Assembly: GCF_000813725.1 (NCBI RefSeq)
Contig: NZ_JWLD01000037.1
Location: forward strand, 62,001-126,000
Length of the DNA stretch: 64,000 nt
Source of the DNA: Leisingera sp. ANG-Vp
Lineage (GTDB): Bacteria > Pseudomonadota > Alphaproteobacteria > Rhodobacterales > Rhodobacteraceae
Direction of reading: 5' to 3'
A program made the translations under genes and the position numbers. A model generated the notes under the pieces. It was not told the origin of the DNA and did no database searches. It was given only the letters and a program-made list of their open reading frames with translations. Position 1 is the first letter of the stretch; each line of letters begins with the position of its first letter. Below, in pieces: positions 1 through 64,000 of this stretch.

Positions 1-428
1 AGCCGCTGGGCGATGAACGCATTGATATGGGCACGGTTTTCAGAAGAGACCCAGCTGTAGACACCGTGCAGGGCGATGATGTCAAAGGCTGCGGGCAGGT
101 CTGGAGTTTCCCCAAAATCCTCGAACGCCCGCTCGTGGAAATGCATGTTGGCCAGCCCCGCCTCTTGCGCAAGCTCGGCAGCGCCGGCCATGTGGGAAGG
201 GCTGAAGTCCATCGCGTGAAACTCGATGTCCGGATTTGCAGCTGCCAGAAGGTTGGCCGAGAACCCCTGGCCGCAGCCCAGCTCGCAATAGGTGACGCCT
301 TTGCCATTCAGGCCGTGCCGGTGGCCCTGGCTCATTGCGCCGAAGGCCAGAAGGGCCGGAGTCAGCTGGCTGTGGAAGTCATAAGTGTAGTCGATGCCGG
401 CGACATAGCCGGAAGTCCAATCGGTCAA
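1..428 (-). CDS. Class I SAM-dependent methyltransferase, N-terminal part (runs off left edge)
   Basis: This minus-strand frame stays open to the left window edge, so only the N-terminal ~142 residues are present. A glycine-rich SAM-binding loop (ELGCGQGFSANL) is followed about 20 residues later by an acidic strand (FHAMDFSPSHM) and then by FDIIALHGVYSWVS. That last motif is typical of methyltransferases related to the 'methyltransferase regulatory domain' group. I place the start at a TTG (position 428) because an AGGA lies about 7 bases upstream and the frame has no ATG. The substrate cannot be read from this fragment. The start is uncertain. Confidence 0.75.
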   Translation of the reverse strand, partial: MTDWTSGYVAGIDYTYDFHSQLTPALLAFGAMSQGHRHGLNGKGVTYCELGCGQGFSANLLAAANPDIEFHAMDFSPSHMAGAAELAQEAGLANMHFHERAFEDFGETPDLPAAFDIIALHGVYSWVSSENRAHINAFIAQR

Positions 429-636
429 GGCGGGATCCTGCTGGTTAGAAATAGAGTTCAGATTCTCAGCAGTTTTTTCGAAAACTTGTGAGGATGCGGT
501 TAACAGATCGCGGACTTCACCAAGCCGTGAGATCCCGCAATTTACGCAGGCCGAATGGCAACCGCTACTTACAATCTGCGGGCGAATCCGGAAGGTTAGG
601 ACGCCAGTCACTTCCACCTCGGATTTCGAAAGACCC

Positions 637-1593
637 ATGATGCGGATCATTTTTTCCTTCCAGACCCTGCCAGTTGAAATGCTGCCGGATCTGCCGGCAG
701 ACCTCCGCATTTTTCATTCAACGGAAACCCTTACTGTCGGGCCTTTGGCCGGCTGGGATGACCCCGCAAGTTTTTGGCAGGCCCGCAGGTCCTTCTGGCG
801 TTCCACACCGGTGTTTGACATGCCTGACGGAGAGAAATGGGACGCTGAACCCTGGATCCCGATCAACCCGCAAGCAAGCCGCTTTCTCCTCGAACTGGTG
901 AAGAAAGGACCACCTATTGAAGATGATTGGCCCTTTGCTGAACCGGAGCCAATGGAGGAAGTTGTCCAGCAAGCAGATACGATAGAGGTATGGAGCAGCT
1001 CGTCCGCTGACGAAACATTGGGGCTATGGCGTTTGCTTGAGGATGTTTCCCGCCTGCGTTCTGATCCGGCGGCCCTGCGCATTCGCAGTTTCAAGAAGCA
1101 GCTCCGTACCTTCGAAGATCAGGCCCTTTGGCTTCAGCTGATCGGCGGGCGGCAAGATTGTCCGGTTCCGGCAAGGCTGGTTTCACCTGAGGAGCAGGAG
1201 AAAATGCGAAGCCTTGGAAGAGCCGCGGCGGGCCTTCCGCAAAACTGGCCCGGGGCTTGGCGAACAGATCCCGATGCAGCGGGTGTGTTTTCAGTCCTAA
1301 GGGGGCGGATCCCCGATCCGGCAACGGGGCTGACAAATATCCGCTCCCGCCTGCTGAGCGCGGCGCAGAGCCGGTGGATGAAGATGACCCGGGTTGTGGG
1401 CGATGCCATGGTCAAGGGCTGGGACGATGCCGATCAATTAAACGTCGGAATTCTGCAAATGGAGCTTGAGGCGATGGCACAGCTTGAGTTGCCGCTTGTC
1501 GAGATAACGGGCCAGGGAGCCATGCGGCACTGCGAGGTCCGCCTTACAGAGCAAGGGAATGTGCTCAAGGCCCGTTTGGCCGGAGCCGGCTGA
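637..1593 (+). CDS. DUF1835/DUF3658-like protein
   Basis: A 318-residue soluble protein of unknown function starting at tandem ATG codons. The N-terminal half contains TVGPLAGWDDPASFWQARR, which fits the DUF1835 pattern of a VGPL turn followed by a W..aRR helix. Around residue 118 the segment VWSSSSADETLGLWRLL fits the second conserved block of that family. The C-terminal ~100 residues look like the winged-helix-like DUF3658 region. There is no signal peptide or membrane segment. It stands alone between the methyltransferase and the convergent ATP synthase operon. The family assignment comes from pattern memory and is moderate; no biochemical role is proposed. Confidence 0.6.
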   Translation: MMRIIFSFQTLPVEMLPDLPADLRIFHSTETLTVGPLAGWDDPASFWQARRSFWRSTPVFDMPDGEKWDAEPWIPINPQASRFLLELVKKGPPIEDDWPFAEPEPMEEVVQQADTIEVWSSSSADETLGLWRLLEDVSRLRSDPAALRIRSFKKQLRTFEDQALWLQLIGGRQDCPVPARLVSPEEQEKMRSLGRAAAGLPQNWPGAWRTDPDAAGVFSVLRGRIPDPATGLTNIRSRLLSAAQSRWMKMTRVVGDAMVKGWDDADQLNVGILQMELEAMAQLELPLVEITGQGAMRHCEVRLTEQGNVLKARLAGAG

Positions 1594-1624
1594 CCCAAAG
1601 CTGCCGGCTCAATACCGGCAGCGG

Positions 1625-1656
1625 ACAAAAAAACCGGCCCCCAAGGGAGCCGGTTT
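1625..1656 (-). terminator. Intrinsic terminator of the atp operon
   Basis: An 8-bp perfect stem (AAACCGGC at 1631-1638 pairing with GCCGGTTT at 1649-1656) encloses a 10-base loop. Read on the minus strand it runs into seven T residues. It lies 26 bases past the end of atpC. A second hairpin without a T run (GCTGCCGG/CCGGCAGC, 1600-1622) sits beside it just after the convergent plus-strand gene. Confidence 0.85.
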
Positions 1657-1681
1657 CAAAATCGTCCAATCCGCGTCTGGA

Positions 1682-2095
1682 TCAGAGGGACATGTGGGTG
1701 CCCAGGGCTTCCATGTCGGCCAGCAGCTTGGCTGCGTCCTCGACCAGGCCGTGCGGCTGGTCTTCCTCTTTCGCGGTCTTGTACATCTCGCGGGCTTCCT
1801 CGATCAGCGCGTTCATCTGATCGCGGGTCATTTCAGCCATCGGGATCGCGCGCTCGGCCAGAACCGACAGGCTGTCGCCTGCGATTTCGGCAAAGCCGCC
1901 GGTGACCAGATAGTCCGCGTTGCCTTCCGGGCTTTCGACCTTCAGCACGCCGGGGCGCAGGGTGGTGATGGTCGGCGCGTGCTGAGGCATCGCCGTCATG
2001 TCACCCTCGGAACCCGGGATCTGAACCGCGCTCGCCTGCAGCGAAGCCAGGCTCCGCTCGGGGCTCACGAGGTCGAATTGCATCGTTTGTGCCAT
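1682..2095 (-). CDS. atpC: ATP synthase F1 subunit epsilon
   Basis: A 137-residue subunit epsilon, the last gene of the atpHAGDC operon. The N-terminal [16 protein letters not shown] begins the beta-sandwich domain and [19 protein letters not shown] is the typical early epsilon motif. The C-terminal helical domain (about residues 90-137) is present. It belongs to the central stalk and can inhibit ATP hydrolysis. It is separated from atpD by 57 bases and followed by a strong terminator. Confidence 0.96.
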
Positions 2096-2152
2096 TGGGG
2101 CCTCCTTTCAGGGTTCCCCTGCCCCGCCAGCGGCGCAGGGGAAAATCCGTGC

Positions 2153-3598
<1,446 letters not shown>

Positions 3599-4474
3599 TT
3601 AGAGCGCCTCAGCGCCCGAAATGATTTCAATCAGCTCGTTGGTGATCACGGCCTGACGGGAACGGTTGAACTCGATGGTCAGCTTGTCGATCATATCGCC
3701 CGCGTTGCGGGTCGCGTTGTCCATCGCGCTCATCCGGGCACCCTGTTCGGATGCGCCGTTTTCCAGCAGCCCCGAGAAGATCTGGGTTGCCACGCCGCGC
3801 GGCAGCAGGTCCGCCAGGATCTGCTCTTCGCCGGGCTCGTAGTCATAAACCGCAGCCGGGCTCTCGGACTCGCCGCCCTCATAGGAGGCCGGGATGATCT
3901 GCTGAGCGGTCGGGATCTGGGTCACGACGTTGACGAACTCCGCGAAGAAGATCGTGGCAACATCGAATTCACCAGCATCGAACCGGGTCAGGATGTCCTT
4001 GGCGATGCTCTGCGCGTTGGCATAGCCGATGCGCTTCACTTCGCTCAGGTCCACATGGCCGACGAAATCATCGCCCAGGTCGCGCTTCAGGGCGTCGCGG
4101 CCCTTTTTGCCGACGGTCAGAACCTTGACCGTCTTGCCCGCGGCCTTCAGCTCGGCCGCCTTCTGGCGGGCGAGCTTGGCAATGTTCGAGTTGAAGCCGC
4201 CGCACAGACCGCGCTCGGCAGTCATCACGACCAGCAGCTGAACCTGGTCCGAGCCGGTGCCGCGGAGCAGCTTGGGCGCGGAGTCGGAGCCGCCGACCGA
4301 GGCCGCCAGCCCTGCCATCACGGCATTGAACCGCTTGGTGTAGGGCCGGGAATCCTCGGCAGCTTCCTGGGCGCGGCGAAGTTTCGCCGCGGCCACCATT
4401 TGCATGGCTTTGGTGATCTTGCGGGTCGATTTGACCGACTCGATCCTGTTTTTAAGGTCCTTGAGAGAAGGCAT
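3599..4474 (-). CDS. atpG: ATP synthase F1 subunit gamma
   Basis: The 291-residue rotating shaft subunit. It begins [20 protein letters not shown] and has the conserved [14 protein letters not shown] block near residue 85. The C-terminal signature [18 protein letters not shown] is followed by the long helix ending in [12 protein letters not shown]. It sits 15 bases downstream of atpA and 21 bases upstream of atpD, consistent with one F1 transcript. Confidence 0.97.
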
Positions 4475-4489
4475 GTCCCGTCTCTCTCC

Positions 4490-6028
<1,539 letters not shown>

Positions 6029-6589
6029 TTATCCGACCTCTTTCATTGCATTCTGTAGGGAGTTGAGCTTGGAGCGGATCGAGCTGTCGATCATCTTCGA
6101 GCCCACTTTAACGACAAGTCCGCCGATGATGGAGGCATCGACGGAAGCATTAATGGTAACTTTCTTGCCCACGCGCTCGGCCAGGGTCTTGGCTAGCTTT
6201 TCGCTTTGGGTCTTGGTCAGCGCCTTGGCCGAAACCACTTCGGCGGTGACTTCGCCGCGGGCGTCAGCCAGGCGGGCGCGCAGCGCGTCAACCAGCGCAG
6301 GCACCACAAACAGGCGGCGCTTGTCGGCCATCAGAGCCAAGGTATTGCGCAGGACGGGATCAATGCCCATCTTGTCTGCCACCGCGGTGATAGCGGCGCC
6401 CTGCTCTTCGCGCGACACGAGCGGCGAGTGGATCAGATTGTTGAGGTCTTCGCTGTCAGCCAGCGCGGCTGCCAGGTCATTGATGCTGGATTCAAGGCTG
6501 TCGAGCGCCTTGTTTTCTTCCGCGATGTCGAACACCGCCGTGGCATAGCGCGCAGCAATGCCTGCAGAAATCGAAGCTGGTTCGGACAC
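6029..6589 (-). CDS. atpH: ATP synthase F1 subunit delta
   Basis: The first gene of the F1 operon, encoding the peripheral-stalk delta (OSCP-like) subunit of 186 residues. The frame stays open to 6670. I chose the GTG at 6589 because a GGAAGG ribosome-binding site lies six bases upstream; an in-frame GTG at 6595 touches that site directly. The resulting N terminus, (M)SEPASISAGIAARYATAVFD, is the usual alphaproteobacterial one. The C-terminal GGLVVKVGSKMIDSSIRSKL motif is conserved. F0 genes are absent here, as expected for Rhodobacteraceae. Confidence 0.94.
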   Translation of the reverse strand: MSEPASISAGIAARYATAVFDIAEENKALDSLESSINDLAAALADSEDLNNLIHSPLVSREEQGAAITAVADKMGIDPVLRNTLALMADKRRLFVVPALVDALRARLADARGEVTAEVVSAKALTKTQSEKLAKTLAERVGKKVTINASVDASIIGGLVVKVGSKMIDSSIRSKLNSLQNAMKEVG

Positions 6590-7085
6590 GTCCACCCTTC
6601 CGATATGTTTTTGGCCCCGGTTGGCATACCTGGCCACAGGCGGCGTCCGGGGGCGTGAGTCATCCCCCATTGGCAGCGGGGCGTTGAAATCAGCGTGGGT
6701 CTAGCAGAGCGGATGCGACCTATCAACTCTCTATAACGGTAACATTGGAAAGCAAGTTTTATGCGTTTTCAATGGCTTGCGTGAAGTGCGGCCCTTTGAC
6801 CACAGTATATTATTAAAAAAGTGCGGCTGAACTGCAGGATTTGGCGATTCCGGATAGCGGCATTTGAGGCAAAAAACGTCACATATGGAGGGAAAACCAC
6901 CCAAACGGGCAGTGACGGCAGATTTCGGGAATCGAAATGCAACGCCGTTTTGCCGCCTCTTGGCCCTCTGGAAGGAAAGGCGCGCCTTTTCCTGCGGCGA
7001 AGCGCCCCGGATGCTGGACAAACCCATGCTTCAGCGCAATTGTAACGTTTATCGTAAAAATAGATTCAACTGATAGACCGATAGT
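6590..7085. other. Intergenic region with divergent promoters
   Basis: This 496-base gap separates atpH (minus) from the RTX gene (plus) and should hold promoters for both. On the minus strand a TATAGA hexamer near 6730 could be the -10 of the atp promoter, with only a weak -35. The plus-strand stretch just before 7086 is AT-rich (TTTATCGTAAAAATAGATTC) and could drive the RTX gene. A few short open frames here have no convincing start site or composition, so I see no gene. Confidence 0.5.
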
Positions 7086-8918
7086 ATGCTCGCCGTTATC
7101 CTGATGGCCACGGCCGGTGTCGCCGCCGCAGCTGCCGTCATTGACACCATCAACGACGAAGACGACATCCCCCTCCCTCCTGAAGAGCCGGAACCGCAAC
7201 CTGAACCGGAGCCAGAACCGGAGCCGGAGCCGCAACCCGAGCCTGAACCGGAACCAGAGCCTGAACGTGAGGAAACCGTTCGGGGCACAGCCGGAGATGA
7301 CGAGATTGAGCTTTTCAGCGGCCAGACCGGGTTCGGACTGGATGGCAACGACACTCTCGGCAACCGCTACGAAGACAGTGTCACAGTCTACGGCGGCGCA
7401 GGAGATGACCTTCTGCACTCCGGCAACCATGGTGCGGCGGCAGGCGGAGAGGGGAACGACACGATTGACGCCGGCTTCTTTAACGAAGTGACAGGCGGTT
7501 CGGGAGATGACCTGATCGATACCGCCCACACGTCAGAGATTGATGGCGGCAGCGGCAACGACACGATTGACGCAAACGGCCACAGCACGATCTCGGGCGG
7601 CAGCGGCAACGATGTGATTAACGGCGGCTGGGAAAGCCGCGTTGCAGGCGGGGGCGGCAGCGACACGTTGTACGGCGGCAGAGGAAGCACGCTCGGCGGC
7701 GGTGCCGGGGACGACGAGATTCACTCCTGGGCCAGCACCGGCGCGCGCTCCTACATCTACGGCGGTCAAGGAGCGGATTTTCTGACCAACGTCGGCAACG
7801 CCAGCCTCGACGGCGGTGCAGGCAACGACACATTGAGCTTCCTCGACACTGGCCGGGCCGGCGTTTTGAGCGGTGGTGATGGTGCAGACGAATTCAACAT
7901 CGGCACACGGGGCACTCGCAGTTTCAGCCCGGATGACGCGGTTATTATCGCCCGCATAGAAGACTTCGACCCTGAAGAAGATGTTCTGGTACTCAATACC
8001 GGCGATTTCATCGACTGGCCTGTATACGACATTGTGTCATTCGAAACACGCTCTGCCGACGGCGACACCGAGGTGCTGATACATCTGCCGGTTTCCGAAG
8101 ATAATCCTACCGGGCAGTTCGACACCGCCGCTATTCTGCTCGAGGGCGTCCGCAATTTTTCAGCGGATCACATCCGGCTGGTCAACGACGGCCAGGAGGT
8201 TGAGCCGGTAGTCGGCGATGATACTGATGAAGCGTACAGCAGCACGGTTTCGTCTTCCTACTACACCTTTGGCGGCGATGACACCGTTGAAGCCGGAGGT
8301 ATTCGTAATGTGGTCAGGCTGGGGAGCGGCAATGACGTGCTGACAGCCACCAGCCAAAGCCTGTCGGTGAAAGCCGGCAGCGGCGATGATGCTATAGTCT
8401 GGACCCCCGCCGAAGTTTCGGATCAGAGCAGCGACATCCGTCTGGGCCCGGGCGACGATACGCTGACGGCCAGCGGTGACAATCTCCTGATCGATTCCGG
8501 GCAAGGCTCGGATGTCATCAACCTGCCGCGGGAAGCCGGCCCGGACATCGAAATCTGGAGCGAAGGCGGCGGCGCAGAGCTGACCATCGGCATGCAGCAC
8601 AAGGTGGCCATCTATGAGAGCGGCGACCAGGTGACCCTGAACGTCTACCCCGAGCATCTGGAACGCGGTCCGGCGCTGCTGGAACTGCATGAATCCGACA
8701 TAACCGATCTCTCGGTAGCGCTGAACCTGCCGCCTGACATTGACGGCCCGATCGAAGTTACCCGGGAATACGACTCCAGCGAGCCGCAGCTTGAACGTAT
8801 CCGGTACACATTCTCGGCACAGGACGGAACCGATCTGCTGGTTCTGGATGTTCTTGCAGACTCCGAGGGCGTTTCCGCGGATAATGTCGCGATCAACCGG
8901 AACGTGATGTTTGAGTGA
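7086..8918 (+). CDS. RTX-type calcium-binding repeat protein
   Basis: A 610-residue, very acidic protein. Residues 1-20 (MLAVILMATAGVAAAAAVID) form a hydrophobic leader with no basic residues. A proline-glutamate tract of PEPEPQ-like repeats covers about residues 30-60. From about 65 to 275 there are many GG-x-G-(N/D)-D-x-(I/L) nonapeptides, the hallmark of calcium-binding parallel beta-roll (RTX) proteins. A second, more degenerate repeat block lies near residues 385-475. It is probably surface-exposed or exported, but no type I secretion genes are adjacent. No catalytic domain was recognised. The next gene shares the leader. Confidence 0.85.
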   Translation: MLAVILMATAGVAAAAAVIDTINDEDDIPLPPEEPEPQPEPEPEPEPEPQPEPEPEPEPEREETVRGTAGDDEIELFSGQTGFGLDGNDTLGNRYEDSVTVYGGAGDDLLHSGNHGAAAGGEGNDTIDAGFFNEVTGGSGDDLIDTAHTSEIDGGSGNDTIDANGHSTISGGSGNDVINGGWESRVAGGGGSDTLYGGRGSTLGGGAGDDEIHSWASTGARSYIYGGQGADFLTNVGNASLDGGAGNDTLSFLDTGRAGVLSGGDGADEFNIGTRGTRSFSPDDAVIIARIEDFDPEEDVLVLNTGDFIDWPVYDIVSFETRSADGDTEVLIHLPVSEDNPTGQFDTAAILLEGVRNFSADHIRLVNDGQEVEPVVGDDTDEAYSSTVSSSYYTFGGDDTVEAGGIRNVVRLGSGNDVLTATSQSLSVKAGSGDDAIVWTPAEVSDQSSDIRLGPGDDTLTASGDNLLIDSGQGSDVINLPREAGPDIEIWSEGGGAELTIGMQHKVAIYESGDQVTLNVYPEHLERGPALLELHESDITDLSVALNLPPDIDGPIEVTREYDSSEPQLERIRYTFSAQDGTDLLVLDVLADSEGVSADNVAINRNVMFE

Positions 8919-8984
8919 CCGCCGCGGTTTTCATAGCAGTTTTCATGCCGGCTGAGGCCGGGCGTTCAATAGGAAGGGAATTCA

Positions 8985-9785
8985 ATGCTCGCAGCTATTC
9001 TCCTTGCAACTGCAGGCGTGGCCATTGCCGCAGCCGTGATTGACAGCAGCGAAGATGAAGGCGCCAGCGACGGCACGCCGCCAATCGAGGAAGACGGGCT
9101 GACCGTTGTCGCAGAGGACGGCGAACCGGAGCAGATTGACCTTGAGACACTGGAAGAGGTTGACGGCGCACAAGTGTTCGAGGGCAGCGAAGAAAATGAA
9201 ACGATCTACATTGATCCGGACACCACAAGCGAGTTCAGCATCCAGCTGAACAGCGGCGGAGCGGATACCGTGGTCACCGGGCTTGGCCAGTTCATCGACA
9301 CCAGAGATGATGAGGAGGCCGACGCCGAGGAAAACGCTGATACCGTCCGCCTAGTTTACACGCCTGATGCAGCGGAAGAATTGTTTGAAAACGGCTCGGT
9401 GCGTAGTCTGTATTATATGGACAGCAATGATGTTCTGGAACTGGAGTTTCCCGAGGGAAGCGACGGTACTGTATTGCCGGTTCACATCACCCAAGAATTC
9501 CAACCCGGCCCTGCATGCTGTTCCAGCGGGGAGAACATTTGGATGACCCTGGTATACGTCCCGGCCGGCGTCGAATACTCGGAGGAAGAATTGGAAGCCA
9601 GCTACGGGCACAACTGGGAGGAGTTCGGAATGGTGCCGATAGCGGACTTTTATCTGGGAGAGCGCGGCGATATCGACCGAACGCACGAGGGCGGTGAGCG
9701 GATCGAGTGGGACGATGTCACTGCACCGCCTATCCTGACCAGCAATCTGCCGATAGCGCCTAGGATTTTTGTCGACTTCTTCTGA
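8985..9785 (+). CDS. Acidic secreted or membrane-tethered protein with the same leader as the RTX protein
   Basis: 266 residues. The first 20 (MLAAILLATAGVAIAAAVID) are nearly identical to the leader of the preceding RTX protein, and an acidic stretch follows at once. The body keeps a degenerate repeat feel (LNSGGADTVVTGLGQFID), with a CC pair at residues 177-178 (GPACCSS), but lacks full RTX nonapeptides. An AGGAAGGG ribosome-binding site lies just upstream of the ATG. It probably arose with its neighbour by duplication of the leader region and the two may be co-transcribed. Function unknown. Confidence 0.7.
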   Translation: MLAAILLATAGVAIAAAVIDSSEDEGASDGTPPIEEDGLTVVAEDGEPEQIDLETLEEVDGAQVFEGSEENETIYIDPDTTSEFSIQLNSGGADTVVTGLGQFIDTRDDEEADAEENADTVRLVYTPDAAEELFENGSVRSLYYMDSNDVLELEFPEGSDGTVLPVHITQEFQPGPACCSSGENIWMTLVYVPAGVEYSEEELEASYGHNWEEFGMVPIADFYLGERGDIDRTHEGGERIEWDDVTAPPILTSNLPIAPRIFVDFF

Positions 9786-9794
9786 AAACCGCCC

Positions 9795-10541
9795 TCAGAC
9801 CGGTTCCGGCATCGGGTTCGACAGCCCCTCCAGCACCCGGATCCGGCTGGGGGTCTTGCTGCGGATCATCTGGCCCTTCTGCGGGTAGGTCTGCTTGCTG
9901 ACCTCGACCATGAACACGCCGCCCGCGATCATTGCGGGCAGCTTGCGGCCCATTTTCTCCAGCATGCCGCCGGACTTCAGCCAGAACCGCTTGTGGCTCG
10001 GCAGCCGGTACAGCGCTGCGGTGTGCTGTTCGATGGCAAACTGGTGATCGCGCAGCTGAGCTTCCAGCTGGCGCAGCGTATAGGGGCGGCCAAAACCGAA
10101 GGGCGTCCGGTCTGAACGCGCCCAAAAGCCCGCCCGGTTCGGAACAACGAAAATCGCCCGCCCCCCGGGGCCCAGCACCCGCCAGCATTCCTCCAGCAGC
10201 TTGGTCGGCTGTTCCGATGTCTCCAGCCCGTGCATCACAACCAGCCTGTCGATGCGGCCGGTGTCGATGGGCCAGCTGGTTTCCTCGCACAGCACCGAAA
10301 CATTGGGCAGGCCCGCAGGCCATTGCATCACCCCCTGCGGCCCCGGCATCAGCGCCATCACCCGCCGGGCGCCGGGCAGATAGGGGCGCAGCAGCGGCGC
10401 GGCGAAACCGAAGCCCGCAACGGTCTGGCCCTCAGCCTCCGGCCACAGCTCCAGCAGGCGGCCGCGGATCGAGGCCTGCGCGGCGCGCCCCAGCGTGCTG
10501 CGGTAGTAAAAATTCCTCAGATCCTGAACATCAAGATGCAT
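9795..10541 (-). CDS. SAM-dependent methyltransferase (class I-like)
   Basis: A 248-residue protein with a methyltransferase fold resembling the family often found beside gloB in Rhodobacteraceae. The C-terminal half of the Rossmann fold is clear: [20 protein letters not shown] followed by [19 protein letters not shown], the usual post-motif III pattern. The first glycine loop (VAGFGFAAP) is degenerate, so activity is uncertain. I start at ATG 10541 ([15 protein letters not shown]) with GAAGGAG 12 bases upstream, rather than at codons that would overlap the divergent gloB. The substrate is unknown. Confidence 0.75.
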
Positions 10542-10596
10542 TGCGGGCGCCCGCTCCTTCAGCCAATCTGGGCGCAGTTTAGCAATGTAAAGGCGA

Positions 10597-11370
10597 ATGG
10601 CCATGCCTCTTGAGATCATCACCCTGCCCTGCCTGTCGGATAACTATGCCTTTTTGATCCATAATCCGGCTTCGGGCGAAACCGCGCTGGTGGATGCGCC
10701 CGAAGCGGGCGCGATCCGGGACGCACTGAACGCGCGCGGCTGGGGGCTGGATTGGATCCTGCTGACCCATCACCACTGGGACCATGTGGATGGAGCAGCA
10801 AAACTTCAGATGGAATTTGGCGCCAAGATCATTGGAGCGGCCACCGATGCCCACCGCCTGCCGGAACTGGACCTGGCGGTCGAAGACGGCGGCAGCTTCA
10901 CGCTGCTGGGCGAAGACGTGCATGTGATGGATGTTTCCGGCCATACAGTGGGACATATCGCCTTTCACATGCCTGGCACTGATGCCGTGTTCACTGCTGA
11001 CAGCCTGATGGCCCTTGGCTGCGGCCGGCTGTTTGAAGGCACCCCGCCCCAGATGTGGAAAAGCCTGTCGCGTCTTGCCGCGCTGCCGCCGCAAACTATG
11101 GTTTACTCAGGGCATGAATACACCCAGTCTAACGGTGCATTTGCGGTCACCGTGGACCCCGGCAACCCGGCGTTGCAGGCGCGTGTCCATGATATCGCAA
11201 AGGCCCGTGAAAACGGTGTGCCGACGGTGCCATCCTCCTTGCAGCTGGAGCTGGACACCAACCCTTTCCTGCGGGCCGGTGACGCTGCCGTGAGAGCAAA
11301 CCTGGGCATGGAAGGCGCTGAAGACGCAGATGTTTTTGCCGAAATCCGCAAGCGCAAAGACAATTTCTGA
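10597..11370 (+). CDS. gloB: Hydroxyacylglutathione hydrolase (glyoxalase II)
   Basis: A 257-residue metallo-beta-lactamase-fold enzyme that hydrolyses S-D-lactoylglutathione in methylglyoxal detoxification. The metal motif [10 protein letters not shown] is at residues 57-66, with further ligands in SGHTVGHI and the late SGHEYTQSN. The C-terminal substrate domain ends in [11 protein letters not shown], typical of GloB. The start may be this ATG or the second one six bases downstream ([17 protein letters not shown]). It is divergent from the methyltransferase, with 55 bases between. Confidence 0.95.
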
Positions 11371-11549
11371 ACAAATCAAGGGGTCCAGAGGGCAACAGGG
11401 AGAAAATATTTGTGACCCCAAAATGCAGAAAAGCCCTTGAAGCCGGCGCGCTATCAACCAAACTCTAACCTTATAAGCACATGGTTGAACTGAGGGGATG
11501 GTTAACGCCGACCCCGTACCGGCCAACCCAAGATCAGAGGAGCACGCCC

Positions 11550-13873
<2,324 letters not shown>

Positions 13874-13874
<1 letters not shown>

Positions 13875-14863
13875 TGCGCCTTGCAGCACTGATAACAGCA
13901 ACATCGCTCGCCGCGCCCGCCGCGGCGGGCGATTTTCTTTTGCAGTTCCCGCTGGACTGCACCTTGGGCGAAGACTGCCACATCCAGCAGTTTGTCGACC
14001 ACGATCCCAGCCCAGAAGCTTCGGATTTCACTTGCGGCACGCTCAGCTATGACGGCCACAAAGGCACCGATTTCGCCCTGCCCTACCTATCGGACATGCA
14101 GGCGGGCGCCCAGGTGCGCGCAGCTGCGGACGGGGTGGTTCTGGGCACCCGTGACAGCATGGCTGACACCTATGCTACTGAAGAGAACGCAGCCGCCATC
14201 GAAGGCAAGGAATGCGGAAACGGCGTGATCCTGCGTCACGCCGATGGCTGGGAAACACAGTACTGCCACATGAAACGCGGTTCGGTTCAGGTGCAGAAGG
14301 GCATGAAGGTTACAGCGGGCGATGTGCTGGGCGAAGTCGGCCTCTCCGGCAAGACCCAGTTCCCGCATCTGCATCTCTCGGTGCGCAAGGACGGCGCGGT
14401 GGTGGACCCTTTTGCGCCGGACCAGCTGGGCACTTGCGGCGCGGCACCTGCGGACACGCTTTGGGCCGAGCTGCCGCCCTACCAGCCCGGCGGTGTCCTG
14501 GGGGCCGGGTTCAGCACGGCTATTCCGGACTACGGCGCGGTCAGGGCGGGCTCCGCGGATGAAGCGCCGCTGGCACCGGATGCGCCTGCTTTTGTTTTCT
14601 GGGCCTACGCCTTTGGCGGCCAGGCAGGTGACACACTGGAACTCACTGTGACCGGTCCCGGCGGCGAGCTTGTGTCGCACAGCGAAGCCCTGCCCAAGAA
14701 CCAGGCGCAGTTTTTCCGCGCCGCCGGCCGCCGCCTGCGCGGCGGTGCCTGGCCTGCGGGCACCTATTCGGGTACCGCCCGGCTGCTGCGGGATGGGCAA
14801 GAGATCGACCGGTTTCTCAGCAGCATGGAAATACCCCAGGAAGACAGCGCAGCCTCGCAATGA
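13874..14863 (+). CDS. M23 family metallopeptidase (LytM-type)
   Basis: A 329-residue exported protein. Residues 1-19 form a signal peptide ending AAPAAAG. The LytM core has HKGTDFALP (first zinc ligands), then GNGVILRHADGWETQYCHM and the HLHLSVR motif (H-x-H) near residue 175. Members cleave or remodel peptidoglycan cross-links in the periplasm. The C-terminal ~140 residues form an Ig-like extension of unknown role. Its ATG overlaps the clpA stop codon, so it is probably translationally coupled to clpA, an uncommon pairing. Confidence 0.9.
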
Positions 14864-14872
14864 TACGCTGCC

Positions 14873-14945
14873 GCAGCCGCCGCGGCGGCTGCCCGGCCCA
14901 ACGGGCGCGGTTGTCCCTTGGGGCAGCCTGGCGCCGGGCGGGAGC
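14873..14945. repeat. Structured intergenic repeat, copy 1
   Basis: A perfect 20-bp palindrome (14873-14892) is followed by GGCCCAACGGG (14895-14905), an 8-bp hairpin (GGTTGTCC/GGGCAGCC, 14909-14928) and CGGGCGGGAGC (14935-14945). The same flanks recur at 57697-57746 around a different but equally well paired hairpin. It lies between two convergent genes in a 302-base gap (14864-15165) that otherwise holds only GC-rich inverted repeats and no gene. Confidence 0.75.
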
Positions 14946-15165
14946 GCGCCGGGCGGCACTCCAGCACATCCTCCGGTCCGCCGCCGATTTGATAACGCCC
15001 GCTTTCGCAATAGTTTAAAGGGAGCCCTACTGCCCGGTGGGGCAGCAACCCGTGTGTAACTAGTAAGCTTGTCTCCATTAGTGAAGCGGGTTGCACCCGC
15101 CACCGGTCCGCCTACGGTACGTCCACAGCTGCCCTGTCAGCTTCCGGTACGGATTGCGCTGCATC

Positions 15166-17028
15166 TCACTTCTCAGTGAATTTCAATTCAATCCGCCGGT
15201 TCTGCGCCCTGGCCTCCGGCGTATCTTCCAGATTGACCGGCTGATACTCGCCAAACCCGTTGGCCGCCAGCCGCGACGGCGGCACGCCCAATGCTTCTAC
15301 CATATAACGCACTACCGACAGTGCCCGGCCCTGGCTGAGCTCCCAGTTGTCGGCAAATTTCGGATGCACGCCCAGCGGCGTATCATCTGTATGGCCGTCC
15401 ACCCGGATTACCCAATTGATCTCAGGCGGGATTGCCGCCACCACGCTCTGCAGGATCGAGACCACCTTGGCAATCTCCACCTGGCCCTCTGGCGACAGCG
15501 TGGCGCTGCCCGGCGCAAACAGCACTTCAGAAGCAAAGACAAAGCGGTCGCCCTGGATCGTCACCCCCTCCTGAGTGCCCAGAAGATCGCGCAGGCGGCC
15601 AAAGAACTCCGAGCGGTATCGCGCCAGATCCTGCGCTTCATCCGCCAGCCGGCCCGCTTCGGCTTCCAGCCGCGCAGCCTCTGCCTCCAGCCGCTTGCTC
15701 TCCTCTTCCTCCAGCAAGCGGCGCTTGCGCTCCTCAGAAGCCGCGCGGGCCAGCGCGGCGTTCAGGTCCTGGCCAAGGTTTTGCAGCTGCACCTGCTGCG
15801 CCGCATCGCGGGCCTGATAATCATCCAGGATCGCCTGCAGACCGCCAAGCTGCTCGCGCAACGCTGCCACCTGCTGATTGAGCAGCGCTGTTTCGCGGCG
15901 GGCTTCCTCTGAGATGGCCTGTTCGTCTGACAGGGCGGAACGGGCCTGGGCCAGCAGCGCGGCCCGCTCCTCGGCCAGTGTCAGCCGCTCCGACGCGGAA
16001 GCTTCTGCCGTTTCCAGATCCGCCACGGCGGCCAGCAGGCGCTGGCGCAGTACATCCGCATCCGCAGCCTGCGTTTCAGCAGCCGCCAAAGCTGCTTTGG
16101 CCTCTGCAAGTTCCGCTGCCAGCTGACCGGCTTCGGCGTCCGAGCCGGCGCGTGCTGCCTCCAGCTCGCTCAACTGTGCATCAAGCTGTTTCTTTGCGGC
16201 TTCTGCAGCCGCCAGCAGGGTCAGCGTATCCTCCGCCTCCTGCCGCTGCGCTTCCAGCGCCAGCGTCATGGCGGTGAGCTCAGCATCGGCTGTTTGCAGA
16301 CGTTCACGCAAGGCTTCAGCCGCAGCTGCCTCTACAAGCCGGGCGGTTTCCTCAGCGCTCAGCTGCTCTTGCAGTTCAGAGATCTGCCCGGCCTGGGCCG
16401 TGCCCTCAGCCTCCAGGCTGGAAATCAGCGCCTCCATCGCTTCCCGCTCTGCGGCAGCCAGCCGCGCAGCTTCGGTTTGGGCATCAATCTCGCCGCGGGC
16501 CTGGGCCAGGGCCAGATTCAAGGCCTCCTGCTCGCTTAGCAGCGCGGTGCGAGCTGCTTCAAGGCTTTCGCGCTCGGCGCTCAAATCTGCAACCTGCAAC
16601 CGGGCTGCATCGCGGCTGGCAATCAGTGCCGCGACCTGCGCCTCAAAACCCGTGATGCGGCTGGCGGCCTCTGCCAGTTCACCTGCCTGCCGGTCGCGTT
16701 CAGCGGTCAGCGAAGTGATCAGGCTGCGGGCTTGCTCCAGATCCTGTTCCGCCGTGTTCAGCGTTGAGGTCAGCGCCCCCAGCCGGGCGTTCAGGCGGCT
16801 GTTCTCGCGTTCTTCCAGCCCCAGGGCTGAGGCCAGCGCACTGACTTCGGCCGACAGCTCATCCAGCTGGCTTTCCTGGCCTGTGATCGTCTCGCGCAAA
16901 ACAAACTGCACCACCATGAAGATGGTCAGCACAAACATCAGCACCAGGAGGAGCCCGGTCATCGCATCAACAAACCCGGGCCAGATCGAGGCCTGGAACC
17001 GCTGCCCTGTGCGCCGGGAGAGGGCCAT
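15166..17028 (-). CDS. MotB/ZorB-like OmpA-domain protein with long coiled coil
   Basis: A 620-residue inner-membrane protein. The single transmembrane helix (about residues 18-44, WPGFVDAMTGLLLVLMFVL) carries an aspartate at the MotB/ExbD proton-carrying position. A coiled coil of about 400 residues, rich in alanine, glutamate and leucine, follows (about 50-465). The C-terminal OmpA/MotB peptidoglycan-binding domain has VDGHTDDTPLG and NWELSQGRALSVVRYM. It lies three bases downstream of a MotA/ExbB-like gene. The pair looks like a proton-driven motor unit anchored to peptidoglycan. It is not flagellar by context, and its role is unknown. Confidence 0.85.
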   Translation of the reverse strand: MALSRRTGQRFQASIWPGFVDAMTGLLLVLMFVLTIFMVVQFVLRETITGQESQLDELSAEVSALASALGLEERENSRLNARLGALTSTLNTAEQDLEQARSLITSLTAERDRQAGELAEAASRITGFEAQVAALIASRDAARLQVADLSAERESLEAARTALLSEQEALNLALAQARGEIDAQTEAARLAAAEREAMEALISSLEAEGTAQAGQISELQEQLSAEETARLVEAAAAEALRERLQTADAELTAMTLALEAQRQEAEDTLTLLAAAEAAKKQLDAQLSELEAARAGSDAEAGQLAAELAEAKAALAAAETQAADADVLRQRLLAAVADLETAEASASERLTLAEERAALLAQARSALSDEQAISEEARRETALLNQQVAALREQLGGLQAILDDYQARDAAQQVQLQNLGQDLNAALARAASEERKRRLLEEEESKRLEAEAARLEAEAGRLADEAQDLARYRSEFFGRLRDLLGTQEGVTIQGDRFVFASEVLFAPGSATLSPEGQVEIAKVVSILQSVVAAIPPEINWVIRVDGHTDDTPLGVHPKFADNWELSQGRALSVVRYMVEALGVPPSRLAANGFGEYQPVNLEDTPEARAQNRRIELKFTEK

Positions 17029-17031
17029 GGC

Positions 17032-18222
17032 TTACTCCCCCGCGTCCCGGCCCGGCATGCCGCCGCGCGACAGCCCGCGCGGACGGGCGAATGCCTTGAC
17101 CAAGAGGTCAATGTCCTTGCGCAGCTCGGTAAGGCTTTCCTGACGGCCGGCCGAGATCTCCTCGAGGATGCGCAGCATCTGCACGTCAATCGAGCGCAGC
17201 CGCATCCGGCTTTCGGCGTCGATCCCGCCGTGCTCGCCCTGGGCGCGCAGAATCTCGGTCAGTGCCTCCTGCCCTACCGCGACCCGGTCCAGCGCAGCGG
17301 TGATGGTGCCGGTCTGATCCTGGCGCCGGTTCATTTCCTGAATGGTTTCCACCAGGTCGCTCAGCTTCTGGTCCACTGCCGCGCGCCCTGCCGAGGTTTC
17401 GGCAAACATCATCTGCAGCGCGTCCATCTGCTCGGCCATATTGTCGAGCACCTGCGAGACCACGCCGCTGTCGCCCGGTCCGTCCTCGCCCGAGGAGAAG
17501 CTGACGCGGGTGATTGAGGACAGCCATTCCTCCAATTCTCGGTAAAAGCGGTTCTGGCCGTGGCCGGCAAACAGCTCCAACAGGCCGACGATCAGCGAGC
17601 CAGCCAGGCCCAAGAGCGACGAAGCAAACGCCACACCCATGCCGCCCAGTTGCGCCTCAAGGCCGGTCATCAGACGGTTGAAGACGGAAAGCCCCTCCTC
17701 GCCTTCTTGCGGCGCCAGACTGCGGATGGTGTCGACCACGGCCGGAACCGTGGTGGCCAAGCCGTAGAAAGTGCCCAGAAGGCCCAGGAAAATCAGAAGG
17801 TTGACAATGTAACGGGTGATTTCTCGATCTTCATCGACACGATTGGCAACCGAGTCCAGGATCGAACGGGTCGAGGCCGAGCCCAGCTGCATCCGGGCGC
17901 TGCGCGAACCCAGCAGCGAGGCCAGCGGTGCCAGCATCGAGGGCGGGCGGCGGTGCTCCTGATTGTCGCCGGCGGCGAAGCGTTCGATCCAGCGCACCGA
18001 GCCGATGAGCTGCACCACCTGCCAGAAACAGGCCAGCACGCCGATCACGAACACAAGGACGATAAAGCCGTTGAGCCAGGGGTTGGCCTCGAACACCGGC
18101 AGCACCCGCGGCAGCGCCACAAAGGCGCCAAAGCCGGAAAGCCCCAGCGCGATCAGCATCATGATGATCTGCCGCACCGGCTGGGAGAACTGCGGCCGGG
18201 TCTTGCGGTCTGGCTGCGCCAT
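17032..18222 (-). CDS. MotA/TolQ/ExbB-like (ZorA-like) membrane protein
   Basis: A 396-residue protein with two N-terminal membrane helices (about 18-40 and 48-72), then a MotA/TolQ/ExbB channel core (ITRYIVNLLIFLGLLGTFYGL and GMGVAFASSLLGLAGSLIVGLLELF, about 140-230). The cytoplasmic tail of about 150 residues is probably helical. It should pair with the next gene's product as stator subunits. ZorA of the Zorya defence system has a similar plan, but no zorC, zorD or zorE gene is adjacent (chaC lies upstream), so I do not call Zorya. It is probably a conserved housekeeping pair in this group. Confidence 0.85.
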   Translation of the reverse strand: MAQPDRKTRPQFSQPVRQIIMMLIALGLSGFGAFVALPRVLPVFEANPWLNGFIVLVFVIGVLACFWQVVQLIGSVRWIERFAAGDNQEHRRPPSMLAPLASLLGSRSARMQLGSASTRSILDSVANRVDEDREITRYIVNLLIFLGLLGTFYGLATTVPAVVDTIRSLAPQEGEEGLSVFNRLMTGLEAQLGGMGVAFASSLLGLAGSLIVGLLELFAGHGQNRFYRELEEWLSSITRVSFSSGEDGPGDSGVVSQVLDNMAEQMDALQMMFAETSAGRAAVDQKLSDLVETIQEMNRRQDQTGTITAALDRVAVGQEALTEILRAQGEHGGIDAESRMRLRSIDVQMLRILEEISAGRQESLTELRKDIDLLVKAFARPRGLSRGGMPGRDAGE

Positions 18223-18299
18223 CTTGTCGGGCTCCTGACACTTTTGCTGCTCGTATTGCGTTTGCAGCCTATAAGCAAAGTGTCAAAAGCGCCAAGGCT

Positions 18300-18830
18300 T
18301 TATGCGGTGATTTCCCGTACCCTGCCGGTCAGCCAGTCAAGGTCGCGGTCCGCCAGGCCGATCTCGGCCAGATGCTCGGCAGTGTTGTAGAGATATTCGG
18401 TATTCGGCCCGCGCCCGCCAACCGCATGGGCGATCATCTGCGCCTGCTCTTCCAGGCTGAGGCCGCCGCAATACTGCACATGGTGCGGATCGATCACATA
18501 GGTGACCGCCGTCACCACCGAGCCGTCCGCCAGCTCCACCTCCAGGTCACGCTCCAGATAGGCTGAGGAGATCAGCTCGCGCTCGCGCAGCTCGGCAAGG
18601 GTCTGCTCTTCGTGGCCGGCCTCAACCGACAGTGCCAGCCCCTTGCAATGGGCGCCTTCGGTCGCGTCCAGCGCCAGCACCAGGCCCGGGTGATCCTCAG
18701 TGCCGCGGTGATGGATCGAGGTCATGCAGAAGGAACGCGCATAGCCGTGCAGCACCGCCACCTCGCGCCGCGCCACGGGAAACCCCGGGTTCCAAAGAAG
18801 CGATCCGTATCCGAATACCCACATGGTCAT
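18300..18830 (-). CDS. chaC: Gamma-glutamylcyclotransferase (ChaC family)
   Basis: A 176-residue cytosolic enzyme with the diagnostic N terminus VFGYGSLLWNPGF, which is the YGSL substrate loop. The later motif DHPGLVLALD is followed by a catalytic-region glutamate in YLERDLEVELADG. ChaC enzymes release 5-oxoproline from glutathione. I chose the ATG at 18830 (MTMWVFGYG); an ATG two codons later is also possible, and the frame stays open further upstream without conservation. It lies upstream of the motor pair on the same strand and divergent from DUF2125. Confidence 0.93.
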   Translation of the reverse strand: MTMWVFGYGSLLWNPGFPVARREVAVLHGYARSFCMTSIHHRGTEDHPGLVLALDATEGAHCKGLALSVEAGHEEQTLAELRERELISSAYLERDLEVELADGSVVTAVTYVIDPHHVQYCGGLSLEEQAQMIAHAVGGRGPNTEYLYNTAEHLAEIGLADRDLDWLTGRVREITA

Positions 18831-18897
18831 GTTGTCTGGCCCTTTCTGCTCTCCCTCTATAAACAGCAATCCTGCTGCGGACAAAAGAGGCTATCCA

Positions 18898-19896
18898 ATG
18901 CGCCTGGCCAAACTGCTGATCACCGCCCTGGTGCTGTGGAGCCTTTACTGGGCGGCCGCGGCCTGGGGGCTGAGGGCCGGCATCGCCGCCTGGTTCGCCG
19001 AGCAGGAACGGCAGGGGTGGCAGGCGGAGTATGCCGGGCTTGAAACCAGCGGTTACCCTCTGCGCCATGCAACCCGGATCACCGGCCCTGCGCTGGCAGA
19101 CCCGGGCACTGGCACCGCCTGGCGGGCGGATTGGCTGGACCTCGAAAACCCGGCGCTCTGGCCCGGATATCTGACGCTGGGGTTTCCTGAAACAGCGCAG
19201 CGGCTGTCCTATTTCGACCACACCGCAGTCATCACTGCACAGAGATTGCGGACGAACCTGCAGCTGGCACCGGGTACAGCACTGCAGCTGGAAGAATTGG
19301 CTTTGTCCTCCGGCCCCTGGCAGATCGCCCGCAGCGGCGAGGCGGTGCTCAGCGGCAGCGCGCTGGACCTGAGCATGGAGCAATCCGGCGAACCAGAAGT
19401 CTACCGGGTTGCCGCAAAGGCTTCGGAGTTCGCCCCGCGTGCGGCTTGGCGGCGGCGGCTTGCGGCCAGCTCGGACCTCCCGGAGCGGTTCGACACGCTG
19501 GCAGTGGAGATGACCGTCACCTTTGATGCGCCCTGGGACCGCACCGCGCTGGAACAGCAGCGGCCGCAACCGCGCCGGATCGATCTGAAACTGGCCGAAG
19601 CGCGGTGGGGCGGCCTTCAGCTCAAGGCGGCTGGAACCGTCACCGTGGATGAGCGCGGCCTGCCGGAAGGCAACGTTGCCTTGCAGGCGGAAAACTGGCG
19701 CGGATTGGTGCTGATGGCCGAACGCAGCGGGGTGCTGCCGCCAGCCCTGCGCGGCTCGGTGGAACGGGTATTGGATCTCCTGGCCCAAGCCAGCGGAAAT
19801 CCGCGCCATCTTGATATTACGTTGGGGTTCTCAGACGGCCTTGTGACCCTGGGCCCCCTGCCCCTGGGCCCCGCACCGCAGCTGATCATCCGCTGA
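18898..19896 (+). CDS. DUF2125 domain protein
   Basis: A 332-residue protein with an N-terminal hydrophobic segment (residues 4-28, LAKLLITALVLWSLYWAAAAWGL) that is a signal anchor or cleavable signal. The body matches the alphaproteobacterial DUF2125 pattern: early YAGLETSGYPLRHATRI and the alternating beta-strand layout of AsmA-like proteins. It is probably periplasmic. The start follows directly on the divergent chaC promoter region (67 bases between starts). The function of the family is unknown. Confidence 0.82.
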   Translation: MRLAKLLITALVLWSLYWAAAAWGLRAGIAAWFAEQERQGWQAEYAGLETSGYPLRHATRITGPALADPGTGTAWRADWLDLENPALWPGYLTLGFPETAQRLSYFDHTAVITAQRLRTNLQLAPGTALQLEELALSSGPWQIARSGEAVLSGSALDLSMEQSGEPEVYRVAAKASEFAPRAAWRRRLAASSDLPERFDTLAVEMTVTFDAPWDRTALEQQRPQPRRIDLKLAEARWGGLQLKAAGTVTVDERGLPEGNVALQAENWRGLVLMAERSGVLPPALRGSVERVLDLLAQASGNPRHLDITLGFSDGLVTLGPLPLGPAPQLIIR

Positions 19897-20025
19897 CCGG
19901 CGCAGCGAGCGATCTGTCAAAAGCCGCACCGCGCAGACACCGTTTTTCCTTTACAAGCAAGCTCGCTCACACAGGAAATGACGCGCCGGAGCGTGCTTGC
20001 ACCTGACGCGCTTCACCAAAAGACC

Positions 20026-20091
20026 CGCGCGCGCAGCGCGCCCGGCCCAAGGCTGTAATGTGCCGCTTCAGGCACTTTCAGGCGCGGGAGC
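20026..20091. repeat. Structured intergenic repeat, probable copy 3 (degenerate)
   Basis: A short GC stem (CGCGC/GCGCG, 20026-20040) is followed by GGCCCAAGGC, a 5-bp hairpin (GTGCC/GGCAC, 20060-20075) and CGCGGGAGC (20083-20091). The order and spacing match the repeats at 14873-14945 and 57675-57746, but the flanking motifs are less well conserved. It again lies between convergent genes. Confidence 0.5.
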
Positions 20092-20097
20092 CTGCCC

Positions 20098-20829
20098 TTA
20101 GCGGCAATAAGAGCCGCCACGGTGGCGGGCGGTATCGAGGTGGAAGTGATCGCGGTGGTAGCGGTCCGCTTCCGGCCCCAGAACGGTGCCGAACGGGCCG
20201 CAGGCGGCTTTCCAGATTTTCTTCAGCTTGCGCCGGGTCTTGCGTTGTTTCCAGCCCTCCAGAACGGTGATGGTCTCACCGCTTTCCAGGGTAAAGCCGG
20301 AAATGTCGATCGCCTTGCCCCGGCCATGCTCCGAGATCTTTGCACCCGGGCGGTTGTTGCGGGTGCGGCAGGCGTAATGGGCGGCCACCCGAAGGGACAC
20401 CACCTTGTTGCGGCGCCCGAAGGCGGTTTCCACCTCACGGTTGATCCAGGTCTTCAGCGCCCGCGCGGTGCTGCAGGTCATCAGGGAGGATTGGCTGAGC
20501 CGAACCCCTGAAATCTCACGCACCCGCACTGCGTCTTTGGCTCCGCAGCCAGGCAGAGTGCCAGCGATGTCACCGGCCTCATCACCCTTGATGTCGATGT
20601 CGCCGCAGACGGCGCCCTTGCGGCGTTTGCGGCGGCCGAACAGCACTTCGGTTTCCAAGCCCTGCCCGCGGGCATGGGGCAGCGGAACCGGCGGCAGCTG
20701 AGGCAATGCAGCCGCGGCCGGGCTCAGGGCTGCAAACTCCAGCGCCTCAGTGGAATACATCTGCGGGCTGTCTGCTGAGGCAGAGGCTCCGAAAATCAGG
20801 AATGCCAGAACCGCGCCCGCCCGGATCAT
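20098..20829 (-). CDS. Extensin-like C-terminal domain protein
   Basis: A 243-residue exported protein. Residues 1-19 form a signal peptide (VLAFLIFGASASA). The C-terminal ~150 residues match the bacterial extensin-like domain: VRLSQSSLMTCSTARALKTWI, the HYACRTRNNRPGAKISEHGRG block and DRYHRDHFHLD near the end, with conserved Cys and the SEHGRGKAIDISGF motif. This domain is related to D,D-/L,D-peptidase folds, so a cell-wall role is plausible but inferred. Its start overlaps the end of tyrC by four bases. Confidence 0.87.
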   Translation of the reverse strand: MIRAGAVLAFLIFGASASADSPQMYSTEALEFAALSPAAAALPQLPPVPLPHARGQGLETEVLFGRRKRRKGAVCGDIDIKGDEAGDIAGTLPGCGAKDAVRVREISGVRLSQSSLMTCSTARALKTWINREVETAFGRRNKVVSLRVAAHYACRTRNNRPGAKISEHGRGKAIDISGFTLESGETITVLEGWKQRKTRRKLKKIWKAACGPFGTVLGPEADRYHRDHFHLDTARHRGGSYCR

Positions 20830-21758
20830 TTCTTCTGCCCCCGGCCGAAGTCGGGCGCATCGGTGTCCTGGCCGGCCTCGATGATGCCGCGGCGGATGGC
20901 ACGGGTGCGGGTGAAGTAGTCATGCAGGTGTTCGCCGTCACCGGTGCGGATCGCCCGCTGCAGCGCAAACAGCTCCTCAGTGAAGCGGCCCAAGATCTCC
21001 AGCGTAGCGTCCTTGTTGGTCAGGAACACATCGCGCCACATGGTCGGGTCCGAGGCGGCGATCCGGGTGAAGTCGCGGAAGCCGGCGGCGGAATACTTGA
21101 TCACCTCGCTGTCGGTAACCCGGCGCAAGTCGTCGGCGACACCGACCATAGTGTAGGCGATCAGGTGCGGCGTATGCGAGGTGACGGCCAGCACCAGGTC
21201 GTGGTGGTCGGCGTCCATCACATCGACATTGGCGCCCATGCCCTCCCACAGTTTGCGCAGCTGCTCCACCGCCTGCGAGTCGGTACCCTCAACCGGAACC
21301 AGCAGCGACCAGCGGTTGTCGAACAGTTCGGCAAAGCCGGATTCCGGACCCGAATGCTCGGTGCCGGCCAGCGGGTGGGCCGGTACGAAATGCACGCCCT
21401 CCGGGATATGCGGCTGAACCGCGTCGATCACATGGCGCTTGACCGAGCCCACGTCAGACACGGTGGCACCAGGCTTCAGCACGGGCGCGATGTCTTTCAT
21501 CACCGGGCCCATGGCGCCGACAGGAACGCAGAGCACCACCAGATCGGCATCCTTCACCGCCTCCTGTGCGCTATCGCAAACGCGGTCGCAAAGGCCAATC
21601 TGGCGCGCGGTTTCGCGGGTTTCCTGGCTGCGGGCATATCCGGTGACCTCGCCTGCCAGCCCTGCGCGCTTCATCGCCCAGAACATCGAGGACGCAATCA
21701 GGCCGAGCCCGATCAGCGCCACGCGGCCGTAGACTTGCCCGTTATCCTGGCTGCTCAT
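20826..21758 (-). CDS. tyrC: Prephenate/arogenate dehydrogenase
   Basis: A 310-residue NAD(P)-dependent enzyme of tyrosine synthesis. The Rossmann loop [20 protein letters not shown] is at the N terminus. The TyrA-type signatures [14 protein letters not shown] and [17 protein letters not shown] (catalytic His region) follow. [13 protein letters not shown] and the [16 protein letters not shown] helix complete the dimer domain. The start is the ATG at 21758, which overlaps the hisC stop (ATGA). The tandem hisC-tyrC pair is a common arrangement because the aminotransferase can also act on aromatic acids. Confidence 0.93.
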
Positions 21759-22840
21759 GCCTGCCCCTCTTTGAATGCTTTCACCCCGTCGGCCACCCGG
21801 CGGCAAGACGCCTCGTCACCGATGGTGATGCGCAGTGCGGCGGGCAGGTTGTATCCTGCCACCCGGCGCACGATCAGCCCTTGCGATTGCAGGTAAGTGT
21901 CGCAGGCTTCGGCCTCATCCTGGCTGCCAAAACGCGCCAGGATGAAATTGGTGCTGGAAACATCGGACGGCACGCCAAGCTCCGCCAGGGCGTTTGCCAG
22001 CCAGGCGCGCCACTTGCTGTTCTCGGCGCGGCACTGGTCCACGTAGTCCACATCGCGCACCGAGGCCTCGGCCCCTGCCAGCGCGGTGCTGGAGACGTTG
22101 AACGGCCCGCGGACCCGGTTCAGCACATTGATGATTTCCTTGGGGCCATAGCCCCAGCCGATGCGCGCGCCGCCCAGCCCGTAGATCTTGGAGAAGGTGC
22201 GGGTCATGAAGACGTTGCTGCGGGCGGCAATCACCGCGGCGCCGGCATCGAAGCCTTCGACATATTCCGCATAGGCGCCGTCCAGCACCAGCAAGGCACC
22301 TTCGGGCAGGCCATCCGCAAGCCGGGCCACCTCAGCCTCGCTGATCATGGTTCCGGTGGGATTGTTGGGGTTGGCGATGAACACCAGCTTGGTCTTCTCG
22401 GAGCAGCCCGCCAGCAGCGCATCAACATCGGTGACCCGCTCGCGTTCCTTGACCTCAACCGGGGTGGCTCCCGCTGCCAGCGCGCTGATGCGGTACATGG
22501 CAAAGCCATGTTCTGTGTACAGCACCTCGTCGCCCGGGCCGGCATAGGCCTGGCACAGAAAGGCAATGATCTCGTCGCTGCCCGCGCCGCAGATGATCTG
22601 CTCCGGCTCCAGCCCGTGAACCTCGCCGATCGCCTGCCGCAGCGCCGCATGGTCCGAGCTGGGATAACGGTGCATGCTGGCCGCCGCGTCCTGCATCGCC
22701 TGAATAGCGCGCGGGCTGGGGCCAAGGGGGTTCTCGTTCGAGGAGAGCTTCACAACATTGCTCACCCCTTTCACATGGGCAGCCCCGCCCTGGTACAGAG
22801 CGATGTCCATGATACCGGGCTGCGGTGTGAGTTGGGTCAT
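21755..22840 (-). CDS. hisC: Histidinol-phosphate aminotransferase
   Basis: A 361-residue fold-type I PLP enzyme. It shows [17 protein letters not shown] at the N terminus, [12 protein letters not shown] at the cofactor pocket, the [10 protein letters not shown] aspartate/tyrosine pair, and the PLP lysine in [20 protein letters not shown]. It converts imidazole-acetol phosphate to histidinol phosphate and probably also transaminates prephenate or phenylpyruvate, given the overlapping tyrC. The upstream gap to the next gene is 137 bases and holds a strong hairpin. Confidence 0.94.
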
Positions 22841-22889
22841 AATTACGGGCTCCTTAATTCCAGCCCGTCATAGCGGCCCAAACGCCGGT

Positions 22890-22916
22890 GGGGAAGCACC
22901 AAGATGATGCTTCCCC
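22890..22916. terminator. Hairpin downstream of the 548-residue orphan gene
   Basis: A perfect 9-bp stem (GGGGAAGCA at 22890-22898 and TGCTTCCCC at 22908-22916) encloses a 9-base loop. It lies about 60 bases past the minus-strand gene end, without a T run. A second small inverted repeat (CTGCCG/CGGCAG) is next to it. The 11-mer GGGGAAGCACC recurs inverted at 24753-24763, on the other side of the gene. Confidence 0.5.
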
Positions 22917-22977
22917 AATGCTGCCGCCCCCTCCCGGCAGCCCCCGGCGCTGGCAGGGCGTATCAGAGTCTGGCTCC

Positions 22978-24624
22978 CTAATGCGCGCCTGCTGTCTTGG
23001 GCATCTTGCGCTTGGCCTCGGCCATGATGATCTTCTGGATCTCCTTGCGCAGTTCCATGTCCTTGCGCATCGCCTCATTGGCCTGCTTCTGCATGGTGCC
23101 GGCCGACTGCGAGCCGTCCGAGCTGTTCAGGGCCTCACCCGCATATTTGCTGAGCGTCTTGCCGGAGATCTGCTTGGCAATCTCGCCATAGATCGCGTCG
23201 CCATGCAGCTTGATGAAATCCTCGGTGGCCTTGACGCCGTATTTGGCGATCAGGTCCTTCTTGACCGCGCCTTCCATGGCGGCCGGCGCCAGCTTGGTCT
23301 TGAGGAATTTCTCTGCCGCTGAGGTGAAGCCGGAGGAGAATTTCTCCAGCGCCTTGCCGGCACCCGCCGACATGATGCCTGCGGTCAGGATCTTGGCGAT
23401 GCTCTCCTTGATCTCCTTGGTGTTGGGCGGGCGGCCCTTTTCGATCAGGGGTTTGGCGAGGCCAATGGTTTCCTTGAGCGCCTCGGTCACCATGGCTTCG
23501 CCTGCCTTGGATTTCAGGAACTTCTCAAAGAAGGCCTTCACCGCCTTTTTGGGCAGCTCGCGCGAGAGCTTCTTGGCGGCCGCCTTGGCCAGATCGTCCG
23601 CCAGGCCCGCTGAAAGCTTGGCCGTCAGCTTGCCGCCCGCGGCCCCTGCGAGGCCGGCAATGAAGCTGTCGATGAAGACCTTCTTGGCCGCGCCGTCCCA
23701 GGTGACCTTGTTGCCCGCCAGATGCTCACCCAGCTGGCCTGCGCTGGATTTCAGCGCCTCGGTGCTGGCGGCGGCAATGGCATGGGCCTTGGCCGGCGAC
23801 ATGCCCTTGGTCGCCACCAGACGGGCGGTCATATAGGTTTCGACCACGGCAAAGGAGACCTCGCGCACCACTTCCAGTTTCCAGACAATGGCGCCGGCGG
23901 TGCTGATGCGCTGGTCTATGAATTTCTTAAAGGCCTTGCCGCCGGTATTATAGGCCTTGGAGGCCTTCACGTCCTGCTTGTAGACCTTCTTCCAGTCCGG
24001 TTTCTTCTTGCTGGTCAGCGTCTTGAGCAGGCTTGCCTCGGAACGCGCATTCAGGATCGCAGTCCAGGGCGGGTCGGTCTTATCGTTGACCATGCTGACG
24101 GCAAATTCCGTCAAAGCGTTCAGGAAAGTCTCGTTGCCCTGGCGGGTGTTTTCCACCTCGTTGCAGAAATCGACCCAGGATTCCGCCTGACCGTACATCA
24201 TCTCAGCCTTGGCCAGAAGCTTGCGGCGCAGTTCCTCCTGGCCCGCTTCATACTCCGCCACGGTGATCAGCTTGGTCTTGCCGTTTTCGACAACTTCAAC
24301 CCGTTCAACTTTGGTATCCGCGGCGTATTGCGCGGCCAATTTGGGCAATCCCGCGTTCCAGGTGCGCATGCCGGGATCGACAATGCCGTCAGGCTTGCGG
24401 AAGCCCAGTTTCTTCTTCTGGAAGTCCCGGATCGTTTTGATCAGCCCGGCATCGCATTTGGTGCTGATCTCAACGGAATAACCGTTCGCCTTGAGCATCA
24501 GACGCACCAGTTCGACGTCTGCGGGATTGTTCTTAACGGGTTTGAATTTGCTTTCGCCGGTCTTGGGATCCGGCTTGGTAATGCGTTTCTTGTCGCCCAC
24601 CGGGGCGGACAGCTTGAGGGCCAT
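22978..24624 (-). CDS. Orphan peptidoglycan-binding-like protein, possible effector
   Basis: A 548-residue, lysine- and alanine-rich protein I do not recognise in full. The N-terminal part (about residues 35-95: DVELVRLMLKANGYSVEIST, then LIKTIRDFQKKKLGFRKPDG and DPGMRTWNAGL) looks like a PG_binding_1 fold. The remainder is almost wholly helical, with a glycine/alanine-rich amphipathic stretch (FIAGLAGAAGGKLTAKLSAG, about 315-335). There is no signal peptide. This plan is reminiscent of proteins loaded into contractile injection or type VI systems, but none is nearby and no immunity gene is seen. The start at 24624 has GGAG eight bases upstream. Confidence 0.6.
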   Translation of the reverse strand: MALKLSAPVGDKKRITKPDPKTGESKFKPVKNNPADVELVRLMLKANGYSVEISTKCDAGLIKTIRDFQKKKLGFRKPDGIVDPGMRTWNAGLPKLAAQYAADTKVERVEVVENGKTKLITVAEYEAGQEELRRKLLAKAEMMYGQAESWVDFCNEVENTRQGNETFLNALTEFAVSMVNDKTDPPWTAILNARSEASLLKTLTSKKKPDWKKVYKQDVKASKAYNTGGKAFKKFIDQRISTAGAIVWKLEVVREVSFAVVETYMTARLVATKGMSPAKAHAIAAASTEALKSSAGQLGEHLAGNKVTWDGAAKKVFIDSFIAGLAGAAGGKLTAKLSAGLADDLAKAAAKKLSRELPKKAVKAFFEKFLKSKAGEAMVTEALKETIGLAKPLIEKGRPPNTKEIKESIAKILTAGIMSAGAGKALEKFSSGFTSAAEKFLKTKLAPAAMEGAVKKDLIAKYGVKATEDFIKLHGDAIYGEIAKQISGKTLSKYAGEALNSSDGSQSAGTMQKQANEAMRKDMELRKEIQKIIMAEAKRKMPKTAGAH

Positions 24625-24752
24625 AACACAGCTCCGACTTTTTACTACAGTCAAAGCCTGCCATAGCCTGTTAGCGCTGTCCCGGGGGATTTAGAATAGA
24701 CTTTCCCCCTTTAATTGGCCGGTGCGGATACCTACATATCACGGGTATGTGA

Positions 24753-24780
24753 GGTGCTTCCCCGCCCCCGGGAAAGCACC
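24753..24780 (-). terminator. Hairpin downstream of the class V aminotransferase
   Basis: GGTGCTT (24753-24759) pairs with AAGCACC (24774-24780), and the stem continues with CCC/GGG inside. It sits 14 bases beyond the stop of the minus-strand aminotransferase gene. There is no clear T run, so it may slow or end transcription only partly. Confidence 0.5.
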
Positions 24781-24793
24781 CATTCCATATGTT

Positions 24794-26218
24794 TCAGGCC
24801 ACCAGCGCCTTGAACCGTGCGGTTTCCGGATCAACGTTGTAGCGCGGCGCCAGTTCTGCCGTCCGTCTGGTCAGGTCATTGACGCTGTCGATGATGTACT
24901 GCGCTGTCTGCGGCTCCATCAGGTAAGAGAAGTTGAGCCGTACCCAGCCGGGCTTTTTCATCTCCTCACCCGCCTGCAGCTCCGCAAACAACGTTTCCGA
25001 TTCCGGCTGGCTGATGTCCAGCAGCCGGTGCGCATAAGGGCCAGCGCAGGCACAGCCGCCGCGGGCTTGAATGCCGTAGACATCGCTGAGCATCCGGGTG
25101 AACAGCTGCTGATGCACCGGATTGCCTGCACCGTCGGAGACCAGGAAGGAAAAGATCGGAAGCCGGTGCGCGTCGCGCTGGCCAAGGATGCGCAGGCGCG
25201 GGTTGGCAGACCAGCCCTCCCAGGCCATTTGCGCGAATTGGGCCTCGCGGGCTTCGATCTCCTCCTGGCCGACGGCCTCCTTGACCAGAAATGCAAGTGC
25301 GGCGCGGATGTCGCCGATCACGTTCGGAGTTCCTGCTTCCTCGCGAGTCGCCAGGTCGCCGCTGTATTCATGCTGCCAAGGGGAAACAAAGCTCACAGTT
25401 CCCCCACCCGGCCAGGAGGGGCAACGGCGGCGCACCGCCCGGGTGTTGACGACCAGCACGCCCGAGGCGCCGGGGCCGCCCGGAAACTTGTGCGGCGAGA
25501 CCACAACCGCGTCTTTGCGCGCGGCGCCCTTTCCGCCCATATCGACCGGCAGGTAAGGCCCGCCGCCCGCATAGTCCCAAACCGCCAGCGCACCGTGAGC
25601 ATGCAGCAGGCGGCTGATCGGATCAGGGCCGGTGATAATACCGGTCACGTTGGAGGCGGCCGAAAAGCTGCCGATTTTCAGATCGCTGTCCGCATGGTCC
25701 TGCAACGCCCGTTCCAGAGCTGCGAGATCGACGCCGCCGCCGGGTGTTTCGGGGATTTCCACCACCTCAGCCTTGCTTTCGCGCCAGGGCAGAATGTTGG
25801 AGTGATGCTCATAAGGGCCGATGAAAACAACCGGCCGGTCTGCCTCGTTCACGCCGAACAGGCTGACCAGCCGGTTGAGGCCCGCGGTGGCGCCCGATCC
25901 GGTGAAGATCACCGCATCATCCCCAGTGGCGCCGGTCATGCGGGCAATTTCAGAACGCGCCTCGCGGCGCAGGCGGGTCATTTGCGTTCCGCAATAAGAG
26001 GCTTCGGTATGGGAGTTGGCATAGAACGGCAGCACCTGCCGGGCCACGAAGTCCTCCACTTGGCTTAACCCCCGGCCGGAGGCGACATAGTCGGCATAGA
26101 CCAGCGGCACTTCGCCATCGAGGCCCGGGATCATTACCCCGTCGCCAATCACGCTTTGGCCCAAGCTGCCGTCCAGGGCGGCCTGCCGGATTGTCTGTTT
26201 GAATGCTGCCAGGGTCAT
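24794..26218 (-). CDS. Aminotransferase class V (cysteine desulfurase-like fold)
   Basis: A 474-residue PLP-dependent enzyme of the class V family. It shows NSHTEASYCGTQMT, the GSGATAGLNRLVSLFGV cofactor loop, the YEHHSN motif, and the PLP lysine in VVVSPHKFPGGPGASGVLVV. A late GGCACAGPYAHRLL segment carries two cysteines. It could be a cysteine desulfurase or sulfinate-lyase-like enzyme, or a true aminotransferase; no Suf or Isc genes are adjacent. It is divergent from an Lrp-family gene (105 bases between), which probably controls it. Confidence 0.85.
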   Translation of the reverse strand: MTLAAFKQTIRQAALDGSLGQSVIGDGVMIPGLDGEVPLVYADYVASGRGLSQVEDFVARQVLPFYANSHTEASYCGTQMTRLRREARSEIARMTGATGDDAVIFTGSGATAGLNRLVSLFGVNEADRPVVFIGPYEHHSNILPWRESKAEVVEIPETPGGGVDLAALERALQDHADSDLKIGSFSAASNVTGIITGPDPISRLLHAHGALAVWDYAGGGPYLPVDMGGKGAARKDAVVVSPHKFPGGPGASGVLVVNTRAVRRRCPSWPGGGTVSFVSPWQHEYSGDLATREEAGTPNVIGDIRAALAFLVKEAVGQEEIEAREAQFAQMAWEGWSANPRLRILGQRDAHRLPIFSFLVSDGAGNPVHQQLFTRMLSDVYGIQARGGCACAGPYAHRLLDISQPESETLFAELQAGEEMKKPGWVRLNFSYLMEPQTAQYIIDSVNDLTRRTAELAPRYNVDPETARFKALVA

Positions 26219-26323
26219 GTCGCGCCTCCGTTGCTTGCTGCAGCTATTGTGAACGGCTAAAGGCGCGAAAACTATATCAATTACTGAGTAGATTATCGAT
26301 TATTCGTGTCATATGATCTTTCA

Positions 26324-26785
26324 ATGAGCAAATCAGTCGATCAAATTGACAGGGCAATTCTGCGCGCGCTGCAGCAGGATGCCAGCCTTTCGCAGCGGGA
26401 GCTGGCCGACCAGGTCGGCCTGTCTCAGAATGCCTGCTGGCGGCGGCTGAAAGCGCTGAACGACAGCGGACTGCTGCAGGGCTCCACCGCGCGGCTGGAC
26501 CGCAAGCAGCTGGGGCTGGACCTGGTGGTCTTTGTGCTGCTGCGCACAAGGCATCACTCGGCGGAGTGGCTGCAGACCTTCCGCCGCCATGTGCTGGCGA
26601 TCCCTGAAGTGGTGGATTTTCACCGCATCGGCGGCGACTACGACTATCAGCTGAAAGTGGTGACCCAGGATATGGCCAGCTATGACCGGGTCTATCAGCG
26701 GCTGATTTCCGGTGTCGAGCTGGACAGCGTGACCTCCTACTTCGCGATGGAGGCAATTGCAGAAGGCCGGCCATTGCCGCTGTAG
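26324..26785 (+). CDS. Lrp/AsnC family transcriptional regulator
   Basis: A 153-residue regulator. The N-terminal helix-turn-helix is clear (DQIDRAILRALQQDASLSQRELADQVGLS followed by NACWRRLKALNDSGLL, in two blocks). The C-terminal RAM effector domain carries GGDYDYQLKVVTQDMASYDR. I start at the ATG at 26324 (MSKSVDQID). The 105-base AT-rich gap to the divergent aminotransferase is the likely binding region. Family members respond to amino acids, so a link to that enzyme's substrate is inferred. Confidence 0.9.
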   Translation: MSKSVDQIDRAILRALQQDASLSQRELADQVGLSQNACWRRLKALNDSGLLQGSTARLDRKQLGLDLVVFVLLRTRHHSAEWLQTFRRHVLAIPEVVDFHRIGGDYDYQLKVVTQDMASYDRVYQRLISGVELDSVTSYFAMEAIAEGRPLPL

Positions 26786-26796
26786 TCGCGGAAGAC

Positions 26797-26824
26797 GGGG
26801 GCTCTGCCCCCAGCCCTGCGGGCT
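26797..26824. repeat. Tandem-hairpin intergenic element
   Basis: Two adjacent hairpins, GGGGGC-TCT-GCCCCC (26797-26811) and AGCCC-TGC-GGGCT (26812-26824), are followed by CCCCCGGGGTATTT. This resembles an intergenic element common in Rhodobacteraceae genomes (from memory). It lies between the convergent Lrp gene and rpsD and may act as the Lrp terminator. Confidence 0.6.
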
Positions 26825-26930
26825 TCCCCCGGGGTATTTGCAACCAGAAAGAAGCAGCAGCCCCGGCAGGCCGCCGCCGCGCACGGCAAAACAGGGTTCC
26901 CCGCAGGACAGCCAAGCGGAGCTCGAAACG

Positions 26931-26958
26931 CAAAAGGCCGCGCAGTTTGCGCGGCCTT
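26931..26958 (-). terminator. Intrinsic terminator of rpsD
   Basis: A perfect 10-bp stem (AAGGCCGCGC at 26934-26943 and GCGCGGCCTT at 26949-26958) encloses a 5-base loop. On the minus strand it ends in four T residues. It lies 26 bases beyond the rpsD stop. Confidence 0.85.
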
Positions 26959-26984
26959 CCGGATAATCTGCGGTGCGGCGAAGA

Positions 26985-27605
26985 TTAGTTCTTCGCGTAG
27001 AATTCCACGACCAGGTTCGGTTCCATCACAACCGGGTACGGCACGTCGCCCAGGGCGGGGGTGCGCACGAAGGTTGCTTTCATCTTGGAGTGGTCGGCTT
27101 CGATGTAATCCGGCACATCGCGCTCGGCCAGTTGAGTGGCTTCCAGCAGGGCAACCATTTGCTTGGACTTGTCGCGGACCTCGATCACGTCGCCTTCTTT
27201 GACGCGGTAGGAGGGGATGTTCACGCGCTTGCCGTTCACGGTCACGTGGCCGTGGTTCACGAACTGGCGGGCCGCAAAGACGGTTGCCACGAACTTGGCG
27301 CGGTAAACGACGGCGTCCAGGCGGCGCTCGAGCAGGCCGATCAGGTTTTCACCGGTGTCGCCGGTCACACGCACGGCTTCGCCGTAGATGCGGCGGAACT
27401 GCTTCTCGGTCAGGTCGCCGTAGTAGCCTTTGAGCTTTTGCTTGGCGCGCAGCTGGATACCGAAGTCGGACAGTTTGCCCTTGCGGCGCTGGCCGTGCTG
27501 GCCCGGGCCGTAGTCGCGGCGGTTGACCGGGGACTTCGGACGGCCCCAGATGTTTTCGCCCATGCGGCGGTCGATTTTGTACTTGGCAGACGTGCGTTTG
27601 GTCAC
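26985..27605 (-). CDS. rpsD: 30S ribosomal protein S4
   Basis: A 206-residue primary rRNA-binding protein of the small subunit. It begins [20 protein letters not shown] after a GTG start at 27605. AAGGAG lies eight bases upstream, which decides this start although the frame stays open for over 130 more codons. The S4 RNA-binding domain ([14 protein letters not shown] and the [20 protein letters not shown] segment) lies at about 93-155. It is monocistronic, with its own promoter and terminator. Confidence 0.98.
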
Positions 27606-27708
27606 GGCTGATCTCCTTCGTATTTGGTTTCGAAGGGCGTTGTCCTCTTGAGGTCTCCCCCATGACAGGCATCCCCTTGCGGGGGCCACCAACACCAATG
27701 AAGCCGCG

Positions 27709-27736
27709 CTTATATAGGGGGATGGGGCAGAGTCAA
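27709..27736 (-). promoter_or_regulatory. Probable sigma-70 promoter of rpsD
   Basis: On the minus strand TTGACT (27731-27736) and TATAAG (27709-27714) are separated by 16 bases, close to the sigma-70 consensus. It lies about 100 bases upstream of the rpsD start codon, leaving a 5' leader that could hold S4 autoregulation. Confidence 0.7.
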
Positions 27737-27823
27737 CACGGGGCTGCCGGGTTTTGCCGGAAATTCCGCAGAAACTGCAGGGCCCGCGCACTGAATAGCG
27801 CCCGGGCCGGTTTGGGTAAAGCC

Positions 27824-28885
27824 TCAGGCCGCCTCGTGGCCGAGAATCGCAGCCTCGGAGGCGCTGAGATTGCGGCGGGCATAGGCGCCGTAAGAAAGCG
27901 GGTTGCGCTCCAGCTCCGGCTGCAGGCTGAACAGCCGCGCCCGGTCGCTGTCTCCTAGGGCCGTGAGTGCGGCGTTGGACGGGTGGAAGCTTTCGGTTTC
28001 GACCCCGTTGGCCCAAAGCACCTGGTGGTTAGCCAGCATGATATGGATATAGGTCACCTCCCGCACCGCGGCATCCGGCAGGATGGTGCGGCCGTTGACC
28101 AGATCTCCTGCCGCGACCAGAACTTCGGGCGTATTGAACAGCGCCCGCACCCTGTCGCCGCGCAACAGCATCCTGTGGTCTGGGGAGACCAGCAGCTCCT
28201 GCTCGGGGCGGTCGATGCCCAGGGCGCCTGCATGAATGCGGACCGGGCGCAGACGCGGCATCACAAACAGCCGGGCACCGCTGATCCGGCGCGCGCCGAT
28301 CCAAAGGATTTCCTGGGCGCCATTGTCGCGGGTCTGCACCTTTTCACCCTCGCGCAGCTGCTCGACCCGTTTTGGCCCGCCCGGCGTGGCAATCAGAGTG
28401 CCCGGGGTAAAGCAGATCACTCCGGATTCGCCCTGCGGCCGGTCCGCATGAATGGTTCCCAGGGAATGATGCACGACCCAGAGGTCGGCGCCGCGCGGCG
28501 GCAGCTCGTCCACAAACATCAGAAGCGGGCGCTGGCCCGGCCCCACTTCGATCAGAGTGACCGTATAGCTTTGCACCCCGTTGGTGACGACAAAGCTGCT
28601 GTCCATCAGCGGCTCGTCCACCTCGACCGCATTCACATCAGTCCGGTTCTGAACAGCTGCCCCGACCAGCCTGCGCACCGAGCGTGCTGCCCGGCGGCGC
28701 AAATCTGCCTCGCCATTTGCCATATCCAATCGCAAAAGCTCCGACGGCCCGTCCACCCGCACAGCATCGCCATGCCAGGACCAAGCCGCCCCTACATCCA
28801 GAGCGTCAACCGGTGCAGCCTTGAGGCCGTCTATCTCGGTTTGCGACCAGGAAACGACAAACGTGCCACGAAAGCCCGTTTTCAT
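27824..28885 (-). CDS. Hint-domain protein
   Basis: A 353-residue protein with a Hint (hedgehog/intein-type) domain of about 140 residues starting near residue 155. The nucleophile-containing [22 protein letters not shown] region is present (in two blocks), with [20 protein letters not shown] and the conserved histidine in [13 protein letters not shown]. The N-terminal ~150 residues are a soluble domain without a known match. Such proteins are common in the Roseobacter group. Autoprocessing is possible, but the usual C-terminal Asn or cholesterol site is not obvious. The gene is probably monocistronic. Confidence 0.85.
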
Positions 28886-29075
28886 CTGCCTGTATGCCTG
28901 CCTAAAGTTTATCTTTATTAACGAAACGTTAACAAAGCGTCTTCAAGCAGGAAACGGATAGATTTTCAAATCGGTGTGAGCGTGTTTTTTGCGCATCAAT
29001 CACGCTAAAGATGATTCATTGTTTCGCACCGGTGCCGGTTCCAGCCGCGATCCGCTCCGGGCCGCGGTCTGGCGC

Positions 29076-29993
29076 TCATGCTTGCGCAGCAAGCCTGTGG
29101 CGCAGATCTTTCGCTGTGTCCTGAACCACCGAAGCCACCTGCATCAGCTGGCGCGCCAAAGGGTTGCTGCGCCGCCAGATCATGCCGATTGTCCGCGATG
29201 GTTGCGGATCGCCAAAGCGGGCAACCGAGACCACTGCCGAGCGGGTTTCCACCGGCACCGCCATTTCGGGAATCAGCGTGACCCCGATTCCCGCACTCAC
29301 CATCTGCACCAGAGTCGACAGCGAACTGCCGTCCAGCAGCTCGCGCGGAGCGGCGGACTGCATGTTGCAGAACGACAGCGCCTGGTCGCGGAAGCAATGC
29401 CCCTCCTCCAGCAGCAGCAGCCGCATCTCGCGCAGGCCATCCGGTCCCGGCACCGGCTTGCCTGAATCCTCGCCCGGGCGGACCAGAACAAAGTCTTCGG
29501 AAAACAGCGCCACTTCCTCAAAAGAGGGTTCAGACACTGGCAGAGCCACTATGGCCGTGTCCAGCCGCCCCTCCCCCAGTTCTTCCAGCAGTTTGGGAGT
29601 TACCGTCTCCCGCACGCGGATGTCGGCTTCCGGATACTGACGGGTCAGGCTGCCGACAATTGCCGGCAGCAGATAGGGCGCAATGGTGGGAATCACCCCC
29701 AGGCGCAGCCGCCCCGCCAGCCCCTCGCGGGAGGCGCGCGCCAGTTCGCCCAATTCATCCACCGAACGCAGGATACCGCGCACCCTGTCCGCCAAGTCTT
29801 CGCCAAAGCTTGTGAGCCGCACCTGGCGCGCTGCACGCTCCACCAGCTGCACCCCAAGAACCTCCTCCAATTCCTTGATTTGTACGGACAATGCCGGCTG
29901 AGACACGGCGCAGGCTTCGGCTGCGCGCCCGAAATGGCGGTGCTGGGCCAGCGCCTCGAAATAGCGCATCTGGCGGAGTGTCACGTTTATCAT
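29076..29993 (-). CDS. oxyR: Hydrogen peroxide-sensing regulator OxyR
   Basis: A 305-residue LysR-family regulator. The N-terminal HTH (MRYFEALAQHRHFGRAAEAC) is followed by the effector domain. The segment LLEEGHCFRDQALSFC carries two cysteines spaced like the redox pair of Escherichia coli OxyR (HCxRDQxxxFC). It is divergent from katG, its classical target, with a 216-base gap. This strongly supports a peroxide-responsive role rather than a generic LysR call. Confidence 0.94.
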   Translation of the reverse strand: MINVTLRQMRYFEALAQHRHFGRAAEACAVSQPALSVQIKELEEVLGVQLVERAARQVRLTSFGEDLADRVRGILRSVDELGELARASREGLAGRLRLGVIPTIAPYLLPAIVGSLTRQYPEADIRVRETVTPKLLEELGEGRLDTAIVALPVSEPSFEEVALFSEDFVLVRPGEDSGKPVPGPDGLREMRLLLLEEGHCFRDQALSFCNMQSAAPRELLDGSSLSTLVQMVSAGIGVTLIPEMAVPVETRSAVVSVARFGDPQPSRTIGMIWRRSNPLARQLMQVASVVQDTAKDLRHRLAAQA

Positions 29994-30017
29994 AGGTTTT
30001 TATTATCACCGCGATGA

Positions 30018-32426
<2,409 letters not shown>

Positions 32427-32448
32427 GCCAACTCCCCAGCAGTCACAG

Positions 32449-32475
32449 GGCGCTCCGGGAAACCGGGGCGCCTTT
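32449..32475 (+). terminator. Intrinsic terminator of katG
   Basis: GGCGCTCCGG (32449-32458) pairs with CCGGGGCGCC (32463-32472), with one G-T wobble, around a GAAA tetraloop. TTTCCTCT follows. It lies 22 bases after the katG stop. Confidence 0.8.
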
Positions 32476-32521
32476 CCTCTGCGCCGGTCCGAAATCGACG
32501 AAAAGGGCGAAACGGAAATGA

Positions 32522-32554
32522 GGCGCCCGCCCCTTGGAGGCGCAGGACGGGCGC
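32522..32554. repeat. Short hairpin repeat, family B copy 1
   Basis: GGCGCCCGCCCC and CAGGACGGGCGC, spaced 21 bases start to start, form a hairpin with GCGCCCG/CGGGCGC ends. The same two blocks recur at 47196-47229. It lies between katG and the convergent oxidase cluster. Confidence 0.55.
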
Positions 32555-32598
32555 AGCCCGGCCTGCCGGCCGGACGGGGGTGGAATTGACGTCCGGGT

Positions 32599-32973
32599 TT
32601 ATTCCTCTGCGGCGGCCGTCCCCTGTCCGAATTCGATCACACGGGTCTCAGCCGTATAATCCGACTCGATGATCAGGATCGCCAAGAGACCGATCATCGC
32701 CAAAGGAGGCAGCAGGATTGCATAGATCAGCGCCAGCCGCTCCCAGGCCATATGCATGAAGACTGCAATGATCAGCCCAGCCTTCAGCGTCATAAAGATC
32801 AGGATCAGGCTCCAGCGAAGCAGCCCTTGCAATTGCGCGTAATCCACCCAGTAGGAGGCGGCGCTGAGCACAAACAGCAGAACCCAGACCACGAAGTACA
32901 GTTTGATCGGATGCTGCTGACCCTCGTCATGAGCCATGTTCGCGCTGTCCATTGTGTTCGGTGTGTCAGTCAT
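32599..32973 (-). CDS. Cytochrome c oxidase subunit IV (prokaryotic, COX4_pro type)
   Basis: A 124-residue small membrane subunit with three hydrophobic helices (about 25-45, 52-73, 80-102: VVWVLLFVLSAASYWV, LILIFMTLKAGLIIAVFMHM, LIYAILLPPLAMIGLLAILI). This matches the caa3/quinol-oxidase subunit IV family, which helps stabilise the catalytic core. It is the last gene of the oxidase cluster, nine bases after subunit III. Confidence 0.85.
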   Translation of the reverse strand: MTDTPNTMDSANMAHDEGQQHPIKLYFVVWVLLFVLSAASYWVDYAQLQGLLRWSLILIFMTLKAGLIIAVFMHMAWERLALIYAILLPPLAMIGLLAILIIESDYTAETRVIEFGQGTAAAEE

Positions 32974-32982
32974 GGCGGCCCC

Positions 32983-33702
32983 CTACCACAGATAGAAGAA
33001 TGCAAAGATGAAGACCCAGACGAGGTCGACGAAGTGCCAGTAGAGCCCCATGATCTCGACCGCCTCGTAATCGCCGTTGCCCGCCGACATCCAGCTGCGC
33101 TGATCGCGGTCGAATTCGCCCCGCCAGACCTTGAGGGCGACAATGATCAGGAAGATCACTCCGATGGTGACATGGGTGCCGTGGAAACCGGTGATCATGA
33201 AGAAGCTGGCGCCGAACTGCTCGGCTCCCCAGGGGTTGCCCCAGGGGCGCACGCCTTCTGAGATCAGCTTGGACCATTCAAAGGCCTGCATGCCGACAAA
33301 TGCCGCGCCCAGCGCGGCGGTGGCCAGCATCAGAAGAGCGGTGGCTTTGCGCGCCTTCCGGTAGGCACAGTTGACGGCCATCGCCATGGTGCCGGAGGAG
33401 GTGATCAGTACAAAGGTCATGATGGCAATCAGGATCAGCGGCAGGTTGGCGCCGCCGATGTGAAGGGCAAAGACCTCGCTGGCATTGGGCCATTCCACGG
33501 TAGTGGAGGAACGGGCGGTCAGATAGGCAACCAGGAAGCAGGCAAAGATGAATGTATCGCTGAGCAGCAGGATCCACATCATCGCCTTGCCCCAGGAGAC
33601 CTTTTTGAACACCCGCTGGTCCGACCCCCAGTCGGCGGCAAAGCCGCTGTGCCCTTGCTGAACCAAAGTCTGGTCCTGGCCTTGGAACTTATCCTCCATC
33701 AA
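32983..33702 (-). CDS. Cytochrome c oxidase subunit III
   Basis: A 239-residue integral membrane subunit with about five transmembrane helices, starting after a short soluble N terminus. KKVSWGKAMMWILLLSDTFIF (as consecutive blocks), FFMITGFHGTHVTIGVIFLI and MGLYWHFVDLVWVFIFAFFYLW are the usual subunit III signatures (HGxHV and WHFVDxVW). It is 12 bases downstream of a second subunit III-like gene. Confidence 0.92.
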   Translation of the reverse strand: MMEDKFQGQDQTLVQQGHSGFAADWGSDQRVFKKVSWGKAMMWILLLSDTFIFACFLVAYLTARSSTTVEWPNASEVFALHIGGANLPLILIAIMTFVLITSSGTMAMAVNCAYRKARKATALLMLATAALGAAFVGMQAFEWSKLISEGVRPWGNPWGAEQFGASFFMITGFHGTHVTIGVIFLIIVALKVWRGEFDRDQRSWMSAGNGDYEAVEIMGLYWHFVDLVWVFIFAFFYLW

Positions 33703-33714
33703 GTCTCCCTCCCT

Positions 33715-34413
33715 TCAACCTACCGCGGCGCGGCACAGCGCCAAAAAGGCGTTGCCCCAGCCCTGCAGCAGCGCAAACAGCATCAGCCAGAAGGCCAGCA
33801 GCACGTGCCAGTAAAGGGCGCAGAGCCGCACACCCGGCAGAAGTGCCTTCACGCCCCCTGCCCCGGCATGGCGCAGGCAGACAGCCGCCAGCGCGATGAT
33901 ACCCCCCAGCATGTGCAGCCCGTGCAGGCCGGTGATCAGATAGAAAAAGCTCGCCGCCGGGGTGCCGTCGAGCCGGTAGCCGCCCGCGGTCAGCTCAATC
34001 CACACCTGCGCCTGCCCCGCCAGAAAGGCGAGCGTGGCGATGCTGGCGGCAATCAGGCTGGCGCGCAGCCAGCGCGCGGTACCGGCCCGGGCCGAGATCA
34101 CCACGAACTGCAGAAAGAAACTGGCCAGCAGCAGCAGTCCCGTATTCAGCCAGACCCGGCCGGGCAGCGGCACCAGTTCCCAAGGGGTTTCGTCGATCTG
34201 CATGACAAAGGCGCTGCCCAGCATGGCAAACAGCCCGCCCACCACCGCCAGGAACACCACAATGAAGATGAACCCAGGCGCCTTGCCCGGGCCATGGCCC
34301 GCCAGCGGTGCAATTCCGGTTTCCAGCCATGGCTTGGAGGCCAGATGCTGCTGCGACAGCCACAGGCCCGCAGCCAGGGCGACCAGCGCCAGGAAGGCGA
34401 GGATGACCGTCAC
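33715..34413 (-). CDS. Second cytochrome c oxidase subunit III-like protein
   Basis: A 232-residue membrane protein with about six helices. YLITGLHGLHMLGGIIALA and ALYWHVLLAFWLMLFALL match subunit III signatures (HGxHM, YWH). The final FVDxVW element is replaced by LLAFWL, so it is a divergent paralogue of the next gene. The start is a GTG overlapping the subunit I stop (GTGA), which indicates translational coupling. It might form a two-half subunit III with its neighbour, replace it, or act in assembly; this is inference. Confidence 0.8.
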   Translation of the reverse strand: MTVILAFLALVALAAGLWLSQQHLASKPWLETGIAPLAGHGPGKAPGFIFIVVFLAVVGGLFAMLGSAFVMQIDETPWELVPLPGRVWLNTGLLLLASFFLQFVVISARAGTARWLRASLIAASIATLAFLAGQAQVWIELTAGGYRLDGTPAASFFYLITGLHGLHMLGGIIALAAVCLRHAGAGGVKALLPGVRLCALYWHVLLAFWLMLFALLQGWGNAFLALCRAAVG

Positions 34414-36182
34414 AGCCGCCTGTCCTCCCCGTTTGAGACCCAGGCATCGTTCTGGGCAATGTAGTCTTCGGGCGCGCCGGGCACGCTGTAGTCATAGGCC
34501 CAACGGTAGACATTGGGCAGCTCGTCCCAGTTGCCATGTCTTGGCGGGGTTTCCGGTGTCTGCCATTCCAGCGAGGTCGCCCGCCAGGGGTTGCCGCCGG
34601 ACGCGCGCCCGTGGCGCAGGCTCCAGAAGATGTTGAACAGGAACAGCACCTGCACTGCCCCCACGATCAGCGCAGCAGAAGAGATAAAGGCGTTCAGCCC
34701 ATCCACCGGCGCAGTCAGGAAATCGGGCTCGCCGATTTCGAAATAGCGCCGCGGCACCCCGACCAGCCCCACGTAATGCATTGGGAAGAACACCGCATAG
34801 GCGCCGATGAAGGTGACCCAGAAGTGGATATGGCCCATTGCCTCGTTCAGCATCCGGCCGGTCATCTTGGGGTACCAGTGGTAGATCGCGCCAAAGATCA
34901 CCATGATCGGCGCCACCCCCATCACCATGTGGAAATGGGCGACCACGAACATGGTGTCCGACAGTGGGACATCGACCACCACATTGCCGAGGAACAGGCC
35001 CGTCAGCCCGCCGTTCACAAAGGTCACGATGAACCCAAGCGCAAACAGCATGGGGATTGTCAGGTGAATGTCGCCCTTCCATAGGGTCAGCACCCAGTTA
35101 TAGACCTTGATGGCGGTGGGAATGGCGATGATCAGCGTGGTGGTGGCAAAGAAAAATCCGAACCAGGGATGCATGCCTGAGACATACATATGGTGCGCCC
35201 AGACGATGAAGCTCAGCGCGCCGATGATGACGATGGCCCAGACCATCATCCGGTAGCCGAAGACATTCTTGCGCGCATGCACCGCGATCAGGTCCGAGAC
35301 GATGCCAAAGGCCGGAAGCGCCACGATATAGACCTCGGGGTGGCCGAAGAACCAGAACAGATGCTGGAAGGCAATCGGGCTGCCGCCGCCGTAGCTGAGC
35401 TTTTCGCCCAGTTCCACCAGCGACGGCATGAAGAAGGAGGTGCCCAGCAGCCGGTCAAACAGCATCATCACGCAAGCCACGAACAAGGCAGGGAAGGCCA
35501 AGAGCGCCATGACGGTGGCAGTGAAAATGCCCCAGACCGTCAGCGGCAGCCGCATCATCGTCATGCCGCGGGTGCGGGCCTGCAGCACGGTCACCGCATA
35601 GTTCAGCCCGCCCATGGTGAAACCGATAATGAAGAGGATAAGCGACAGCAGCATCAGGATGATTCCGCTTTGCGCGCCGCCGGGGGTGCCGGAGAGGATG
35701 GCTTGCGGCGGATAGAGCGTCCAGCCGGCGCCGGTGGGGCCGCCGGGGACAAAGAAGCTGGCAACCAGCACCAGCACGGCCAGCAGATAGATCCAGTAGC
35801 TGAGCATATTGACGAAGGGGAAAACCATGTCGCGGGCGCCGACCATCAGCGGGATCAGGTAGTTGCCGAAACCGCCCAGAAAAATTGCGGTCAGCAGGTA
35901 GATCACCATGATCATCCCGTGCATGGTGACGAACTGGTAGTAGGCCTCGGGCGTGATGAAGTCGAAGGTGCCTGGAAAGCCCAGCTGCAGCCGCATCAGC
36001 CAGGACATCACCAAGGCAACCAGACCGATCACAATCGCGGTGCCGGAATACTGGATTGCGATATATTTGGCGTCCTGCGAGAAGACATATTTGCCGATCC
36101 AGCTGTGTGCATGCGGCGGCATAACATCGGCCACCTCTCGCGGCGGCAGCTGCATCTGTTCGTCAGAACCGCGGTCTACCAT
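34410..36182 (-). CDS. ctaD: Cytochrome c oxidase subunit I
   Basis: The 590-residue catalytic subunit with 12 or more helices. Haem and CuB ligands are all visible: FVTMHGMIMVIYLL, WFFGHPEVYIVALPAFG (CuB His, cross-linked Tyr and the D-channel Glu), WAHHMYVSGM, and VVAHFHMVMGV near the C-terminal third. GARDMVFPFVN supplies the D-channel entry Asp. This makes it an A-type haem-copper cytochrome c oxidase. The C-terminal ~70 residues are a soluble tail. A 113-base gap separates it from subunit II, and no ctaB or ctaG gene is adjacent. Confidence 0.95.
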   Translation of the reverse strand: MVDRGSDEQMQLPPREVADVMPPHAHSWIGKYVFSQDAKYIAIQYSGTAIVIGLVALVMSWLMRLQLGFPGTFDFITPEAYYQFVTMHGMIMVIYLLTAIFLGGFGNYLIPLMVGARDMVFPFVNMLSYWIYLLAVLVLVASFFVPGGPTGAGWTLYPPQAILSGTPGGAQSGIILMLLSLILFIIGFTMGGLNYAVTVLQARTRGMTMMRLPLTVWGIFTATVMALLAFPALFVACVMMLFDRLLGTSFFMPSLVELGEKLSYGGGSPIAFQHLFWFFGHPEVYIVALPAFGIVSDLIAVHARKNVFGYRMMVWAIVIIGALSFIVWAHHMYVSGMHPWFGFFFATTTLIIAIPTAIKVYNWVLTLWKGDIHLTIPMLFALGFIVTFVNGGLTGLFLGNVVVDVPLSDTMFVVAHFHMVMGVAPIMVIFGAIYHWYPKMTGRMLNEAMGHIHFWVTFIGAYAVFFPMHYVGLVGVPRRYFEIGEPDFLTAPVDGLNAFISSAALIVGAVQVLFLFNIFWSLRHGRASGGNPWRATSLEWQTPETPPRHGNWDELPNVYRWAYDYSVPGAPEDYIAQNDAWVSNGEDRRL

Positions 36183-36295
36183 TCCTTCCTCCTCCCGTGT
36201 TTCCTCCCCAGTCCGGCGGCAGTCAGCGCGCCGGGCCGTCGGGGCCGCAGAAGGGGGGCGGCCCGGTCAGGCCTATGTGTCCGGCGCGGTGCCGG

Positions 36296-37126
36296 TCATT
36301 TCTCCGCCAGCTGCACCGGAGCGCTTCCCCGGGCGTTGCCGGCGTATTCCTCAAAAGTCAGCTGCTCCTGCAGCCACTCCTGGTATTCCTCTTGCTCCAC
36401 CACGGTGACATAGCCGCGCATGAACGGATGCGCGGTGCCGCAGTATTCGGCGCAGAGCACTTCAAAGGCGCCGGTGCGGGTCGGGGTGAACCAGATGTAG
36501 GTGACCATGCCCGGCACCATGTCCATTTTGGCGCGGAACTCTGGCACGTAGAAATTGTGCAGGACGTCGATCGAACGCAGCAGCAGTTTCACCGGCTGGT
36601 CCACCGGCAGATAGACCTCGCCGCCCTCGACGATGATGTCATCCTTGCCGAACCGGTCATGCGGGTTGATGCCCAGGGGGTTTTCACCGCCCACCCATTC
36701 GGCATCTGCGGTGCCTAGCACCCCGTCCTCGCCCGGCAGCCGGTAGGCCCAGCTCCACTGCTGGCCGAAGACCTCAAGCTCGGTGGCTTCCTCCGGCACG
36801 GTAACGAACTGGTGCCAAACGAACAGCCCGGGCACCAGCATCGCAGCCACTCCCACGGCAGTCACCCCGGTCAGCCACCATTCCAGCTTTTTGTTTTCCG
36901 GATCGAATTCCGCCCGGTGCCCCGGCCGGTGCCGGTACTTCACCACGCAATAGGCCATGAACAGGATCACCGCCGCAAACACGGCGCCGGTGATCCAGAA
37001 GGTTATGACCAGCGTGTCGTCGATGTAATCCCAATTCGACGCGATCGGCGTCCACCACCATGGGCTCAGCAGATGGAACGCAACAGACCCCGCCACGATC
37101 AGCACAAGCACGATCGCAATCAGCAT
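36296..37126 (-). CDS. ctaC: Cytochrome c oxidase subunit II
   Basis: A 276-residue subunit with membrane helices at about 1-20 and 38-60, plus a further hydrophobic segment near 85-105. The periplasmic cupredoxin domain carries the CuA ligands: LHNFYVP, CAEYCGTAHPFMRGYV (Cys, Glu, Cys, His, Met). WSWAYRLPGEDG is the aromatic docking region. No haem c motif (CxxCH) is present, so it is not caa3-type. The start at 37126 follows AAAGGGGG; upstream in-frame codons lack conservation. Confidence 0.93.
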   Translation of the reverse strand: MLIAIVLVLIVAGSVAFHLLSPWWWTPIASNWDYIDDTLVITFWITGAVFAAVILFMAYCVVKYRHRPGHRAEFDPENKKLEWWLTGVTAVGVAAMLVPGLFVWHQFVTVPEEATELEVFGQQWSWAYRLPGEDGVLGTADAEWVGGENPLGINPHDRFGKDDIIVEGGEVYLPVDQPVKLLLRSIDVLHNFYVPEFRAKMDMVPGMVTYIWFTPTRTGAFEVLCAEYCGTAHPFMRGYVTVVEQEEYQEWLQEQLTFEEYAGNARGSAPVQLAEK

Positions 37127-37290
37127 CCCGCCCCCTTTCACCGCCGCCCGGCCACTCCCACGGCCGGGCATGCAGGCTTTTCGGCATGAGATAGCAGTAT
37201 ATTACGGTTTCACTTTTCAATCCAGAAACCGGAAGTTGTACGCCTTTTGCGGCAGAGAGTTTTCAATTTTCCGCAATTCCTGCAAATTCA

Positions 37291-37316
37291 AAGGGGCGCC
37301 CTTGCGGACGCCCCTT
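37291..37316 (-). terminator. Terminator downstream of the CoA-transferase gene
   Basis: AAGGGGCG (37291-37298) and CGCCCCTT (37309-37316) form an 8-bp perfect stem. It lies 26 bases past the CoA-transferase stop, on the minus strand. The T run is short. The rest of 37127-37290 carries the likely promoter of the oxidase cluster (AT-rich near 37195-37220). Confidence 0.65.
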
Positions 37317-37341
37317 GTGTGATCCCGTCTAAGCTTGCGGC

Positions 37342-39807
37342 TTACTCCGGCATGTATTTCTCCGACCAGCTTTCGCCAGCAGCGCCGCTGGCGATCAGTG
37401 CTTCAGCCTGGTCTACGGAATAGCCCAGCCGTGCCAGAATTGCCCGTGTGTGCTCGCCGTATTTCGGCGCCGGGCCGGGGATGGTGATGCGGCCTGCCTG
37501 CGGGCGCACCGCATTGGGCGCCACCAGATCGCACCAGCGGCCCATCGGGTGCCGGTCGTGGCGGATCACCCGGAAAGTCGCCTCGGACAGGTCGATATTG
37601 CCCTCGCTCTCCAGCTGCAGCGCCGCGTCCCGGGTTTCATGCAGCGAAGACAGCGGCACCGCTGTGGCGGAAGTGCCGTTAAAAGCCGCGCGCCAATGGG
37701 CCAGCGGCAGGGTAGCAAACCGTTCTGACAAGGCGCTGTGCAGCTGATCCTCCGGCAGTTCCGACAGGTCCGCCAGCTCCGGCACCCGCGCCAGTGCTAC
37801 GCCGCGTTCGGTGGGGGCGGCGAAGAAGAACCAGGCGTCGGCGGCCAGGTAGCAGTGGTAGAACGGCCCCCAGCCCAAGGCACCCCGGCCCGAAGGTTCG
37901 TCAAAGGGCACCCGGGTTTCGTGGTCGTACATGAACTGCGCCTGGATCAGGTTGCCGGCGCCTGCCAGCGAAGCCCGCGCGACCCCGCCCCTGCCCGTCT
38001 CCTTGAGCCGCAACAGCGCTCCGCCCAGGGCGACACAGGCGCAGAAGCCTGTGAGCACGTCGATGGTGCCGAAATGGGCGTGTTCCTCGGGCGTCTCCAT
38101 GCCGCCGCCAAAGCGCACCATCACGCCGGTTGCCGCCTGCGCCAGGTCATCATAGCCGAGGTGATCGGATTTCGGGCCCCGCATCGGTCCGCCAAAGGCA
38201 TCCAGCTGCACCAGGATCAGGCGCGGGTTGATCGCGGCCAGCCGCTCCGGCGTGAGACCCAGTTTGTCGCGCTGCTCATCGGTGCCGTTCATGGTGATCA
38301 CATCGGCATCCGCGATCAGCCTGGCCAGCGCCTCCTGCCCTTCATCGGTTCGCAGGTTCAGCAGGATGCTCTCCTTGCCGCGCTGCGCGTGGATGCCGAA
38401 GACAACGGTGTTCCACGGGTCCACCGACGGCTCCACCGCCTGCACCAGGGTCAGGTCGGCGCCGTAGCGGGCCAGGGTCGAGCCGATGGTCGGCCCGGCG
38501 ATCACATTGGTGAGGTCGACAACTTTCAGCCCGTCAAGCCAGCCCCTGCCCTCTTGACCGCTGGCGCCGCCGCGTTCAGGTTCCGCCAGCAGCACCGCCA
38601 GATCAGCCTCCGCCGCGCTGGATTTCTGCGCTGCGGCCTCGTCGCCGGACAGCCAGGCCACATTGCCCATCTGCCGCATCGCACCGTGCTTGGCATCCTC
38701 CACCTGCAGCACTAGGCCCGAGGCCAGCGCGTGCGGATCGTCCAGCCACTCCTTAGTGAAACGCTGCGCGGTGGCGGGCGCCTTGGCGGCACCGAACAGC
38801 GCTTCCCATTCATGCGAGGGCTTGGTCAGGAAGGCCTGTTTCATCGCCGTGGAGACCCGCGCCCGGTCGGACGGCCCCACCGGGTAGTTGCGCATCGACC
38901 ATTCCGCGGGCCAGTCCTTGGTGTCCAGGTAAGCGGAGAAATCCGGCAGCTCGTCGGCCAGCTCTTTCAGTCCCAGTGTTTCCAGCACCCGGCGCGGATG
39001 GGTGGCGACCGAGCTGCTCACCACATAGAAGCCGCGCCCATCGGCGCAGGTGTAAGTGCGGTAAAACGGGTCGAGGAATTCGGAAAGTTCCTCAAACGCC
39101 AGGTTCATCGGCAGCCCTTCGGCCTCGCGGCGGTCCAGTTCCACCTCGCGCGGGGACTTGTAGCGCTCGGGGTAATCCTCGATCTGCTCGCAGTTATAGA
39201 CCAGCCCCTCCAGAAGCGCGGCGGCCAGCGGCACCTCAATATGGTCACCGCCATTGTTCTCGCGGGCGTTCAAGGCAAACAGCACCGACATGGCGCCGAA
39301 GCTGGCGCCATAGGCCGAGGCAAGGGTCAGCGGCGAAAAGGATGGGTTGATGCCCATCAGGCGGCGGTTCAGGCCCATGTCGGTGAACTGGCCGGTATAG
39401 GCAGCGATGACCGCCTCCCATGCGGGCAGGTCCGCAAGTTCGGCGTCGGTAGAGGCAAAGCCCGGAAGCGACAGATAGACCAGTTGATCATTGGCGGCGC
39501 GCAGCACATCCGGGCCGAGGCCGAGGCGGTTCATCACACCGGGGCGGAAGTTCTCGATCACCACATCTGCGCGCTTGGCAAGCTCAATGGCGGTAGCGCG
39601 GCCCTCGTCCGATTTCAGGTCCAGCTCCAGTGTCTGCTTGCCCCGCGACAGCATGTCAAAGGCCGGACCGTCAAACCCGGTGCCGCCGGGCGGGGAGATG
39701 CGGATCACCTCGGCGCCCATATCGGCCAGCATCATGCCGGTCAGGGGGCCGGCCAGGTAATGACCGAAGTCGAGAACGCGAATGTGGGAGAGAGGGCGCT
39801 GCGGCAT
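37342..39807 (-). CDS. Two-domain class III CoA-transferase, DddD-like
   Basis: An 821-residue fusion of two CaiB/BaiF domains (about 1-410 and 425-821). Each begins with the typical strand (IRVLDFGHYLAGPLTGMM and LKVVDLTNVIAGPTIGSTLARYG). The catalytic Asp position of domain 1 appears to be lost (SPLTLASAYGASFG), while domain 2 keeps it at residue 583 (HFGTIDVLTGF). DddD, the CoA-transferase that releases dimethyl sulfide from DMSP, has this plan and often sits with a BCCT carrier and a LysR gene, as here. A carnitine or butyrobetaine CoA-transferase is the main alternative. Family confidence is high; DMSP assignment is about even. Confidence 0.85.
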   Translation of the reverse strand: MPQRPLSHIRVLDFGHYLAGPLTGMMLADMGAEVIRISPPGGTGFDGPAFDMLSRGKQTLELDLKSDEGRATAIELAKRADVVIENFRPGVMNRLGLGPDVLRAANDQLVYLSLPGFASTDAELADLPAWEAVIAAYTGQFTDMGLNRRLMGINPSFSPLTLASAYGASFGAMSVLFALNARENNGGDHIEVPLAAALLEGLVYNCEQIEDYPERYKSPREVELDRREAEGLPMNLAFEELSEFLDPFYRTYTCADGRGFYVVSSSVATHPRRVLETLGLKELADELPDFSAYLDTKDWPAEWSMRNYPVGPSDRARVSTAMKQAFLTKPSHEWEALFGAAKAPATAQRFTKEWLDDPHALASGLVLQVEDAKHGAMRQMGNVAWLSGDEAAAQKSSAAEADLAVLLAEPERGGASGQEGRGWLDGLKVVDLTNVIAGPTIGSTLARYGADLTLVQAVEPSVDPWNTVVFGIHAQRGKESILLNLRTDEGQEALARLIADADVITMNGTDEQRDKLGLTPERLAAINPRLILVQLDAFGGPMRGPKSDHLGYDDLAQAATGVMVRFGGGMETPEEHAHFGTIDVLTGFCACVALGGALLRLKETGRGGVARASLAGAGNLIQAQFMYDHETRVPFDEPSGRGALGWGPFYHCYLAADAWFFFAAPTERGVALARVPELADLSELPEDQLHSALSERFATLPLAHWRAAFNGTSATAVPLSSLHETRDAALQLESEGNIDLSEATFRVIRHDRHPMGRWCDLVAPNAVRPQAGRITIPGPAPKYGEHTRAILARLGYSVDQAEALIASGAAGESWSEKYMPE

Positions 39808-39916
39808 AGGATAGTCTCGCCTGTTGTCCGTTGAAAAGGGTTGGTCCGACCCAGATTATCTTTGCCCACGCCGATATCCACTGGCCAAAAACGCATGCAC
39901 TCCCTAACATTTCCTG

Positions 39917-40843
39917 ATGGAACGCATGATACGCCCCACCGCCGGTTCGCTGAATGCCCTGATGGTGCTGGAGGTGGCGGTGCGCCATGCCGGCCTGTCC
40001 CGCGCCGCGGCGGAGCTGGGCCTTAGCCAGCCCGCCGTGTCGCGCCATATCAAGGCGCTGGAGGACCGGCTGCGCCAGCCTCTGTTTGAACGCAACAACA
40101 ACCGGATCACCCCCACTGCGAATGCAGTGCGGCTGGCCGACGCGGTGGCGCTGGGGCTGGGGCATGTGGATCAGGCCTGGAGCGAGGTTCTGGCCGCCCC
40201 CGATCCGGGCGAGGTAACGCTTGCCTGCACCTTTGGCTTTGCTGACCAATGGCTGATGCCGCGCTACTCTGACCTGCGCGCCTATCTTGGCGGCAGCCGG
40301 GTGCGGGTGGTGACCACCGACCAGCTTGGCGACATCGACCTGTCGCGCCTTGATGCTGCGGTGGTCTGGGACCCGTCGCGGATGCCCGACCGCCCCTATT
40401 TCCCGCTGATCCCGGCTGAGACTTTTCCGATCTGCAGCCCAGGATTTCTGCACGCGCACCCGGAGGCGGCCGAAGATGTCTCGCGACTGCCGCCGGAGCT
40501 GTTGCTGCATTTTGATCCCGGCACCTCGGACTTTCTGACCTGGGAGAGCTGGTTTGAGCAGACAGGCATTACCCCGCCAAAGTTCGGCTCGACTGCCGAA
40601 TTTGATGCCTACCCTTTCCTCCTGCAGTCGGTAAGACGGGGTGAAGGGATCGGGCTGGGCTGGACCGGCATCGTCGACAACGCCCTGGCCTGCGGCGAGA
40701 TCCTGAGACTGGGCCCAACCGTTTCAGACCGTGCGCACAGCTATTTCCTGCAGTACAGGACGCCGGGCCGCGGCAGCAGCGCACTGGCACGGATGCTGAA
40801 ATGGTTCAAGCTGGAGGCGCAGGCCGGGCTGGCCGCAGGATAA
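39917..40843 (+). CDS. LysR-family regulator (GcvA type)
   Basis: A 308-residue regulator with the HTH AVRHAGLSRAAAELGLSQPAVSRHIKALE and an effector domain containing CTFGFADQWLMPRYSDLRAYL, typical of the GcvA/AmpR branch. It is divergent from the CoA-transferase (109 bases between starts) and convergent with the BCCT gene. It probably controls the CoA-transferase, in the manner of DddR, but the ligand cannot be read. An ATG three codons later is a possible start. Confidence 0.9.
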   Translation: MERMIRPTAGSLNALMVLEVAVRHAGLSRAAAELGLSQPAVSRHIKALEDRLRQPLFERNNNRITPTANAVRLADAVALGLGHVDQAWSEVLAAPDPGEVTLACTFGFADQWLMPRYSDLRAYLGGSRVRVVTTDQLGDIDLSRLDAAVVWDPSRMPDRPYFPLIPAETFPICSPGFLHAHPEAAEDVSRLPPELLLHFDPGTSDFLTWESWFEQTGITPPKFGSTAEFDAYPFLLQSVRRGEGIGLGWTGIVDNALACGEILRLGPTVSDRAHSYFLQYRTPGRGSSALARMLKWFKLEAQAGLAAG

Positions 40844-40851
40844 CCCGGCAC

Positions 40852-40882
40852 AAAAAGAGCCGGAGGATCTGCATCCCCCGGC
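40852..40882 (-). terminator. Intrinsic terminator of the BCCT operon
   Basis: GCCGGAGGAT (40859-40868) pairs with ATCCCCCGGC (40873-40882), with one wobble, around a CTGC loop. On the minus strand it is followed by CTCTTTTT. It lies 28 bases past the BCCT stop, so the operon read from 48723 or 47139 leftward ends here. Confidence 0.85.
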
Positions 40883-40910
40883 CCCATGCCTTTCCAAGGA
40901 AAGACGCTGC

Positions 40911-42734
40911 TTACTCGGCAGGTGCCGCAGCCTTTTCACGCTGACCGTCACGGTACAGCGCCTTGGCCAGGGACACGCACATCAGGCCCATGACCATGGT
41001 GAAGGGCAGCGCGCCGATGATCATCGCGCTTTTCAGCGCTTCCATCGGATCGGCTCCGCCGTTCTGCTTGCCTGCGAACAGCAGGGTGCCGATCACCGCG
41101 GTCAGGATCAGGCCCCAAACGATCTTGTGCTTGTTGCCGATGTTCTGGTCGCCGCCGGACATGATGGTGTTCATCACCAGGATGCCGGAGTCAGCCGAGG
41201 TGACCAGGAAGGTCATGATCAGCACAACACACATGATGGTGATGCCGGACAGCAGGCCGCCGTCGATCATCTGGCCCAGGGTCACGAACAGCTTGGCAGT
41301 GTTCGATGCGCCGATGATTGCGCCTTCTGCGCCGCCGGTCAGTTCCAGATCGATGGCGGTGCCGCCCAGGATGGTCATCCAGGCAAAGCATACCAGCGCC
41401 GGTGCGAACACGCAGCCCACGATGAACTCACGCACCGAACGGCCGCGGGAAATGCGCGCCAGGAACAGGCCAACGAAGGGCGAGAACGCGATCCACCAAG
41501 CCCAGTAGAAGGTGGTCCAGCCAGCCTGCCAGCCGAACTGGCGCTGTGCTTCACCAGCTGCGTAGCTTGCCGCCAGAACGTCGTCGGACAGAGCAGCGGC
41601 TTCGCCTTCCAGGCCGGATTTGAAGCCGTCGAAGGAACCCCAGGCATTGGTTGCACCGCCGCGCAGAGCGTCTGCGTAGGGTGCGGCGTCTGCCGGAAGG
41701 GCTGCTGCGAAGTCAGCTGCGGACTGCGGGCCATAGGCGCCGAAGCTCAGCGAAACGAAGTGCAGGACGTAGTCGACGAATGCCGAGGCATAGGTGGTCA
41801 TGGCGAACATGAAGGAGCCGAAGACCACAAAGGTCAGCAGCAGGATGATCGACAGAACCAGGTTCAGGTTCGACAGATACTTCACGCCGCGGCCAACACC
41901 GGACACAGCCGAGATGATCGACAGGCCCATGATCGCGAACAGGCCGGCCAGCAGGCCAACGGTGCCCGGTGCAGGCGCGTCGCCGCTCATGTCCATCATC
42001 CATTCCATGCCGGTGACGGCATAAACGCCATCCACGAACTGCGAGACGCCGAAGCCGATGGTGACGGAGACGCCTAGGATGGTGGCAACAACACCCAGCA
42101 CGTCAACGACGTGACCGGCGAAACCGTTCATCAGCTTGCCGAACAGCGGGGTCAGCGCGGTGCGGATGGTCAGCGGCATGTCACGGGTATAGGCGTAGTA
42201 GGCCAGCGACAAGCCGGTCACCACATAGATCGCCCAGGCGTGAAAGCCATAGTGCAGGAAGGTGTAGCGGAAGCCCGACTGCACGGCTTCTTCGGTGTTC
42301 GCGGTCACTTCCTGCGCCAGAACCACAGGGTTGGAACCCCACAGGCCCAGCGGTTCAGCGGTGGCGAAAACCATCAGGCCGACGCCCAGGCCGGCGCCGA
42401 ACATCATCGAGAACCAGGAAAAGTCCGAGAACTCCTTGCCTTGGCCCGGTCCCCCCATGATCCGCTTACCGGTTTGCGGCAATGCGGCGACCACAAACAG
42501 GAAAAAGGCGAAGAAACCGACGATGATGATGTAGAAGGCGTTGAAATCCTCAAGGATGCGCCAGTTGAGGGCGCCCAGCTCGCTCGTGGCGTTTGCCGGC
42601 CAGACCAGTGCCCAGAGAACCAGGGCAACCATAATCCCCTTGCTGAGCAGGGCAATCTCAAGGCTGTGCCCCTGATAAAAACCGCTCGGAGATGTCTTAA
42701 TCTCCAAGTCGGTGAACGGTTGTTTTACTGACAT
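40911..42734 (-). CDS. BCCT-family betaine/carnitine/choline transporter
   Basis: A 607-residue, 12-helix secondary transporter for quaternary or sulfonium zwitterions. FGAGLGVGLMVFATAEPLGLWG is the glycine-rich TM3 (two blocks), and FYWAWWIAFSPFVGLFLARI is the signature of TM8. In BetP the signature holds the tryptophan box W-x-W-W-x-x-W; here the last Trp is Phe. The start at 42734 has GGGAGG six bases upstream; the frame opens seven codons earlier. The next gene upstream (Ldh2) is 78 bases away on the same strand. Likely substrate: a betaine-like compound feeding that operon. Confidence 0.93.
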   Translation of the reverse strand: MSVKQPFTDLEIKTSPSGFYQGHSLEIALLSKGIMVALVLWALVWPANATSELGALNWRILEDFNAFYIIIVGFFAFFLFVVAALPQTGKRIMGGPGQGKEFSDFSWFSMMFGAGLGVGLMVFATAEPLGLWGSNPVVLAQEVTANTEEAVQSGFRYTFLHYGFHAWAIYVVTGLSLAYYAYTRDMPLTIRTALTPLFGKLMNGFAGHVVDVLGVVATILGVSVTIGFGVSQFVDGVYAVTGMEWMMDMSGDAPAPGTVGLLAGLFAIMGLSIISAVSGVGRGVKYLSNLNLVLSIILLLTFVVFGSFMFAMTTYASAFVDYVLHFVSLSFGAYGPQSAADFAAALPADAAPYADALRGGATNAWGSFDGFKSGLEGEAAALSDDVLAASYAAGEAQRQFGWQAGWTTFYWAWWIAFSPFVGLFLARISRGRSVREFIVGCVFAPALVCFAWMTILGGTAIDLELTGGAEGAIIGASNTAKLFVTLGQMIDGGLLSGITIMCVVLIMTFLVTSADSGILVMNTIMSGGDQNIGNKHKIVWGLILTAVIGTLLFAGKQNGGADPMEALKSAMIIGALPFTMVMGLMCVSLAKALYRDGQREKAAAPAE

Positions 42735-42812
42735 GCGTTTCCTCCCGTTTCGCACGTGCCGCGCCTAGGCGCGGTATTCCCGGCGGTCTTGCGGAACCGC
42801 CGGATGGTGGCG

Positions 42813-43823
42813 TCAGCCCAGCAGGGCCTCGATCTTTTGCAGCGTTGCCACGTTGACCGCGACGCCTTCTTGACGGGCCAGCACGCGCTTTGCCCGCCGC
42901 CCGTCTCCGGGCAGATGTGCGCCGGACTGTCCGCGGACCGCTTCCACGATCCCGGCCATTCCAGCACCAAAAGCGTCATTTGATGTCGCAGACGGGTCGA
43001 TTGCGATGAACATTTGGCCGGTTTTCGGGGGGCCGCCCGCGGTGCCCGAGAAGGGCGAGGCGTTGATGCCGAGGGTTGCGCCGGTCAGTGCAGCGGCCAA
43101 GATTTCGGTCAGCAGCGCGACGCCGACGCCTTTGTAGCCGCCCGATGGCGCCATCGAGCCCTTAAGGCCGGCCTCCGGGTCAGTGGTCGGGTTTCCGTCG
43201 GCATCCAGCGCCCAGCCCAGCGGGATTTCCTTGCCTTCGCGGGCGTGCTTCATCACTTCGCTTTTGGCGATGGTGCTGGCGCTCTGGTCGATCAGCAGCT
43301 CCGGCTCGCCGTCGGTGCCAGGAACCGCGATCGAGAAAGGATTGGTGCCCACCACCGGCTTTTTGCCGCCCGAAGGCGCAATCGAGGCCGGTGCATTGGT
43401 GAAGCCCAGGCCGACCAGCCCGGCGCGGGCCAGGCGGGCGGTGTGGTAGCCCAGAACGCCGCAGTTATAGCTGTTGCGGATGGCCAGAACCGCAACGCCC
43501 TGTTCGCGCGCTGCTTCGGTCAGGGCCTCAAAACCCATGTCGATGGCGGAATGGGCAAAACCGGTGGCCGCATCCACTGCCACCACACCGGGACGCGGGC
43601 GGGTCAGCACCGGAGCCGCCTGGCCGTCCACCTTGCCGCACTGCACGTGCTCGGCATAAATCGGGATATAGGCCAAGCCGTGGCTGGCCACACCGTCGGC
43701 TTCGGTCGCCGCGGTGGCAACGGCCAGCGGACGGGCATTGGCCTCAGACGTGCCGGCCGCTACCAGGGCGCGGAAGGACAGGTCCTCGATTTCGGCGAGG
43801 GTCAGGGTTTTGGTTTCGGTCAT
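42813..43823 (-). CDS. Ldh2-family NAD(P)-dependent oxidoreductase
   Basis: A 336-residue member of the malate/L-lactate/ureidoglycolate dehydrogenase (Ldh2) family. GVASHGLAYIPIYAEHV holds the catalytic His near residue 49, and GVGVALLTEILAAALTGA is the late dimer helix. Family members include sulfolactate and malate dehydrogenases and delta-1-pyrroline/piperideine-2-carboxylate reductases. With the ketoglutarate-semialdehyde-type dehydrogenase upstream, imino-acid reduction is a plausible role (inference). It is 12 bases after DUF3726. Confidence 0.88.
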   Translation of the reverse strand: MTETKTLTLAEIEDLSFRALVAAGTSEANARPLAVATAATEADGVASHGLAYIPIYAEHVQCGKVDGQAAPVLTRPRPGVVAVDAATGFAHSAIDMGFEALTEAAREQGVAVLAIRNSYNCGVLGYHTARLARAGLVGLGFTNAPASIAPSGGKKPVVGTNPFSIAVPGTDGEPELLIDQSASTIAKSEVMKHAREGKEIPLGWALDADGNPTTDPEAGLKGSMAPSGGYKGVGVALLTEILAAALTGATLGINASPFSGTAGGPPKTGQMFIAIDPSATSNDAFGAGMAGIVEAVRGQSGAHLPGDGRRAKRVLARQEGVAVNVATLQKIEALLG

Positions 43824-43835
43824 ATCGGGGCCTCT

Positions 43836-44465
43836 TCAGTCATTGTCCGACAGACCGGCACCCGCGCCGAGACGGCGCGACTCCTCGGTCGCCGGAGCAT
43901 AGGTTTTATGGGCAAAGCGGTTGAGCACGGCCCAGGCCGCCTCGTCCGGTTCGGCACGGGTGGCGGGCGGCACAGAGGCAGACAGGGTGCCTTCTGTGCG
44001 CACAGTCAGGCTGGCAGGTGCATCTGGCAGAGCACCTTCGATCTGCAGCGCGCTGCCGTTGGTTACCGCCTGAAACCCCTCGCCTTCAACGGAAACGCAG
44101 ACGCCAAGACGGCGTGCGGCCAGGGCGGCAAAAGGCAGGATCATCGCCGGCCAGGCGACCGGCCCCATGGTTTGCGGTGCCCCTTGCAGCCTCCCGGCGC
44201 AATCCGACAGGGCGGCCCCGGTTGCCAGAGGGCACAGCGGCGCATCAGCCTGCCAATCGCCTTGCAGGCTGCGCGGTACGTGGTTGGCCAGCCCGGCGGC
44301 AAAGCCTGCCTCCAGCAGCCCGGCCAGCACGGCAGCGCCGTCGAGCCCTTGCGCGCACAGCCAGCGGGTGGCTTTCGCGGCCTCCTCGGCCAGCCCCCAG
44401 TCATATCCGGCGCCGCGGGCAGCGCGTTTGGCGGTGGCTTCCACTTCGTTTAGCGCATAGCTCAT
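43836..44465 (-). CDS. DUF3726 protein
   Basis: A 209-residue protein of a family of unknown function seen in marine alphaproteobacteria. It begins MSYALNEVEATAKRAARGAGYDWGLAEEAAKA (two blocks) and is rich in alanine throughout, without signal peptide or membrane helix. Its ATG overlaps the stop of the preceding 562-residue gene (ATGA), so the two are probably made together and may form a complex. No catalytic motif is evident. Confidence 0.75.
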   Translation of the reverse strand: MSYALNEVEATAKRAARGAGYDWGLAEEAAKATRWLCAQGLDGAAVLAGLLEAGFAAGLANHVPRSLQGDWQADAPLCPLATGAALSDCAGRLQGAPQTMGPVAWPAMILPFAALAARRLGVCVSVEGEGFQAVTNGSALQIEGALPDAPASLTVRTEGTLSASVPPATRAEPDEAAWAVLNRFAHKTYAPATEESRRLGAGAGLSDND

Positions 44466-46150
44466 TGGTCTGCCTCCGGGTACACCCACAGATCGGCATT
44501 GCCGGTGGTCAAATCGTCGGGATAGGGCGCGCCCGCATACATGCAGATCCGCACCCAGCGGTCCGAGCGCGGGTCGAAATGGGTGGCACCGAAGAACGAC
44601 AGCTTTGCCCGCAGCATGTCGATCGGCAGCACCCGGTCGCTGATGGTGTTGCTGCGGATCTCGCCGTAAGGGGCAACCTGGCTCATCTGCGCGCGGCGCA
44701 CGGTGTGGCGGTGCTCCGGATGGCGCAGCAGGAAGCCGGCAACGGGTTCCTCCGCATCCCAGTCCGCCAGCGCCGCATGCGCCAAAGCCGCATCGCGGGC
44801 CGGGGCCAGTGGCTGCTCATACTCCGAGATCGGCTCCTCAAAGCGCTCGCCCATGCGCGGCTCCAGCTTCTCTTCCGAGACATACCAGGCGCGGGCACAG
44901 TTTTCGCGGGCGCTCCAGTCCAGGTCCAGCGTCCAGGCAAAGCTGTCCTCGATAAGCTGGCGAAGCTGCGCAACCGGCATTGCCCCATCAATGATAAAGG
45001 CATCCTTGTTGGCATCCGCCATGCAGTCGGACAGGCCATCCACCAGATCGGCATAGGGTTCAAGGATCAGCGAGGCCGCCAGTTCCTGGCCTTCCAGCCC
45101 CAATTCCGCTTCGCTCCAGCGGATCAGGCGGTCCCAAGGATGGTCGTTCAGCAGATCATCCGAGGCCACCCAGGCCGACAGTGCCTCGAGATCCTTGTGC
45201 AGACTGGCCAGTTTTTCGATCTGCACCGGGTGCTCCGAGCGCCAGCGGGCTGCAGAAATCTCGCTCCGCCGCAGCATCCGGCGGAAGCAGGCCGCCTCCT
45301 CTGCCGAAGCGGTTTCGACTGAGCGCACCCGCGCAATGGCCTCTTCCCGGGCCATGATCCAGTTGTTGAACAGCACCGGGTGGTTGACGATATACGGCGC
45401 CATGCCCAGGCCGGTGGAGTTGCCGATGCCCAGCTGCCGGGCGGTTTCCGGCGCCAGCGGCACCGCCTGATCACCGCCTTTGGCGCGGGCCATGTGTTCC
45501 ACCAGATCCCGGACAAAGGCACGGGTCAGAAACACGGAGAGCATTTCAGCCTGGAACGGTGCGTTCAGCTCCTCCCGGCCGGCAATGGCCTCGCGGTCAG
45601 CCGCACCCAGCTTGCCCGAGCCGTAAACCGCAGTGGTGCGCATCAGGTAGCCGACAGCCTCCACCTGCCCGGGATCAGGCTGCTGTCCTTGCGACAGCGC
45701 ATCGACAAAATGCGCCCAGAGGCGCACAGAGCGGTTGGCCCGGGAAACCGACAGGGACTTTTCGTTGACCCGGCCTGCTTCCTGATGCGGAACGTTCTTC
45801 GACAGCCGCTCGATGTCTTCATCCGTGGGCACCCCGTCAAACAGGGTGAAAGTTGCGTCCCAGGCGGTGGCGATCACCCGGTCCGAGCGCATCTCGGGCG
45901 GCAGGTCATGGGCAAAGGCCACCAGGGAGTAGGTCCGCGCAGGGCCGGTGGCGGTATAGACCGCCACGCCAACGCCCTTGGCATCGATATCAAACTTGGG
46001 CCGCGCGAAACTCCAGTTTTCGCGGGCCATGCGCCGTGTCAGAACCCGCATGAAGCTGAGGCGGCACTGATGCAATGAGCCGAGCCGGCTGAGGCGCATC
46101 ACCTGCGCCGGGTCCCGTCTTGATATCGTTGTCTGCGCGGTTGTTTCCAT
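44462..46150 (-). CDS. Conserved-context hypothetical protein, 562 residues
   Basis: I do not recognise this protein. It is soluble, with no signal peptide. It has an early basic helix (LHQCRLSFMRVLTRRMAREN), then MRTTAVYGSGKLGAADREA near residue 170, and an acidic C-terminal half with several Trp. NSTGLGMAPYIVNHPVLFNNW (as two blocks) is striking. It is coupled to DUF3726 by a 4-base overlap and follows the M19 gene by a few bases, with AAGGAT ahead of its ATG. A TTG one codon earlier could also start it. The tight operon suggests a catabolic enzyme or an enzyme-complex subunit. Confidence 0.6.
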   Translation of the reverse strand: METTAQTTISRRDPAQVMRLSRLGSLHQCRLSFMRVLTRRMARENWSFARPKFDIDAKGVGVAVYTATGPARTYSLVAFAHDLPPEMRSDRVIATAWDATFTLFDGVPTDEDIERLSKNVPHQEAGRVNEKSLSVSRANRSVRLWAHFVDALSQGQQPDPGQVEAVGYLMRTTAVYGSGKLGAADREAIAGREELNAPFQAEMLSVFLTRAFVRDLVEHMARAKGGDQAVPLAPETARQLGIGNSTGLGMAPYIVNHPVLFNNWIMAREEAIARVRSVETASAEEAACFRRMLRRSEISAARWRSEHPVQIEKLASLHKDLEALSAWVASDDLLNDHPWDRLIRWSEAELGLEGQELAASLILEPYADLVDGLSDCMADANKDAFIIDGAMPVAQLRQLIEDSFAWTLDLDWSARENCARAWYVSEEKLEPRMGERFEEPISEYEQPLAPARDAALAHAALADWDAEEPVAGFLLRHPEHRHTVRRAQMSQVAPYGEIRSNTISDRVLPIDMLRAKLSFFGATHFDPRSDRWVRICMYAGAPYPDDLTTGNADLWVYPEADQ

Positions 46151-46155
46151 CAAGG

Positions 46156-47139
46156 TTATCCTTTGGGGCCAAAGTTTTCGGCAAAGAACCGGTACCAGTT
46201 CCCGCCCATGATGCCGCTGACTTCCTCATCGTTCATGCCCGTCGCGCGAAGGCCCTCTTCGATGTTTCCAAAGTCGCGGTTGTCCTTGAACCAGCTTGGC
46301 ATTTCCGGGAAGCCCGGAGCGGCGGCTGATCCTTCGCCGTAGTCGATTTCCTTGCTCCAGCGGCCGACCCGCATCCATTCCACGACGCTGTCGGGCTGAT
46401 CCTGGCAAAGGTCGGTGCCGATGCCGAGGTGCTCCACCCCGTATTTGTCGGCGGTGCGTGCGATCATCTCGCAGAAGCTTTGCAAGGTGCAGTTGCCCTT
46501 GTCTTTCAGGTGGTGCGGATAGACCGAGAAACCCAGCATGCCGCCATGGCCGGTCACCGCGCGCAGCACGTCGTCTTTCTTGTTGCGCAGGGCCGGCGAC
46601 CACTCATGCGGGTTGGCATGGGTGATGGCGATCGGGCGGGTGGAAAGCTCCGCAGCTTCAATGGTGGAGCGGTCCGCCGAGTGGCTCATGTCCACCACGA
46701 GGCCGACCCGGTTCATCTCCTTGATCACCTGCTTGCCCATGCGGGTGATGCCGGGATCCTCTGCCTCGTAGCAGCCGGTCGCCAGCAGCGACTGGTTGTT
46801 GTAGGTGAGCTGCATGAAGCGTGCACCCAGGGTGTGCAGGATCTCGACCAGGCCGATATCGTCTTCCATCGGCGACGGGTTCTGAAACCCGAAGAACACC
46901 GCGGTGCGGCCGGTCTCGCGGGCCTTGTCGATGTCAGAAGCCCACTGCCCCTTCATGATCAGGTCCGGGTACTGCTCGAACCAGCGGTTCCACTTCTCGA
47001 AGTTCAGAACCGTCTCGCGGAAGTTCTCGTGATAAGCAATGGTGACATGGATCGCGTCCACGTTGCCCTCGCGCAGCTGGCGGAAGATCTTCTCGGACCA
47101 GTTGGCATATTGCAGGCAGTCGATACGGTATCCGGTCAT
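46156..47139 (-). CDS. M19 (renal dipeptidase-like) amidohydrolase with altered metal site
   Basis: 327 residues of the membrane-dipeptidase fold. The core MGKQVIKEMNRVGLVVDMSHSAD and the PIAITHANPHEWSPALRNKKDD block keep the family's SHS and RN..D elements. The N-terminal metal motif, normally D-G-H-N-D, is replaced by RIDCLQYANW, and the bridging-Glu segment reads GFQNPSPMEDD. Activity as a classical zinc dipeptidase is therefore doubtful. Similarly altered M19 genes accompany betaine-demethylation genes in Pseudomonas (from memory). GAGGTG precedes the ATG. Confidence 0.82.
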   Translation of the reverse strand: MTGYRIDCLQYANWSEKIFRQLREGNVDAIHVTIAYHENFRETVLNFEKWNRWFEQYPDLIMKGQWASDIDKARETGRTAVFFGFQNPSPMEDDIGLVEILHTLGARFMQLTYNNQSLLATGCYEAEDPGITRMGKQVIKEMNRVGLVVDMSHSADRSTIEAAELSTRPIAITHANPHEWSPALRNKKDDVLRAVTGHGGMLGFSVYPHHLKDKGNCTLQSFCEMIARTADKYGVEHLGIGTDLCQDQPDSVVEWMRVGRWSKEIDYGEGSAAAPGFPEMPSWFKDNRDFGNIEEGLRATGMNDEEVSGIMGGNWYRFFAENFGPKG

Positions 47140-47195
47140 TCATGCACCTCGGTTTTCAAATCCAGCGCCCGGCCTCTTTCAGGCAAGGGGCAAGT

Positions 47196-47229
47196 GGCGC
47201 CCGCCCCGGGGGAGAGGCAGGACGGGCGC
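47196..47229. repeat. Short hairpin repeat, family B copy 2
   Basis: GGCGCCCGCCCC (47196-47207) and CAGGACGGGCGC (47218-47229) match the element at 32522-32554. It lies in the 138-base gap between the ALDH and M19 genes, where it may reduce read-through between the two co-directional genes. Confidence 0.55.
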
Positions 47230-47277
47230 TTCGGTAAACTGGCAGGCCGGCTGCACGGCGCTGCCAGGGTTCCTTGA

Positions 47278-48723
47278 TCAGACCGGCTTGCCGGCGCTGA
47301 TGTAGGCGGTCTTGACGGTGGTGTAGAACTCCGCCGCCGCCTTGCCCTGCTCGCGCGGGCCATAGGAGCTGTCGCCGCGGCCGCCGAAGGGCACGTGATA
47401 GTCGGTGCCTGCGGTCGGCAGGTTGACGGTCACCACACCGGTGCGCGCATTGCGGCGGAAGTGGGTGGCGCGGGCCAGCGACTGGGTGACGATGCCCGAG
47501 GTCAGGCCGAAGTTGGTGTCGTTCACCACAGAAAGCGCTTCGTCATAGCTGCCGACCTTGATTACGCTGGTCAGCGGCGCAAACATTTCCTCGCGGTTGA
47601 TGCGCATGTCGTTGGTGGTGTTCAGGAACACGCCGGGGGACATGTAAAAGCCCTCGGTCGGCATCTCCAGGCGCTGGCCGCCGCAAGCCAGTTCCGCGCC
47701 TTCGGAGGTGCCCAGATCGACATAGGCCAGGTTTTCGTTCAGCTGCTGCTCGCTGACCACCGGTCCCATCTGCACACCTGCTTCCAGCGCGTGGCCCACT
47801 TTCATCGCCTGTGCGCCCGCCACCAGTTTCTCAACAAAGGCGTCGTGCACGGCCGCGTGGACCACGAGGCGGGAGGAGGCGGTGCATTTCTGTCCGGTGC
47901 CGCCAAAGGCGCCGCCCAGCGCCAGGGAGACAGCCAGATCCAGATCGGCATCGTCCATGACGGCCAGCGCGTTCTTGGAGCCCATCTCCATCTGCACCTT
48001 GGTCAGGTTCTGGATGGCCGCAGCGGCGATGCCCTTGCCGACCGGCACCGAACCGGTGAAGGAAATGGCGTTCACCTTCGGGCTTTCCACCAGACGCTGG
48101 CCGATCGAGCGGCCGGAGCCCATGACCAGCGAGAACAGGCCCTTGGGGATATCCTGGCGTTCGATAATCTCGGTCAGGGCAACAGCAGACGCCGGGGTGA
48201 TGTTGGCGGGCTTCCAGACAACGGCGTTGCCGTAGCAGAGCGCCGGCGCGATCTTCCAGGACGCAGTTGCGGTCGGGAAGTTCCAGGGCGAGATGATGGC
48301 GACAACGCCCACCGCCTCGCGGCGCACATCCACTTCGATGTCCGGGCGCACGGAGTCGGCGTTTTCACCGATCTGGCGCAGGCATTCGGCGGCGTAGTAG
48401 GTAAAGAACTGTCCTGCCCGATAGACTTCACCTTTGCCCTCAGCCAACGGCTTGCCTTCCTCGCGGGAGAGAAGTGTGCCCAGCTCTTCGGCGCGCGCCA
48501 TCAGCTCGTTGCCGATGTTCATCAGAACCGCCTGCTTGCGCTCCAGGCCGTAAGCGGCCCACTCACGCTGAGCAACTTGCGCCTGATCCAGGGTGGCGTC
48601 CAGCTGGTCGCTGCTGGCCTGGGCAAACATGCCGACCAGATCGCTCAGATCCGACGGGTTGCGGTTTTCGATTTCGCTTTCGCCAGCCAGCCATTCGCCG
48701 GCAATCAGGTTCAGTTTGGTCAC
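47278..48723 (-). CDS. NAD(P)-dependent aldehyde dehydrogenase, ketoglutarate-semialdehyde type
   Basis: A 481-residue ALDH. The catalytic Cys lies in GQKCTASSRLVV, the general-base Glu in QMEMGSKNALAV, and PWNFPTATASWKIAPAL and FTGSVPVGKGIA are the cofactor sites. The sequence around the catalytic Cys (QKCTASSRLVVHAAVHDAF) is typical of alpha-ketoglutaric semialdehyde dehydrogenases of hydroxyproline, arabinose and glucarate breakdown. It heads the minus-strand run and is divergent from a LysR gene 107 bases away. An ordinary betaine-aldehyde role is less likely. Confidence 0.9.
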   Translation of the reverse strand: MTKLNLIAGEWLAGESEIENRNPSDLSDLVGMFAQASSDQLDATLDQAQVAQREWAAYGLERKQAVLMNIGNELMARAEELGTLLSREEGKPLAEGKGEVYRAGQFFTYYAAECLRQIGENADSVRPDIEVDVRREAVGVVAIISPWNFPTATASWKIAPALCYGNAVVWKPANITPASAVALTEIIERQDIPKGLFSLVMGSGRSIGQRLVESPKVNAISFTGSVPVGKGIAAAAIQNLTKVQMEMGSKNALAVMDDADLDLAVSLALGGAFGGTGQKCTASSRLVVHAAVHDAFVEKLVAGAQAMKVGHALEAGVQMGPVVSEQQLNENLAYVDLGTSEGAELACGGQRLEMPTEGFYMSPGVFLNTTNDMRINREEMFAPLTSVIKVGSYDEALSVVNDTNFGLTSGIVTQSLARATHFRRNARTGVVTVNLPTAGTDYHVPFGGRGDSSYGPREQGKAAAEFYTTVKTAYISAGKPV

Positions 48724-48830
48724 GGTACGAGCCCCAGATGCTGAAATTCAGGTTTGCAGCAGGATGGACTCCGCGGGACACATCAGTCAAACTCAATAAA
48801 CTGAAAGAAACTTCAACAAATCTGAACTCC

Positions 48831-49718
48831 ATGTCCTTGAAGATCGAAATGCTGCGCGCCTTCTGCACCGTGGCGCAGACCGGCAACCTCTCCGAGGCGG
48901 CCAACCGGCTGGGCCGCACCCAGTCCGCCGTCTCGATGACACTGAAACAGATGGAGGAGCATCTGGGCAAGAAGCTGTTCGAGGGAGAGCGCAAGAACCA
49001 GCTATCGCCGCTGGGCGAACAAGTCTTTGAACTGGCCCAGAAACAAGTGCGCCAGTTCGATCAGACCGTGCAGAGCATCGAGATGGCGGCTGAGGCGATC
49101 CACGGGCTGATCCGCATCGTCTCGGTGCCGTCCGTCGCGGCGCTGGTGTTTCCCTCAGTGCTGGAGCACATGACCGAGCGCTACCCGGGCCTAAAGGTCG
49201 AGCTGCGCGATACCGACACCCAGCAGGTTCTGGACGCACTGGCCGAGGGCAAGGCGGATATCGGCATCGCCTCAGGCTATCACCCGGTGAACGGCGTCAA
49301 GGCGGTGCCGCTGTTTGAGGACCGTTTCGGGCTGGTCTGCTCTACCGATCACCCGCTGGTGCTGCAGGAGCATCCGCCGGTGATCGCCGATATCACTGGC
49401 GCGTCTTTCGTCCGCAATGCGCTGTGCGATCTGATCCGCAACGAACGTTTTGTCGCGGCCAGCGGCTCAGCCGATGTGACGATCCACAATACCCACTCGC
49501 TGATCACCATGGTGCGGACCGGCAAATGGGTGACGGTGCTGCCCCAAACCGTGGCCCGTTTCATGCCGGAAACCACCGCCTTCCGCCCCATCGCCGATCT
49601 GCCGGACAAGCGGGAGGTGTATCTGTACCAGCGCGAACGCAGCCGCTTTGCAGCCCTGACCGAGGACTGCTGCGCCTTTATCCGGTCCTGCGACCTGTCT
49701 GCGGATCTGCCGGCCTGA
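48831..49718 (+). CDS. LysR-family regulator
   Basis: A 295-residue regulator. The HTH (FCTVAQTGNLSEAANRLGRT followed by QSAVSMTLKQMEEHLGKKLF) precedes an effector domain with IRIVSVPSVAALVFPSVLEH. I start at ATG 48831 (MSLKIEMLRAFC). The 107-base gap to the divergent ALDH carries repeated AAACT/AACT-like motifs (48787-48830) and a TCAG..CTGA inverted pair, which could be its operator. It probably controls the ALDH and the genes after it. Confidence 0.9.
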   Translation: MSLKIEMLRAFCTVAQTGNLSEAANRLGRTQSAVSMTLKQMEEHLGKKLFEGERKNQLSPLGEQVFELAQKQVRQFDQTVQSIEMAAEAIHGLIRIVSVPSVAALVFPSVLEHMTERYPGLKVELRDTDTQQVLDALAEGKADIGIASGYHPVNGVKAVPLFEDRFGLVCSTDHPLVLQEHPPVIADITGASFVRNALCDLIRNERFVAASGSADVTIHNTHSLITMVRTGKWVTVLPQTVARFMPETTAFRPIADLPDKREVYLYQRERSRFAALTEDCCAFIRSCDLSADLPA

Positions 49719-49724
49719 AAAGGC

Positions 49725-50501
49725 CTATGATTTGGCCGCCTGCAGCCGGACCGCGACACTCTCCAGCCCTTCAGTCAAAGCCTTGCTGCCGCCTGCGCTG
49801 TCGAAAACCCGGAACAGCTGTTCGTTCAGCCCGCCCGGGGTTGAGTGCCCTTCACGCAGGGCGCTGAAACTGCTGCCGGCATCTGTCTCAGCCCGCTTTG
49901 CCAGCCCGCTGAAGACACCCGTCAAATAGGCTTGCGCCCCCTCTTCGGAGCAGCCTTGAGCCGCCAACCAGCCCGCTGCGGTTTCCAGCACGCCGAAATA
50001 GGTACCCATCAGGGCGCTGGCTGCGGCATAGGCGTCAAATTCCTCAACTGTCTCTGCCGTGACAGCCGTTCCAAGCCCGGCAAACAATGCGGATAGCACC
50101 CGGTCCTGCGGATAAAGCACCGTCACCCCGCGCCGCTCAGCCACGGCAGGCAGGGGAATTGCGCGGGTGAGCTCGACATCCGCGCCGATCCAGTCCCGCA
50201 GCCGTTCGTGGGTCACGGTTGCAATCAGGCTGACCACTTTCTGGCCTGCCCTGAATTGCAATGGCTGCAGCACCTCCTCCGCGACCTGCGGCAGCACCGC
50301 GAGGAACAGAACATCTGCCTGATCCGCAATCTCCTGATTTTCCGCCGAGACCTGTACTTGAGCCGAAGCCGCCGCCAGCCGTGCCGAAACCGCGCGGCTG
50401 CGCTCGGACAACAGGAACTCATGTGCTGCCACTTCCTGCTTCAGCAGGCCGGTCACGATGGCCTCGGTGATCACGCCGGTTCCGATAAAGCCGAAATTCA
50501 T
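49725..50501 (-). CDS. Pyrroline-5-carboxylate reductase-family oxidoreductase
   Basis: 258 residues with the F420/P5CR Rossmann start MNFGFIGTGVITEAIVTGLL and a C-terminal dimer helix (TGVFSGLAKRAETDAG, then REGHSTPGGLNEQLFRVF). This is the P5CR motif in which the Ser-Thr-Pro-Gly-Gly turn is conserved. It is probably an imine reductase of uncertain substrate rather than the housekeeping ProC. It follows LacI by 14 bases on the same strand and converges tightly with the LysR gene (six bases). Confidence 0.78.
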   Translation of the reverse strand: MNFGFIGTGVITEAIVTGLLKQEVAAHEFLLSERSRAVSARLAAASAQVQVSAENQEIADQADVLFLAVLPQVAEEVLQPLQFRAGQKVVSLIATVTHERLRDWIGADVELTRAIPLPAVAERRGVTVLYPQDRVLSALFAGLGTAVTAETVEEFDAYAAASALMGTYFGVLETAAGWLAAQGCSEEGAQAYLTGVFSGLAKRAETDAGSSFSALREGHSTPGGLNEQLFRVFDSAGGSKALTEGLESVAVRLQAAKS

Positions 50502-50515
50502 GCCCCCTGCCCTCC

Positions 50516-51538
50516 TCAAATCCGTCCGGTGGTGCCGCGCAGGATAGGCTCCAGCTCACAGCACAGTTTGAACATCTCCGGCGCCTCCGAGGTGATATAG
50601 CTGGTGAACCGCTCGCCTGCGAGCGTGCCGATGGTTTCCGCCGGGATCCGCACCGTGGTGAGGCCGGGCTCGATATCTGCCGAGCCTTTGAAATCGCCGA
50701 TCCCCATGATGGACAGTTCATCCGGCACCCGCAGCCCGCATTTCTGCGCCCCGTAGAGCGCGCCCTGGGCGATCACGTCATTGCCGCACAGCAAGGCAGT
50801 CGGGCGCGACGGCCCGGACAGCAGCTCCAAAGCCGCCTGCTTGGCTTGCGAGACGCTGTAGGGCGCCTCGGACATTCTGTTCTCAGGCACGGAAATGCCA
50901 TGGGTTTCAAGCGCTTTCACCGCTGCAGTCAGCCGGTGCCGAGCCCGGTCGTTACCGCGGGTGTCCGGGAAGATCAGACCGATGTCCCGGTGGCCCAGCT
51001 GCAGCAGATGCTCTGCCGCCATGCGGCCCGCCTGCCGGTTGTCGGCGCCAACGCAGGGCAGCTCCGAGTCCTCTGCGTAGTTCCAGATCGCCATCGCCGG
51101 GGTTTCCTGCTGCGCAATCAGCCGGGCAGTGGCATCGGAATGCTCCAGCCCGATCAGCGCCACCCCGTCGACCCGATGCTCCATCAGCTTGCGCACCATC
51201 GCGTATTCCCGGTCCAGATCATAGCCGTGCGAGGCCAGCAGCAGCGTAAACCCGGCTTGGTCGATGGCATCCGAGAACGCCTGGATCACCTCGGCAAAAA
51301 TCGCGTGATTGATGGTCGGCACCACCAGCCCGATGGTGCCCGATCTTTTGCCATGCATCATCTGCGCTGCGCGGTTCCTGACGTATCCCAGCTTCTGCAC
51401 CGCGCGGGTGATCTTCTTGCGAGTCGCGGGACTGACCAGATCCGGGTGGTTGAAGGTGCGCGACACGGTGGAAGGCGACACTTTGGCTGCCTTTGCCACC
51501 GCAACGATATCCACGTTACCCTTCTGTTTTGGCGCCAT
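50516..51538 (-). CDS. LacI-family transcriptional repressor
   Basis: 340 residues with the LacI HTH (DIVAVAKAAKVSPSTVSRTF) and hinge helix, then a periplasmic-binding-protein-like effector domain (GTIGLVVPTINHAIFAEVI; GVALIGLEHSDATARLI). It is divergent from the TctABC-SauST operon. An operator-like palindrome lies between, 27 bases upstream of its start. It is expected to repress that operon until an inducer such as sulfoacetate or its CoA ester is present (inference). Confidence 0.93.
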   Translation of the reverse strand: MAPKQKGNVDIVAVAKAAKVSPSTVSRTFNHPDLVSPATRKKITRAVQKLGYVRNRAAQMMHGKRSGTIGLVVPTINHAIFAEVIQAFSDAIDQAGFTLLLASHGYDLDREYAMVRKLMEHRVDGVALIGLEHSDATARLIAQQETPAMAIWNYAEDSELPCVGADNRQAGRMAAEHLLQLGHRDIGLIFPDTRGNDRARHRLTAAVKALETHGISVPENRMSEAPYSVSQAKQAALELLSGPSRPTALLCGNDVIAQGALYGAQKCGLRVPDELSIMGIGDFKGSADIEPGLTTVRIPAETIGTLAGERFTSYITSEAPEMFKLCCELEPILRGTTGRI

Positions 51539-51564
51539 AATTCCTCCTCCCTCGGCAGAATTTA

Positions 51565-51579
51565 TGAAAACGTTTGCAA
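51565..51579. promoter_or_regulatory. LacI-family operator
   Basis: TGAAAACGTTTGCAA is a near-palindrome centred on the CG at 51571-51572 and contains the AAACGTTT core typical of LacI/GalR operators. It lies between the divergent LacI and tctA genes, where one site could control both. Confidence 0.75.
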
Positions 51580-51651
51580 TACTATTTTCATGGCCTAACC
51601 TGTTTTGTCAACAAAAGTAAAAACGCGATCAGCCGGGTTGGGAGGCCCCGA

Positions 51652-53163
51652 ATGGACTTCATATTTTACTTCGGAGACGTATTCTCACCGCTGTCATTCC
51701 TGCTGCTCCTGGGCGGCACGATTGGCGGGCTGATCCTGGGGGCAACCCCGGGGCTTTCCCCCACCATGGCAGTGGCGCTGCTGATCCCCTTCACCTTCCA
51801 TCTGGAAGCGGTTCAGGGCCTGATCCTCTTGGGAGCCGCCTACACTTCTACCGTGGCCGGCGGCGCGGTCAGCGCGATCCTGCTGAAGATCCCCGGCGCG
51901 CCTGCCAATATCGCCACCACGCTGGACGGCCACAAGATGGCCAAGCAGGGCCAGGGCGCCAAAGCATTGCAGTTGTCGTTCCTGGCCTCGGCTGTCGGCG
52001 GTATTTTCGGTGTGCTGCTGCTAATCTTCTTGACCCCGGTTCTGGCGCAATGGGCGCTGGCCTTCGGCCCCTCGCATCTGTTCTGGCTGGCCATTCTGGG
52101 CGTCACGGTGATCGGCTCGCTGGACTCGGCCTCGGTTGTCAAAGGCCTGCTGTCCGGCTGCATCGGGCTGTGGCTGGCCACCATCGGCTTTGACGACATC
52201 ATGGGTGCCCAGCGCTTTATCTTCCACCCGTCGCTGGGCGGCGGCATCAATATCATTGCGGCTCTCATTGGCCTGTTCGCCATCCCGCAGGTGCTGACCA
52301 TGTTCGCCAAAGGCCGCCGCGCGCAGGGCGCCGAAGTGATCGAAGTGCAGAAACACTCGGTCCTGGACGCCACCAAGGAGCTGCTGCGCCGTCCGCGTGC
52401 CCTGGGCATCGGCACCATCACCGGCTCCATCATCGGGCTGATCCCCGGCGTCGGCGGCCAGATTGCCGGGCTTGTGGCCTATGACCAGACCAAGAAGTTC
52501 TCCTCCGAGAAGGAGAAGTTCGGCCAAGGGCACAGCGAAGGCGTGATTGCCGCGGAATCCGCCAATAACGCCATGGTCGGCCCCTCGCTGGTGCCGCTCC
52601 TGACCCTGTCGATCCCCGGCAGCCCCACCGCCGCAGTGCTGCTGGGCGGGCTGCTGATCCACGGCATCTTCCCGGGCTCCGACCTGTTCGACAACCACCC
52701 GGATGTGGCCTGGACCTTCATCAATTCGATGCTGGTGGGCCAGGTTCTGATGTGCCTCTTCGGCCTTTACGTGGCAGGGCTTGCCGCCCGCGTTGCCCAG
52801 GTGCCGCAATCGGTGATGGCCGCCATCGTGCTCGCCCTCTCCGTCTTTGGCGCTTACTCGGTGCAAAGCTCGATGGGCGACGTCTATGTCATGGCCTGCC
52901 TCGGCATCGGCATGTACTTCCTGGAACGTTTCGGCTTCTCCGCGGCACCACTGGTGCTGGGGCTGATCCTGGGCCCGATCGCGGAATCGAACTTCATCCA
53001 GGGCGGCATGATTGCGGACGCCACCGTCGGCAAGGCCAGCTACTTCCTGTCCGGCGGGCTGAACATCTTCCTGATCGCCGTGGTCGTCGCCTCCATCGCC
53101 TACTCGGCCTGGATGGAGCTGCGGACCCGCCGCCATACCACCAAAGAGGAGGCACAGGCATGA
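51652..53163 (+). CDS. Tripartite tricarboxylate transporter large membrane subunit (TctA family)
   Basis: 503 residues with about 12 membrane helices. GLILGATPGLSPTMAVALLIPFTF near the N terminus and GLIPGVGGQIAGLVAYDQTKK at the centre are the two TctA hairpin signatures, with ESANNAMVGPSLVPLLTLSIPGSPTAAVLLGG (two blocks) between. The start at 51652 has GGGAGG upstream. It overlaps tctB by four bases. Given the SauS and SauT homologues downstream, the substrate is probably sulfoacetate or a similar anion. Confidence 0.94.
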   Translation: MDFIFYFGDVFSPLSFLLLLGGTIGGLILGATPGLSPTMAVALLIPFTFHLEAVQGLILLGAAYTSTVAGGAVSAILLKIPGAPANIATTLDGHKMAKQGQGAKALQLSFLASAVGGIFGVLLLIFLTPVLAQWALAFGPSHLFWLAILGVTVIGSLDSASVVKGLLSGCIGLWLATIGFDDIMGAQRFIFHPSLGGGINIIAALIGLFAIPQVLTMFAKGRRAQGAEVIEVQKHSVLDATKELLRRPRALGIGTITGSIIGLIPGVGGQIAGLVAYDQTKKFSSEKEKFGQGHSEGVIAAESANNAMVGPSLVPLLTLSIPGSPTAAVLLGGLLIHGIFPGSDLFDNHPDVAWTFINSMLVGQVLMCLFGLYVAGLAARVAQVPQSVMAAIVLALSVFGAYSVQSSMGDVYVMACLGIGMYFLERFGFSAAPLVLGLILGPIAESNFIQGGMIADATVGKASYFLSGGLNIFLIAVVVASIAYSAWMELRTRRHTTKEEAQA

Positions 53164-53615
53164 ACCGGTCTCAGCACATCCTTGGCTCCGGCCTTGTGTT
53201 CGCAGTTGGCATCTGGGTTGCCTGGGTCAGCTATACGCAAGCCCCCGCCGAAGCCTTCCTGTTCCCGCGCCTGATTGCATCCGTCTTTGTGGTGCTGGCG
53301 GGCTGGACCTTTGGCAAGGCCGTCCTGGGCCTCAGCAAGGTCGGCTCGGGCATCTCGCGCAGCATGTTCATCAGCATGGTGCCGGGGCTCGTAGTGATGG
53401 CGGTCTATGTCTTCTGGGCCGCCAAGGCGCTGGGGTTCTACACCGCTACCGCCATCGCCTTTTTCATACTGCTGTCGCTCTACGACCCGGCGCCGCATTC
53501 CGAGGGCAAGACCTGGGCCAAGCGCGCACTGATTACAGCCATCTTTGTGGCGGTGATGTACGGCCTCTTTGCCAAGCTGCTGAGCGTCTACACGCCGCGT
53601 GAAATTCTGTTCTGA
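53160..53615 (+). CDS. Tripartite tricarboxylate transporter small membrane subunit (TctB family)
   Basis: A 151-residue membrane protein with four hydrophobic helices (about 9-28, 37-58, 72-92, 122-140), matching TctB in size and layout. The ATG overlaps the tctA stop (ATGA), so translation is coupled. Sequence in this family is weakly conserved and the call rests mostly on position and topology. Confidence 0.88.
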   Translation: MNRSQHILGSGLVFAVGIWVAWVSYTQAPAEAFLFPRLIASVFVVLAGWTFGKAVLGLSKVGSGISRSMFISMVPGLVVMAVYVFWAAKALGFYTATAIAFFILLSLYDPAPHSEGKTWAKRALITAIFVAVMYGLFAKLLSVYTPREILF

Positions 53616-53656
53616 CCGTTTGAGCACGGTCCGAAACCAATAGGGAGGAGAAGAAA

Positions 53657-54616
53657 ATGAAGAAACTGATTGCAAGCGCTGCCATAGCGCTGATGGGCCT
53701 GGCAGGCACCGCCATAGGTGAAGAATATCCGGAACGGCCAATCCTGATGATGGTCTCTTACGGGGCTGGCGGGGCCACCGACTTTCAGGCCCGGATCGTC
53801 ACCATGACCGCGGGCAACGAGGATGCTTTGGGAATGCCCATCGCCATCATCAACAAGCCCGGCGCGGGCGGCCGTGTCGGCTGGAACTGGTTTGCAACGC
53901 AAGCCGATCCGGACGGCTACACCCTGGCGGCCTACAATGTGCCGCATTTCATCGCCCAGTCGATCAAGGGCGGCGTGTCCTATTCCGCAGACAGTTTTGA
54001 GCCCATCGCCAACTGGGGCGCCGACCCGGCGGTCTTTGTCGTGGCGGCTGACAGCCCCTTCAACTCCATGGCCGACGTGGTTGCCCATGCCAAGGAGAAC
54101 CCGGGCAAGCTGACCTTCTCCGGCGCCGGCCTGTTTGTCGGCCACCACATCGCCGCGCTGCAGATCGAAAAGGCGGCTGGCGTGAAGATGGCCTATATCC
54201 CTACCAAGGGCGGCGGCGCGGCAGCGATGAAGGCCGTCATCGCCGGTGAGGTCATGGGCGGTGTCAACAACCTGTCCGATGCCTTCCGCGCGCAGGAAGC
54301 GGGCAACGTCAAGATCCTCGGCGTCGCCGACCTGCAGCGCTCGGACTTCCTGCCGGATGTCCCGACCATGCAGGAGCAGGGGCTGGACGTGGACAATTCC
54401 TCGGTCAATTTTCGCGGCGTGATGGTGCCCAAAGGCACCCCGCAAGAGGTGATCGACGAGCTTGCCGCCACCGTGCCTGAGATGTTCGCCAACCCGCGCG
54501 TCGCCAAGAAGATGCAGGCCGGCGGCTCACCCATGCACATCATGACCCGCGATGAGGTCAAGGAAATGTGGGCCGCACGCGAACAGACGCTCAAGGAACT
54601 TCTGGCCGGGCTCTGA
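53657..54616 (+). CDS. Tripartite tricarboxylate transporter substrate-binding protein (TctC family)
   Basis: A 319-residue periplasmic binding protein. Residues 1-21 form a signal peptide (LIASAAIALMGLAGTAIG). PERPILMMVSYGAGGATDFQAR is the Bug/TctC start, NKPGAGGRVGWNWFATQADPDGYTL is the ligand loop region and FSGAGLFVGHHIA follows. GGAGGAGAAG precedes the start. It completes the TctA-B-C set. Confidence 0.94.
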   Translation: MKKLIASAAIALMGLAGTAIGEEYPERPILMMVSYGAGGATDFQARIVTMTAGNEDALGMPIAIINKPGAGGRVGWNWFATQADPDGYTLAAYNVPHFIAQSIKGGVSYSADSFEPIANWGADPAVFVVAADSPFNSMADVVAHAKENPGKLTFSGAGLFVGHHIAALQIEKAAGVKMAYIPTKGGGAAAMKAVIAGEVMGGVNNLSDAFRAQEAGNVKILGVADLQRSDFLPDVPTMQEQGLDVDNSSVNFRGVMVPKGTPQEVIDELAATVPEMFANPRVAKKMQAGGSPMHIMTRDEVKEMWAAREQTLKELLAGL

Positions 54617-54684
54617 TCCCCACCCTTCCGGCCGAAACCCTCCGGGGCACCGCCCCTGCCCCGGACAATCAATCGAGGAAAGAC

Positions 54685-56106
54685 ATGAACGCTCAGGACG
54701 CACTCGCCTCCGGCATCGCCGAGGTGGAACAGATCGTGGCGCGCGCCCGCACCGCCCAGCAGGCCTTTGAGGCAGGCGGCAGCCAGGCGCTTTATGACAA
54801 GGCAGCTTTGGCAGCAGGCTGGGCCATCATGGAACCCGCCCGCAACCGCGCCCTGGCCGAACTGGCGGTGGAAACCACCGGCCTTGGCAATGTGGCGGAC
54901 AAGATCACCAAGAACCACCGCAAGACGCTGGGCCTGCTGCGCGACATCGCCGGCGTCCAGACCCACGGCATCATCAGCGACGATCCCGAAACCGGCATCA
55001 CCGAGATCATGCGCCCCATCGGCGTTGTCGGAGCCGTTGTCCCCTCGACCAATCCGGCGGCCACGCCCGCCAACAACATCATCAATGCGCTGAAGGGCGG
55101 CAATGCCATCGTGGTGGCCCCCTCGCCCAAGGGAGTCGCTTCCTGCGAGCTGCTGCTGTCCTATATCCATGCGGAGTTTGCCAAGCTGGGCTTGGACCCC
55201 GACCTGGTGCAGATGATCCCTGCACCGGGCTCCAAGGCCAAGACCCAGGCGCTGATGGAGGCCGCCGACCGGGTGATCTGCACCGGCAGCCAGAACAACG
55301 TCCACCGCGCCCAGTCCTGCGGCACCCCCGCAGTTGCCGTCGGCGCCGGCAATGTGACCGTGATCGTGGATGAGACCGCAGACCTGGCGGATGCCGCAGC
55401 CAAGATCACCGCATCAAAATGTTTCGACAATGCCACTTCCTGTTCCTCGGAGAACTCCGTCGTGGTGGTTGATGCCATCTATGACCGCTTCATTGCTGCA
55501 CTCGCTCAGGAAGGCGGCGCATTGGTGCCCGAAGCCGAGGCCGCAGGCATCATTGCCAAGCTCTGGCCGGACGGCCACCTGAACCGCGAAGTCATCGCCC
55601 AGGACGCGGAAAAAATGCTCACCGCATTGGATATGTCCGGCAAAGTCCCCGCAGACACCAAATATCTGGCGGTGGAGACCAAGGGCATCGGTCCGGACCA
55701 CCCGCTGTCCGGTGAAAAGCTGAGCCGTATTCTGGCCGTCTACCGCGCCGCTGACTTCGCGGATGCCAAAGCCACCGCCGGCCGCATCCTCGACCATCAA
55801 GGCGCTGGCCACTCCATCGGCATTCACACCGCCCGGGATGAACGCGCGGTGCAAATGGGCCGCGACATGCCCACCTGCCGTGTCATCGTCAACCAGGCCC
55901 ATACTTTTGCCACCGGCGGCGCCTTCACCAACGGCATGCCGTTTTCCCTGTCGATGGGCTGCGGCAGCTGGGGCGGCAATTCGATCGACACCAACCTCAA
56001 CTGGCGCCACTTCGTGCAGAGCACCAAGATCGTGCGCGAAATCCCCTCCCGCGAACCGGCACTGGAGGAGGTCTTTGCCGGCTACTGGGCGGAGGCAGGC
56101 CAATGA
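54685..56106 (+). CDS. sauS: Acylating sulfoacetaldehyde dehydrogenase (SauS-like)
   Basis: A 473-residue CoA-acylating aldehyde dehydrogenase. PIGVVGAVVPSTNPAATPAN and NALKGGNAIVVAPSPKGV are cofactor motifs, and the catalytic Cys is in FDNATSCSSENSVVVVDA. SauS reduces sulfoacetyl-CoA to sulfoacetaldehyde in sulfoacetate catabolism. The pairing with a SauT-like ligase, a carrier and a repressor matches that pathway, although xsc is not here. Other acylating ALDHs (acetaldehyde, propanal) are alternatives. The start has GAGGAAAGAC before the ATG. Confidence 0.8.
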   Translation: MNAQDALASGIAEVEQIVARARTAQQAFEAGGSQALYDKAALAAGWAIMEPARNRALAELAVETTGLGNVADKITKNHRKTLGLLRDIAGVQTHGIISDDPETGITEIMRPIGVVGAVVPSTNPAATPANNIINALKGGNAIVVAPSPKGVASCELLLSYIHAEFAKLGLDPDLVQMIPAPGSKAKTQALMEAADRVICTGSQNNVHRAQSCGTPAVAVGAGNVTVIVDETADLADAAAKITASKCFDNATSCSSENSVVVVDAIYDRFIAALAQEGGALVPEAEAAGIIAKLWPDGHLNREVIAQDAEKMLTALDMSGKVPADTKYLAVETKGIGPDHPLSGEKLSRILAVYRAADFADAKATAGRILDHQGAGHSIGIHTARDERAVQMGRDMPTCRVIVNQAHTFATGGAFTNGMPFSLSMGCGSWGGNSIDTNLNWRHFVQSTKIVREIPSREPALEEVFAGYWAEAGQ

Positions 56107-57599
56107 TGGAACCGCCCAAGGGAACCATCCGCGACTGGCTCGACACACGCGCAGAGGAAGGCGGCACCGGCTTTGTCTTCCCCGACGGCGCGCCGGACCT
56201 AAGCTGGCCCGAGCTGCGCGATACGGCCCGGGACATCGCCCGCGCGCTGACCGCCAAGGGCATTGCCAAGGGTGAAAGCATCGCCATCCTGCACCCCAAC
56301 GGGCGCGAGGCGCTGGAATGCCTGTTCGGCGTGCTCTACGGCGGCTTCCGCGCCACCATGATCAATCTGGTCGCAGGCACCAGCGCCGTCTCCTACGCGC
56401 TGCAGCACAGCGGTGCCCGCTTTGCCTTTGTGCACGCCAGCCAAACCGGGCTTTTCGAGCAGACTGCCGACCTGTCTTCCATCTCCCCTTTCGACAGGTC
56501 GGCAGCAACCGGTTGTCCGCCGGCAGAGCTGCACCCGCTCTCTGCCGGCGACCACGCTTTGCTGATGTACACCTCCGGCACCACCGGCCGCCCCAAAGGC
56601 GTGGTGCATACCCACGCCAGCCTGCTGGCGGGCGGCTGGACCACCGCTGTGGCACATGAGCTTACCGCTCAGGACCGCGGTCTCTGCGTCTTGCCGATCT
56701 ACCACATCAACGGGCTCTGCGTGACGGTGATGGGCACGCTGATCTCCGGCGGCTCACTGGCGATGTGCGAGCGTTTCTCTGCCAGCCGCTTCTGGGCCCA
56801 CGCCGGTTGGTCGCAGGCCACCTGGTTTTCGGTGGTCCCTACTATCATCTCGCACCTTTTGCACTCTGAACTCGACCCAGTCGACAGCACCCGCACCCGC
56901 ATCCGGTTCGGCCGCTCAGCGTCGTCGGCGCTGGCCCCCGACGTGCAGCGCGCGTTTGAGGACCGCTTCGGCATGCCGATCATCGAGACCATGGGCCTGA
57001 CGGAAACCGCCGCCCAGATCCTGTCCAACCCGCTGCCTCCGGGCACCCGCAAGATCGGCTCGCCCGGCATCGCCTATGGCAACGAAATCGCCATCCTCGA
57101 TGCAAATCAGAACCCTGTCACCGATGGCAGCGAAGGCGAGCTGGCCGTGCGCGGCCCCAATGTAATGCTGGAGTACCTCAGCAATCCCGAGGCCACCGCC
57201 GGAACCTTCACTGCGGATGGCTGGCTGCGCACCGGCGATTTGGGACGCATCGATGCGGACGGCTATGTCTTTGTCACCGGCCGCCTCAAGGAGCTGATCA
57301 TCAAGGGCGGCGAAAACATCGCCCCGCGCGAGATCGACGAGGCGCTCTACTCCCACCCCGACGTGATCGAAGCCGCCGCCTTCGGCCGCCCCTGCAAGAG
57401 CTACGGAGAGACGGTGGAAGCAGCCGTCAAGATCCGCAACGGCTCCAGCCTGACGCCTCTGGAGCTGATCGAGATCTGCCACAGCCAGCTCGGCAAATTC
57501 AAATCCCCGGATGAGGTGCACTTCCTGGCAGAACTGCCCAAGGGACCGTCGGGCAAAATCCAGCGCAACAAGATCCTGGGAGAGATCGAAGGCCGGTAA
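56103..57599 (+). CDS. sauT: Sulfoacetate-CoA ligase (SauT-like), AMP-forming acyl-CoA synthetase family
   Basis: A 498-residue ANL-superfamily ligase. MYTSGTTGRPKGVVHTHASL is the phosphate loop, MGLTETAAQILSNPL the A5 region, TADGWLRTGDLGRIDADGYV A7/A8 and ELIIKGGENIAPREID the hinge, with the catalytic Lys in GPSGKIQRNKIL. In the SauST pathway it would activate sulfoacetate to sulfoacetyl-CoA. Specificity is inferred from context. It overlaps sauS by four bases and ends the operon ahead of three inverted repeats. Confidence 0.8.
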   Translation: MMEPPKGTIRDWLDTRAEEGGTGFVFPDGAPDLSWPELRDTARDIARALTAKGIAKGESIAILHPNGREALECLFGVLYGGFRATMINLVAGTSAVSYALQHSGARFAFVHASQTGLFEQTADLSSISPFDRSAATGCPPAELHPLSAGDHALLMYTSGTTGRPKGVVHTHASLLAGGWTTAVAHELTAQDRGLCVLPIYHINGLCVTVMGTLISGGSLAMCERFSASRFWAHAGWSQATWFSVVPTIISHLLHSELDPVDSTRTRIRFGRSASSALAPDVQRAFEDRFGMPIIETMGLTETAAQILSNPLPPGTRKIGSPGIAYGNEIAILDANQNPVTDGSEGELAVRGPNVMLEYLSNPEATAGTFTADGWLRTGDLGRIDADGYVFVTGRLKELIIKGGENIAPREIDEALYSHPDVIEAAAFGRPCKSYGETVEAAVKIRNGSSLTPLELIEICHSQLGKFKSPDEVHFLAELPKGPSGKIQRNKILGEIEGR

Positions 57600-57630
57600 C
57601 GGCCTTCAATAAGTCAGCACCTGTCCCCCA

Positions 57631-57671
57631 ATGTTTCGCGCGCGAAACATCCGGTCAGCAGTGCTGACCGG
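57631..57671. repeat. Two adjacent palindromes downstream of sauT
   Basis: A perfect 20-bp palindrome, ATGTTTCGCG/CGCGAAACAT (57631-57650), is followed directly by CCGGTCAGCA-G-TGCTGACCGG (57651-57671). The first contains TGTTTC and GAAACA half-sites like parS, but with a 6-bp instead of 4-bp spacer. They may terminate the convergent operons. Confidence 0.7.
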
Positions 57672-57674
57672 TCC

Positions 57675-57746
57675 GCCGTGCGTCCGCACGGCGCCGGGCC
57701 CAACGGGGGACGGTGTTCCAAAGGAGCACCGGAAACGGGCGGGAGC
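57675..57746. repeat. Structured intergenic repeat, copy 2
   Basis: A stem GCCGTGCG/CGCACGGC (57675-57692) is followed by GGCCCAACGGG (57697-57707), an 8-bp hairpin GGTGTTCC/GGAGCACC (57712-57730) and CGGGCGGGAGC (57736-57746). The architecture and both flanks match 14873-14945; the hairpin arms differ but still pair. Confidence 0.75.
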
Positions 57747-57772
57747 CCCCCGCCGCAGTTGAGCGCGAGGCT

Positions 57773-58594
57773 TCAGTCCAGCCCCTCATAGCGGGCATTG
57801 GCTTCCTTCAGTGTTGCCTTCAGCCCCTTCTCGATGGTCGACTTCGAAAACTCTTCATACTCCGGCACCGGGTTTGCCCCCATGATGGCGACCTGTTCCA
57901 GATAGTAGTCTGTGGCGGTCTTCAGCCCCTGCATCTCGTAGACGCGGTTCAGATACATCTTGTGCATCCGCTGCATCTCCCGCGGCATCCGCGCCATCAG
58001 CAGAGCTTTCTTATGGGTCGCCTCCTTCAGCTCCTCCAGCGGCACCACATCAGTGATCAGCCCCATCTCCTTGGCCTCCGCCGCGGTCAGCTCACGCCCC
58101 GTCAGCAGCAGGTCCTTGGCGGTTTTCATGTTCACCAGCCAGGGCAGGAACATGCAGTGGCCGGAGATACCGTAACGCACCTCGTTATAGCCGATGCGGG
58201 TATCGTCCGAGGCAATGGTGATGTCACAGAACAGGCTCAGCTCAAACCCCTTGCCAATGGCGATGGAATTCACGGAGGCAATCACCGGCTTGGTCACCCG
58301 CCAGGGGGTGGTGAACTCGTCGAACTGCTTGAAGTAATGGGCGCGGTATTCGTAAACCGAGGAGCGGTCCTCCTCGGCGTCTTCATCCAGATCATGGCCC
58401 GCACAGAAGCCGCGGCCTGCACCCTGGATCACGATCACATTGACGTCGTCATCGGCATCTGCACGCTCCAGCCCGGCCTGCAGTTCGGCAATCAGCTTGA
58501 GGTTCATCGCGTTCAGCTTTTCCGGCCGGTTCAGCGTCAGCCAGCAGATGTGGTCGGCATCCACTTCATAGATCAGGTGGGTGTAGTCGGTCAT
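57773..58594 (-). CDS. Enoyl-CoA hydratase/isomerase family protein
   Basis: A 273-residue crotonase. ICWLTLNRPEKLNAMNLKLI, GRGFCAGHDL (oxyanion hole) and SVNSIAIGKGFELSLFCDI are conserved, with RIGYNEVRYGISGHCMFLPW at the active-site loop. The Glu pattern differs from classical fatty-acid hydratases, so it may handle an unusual acyl-CoA. It lies three bases after the NDP-forming acyl-CoA synthetase and is likely in the same butyrobetaine/carnitine-type pathway. Stop at the left; start ATG with upstream AAGGCTGAG. Confidence 0.9.
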   Translation of the reverse strand: MTDYTHLIYEVDADHICWLTLNRPEKLNAMNLKLIAELQAGLERADADDDVNVIVIQGAGRGFCAGHDLDEDAEEDRSSVYEYRAHYFKQFDEFTTPWRVTKPVIASVNSIAIGKGFELSLFCDITIASDDTRIGYNEVRYGISGHCMFLPWLVNMKTAKDLLLTGRELTAAEAKEMGLITDVVPLEELKEATHKKALLMARMPREMQRMHKMYLNRVYEMQGLKTATDYYLEQVAIMGANPVPEYEEFSKSTIEKGLKATLKEANARYEGLD

Positions 58595-58597
58595 GTC

Positions 58598-60655
58598 TCA
58601 GCCTTTCAGGGTCAGGACCGCATCGGCAATAACCGCGCGGGTTTGGGTGAGCAGCAGCGGGTTCACTTCCAGCTCCGCAATTTCGATGTTCTCAGAAGCA
58701 AAGGCGCAAACCGCTTCGATGGCGGCCAGCGTTGCAGCAAGATCCGCTGCAGGCCGCCCCCGGTAGCCGAGGATCAGCGGCGCAAGTTTCAATCCTTTCA
58801 AAGCCGCTTCGATCTCCGGCCGCTGCACAGGCAGGATCAGGGTGGCGGTGTCCTGCATCAGCTCCACAGCAATACCGCCAATGGCCAGCGTCAGGGTCAG
58901 GCCGATATCCGGCACATGGCGGATGCCAACAAGCAGTTCGCCAACGGGATCCTGGATCATTTCCTCGATCAGGAAACCTTCTGCCTCAAGATTTTGTTCA
59001 GCGAGGCGCTCTGCCATGGTGCTGATTGCAGCAGACAGGTCTTCCGGCGCAATGTTCAGAGCGACAGCACCCGCCTCGGTCTTGTGCAGCAGACCCGGCA
59101 CGATGGCTTTCACGGCACAAATGCAGGGGATCTCAGGCAAGTTGCCAGGGCCATCGGCAACCCACCGGCGCGGCACATCGAGGCCGCTTTCAGCAAGCCA
59201 GGATTTAGCTTCCGCTTCACTCAGCGTCCCGCCCGGCGGAACCGCCGGGCAATGCCCGGCCGCACTCAGGAGCATGGCGCCAGGATCCAGTGCCTCCCGC
59301 ATAGCCCCGTACCGCGCGGCATGGGCCACCGCCCGCAGCCCGTCCTCGATCCCCTGCAAAGGTGCCATGCCGCTGGCAATCATCCGCTCGCGCACCGCGC
59401 GCGGCAGCGCTTCGGCCAGGGTGTTGACGAAGGCCGCCGGGCGGTTCCCCTTGGCTTCGGCCAAAGCACCGGTGGTGGCATCCCAGGTCGACATGTCCCA
59501 GCCGCCTTCTGGCGGGTAGCACATCACCTGCGCGAACAAATCATAATCGTCCTGCGCAAAGGCCTGATAGATCGGCAGCTGATCACCCTGCGGCCAGCCA
59601 TGGGCGTCGGAAATATCCAGCGGGTTCGCGGGGCCGACATAGGCCGGCAATGCCGCATCGATGGCGGGCGCAGTTTCCAACGAGGGCGGCACCATCTGCA
59701 GGCCTGCTTTCTCGGCAATATCCCCTCCTAGAACGGCGTATGAGCCCGATGAGGTGATAAAGCCGGTTTTTAGCCCCTTGGGAATGGGGGTGTAGCTCAG
59801 CATCTTTACGGTTTCGATGGCTTCGGAAGGCGTCGTCACCTCAATCCAGCCAAAGCGGCGGAACAGGGCTGAGGCCACCGCAGCGTCCCCCGACAAAGAC
59901 GCCGTATGCGACTGCGCCGCGCGGGTGCCCGCTTCGCTTCGGCCGCCTTTGATGGCCACAACCGGGGTGCCCTTGCGGGCAGCCTTGGCAGCGGCCTGCG
60001 AGAGTTTCACCGCATCGGAAATTCCCTCGAAATAGACATTCACCGCGGTCACCCGGCTGTCGTCCAGCACCGCGTCCAGCATGTCGGCAACACTCACCAT
60101 CGCCTGGTTGCCAAGCCCGATCATATAGGCGATGGGCTGCGAGCGGTCAGCGCAGCCAAGGTCACTCAGGTAGGCACCGCCGTTGGAGATCACCGCTACG
60201 CCCTTTTGCGGCGCGTGATTGCCGAAGTGATCCATCATGAAGGCGTTGCCATCGAGGAAGTTGGCAATTCCGGGGCAGTTGGGGCCGATCACCGGCATCT
60301 CTCCAGCGGCCGCAACCAGCTCGGCCTGCCGTGCGGCGCCATCGGCGCTTTCGGAGAAGCCGGAGGTGATGCAGACCACCCCGCCGCAGCCGCGTTCCGC
60401 CAGAGCGCGCACGCTTTCAATCACCGCCTCCTTTGGGATCACCAGGATAGCGATATCCGGCGCCCAAGGGAGGTCATCTGCAGAAGGCACACATCGGAGG
60501 TCAGCGATTTCTGCCCGTTTGGGGTTCACTGCGATGGCCTCGCCCGTGAAGCCATTGGCCTTCATATACTCAATCGCAGGTGCAACACCGCCGCCGCCGA
60601 ACCAGGCAACACGGGCTGGGTTCAGCATCCGTTTCAAACGATCCGCTTTGGTCAC
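58598..60655 (-). CDS. NDP-forming acyl-CoA synthetase (acetate-CoA ligase family)
   Basis: 685 residues joining CoA-binding, ligase-CoA and ATP-grasp domains. AGEMPVIGPNCPGIANFL, the swinging histidine in AAQSHTASLSGDAAV, and the ATP-grasp segment CAVKAIVPGLLHKTEAGAVAL mark the three. Such enzymes activate unusual carboxylates, including carnitine-type acids in some bacteria (inference here). It overlaps the truncated alcohol dehydrogenase fragment by four bases and precedes the hydratase. Confidence 0.92.
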   Translation of the reverse strand: MTKADRLKRMLNPARVAWFGGGGVAPAIEYMKANGFTGEAIAVNPKRAEIADLRCVPSADDLPWAPDIAILVIPKEAVIESVRALAERGCGGVVCITSGFSESADGAARQAELVAAAGEMPVIGPNCPGIANFLDGNAFMMDHFGNHAPQKGVAVISNGGAYLSDLGCADRSQPIAYMIGLGNQAMVSVADMLDAVLDDSRVTAVNVYFEGISDAVKLSQAAAKAARKGTPVVAIKGGRSEAGTRAAQSHTASLSGDAAVASALFRRFGWIEVTTPSEAIETVKMLSYTPIPKGLKTGFITSSGSYAVLGGDIAEKAGLQMVPPSLETAPAIDAALPAYVGPANPLDISDAHGWPQGDQLPIYQAFAQDDYDLFAQVMCYPPEGGWDMSTWDATTGALAEAKGNRPAAFVNTLAEALPRAVRERMIASGMAPLQGIEDGLRAVAHAARYGAMREALDPGAMLLSAAGHCPAVPPGGTLSEAEAKSWLAESGLDVPRRWVADGPGNLPEIPCICAVKAIVPGLLHKTEAGAVALNIAPEDLSAAISTMAERLAEQNLEAEGFLIEEMIQDPVGELLVGIRHVPDIGLTLTLAIGGIAVELMQDTATLILPVQRPEIEAALKGLKLAPLILGYRGRPAADLAATLAAIEAVCAFASENIEIAELEVNPLLLTQTRAVIADAVLTLKG

Positions 60656-60930
60656 AGGCTGTACTCCGCTACTGGTTTGCCCAACACGTCCGGGCCGGCC
60701 CGGCCGCCCACAGCGGCAATGCCCTCGTCACTGCCGCCTCCATCAGCGTTCGAAAGGCGGAAACAGGCGGCCCGGGTGCTGATGCCGAAGCTGGTCAGGC
60801 CTGCGGCGGTCACTTGGACCAGCACCGCTCCGGGGCCTGGCGGAGGCACCGGCAGACCGGTGCGGAATCTCAGGCACTGCCGCCCGCCACGGCCGGCCAG
60901 ATGCACGGCAGCCATGTGTTCCGGGATCAT
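60652..60930 (-). pseudogene. N-terminal fragment of a medium-chain (zinc-type) alcohol dehydrogenase
   Basis: 92 codons. MAAVHLAGRGGRQCLRFRTGLPVPPPGPGAVLVQVTAAGL (two blocks) matches the N terminus of quinone-oxidoreductase or zinc-alcohol dehydrogenases, and the end (GPDVLGKPVAEYSL) resembles their GADVxGxVVAxG block. The catalytic and Rossmann domains are missing. Both ends overlap neighbours by four bases (ATGA), so the frame has been retained in the operon despite truncation. A small independent protein cannot be excluded. Confidence 0.65.
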
Positions 60931-62114
60931 GGCTGCACCTCTTGTTCTGCCTCGGCGCGGAACTGCCTCAGGAGGGTGCGGATGCGGGAATGCAGGTCGT
61001 CGCGGTCGGAGTAGATGCCTTCAATGAACCGCGTGCCGCCCTTGGCGTCATACCCGGCCCGCCCGTGCAAAGCCCGGCGGTTGTCAAAGGCCAGCAGGTC
61101 GCCGGGCTCATAGCGGAACACCATTTCATAACGCGGATCCTGCGCCCGAGCGCAGAAGGCGCGGTAGGCCCTGTAGGCGCGGGCCTGCACCTCCAGCGGC
61201 GCCTTTAGCGGCGCCCGCAGAAAAGTGTTGTAGCGCACACCGGTGATGTTTCCCCTGGCGTCCGTTTCTACCACCGGGCCGCTGGCCCGGTAGTCTGAGC
61301 GGCGGGCACGGTTCGAGTACTGCCAAACATCTGTCACCAGCGAGTGGAAATGCTCAGGCTCCGCCACCCGCATGTCCTCGGCAACCCGGTAGGCGTCCAC
61401 ATAGATCCCCTCGCCGCCCGTTGCGGTGTTATCCCGCGTGTAAAGGAACTGCAGCCCGTGCGGGGTTTCCCGTGTCGGCATGTCGATATGCTGCAGCAGC
61501 TTGTCGGGGGTAAAGGCCTGACTGTCCGGGTCGTCCTTGATCTCCAGCACATATTGGCGGCCGAAATTGCTTTCGCGCACCGGGCCGATGCGGGTGACAA
61601 TCTCCTCAAGCAGCCCGTCCCGCTGCGGCAGTCCGCGCAGACGGGCCACGCCGTAGTCGCGCAAGGCCTCCAGCCATTGCAAAAACACGCGCGGGTCTTC
61701 CAGCGCCTTGAGGCCACCAAACGTCGGCGGCTCGGGCAGATCCTCACCGCGCCACAGGATGGGCGGTGCAGGCTCTTCCTCGCCAAACCAGGCAGTGCCG
61801 CGCAGCCAGCCGGGATGATAAGCGCTGGCGGTCCCGTCGGAGAAGCGCACTTCCACCGCTCCGCTGTCCAGGATTTCTGCCCCGGCAATGGCGACATCGG
61901 CGGCGATACCGTTCGGAGAGATGCACATCTCCCGCGCCTTGGGATGGATCGTCGCCGCATCGGGGCTGTTTTCCCGCAGCAGCAGCACATGGTGCCGGCT
62001 GGCCTGGCCATCCGACCAGGCCACCTCCAGCGCCTCGCCCGAGTGCTGCAAGTGCTCCGCATGGTGATCAACCGGCCAGACTTCAAAGTCCGGCGTCCAA
62101 GGCAGCTCGGTCAT
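60927..62114 (-). CDS. Gamma-butyrobetaine dioxygenase-type 2-oxoglutarate oxygenase
   Basis: A 395-residue Fe(II)/2-oxoglutarate dioxygenase. The N-terminal ~90 residues resemble the DUF971-type zinc domain of butyrobetaine hydroxylases. The facial triad is HID in LLQHIDMPTRETPHGLQFLY and the distal His in FDNRRALHGRAGYD; TRFIEGIYSDRDDLHSRIR carries the 2-oxoglutarate-binding Arg. The expected reaction is gamma-butyrobetaine to carnitine. A related betaine or trimethyllysine hydroxylase is the alternative. Confidence 0.88.
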   Translation of the reverse strand: MTELPWTPDFEVWPVDHHAEHLQHSGEALEVAWSDGQASRHHVLLLRENSPDAATIHPKAREMCISPNGIAADVAIAGAEILDSGAVEVRFSDGTASAYHPGWLRGTAWFGEEEPAPPILWRGEDLPEPPTFGGLKALEDPRVFLQWLEALRDYGVARLRGLPQRDGLLEEIVTRIGPVRESNFGRQYVLEIKDDPDSQAFTPDKLLQHIDMPTRETPHGLQFLYTRDNTATGGEGIYVDAYRVAEDMRVAEPEHFHSLVTDVWQYSNRARRSDYRASGPVVETDARGNITGVRYNTFLRAPLKAPLEVQARAYRAYRAFCARAQDPRYEMVFRYEPGDLLAFDNRRALHGRAGYDAKGGTRFIEGIYSDRDDLHSRIRTLLRQFRAEAEQEVQP

Positions 62115-62218
62115 GTTTTCTCCTCCGCTTGCAGAGGATGTTAGAAACCGCGCGTCAAATCTGCTTGACCTGGTTTTGCACTTTTCTAACGTGAATTAAC
62201 AAACTGTCATGAGCCTCC

Positions 62219-63193
62219 ATGCCCCAAGCCGACATTGTCCTGACCGGTAACTTCCCGATCCTGTCGCTCACTCTGGTGACCGAGCCGCTGCGGGTGGCCA
62301 ACCGCGAAAGCGCGGGCACGCTTTGGCGCTGGCGGTTCCTGTCGGTGGAGGGCGGTTCCCTGACCAGTTCCAGCGGCATCGAAATCCCCACCGAAGCGCT
62401 GGACCGCAGCACGGCGGATGTGGTGCTGCTTTTGTCCTCCTACCACCCCGAGAGCGCCGTCGCCGGCCCCTTGCTGAGCTGGCTCAAAAGGCGGGCGCGC
62501 GAAGGCGCCGTGATGGGCTGCGTCGACACCGGCGCGCTGATCTTTGCTGAGGCCGGTCTGCTGCGCAGCCGCCCGGCCGCGGTGCATTTCGAGGCGCTGC
62601 GCGGCTACCGCGAGAAATTCGGCGATGAGATGTTTGCCGACCGGCTGTTTGACGTCACCGGCAACCGTTGCTCAAGCGCGGGCGGGGTAGCAACTTTTGA
62701 CATGACGCTTGGGCTGATCGAGCATTTCAACGGGCGGCAGCTGGCAGACCGGGTCGCCGAAATCCTCACCTACCGGCCAACCAAGCACGGCGGGCCGCAG
62801 CAGCGGCTGCTGACCGACACCTCGCTGGCACGGCTCGACCGAAATCTGGCCAAAGCGGTCGACCTGATGATCGCCACCCTCGACCAGCCTATTCCGATCG
62901 TAGAGATCGCCGCCCGGGTGGGCGTGCCGCTGTGGACGCTTGGGCGGCTGTTCAAACTTCACCTGAAAGAGACGCCGGCTGCCTACTACCGCAATCTGCG
63001 ACTGGCCGAGGCACGCAATCTGCTGCTGAATTCCAGCCTGAGGATCGGAGATATCTCCAGCCTCTGCGGCTTTGAAAATCCCGAAAGCTTCGCCCGTGCC
63101 TACAAGCGGAAGTTCGGCACCTCCGCCTCTGCCGCGCGAACTGCGGGGCTGGCGCCGGCCGCAGGGGCAGAGCCCCGCAGTTCGTGCGGCTAG
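62219..63193 (+). CDS. GlxA-type AraC-family regulator
   Basis: 324 residues. The N-terminal part is a DJ-1/PfpI-like domain ([41 protein letters not shown]), and the C-terminal ~100 residues carry two AraC HTH motifs ending [16 protein letters not shown]. CdhR and GbdR, the carnitine and glycine-betaine activators, belong to this group. It is divergent from the dioxygenase (104 bases). Its last 20 codons contain a long hairpin (63141-63180), and its TAG overlaps the next gene's stop. Confidence 0.9.
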
Positions 63194-64000
63194 CAGGAAT
63201 AGCTGGCTACAGGCGCGCCCAGCACGCCGAAGTCGGGAGTAATTCCCAGGCCGGGCGCATCGGACGCCGTCATCCTGCCGTTCACACGCCGCGGTGCCCC
63301 CGAGGCAATCGCAACCGTGCCATAGCTGTTGAAATCAGTGGCCGAAAAACAGAACTCCTCCGGCGTTGAACGCGCCAGATGGGCAATCGCCGCGGTGGTG
63401 ATGTCACCGCCCCAGGTATCCTCGATGGTCATCGGAATGCCGGACGCCACACAGAGGTCCCGCATCAGCTTGGCCCGGGTCAGGCCGCCAACCTTGGAAA
63501 TCTTAAGGTTTATCACATCCATCGCGTCCTCGGCGATGCCGCGCACCAGCATGCCGGCGCCGTCGATCACCTCGTCCAGCACAAAGGGCAAACCGGTGCG
63601 GCGGCGGATCGAGACGCTTTCCTCGTAGGTGGGGCAAGGCTGCTCGATATAGACATCAAGATCCTGCACCGCCGCAACGACCCGTGCCGCCTCGTGCCGG
63701 GTCCAGCCGGTGTTGGCGTCGGCGACCAGCAGGTCCGACGGTTTCAGCGCGGCGCGGGTGGCCCGGATGCGGTCAATATCATCATTGGCCGCGCCGCCTA
63801 CTTTGAGCTGAAACTTGGTGTAGCCCTCAGCTGCATAGCCTTCGATCTTGGCGGCCATTTGCTCGGGGCTTTCCTGGCTGATCGCCCGGTACAGGGAGAC
63901 CTCGTCCTGGGCAGCGCCGCCCAGCAGGGTATAGACCGGCTGGCCGGTGACCTTGCCCAAGAGGTCCCAGCAGGCGATGTCTATCGGCGCCTTGGCATAG
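63190..64000 (-). CDS. Mandelate racemase/muconate lactonizing enzyme-family protein, C-terminal part (runs off right edge)
   Basis: About 270 residues of an enolase-superfamily enzyme. The barrel motifs are FQLKVGG (catalytic Lys at the second position of KxK; the first is Gln), ADANTGW, IEQP, LDEV (metal ligands) and [11 protein letters not shown] (second Lys). A Lys-Lys acid-base pair implies 1,1-proton transfer, as in racemases and epimerases such as the hydroxyproline-betaine epimerase HpbD. The N-terminal capping domain lies beyond the window. Substrate not determined; the betaine-rich setting favours an HpbD-like role. Confidence 0.85.

Follow-up and report, generated by a model that had tools for sequence, protein, structure and literature searches.

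The 64,000-nt stretch of DNA analysed here (the window) carries a run of six minus-strand genes with a divergent LysR gene at one end, which very probably constitutes the homarine catabolic operon of a Leisingera-like roseobacter and the same operon as that of the published homarine pathway. From gene content, conservation, linkage to mgd-like genes in relatives, protein families and predicted folds, we infer the substrate, each reaction and its place in the sequence of steps, and what the 562-aa, DUF3726 and M19-like proteins do. The features are as follows.

40856–40885, minus strand: Rho-independent terminator-like hairpin closing the operon, 3′ of the BCCT gene (13 pairs, 8 of them GC, then TTTT)
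40911–42755, minus strand: BCCT-family carrier (Pfam BCCT), proposed homarine importer
42813–43823, minus strand: Ldh2/DpkA-like reductase (Pfam Ldh_2; PDB relative), proposed N-methylimine reductase yielding N-methylglutamate
43836–44489, minus strand (likely start 44465): DUF3726 protein, predicted shortened Ldh2 fold, near-constant partner of the 562-aa protein
44462–46153, minus strand: 562-aa protein of no known family, which together with DUF3726 is proposed to open the ring
46156–47139, minus strand: M19-like protein of amidohydrolase fold with an altered metal site, proposed N-deformylase
47278–48723, minus strand: aldehyde dehydrogenase (ALDH; Pfam Aldedh), proposed oxidiser of a ring-derived C5 aldehyde
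48724–48830, no strand assigned: divergent promoter region, AT-rich, with seven weak T-N11-A matches
48831–49718, plus strand: LysR-family regulator (Pfam HTH_1 and LysR_substrate), proposed pathway regulator

Homarine is N-methylpicolinate and is abundant in plankton. The published homarine operon is reportedly named homABCDER, is said to comprise five enzymes and a regulator and to yield N-methylglutamate, and reportedly occurs in Rhodobacterales, SAR11 and SAR116. In a comparison of layout only, the run matches this reported arrangement, with five enzyme genes and a regulator conserved across marine Alphaproteobacteria. PMC13390433 describes homarine as a ubiquitous marine metabolite, states that N-methylglutamate dehydrogenase (Mgd) takes part in its catabolism and cites a homarine pathway in environmental bacteria as already in print (Ferrer-Gonzalez et al. 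2026 Nat Microbiol 11:1531, doi 10.1038/s41564-026-02313-7). The sequence-only reading, which listed homarine as a candidate substrate, was probably right in this respect and probably wrong in calling the operon undescribed: the homarine pathway itself is already known, and the operon is probably not new.

All six minus-strand ORFs of the 40911–48723 run are present, and Pfam agrees with the families given in the sequence-only reading for five of them, the 562-aa protein having no match. With the longest ORFs, the intergenic spacings across the six genes are 57, 12, −28, 2 and 138 nt; the overlap reported at 44462/44465 holds when DUF3726 starts at ATG 44465, which leaves 4 nt shared with the 562-aa gene (44462–44465). 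The terminator claimed after the BCCT gene was found as the hairpin 40885–40856, and the stretch 40845–40910 has a folding energy of −31.7 kcal/mol (z −2.35, equalled by 5 of 200 shuffles). The divergent LysR gene is real, although its ORF as called (414 aa, 48474–49718) is too long and overlaps the ALDH gene; its true start is probably ATG 48831, giving 295 aa.

To place these genes in a wider context, 80 loci were collected using the 562-aa protein as query, so that its own presence in all 80 is by construction. The M19-like and DUF3726 genes were found in every one of these loci, the ALDH in 71, the Ldh2 in 70, an opposite-strand LysR in 70, the BCCT ortholog in 39 and the complete five-enzyme set in 66; an Ldh2 ortholog was absent from 10 and an ALDH ortholog from nine, some of these cases being contig ends. 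The outer neighbours from the window recur in just one to three of the 80 loci, and the clustering of the module genes is far above chance. The six genes are a sharply bounded module. The sequence-only reading had proposed one operon and a gene-neighbourhood search in which scattered homologues would speak against it; the M19-like, 562-aa and DUF3726 genes lay together not only throughout the collected loci but also in most of 20 wider class loci, which supports one operon. The 562-aa protein occurs in 53 of 385 genomes of the class and in 181 of 395 genomes of the family. A betaine-type ABC transporter replaces the BCCT carrier in Aminobacter, Shinella and genome G030, and the run in Shinella ends with purU.

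The product side is indicated by the neighbours of the module. In Ruegeria TM1040, Phaeobacter inhibens 2.10, Aliiroseovarius crassostreae and Shinella WSC3-e, the module's neighbours are an operon resembling SoxBDA(G) and an AraC-type regulator. We read this operon as Mgd because the homologue nearest to it in the genome of the window (SoxB 84%, SoxA 77%) lies in a trimethylamine (TMA)-type cluster on contig C127, together with AraC/DJ-1, FMO, HODM, mgsABC- and gmaS-like genes; the module-side SoxB also groups in a tree with the SoxB of that cluster. A published cluster contains dmmDABC, tmaR, mgdABCD and gmaS-mgs, as given in PMC13390433. Judged from gene positions alone, an mgd-type operon is linked to the module, and one is present in the window's own genome.

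When the 80 loci were searched for the TM1040-type operon with flanks of up to 10 kb, it was seen in five: with AraC in L014 and L020 (69 and 80% identical), as the Sox part only in L060 and L073 (the latter with a weak 29% AraC) and at a distance of some 7 kb in L048. No mgd-type operon was seen within the flanks of the other 75. The Shinella SoxA and AraC are 54 and 31% identical to those of TM1040. Among five other genomes checked, strong gmaS matches (at least 58% identity) and MgdA-like genes lay 15–21 kb apart in three (G252, G030 and G207), and such proximity was not found in G213 and G303. When the top four candidates from a first look at each genome were scored, MgdA-like genes were present in 34 of 53 module genomes versus 43 of 332 others, 19 of the 53 having no match above the cut-off of 570 bits, and in 5 of 35 cases (0.3 expected) one lay no more than 12 kb from the gene for the 562-aa protein, this cut-off and this distance both having been chosen after inspection of the data. 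Any SoxB-family protein was found in 50 of 53 module genomes versus 96 of 332 others; among genomes that carry such a protein, the enrichment specific to MgdA is modest (odds ratio 2.6, p 0.006, phylogeny ignored).

The carrier matches Pfam BCCT (PF02028) with 471.5 bits (3.4e-141), in support of the earlier suggestion of a BCCT carrier for a zwitterion; five NCBIfam models also gave hits, each of them scoring below its cut-off. The Ldh2 protein matches Pfam Ldh_2 (PF02615) with 312.7 bits, and its SHG motif (S46, H47, G48) is invariant among 17 sequences. The earlier assignment of this protein to the imino-acid reductase type agrees with its best PDB relative, 1wtj (1.3e-55), a delta1-piperideine-2-carboxylate reductase (DpkA) of the same family and with the same motif. 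The ALDH matches Pfam Aldedh with 498.1 bits. It had been called KGSA-type, and KGSA dehydrogenase (NF042993) is indeed its nearest NCBIfam family, but at 478.8 bits it fails the curated cut-off of 770 for that 2-oxoglutarate-semialdehyde dehydrogenase, so that on these scores the term is a nearest-family label only.

The M19-like protein matches PF01244 (Peptidase_M19) with 242.1 bits against a cut-off of 26 and is without the dinuclear metal motif of the dipeptidases (N-terminal HxD, bridging Glu). As the description "altered M19" had implied, metal-site residues are changed: Leu9 stands at the presumed HxD His position and Gln86 at the bridging Glu column, each invariant in 109 of 109 M19-like sequences. 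The HxD position was presumptively assigned from the DGHND pattern and the renal dipeptidase ligands; an H-x-D string occurs elsewhere before residue 40 in 14 of the 109. H153, H174 and D243 are retained and, with R185, are invariant among the 109 sequences. The closest solved relative is the amidohydrolase 2i5g (7e-54), which shares the IDxL start and the Glu-to-Gln change. We take 2i5g to be PA5396, which is encoded next to the glycine betaine catabolism genes dgcAB in an operon unlike the present module.

For the DUF3726 protein (Pfam DUF3726, 71.4 bits) we predict a truncated version of the Ldh2 fold, a prediction that is new here, as are the missing metal motif of the M19-like protein and the unmatched fold of the 562-aa protein. 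It agreed with the Ldh2 fold when tested for it, about 176 residues mapping onto 332, and a full-length NAD-binding part was not found; a weak profile alignment places Gln at the SHG His position of the window protein, in a variable column. Neither Pfam nor NCBIfam gave a match for the 562-aa (563-codon) protein at E 0.001, and comparison of its confidently predicted AF2 model (pLDDT 88.7, pTM 0.91) gave no convincing fold match. Thirty-six positions are invariant across 36 of its sequences.

The reactions proposed here take the degradation of trigonelline by TgnABC as their model. Homarine would be imported by the BCCT carrier, and the 562-aa protein with DUF3726 would cleave the pyridinium at its C5–C6 bond to give an N-formyl, C5-aldehyde enamine. 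Oxidation of the aldehyde by the ALDH would give the gamma-carboxylate, the M19-like protein would remove formate, and Ldh2 would reduce 2-(methylimino)glutarate to N-methylglutamate, which MgdABCD, encoded on C127, would convert to glutamate and a C1 unit. LysR would control the whole run. The C5 product of the sequence-only reading is supported, and the Mgd linkage points to N-methylglutamate. Pfam recognises no oxygenase or redox partner among the six genes, and the lack of a recognisable oxygenase leaves the ring-opening step without an assignment by homology.

It is improbable that the operon serves instead to break down a different N-methylated zwitterion (hydroxyproline betaine, proline betaine or trigonelline) to 2-oxoglutarate or succinate. 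The BCCT carrier, an ALDH nearest to 2-oxoglutarate-semialdehyde dehydrogenase, an Ldh2 close to imino-acid reductases and the betaine-type ABC transporters of relatives would all suit such a substrate, but the six genes include no recognisable N-demethylase, so that hydroxyproline betaine, suggested earlier, is probably wrong; the repeated linkage to an mgd-type operon with AraC and the KGSA score far under its cut-off also argue against this explanation, and the TgnAB route from trigonelline releases methylamine, with no direct need of Mgd. Since the mgd linkage fixes the product side only, and the trio of 562-aa, DUF3726 and M19-like proteins has relatives in other contexts, the module might act on some unknown N-methyl compound ending at N-methylglutamate or a close analogue, homarine being handled by other genes. 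We regard this as highly improbable: five enzymes and one regulator fit the reported homABCDER, and homarine is the ubiquitous marine N-methyl compound that PMC13390433 ties to Mgd.

The homarine reading is compatible with a trio that is a transport-coupled or regulatory assembly and not a catalyst. The M19-like and DUF3726 proteins have, like pseudo-enzymes, lost residues of their parent-family enzymes, yet the strong conservation of the 562-aa and M19-like residues noted above and the lack of any further unassigned module gene to attack the ring make a non-catalytic trio unlikely. It is possible, although less likely than not, that the 562-aa protein, the shortened Ldh2-fold DUF3726 and the metal-altered M19 make up a hitherto unrecognised enzyme of three subunits that has no known oxygenase fold and yet opens N-methylpyridinium rings, with relatives in rhizobia, Variovorax and a haloarchaeon acting on other substrates, homarine being one use of a wider system. 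In S. meliloti (on pSymB) and Variovorax a similar trio is accompanied by different transporters, so the core is not specific to homarine, and the trio is predicted to carry out similar chemistry in rhizobia and soil bacteria with other substrates. The 562-aa protein and its relic Ldh2-fold partner are the candidates for attack on the pyridinium, possibly as a new dearomatising enzyme. If the operon lies on the homarine route, its genes would provide markers for homarine turnover in roseobacters.

The trigonelline pathway of Acinetobacter, tgnABCDE, uses a flavin oxygenase (TgnAB) and releases methylamine. The present module resembles it in the proposed N-methylpyridinium carboxylate substrate and in the proposed logic of ring opening, ALDH and amidohydrolase; unlike it, the module has no oxygenase or reductase resembling TgnA/TgnB in its five annotated genes, and the expected product is N-methylglutamate rather than methylamine and succinate. 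With the published homarine pathway, compared in its reported layout only, the module shares the involvement of Mgd, the occurrence in marine bacteria, the reported five enzymes and regulator and the reported taxa, and it differs in that the BCCT gene lies inside the run.

The six minus-strand genes proposed by the sequence-only reading (BCCT carrier, Ldh2, DUF3726, a 562-aa protein, an M19-like protein and an ALDH) are borne out in that order by open reading frames and family matches in the window, as are the terminator-like hairpin of the run, the divergent LysR gene at its edge and the 4-nt overlap formed by the DUF3726 start at 44465. The LysR protein probably starts at 48831; 'KGSA-type' holds for the ALDH as a nearest-family label but not as membership (it scores 478.8 bits, and the family cut-off is 770). 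The run is an ordinary-looking catabolic operon. Elsewhere in the window, 37342-39807 encodes a single 821-aa chain that contains two stretches of CoA-transferase family III, and 49725-54616 carries a pyrroline-5-carboxylate-reductase-like gene (NCBIfam PRK06476), a LacI regulator and a putative tripartite tricarboxylate transporter; the reductase-like and LacI genes are not conserved with the module in the 80 loci described below.

The 562-aa protein as query gave 115 relatives, the nearest named ones in Leisingera (88-93% identity). The best 80 of 115 loci, in which gene presence was scored by fixed identity cut-offs, come mostly from roseobacters, with some Roseibium/Labrenzia, one Hoeflea and a few other MAGs. 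In these loci, fetched with the 562-aa protein, the M19-like and DUF3726 genes are each present in 80/80, the ALDH in 71, Ldh2 in 70, an opposite-strand LysR gene in 70 and the BCCT carrier in 39; all five enzymes occur in 66 and all six genes in 36, some absences being contig ends (e.g., L039, L068). The outer neighbours of the window's module were seen again in just 1-3 of the 80. Across all scanned loci, which include overlapping loci of the same genomes, DUF3726 was found in 127/131 and the M19-like gene in 123/131, and in the tabulated loci both mostly adjoin the 562-aa gene; DUF3726 is absent beside 562-aa relatives of ~30% identity (L131, L132). The 562-aa protein occurs in 53/385 genomes of the class sample, 181/395 of the family sample and 52/54 of Ruegeria (the genus of locus L013). 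A module copy on P. inhibens DSM 17395 pPGA1_262 (L167, 6555-17337) has no annotated Ldh gene; the adjoining genes carry the annotations DMSP demethylase, dmdD and acyl-CoA dehydrogenase.

Further afield, a 562-aa-like protein, a ~240-aa hypothetical protein and an M19-like protein are encoded together on S. meliloti pSymB (L181, 8941-12387) and in Variovorax SRS16 (L182, 8938-12434). Their surroundings include an IclR regulator and different transporters, and neither an ALDH nor an Ldh gene is annotated within the sequence covered there. The second gene matches the DUF3726 profile only weakly, and that of S. meliloti has no Pfam match, so these sets are putative versions of the same trio. On a Natrinema versiforme plasmid (L175, 9094-14288), an Ldh2-like protein of 317 aa comes after a haloarchaeal 562-aa relative, and a BCCT carrier lies farther along.

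The module is directly adjoined by a SoxBDAG-like operon with an AraC-type regulator in Ruegeria TM1040, P. inhibens 2.10 and A. crassostreae S202, and by SoxA, SoxD, SoxB and a GlxA-type regulator in Shinella WSC3-e (gamma subunit outside the stretch seen). Tblastn with the TM1040 proteins placed the operon in the flanks of 5/80 loci; within the flank sequence of the other 75 it was not found.

Loci with the TM1040-type operon in their flanks (tblastn, TM1040 queries)
L014, L020: Sox-type operon and AraC gene
L060, L073: Sox part; AraC 29% in L073
L048: Sox-type operon ~7 kb from the module

Within the genome of the window, the nearest homologue (SoxB 84%, SoxA 77%) is on another contig, C127, accompanied by an AraC/DJ-1 regulator that shares 52-55% identity with the TM1040 and P. 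inhibens regulators. Its neighbours are genes for an FMO (tmm-like) and a HODM (dmm-like) and genes resembling mgsABC and gmaS, the last two names being presumptive, from protein types and a GXGXG match. According to one report, tmaR, encoding an AraC-type regulator, adjoins mgdABCD in R. pomeroyi, together with dmmDABC and gmaS-mgs (PMC13390433). By synteny with this cluster, the SoxBDAG-like operon is read as a putative mgdABCD. A gmaS match of at least 58% identity occurs in five other genomes; an MgdA-like (SoxB-type) gene lies 15-21 kb from it in three (G252, G030, G207) and not at such a distance in G213 and G303. The contigs C133 and C2 (L146, L145) of the window's genome carry, near their ends, two SoxB-like genes 97% identical to each other, both accompanied by sequence resembling SoxD and SoxA.

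Among the genomes of the class sample, 34/53 with the module have an MgdA-like gene (570 bits or more, a threshold chosen once the scores were known) versus 43/332 others, with only four first-look candidates scored per genome; matches were listed down to ~511 bits, so this count is unaffected at its low end. At 70% identity the figures are 14/53 versus 17/332, for a control paralog 9/53 versus 22/332, and for any SoxB-family protein 50/53 versus 96/332; among genomes with any SoxB-family protein the MgdA excess has an odds ratio of 2.6 (p 0.006, phylogeny ignored). The MgdA and 562-aa genes lie within 12 kb, a distance set post hoc, in 5/35 module genomes examined for distance (0.3 expected); two of these five genomes are congeneric, and one of the five, G161, is included despite a match below 570 bits.

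Mgd converts N-methylglutamate to glutamate. A role for Mgd in the catabolism of homarine is stated in print (PMC13390433). The homarine ring would open between C5 and C6, the resulting aldehyde would be oxidised via the ALDH, formate would then be lost, with the amidohydrolase-fold protein among the enzymes fitted to the route, and imine reduction by the DpkA-like reductase would yield N-methylglutamate. This enzyme set fits a path from homarine to N-methylglutamate, every reaction step of which we infer. The betaine-type ABC transporters at the module loci of Aminobacter, Shinella and G030, and purU at that of Shinella, agree with a zwitterionic, C1-yielding substrate. The operon had been put forward as undescribed; it is probably known already, since the published homarine pathway is the most likely route of the module, and the interest that remains is the enzymology of the 562-aa/DUF3726/M19-like trio. 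The published homarine operon is reportedly homABCDER, comprising five enzymes and a regulator, a layout that the module of the window shares.
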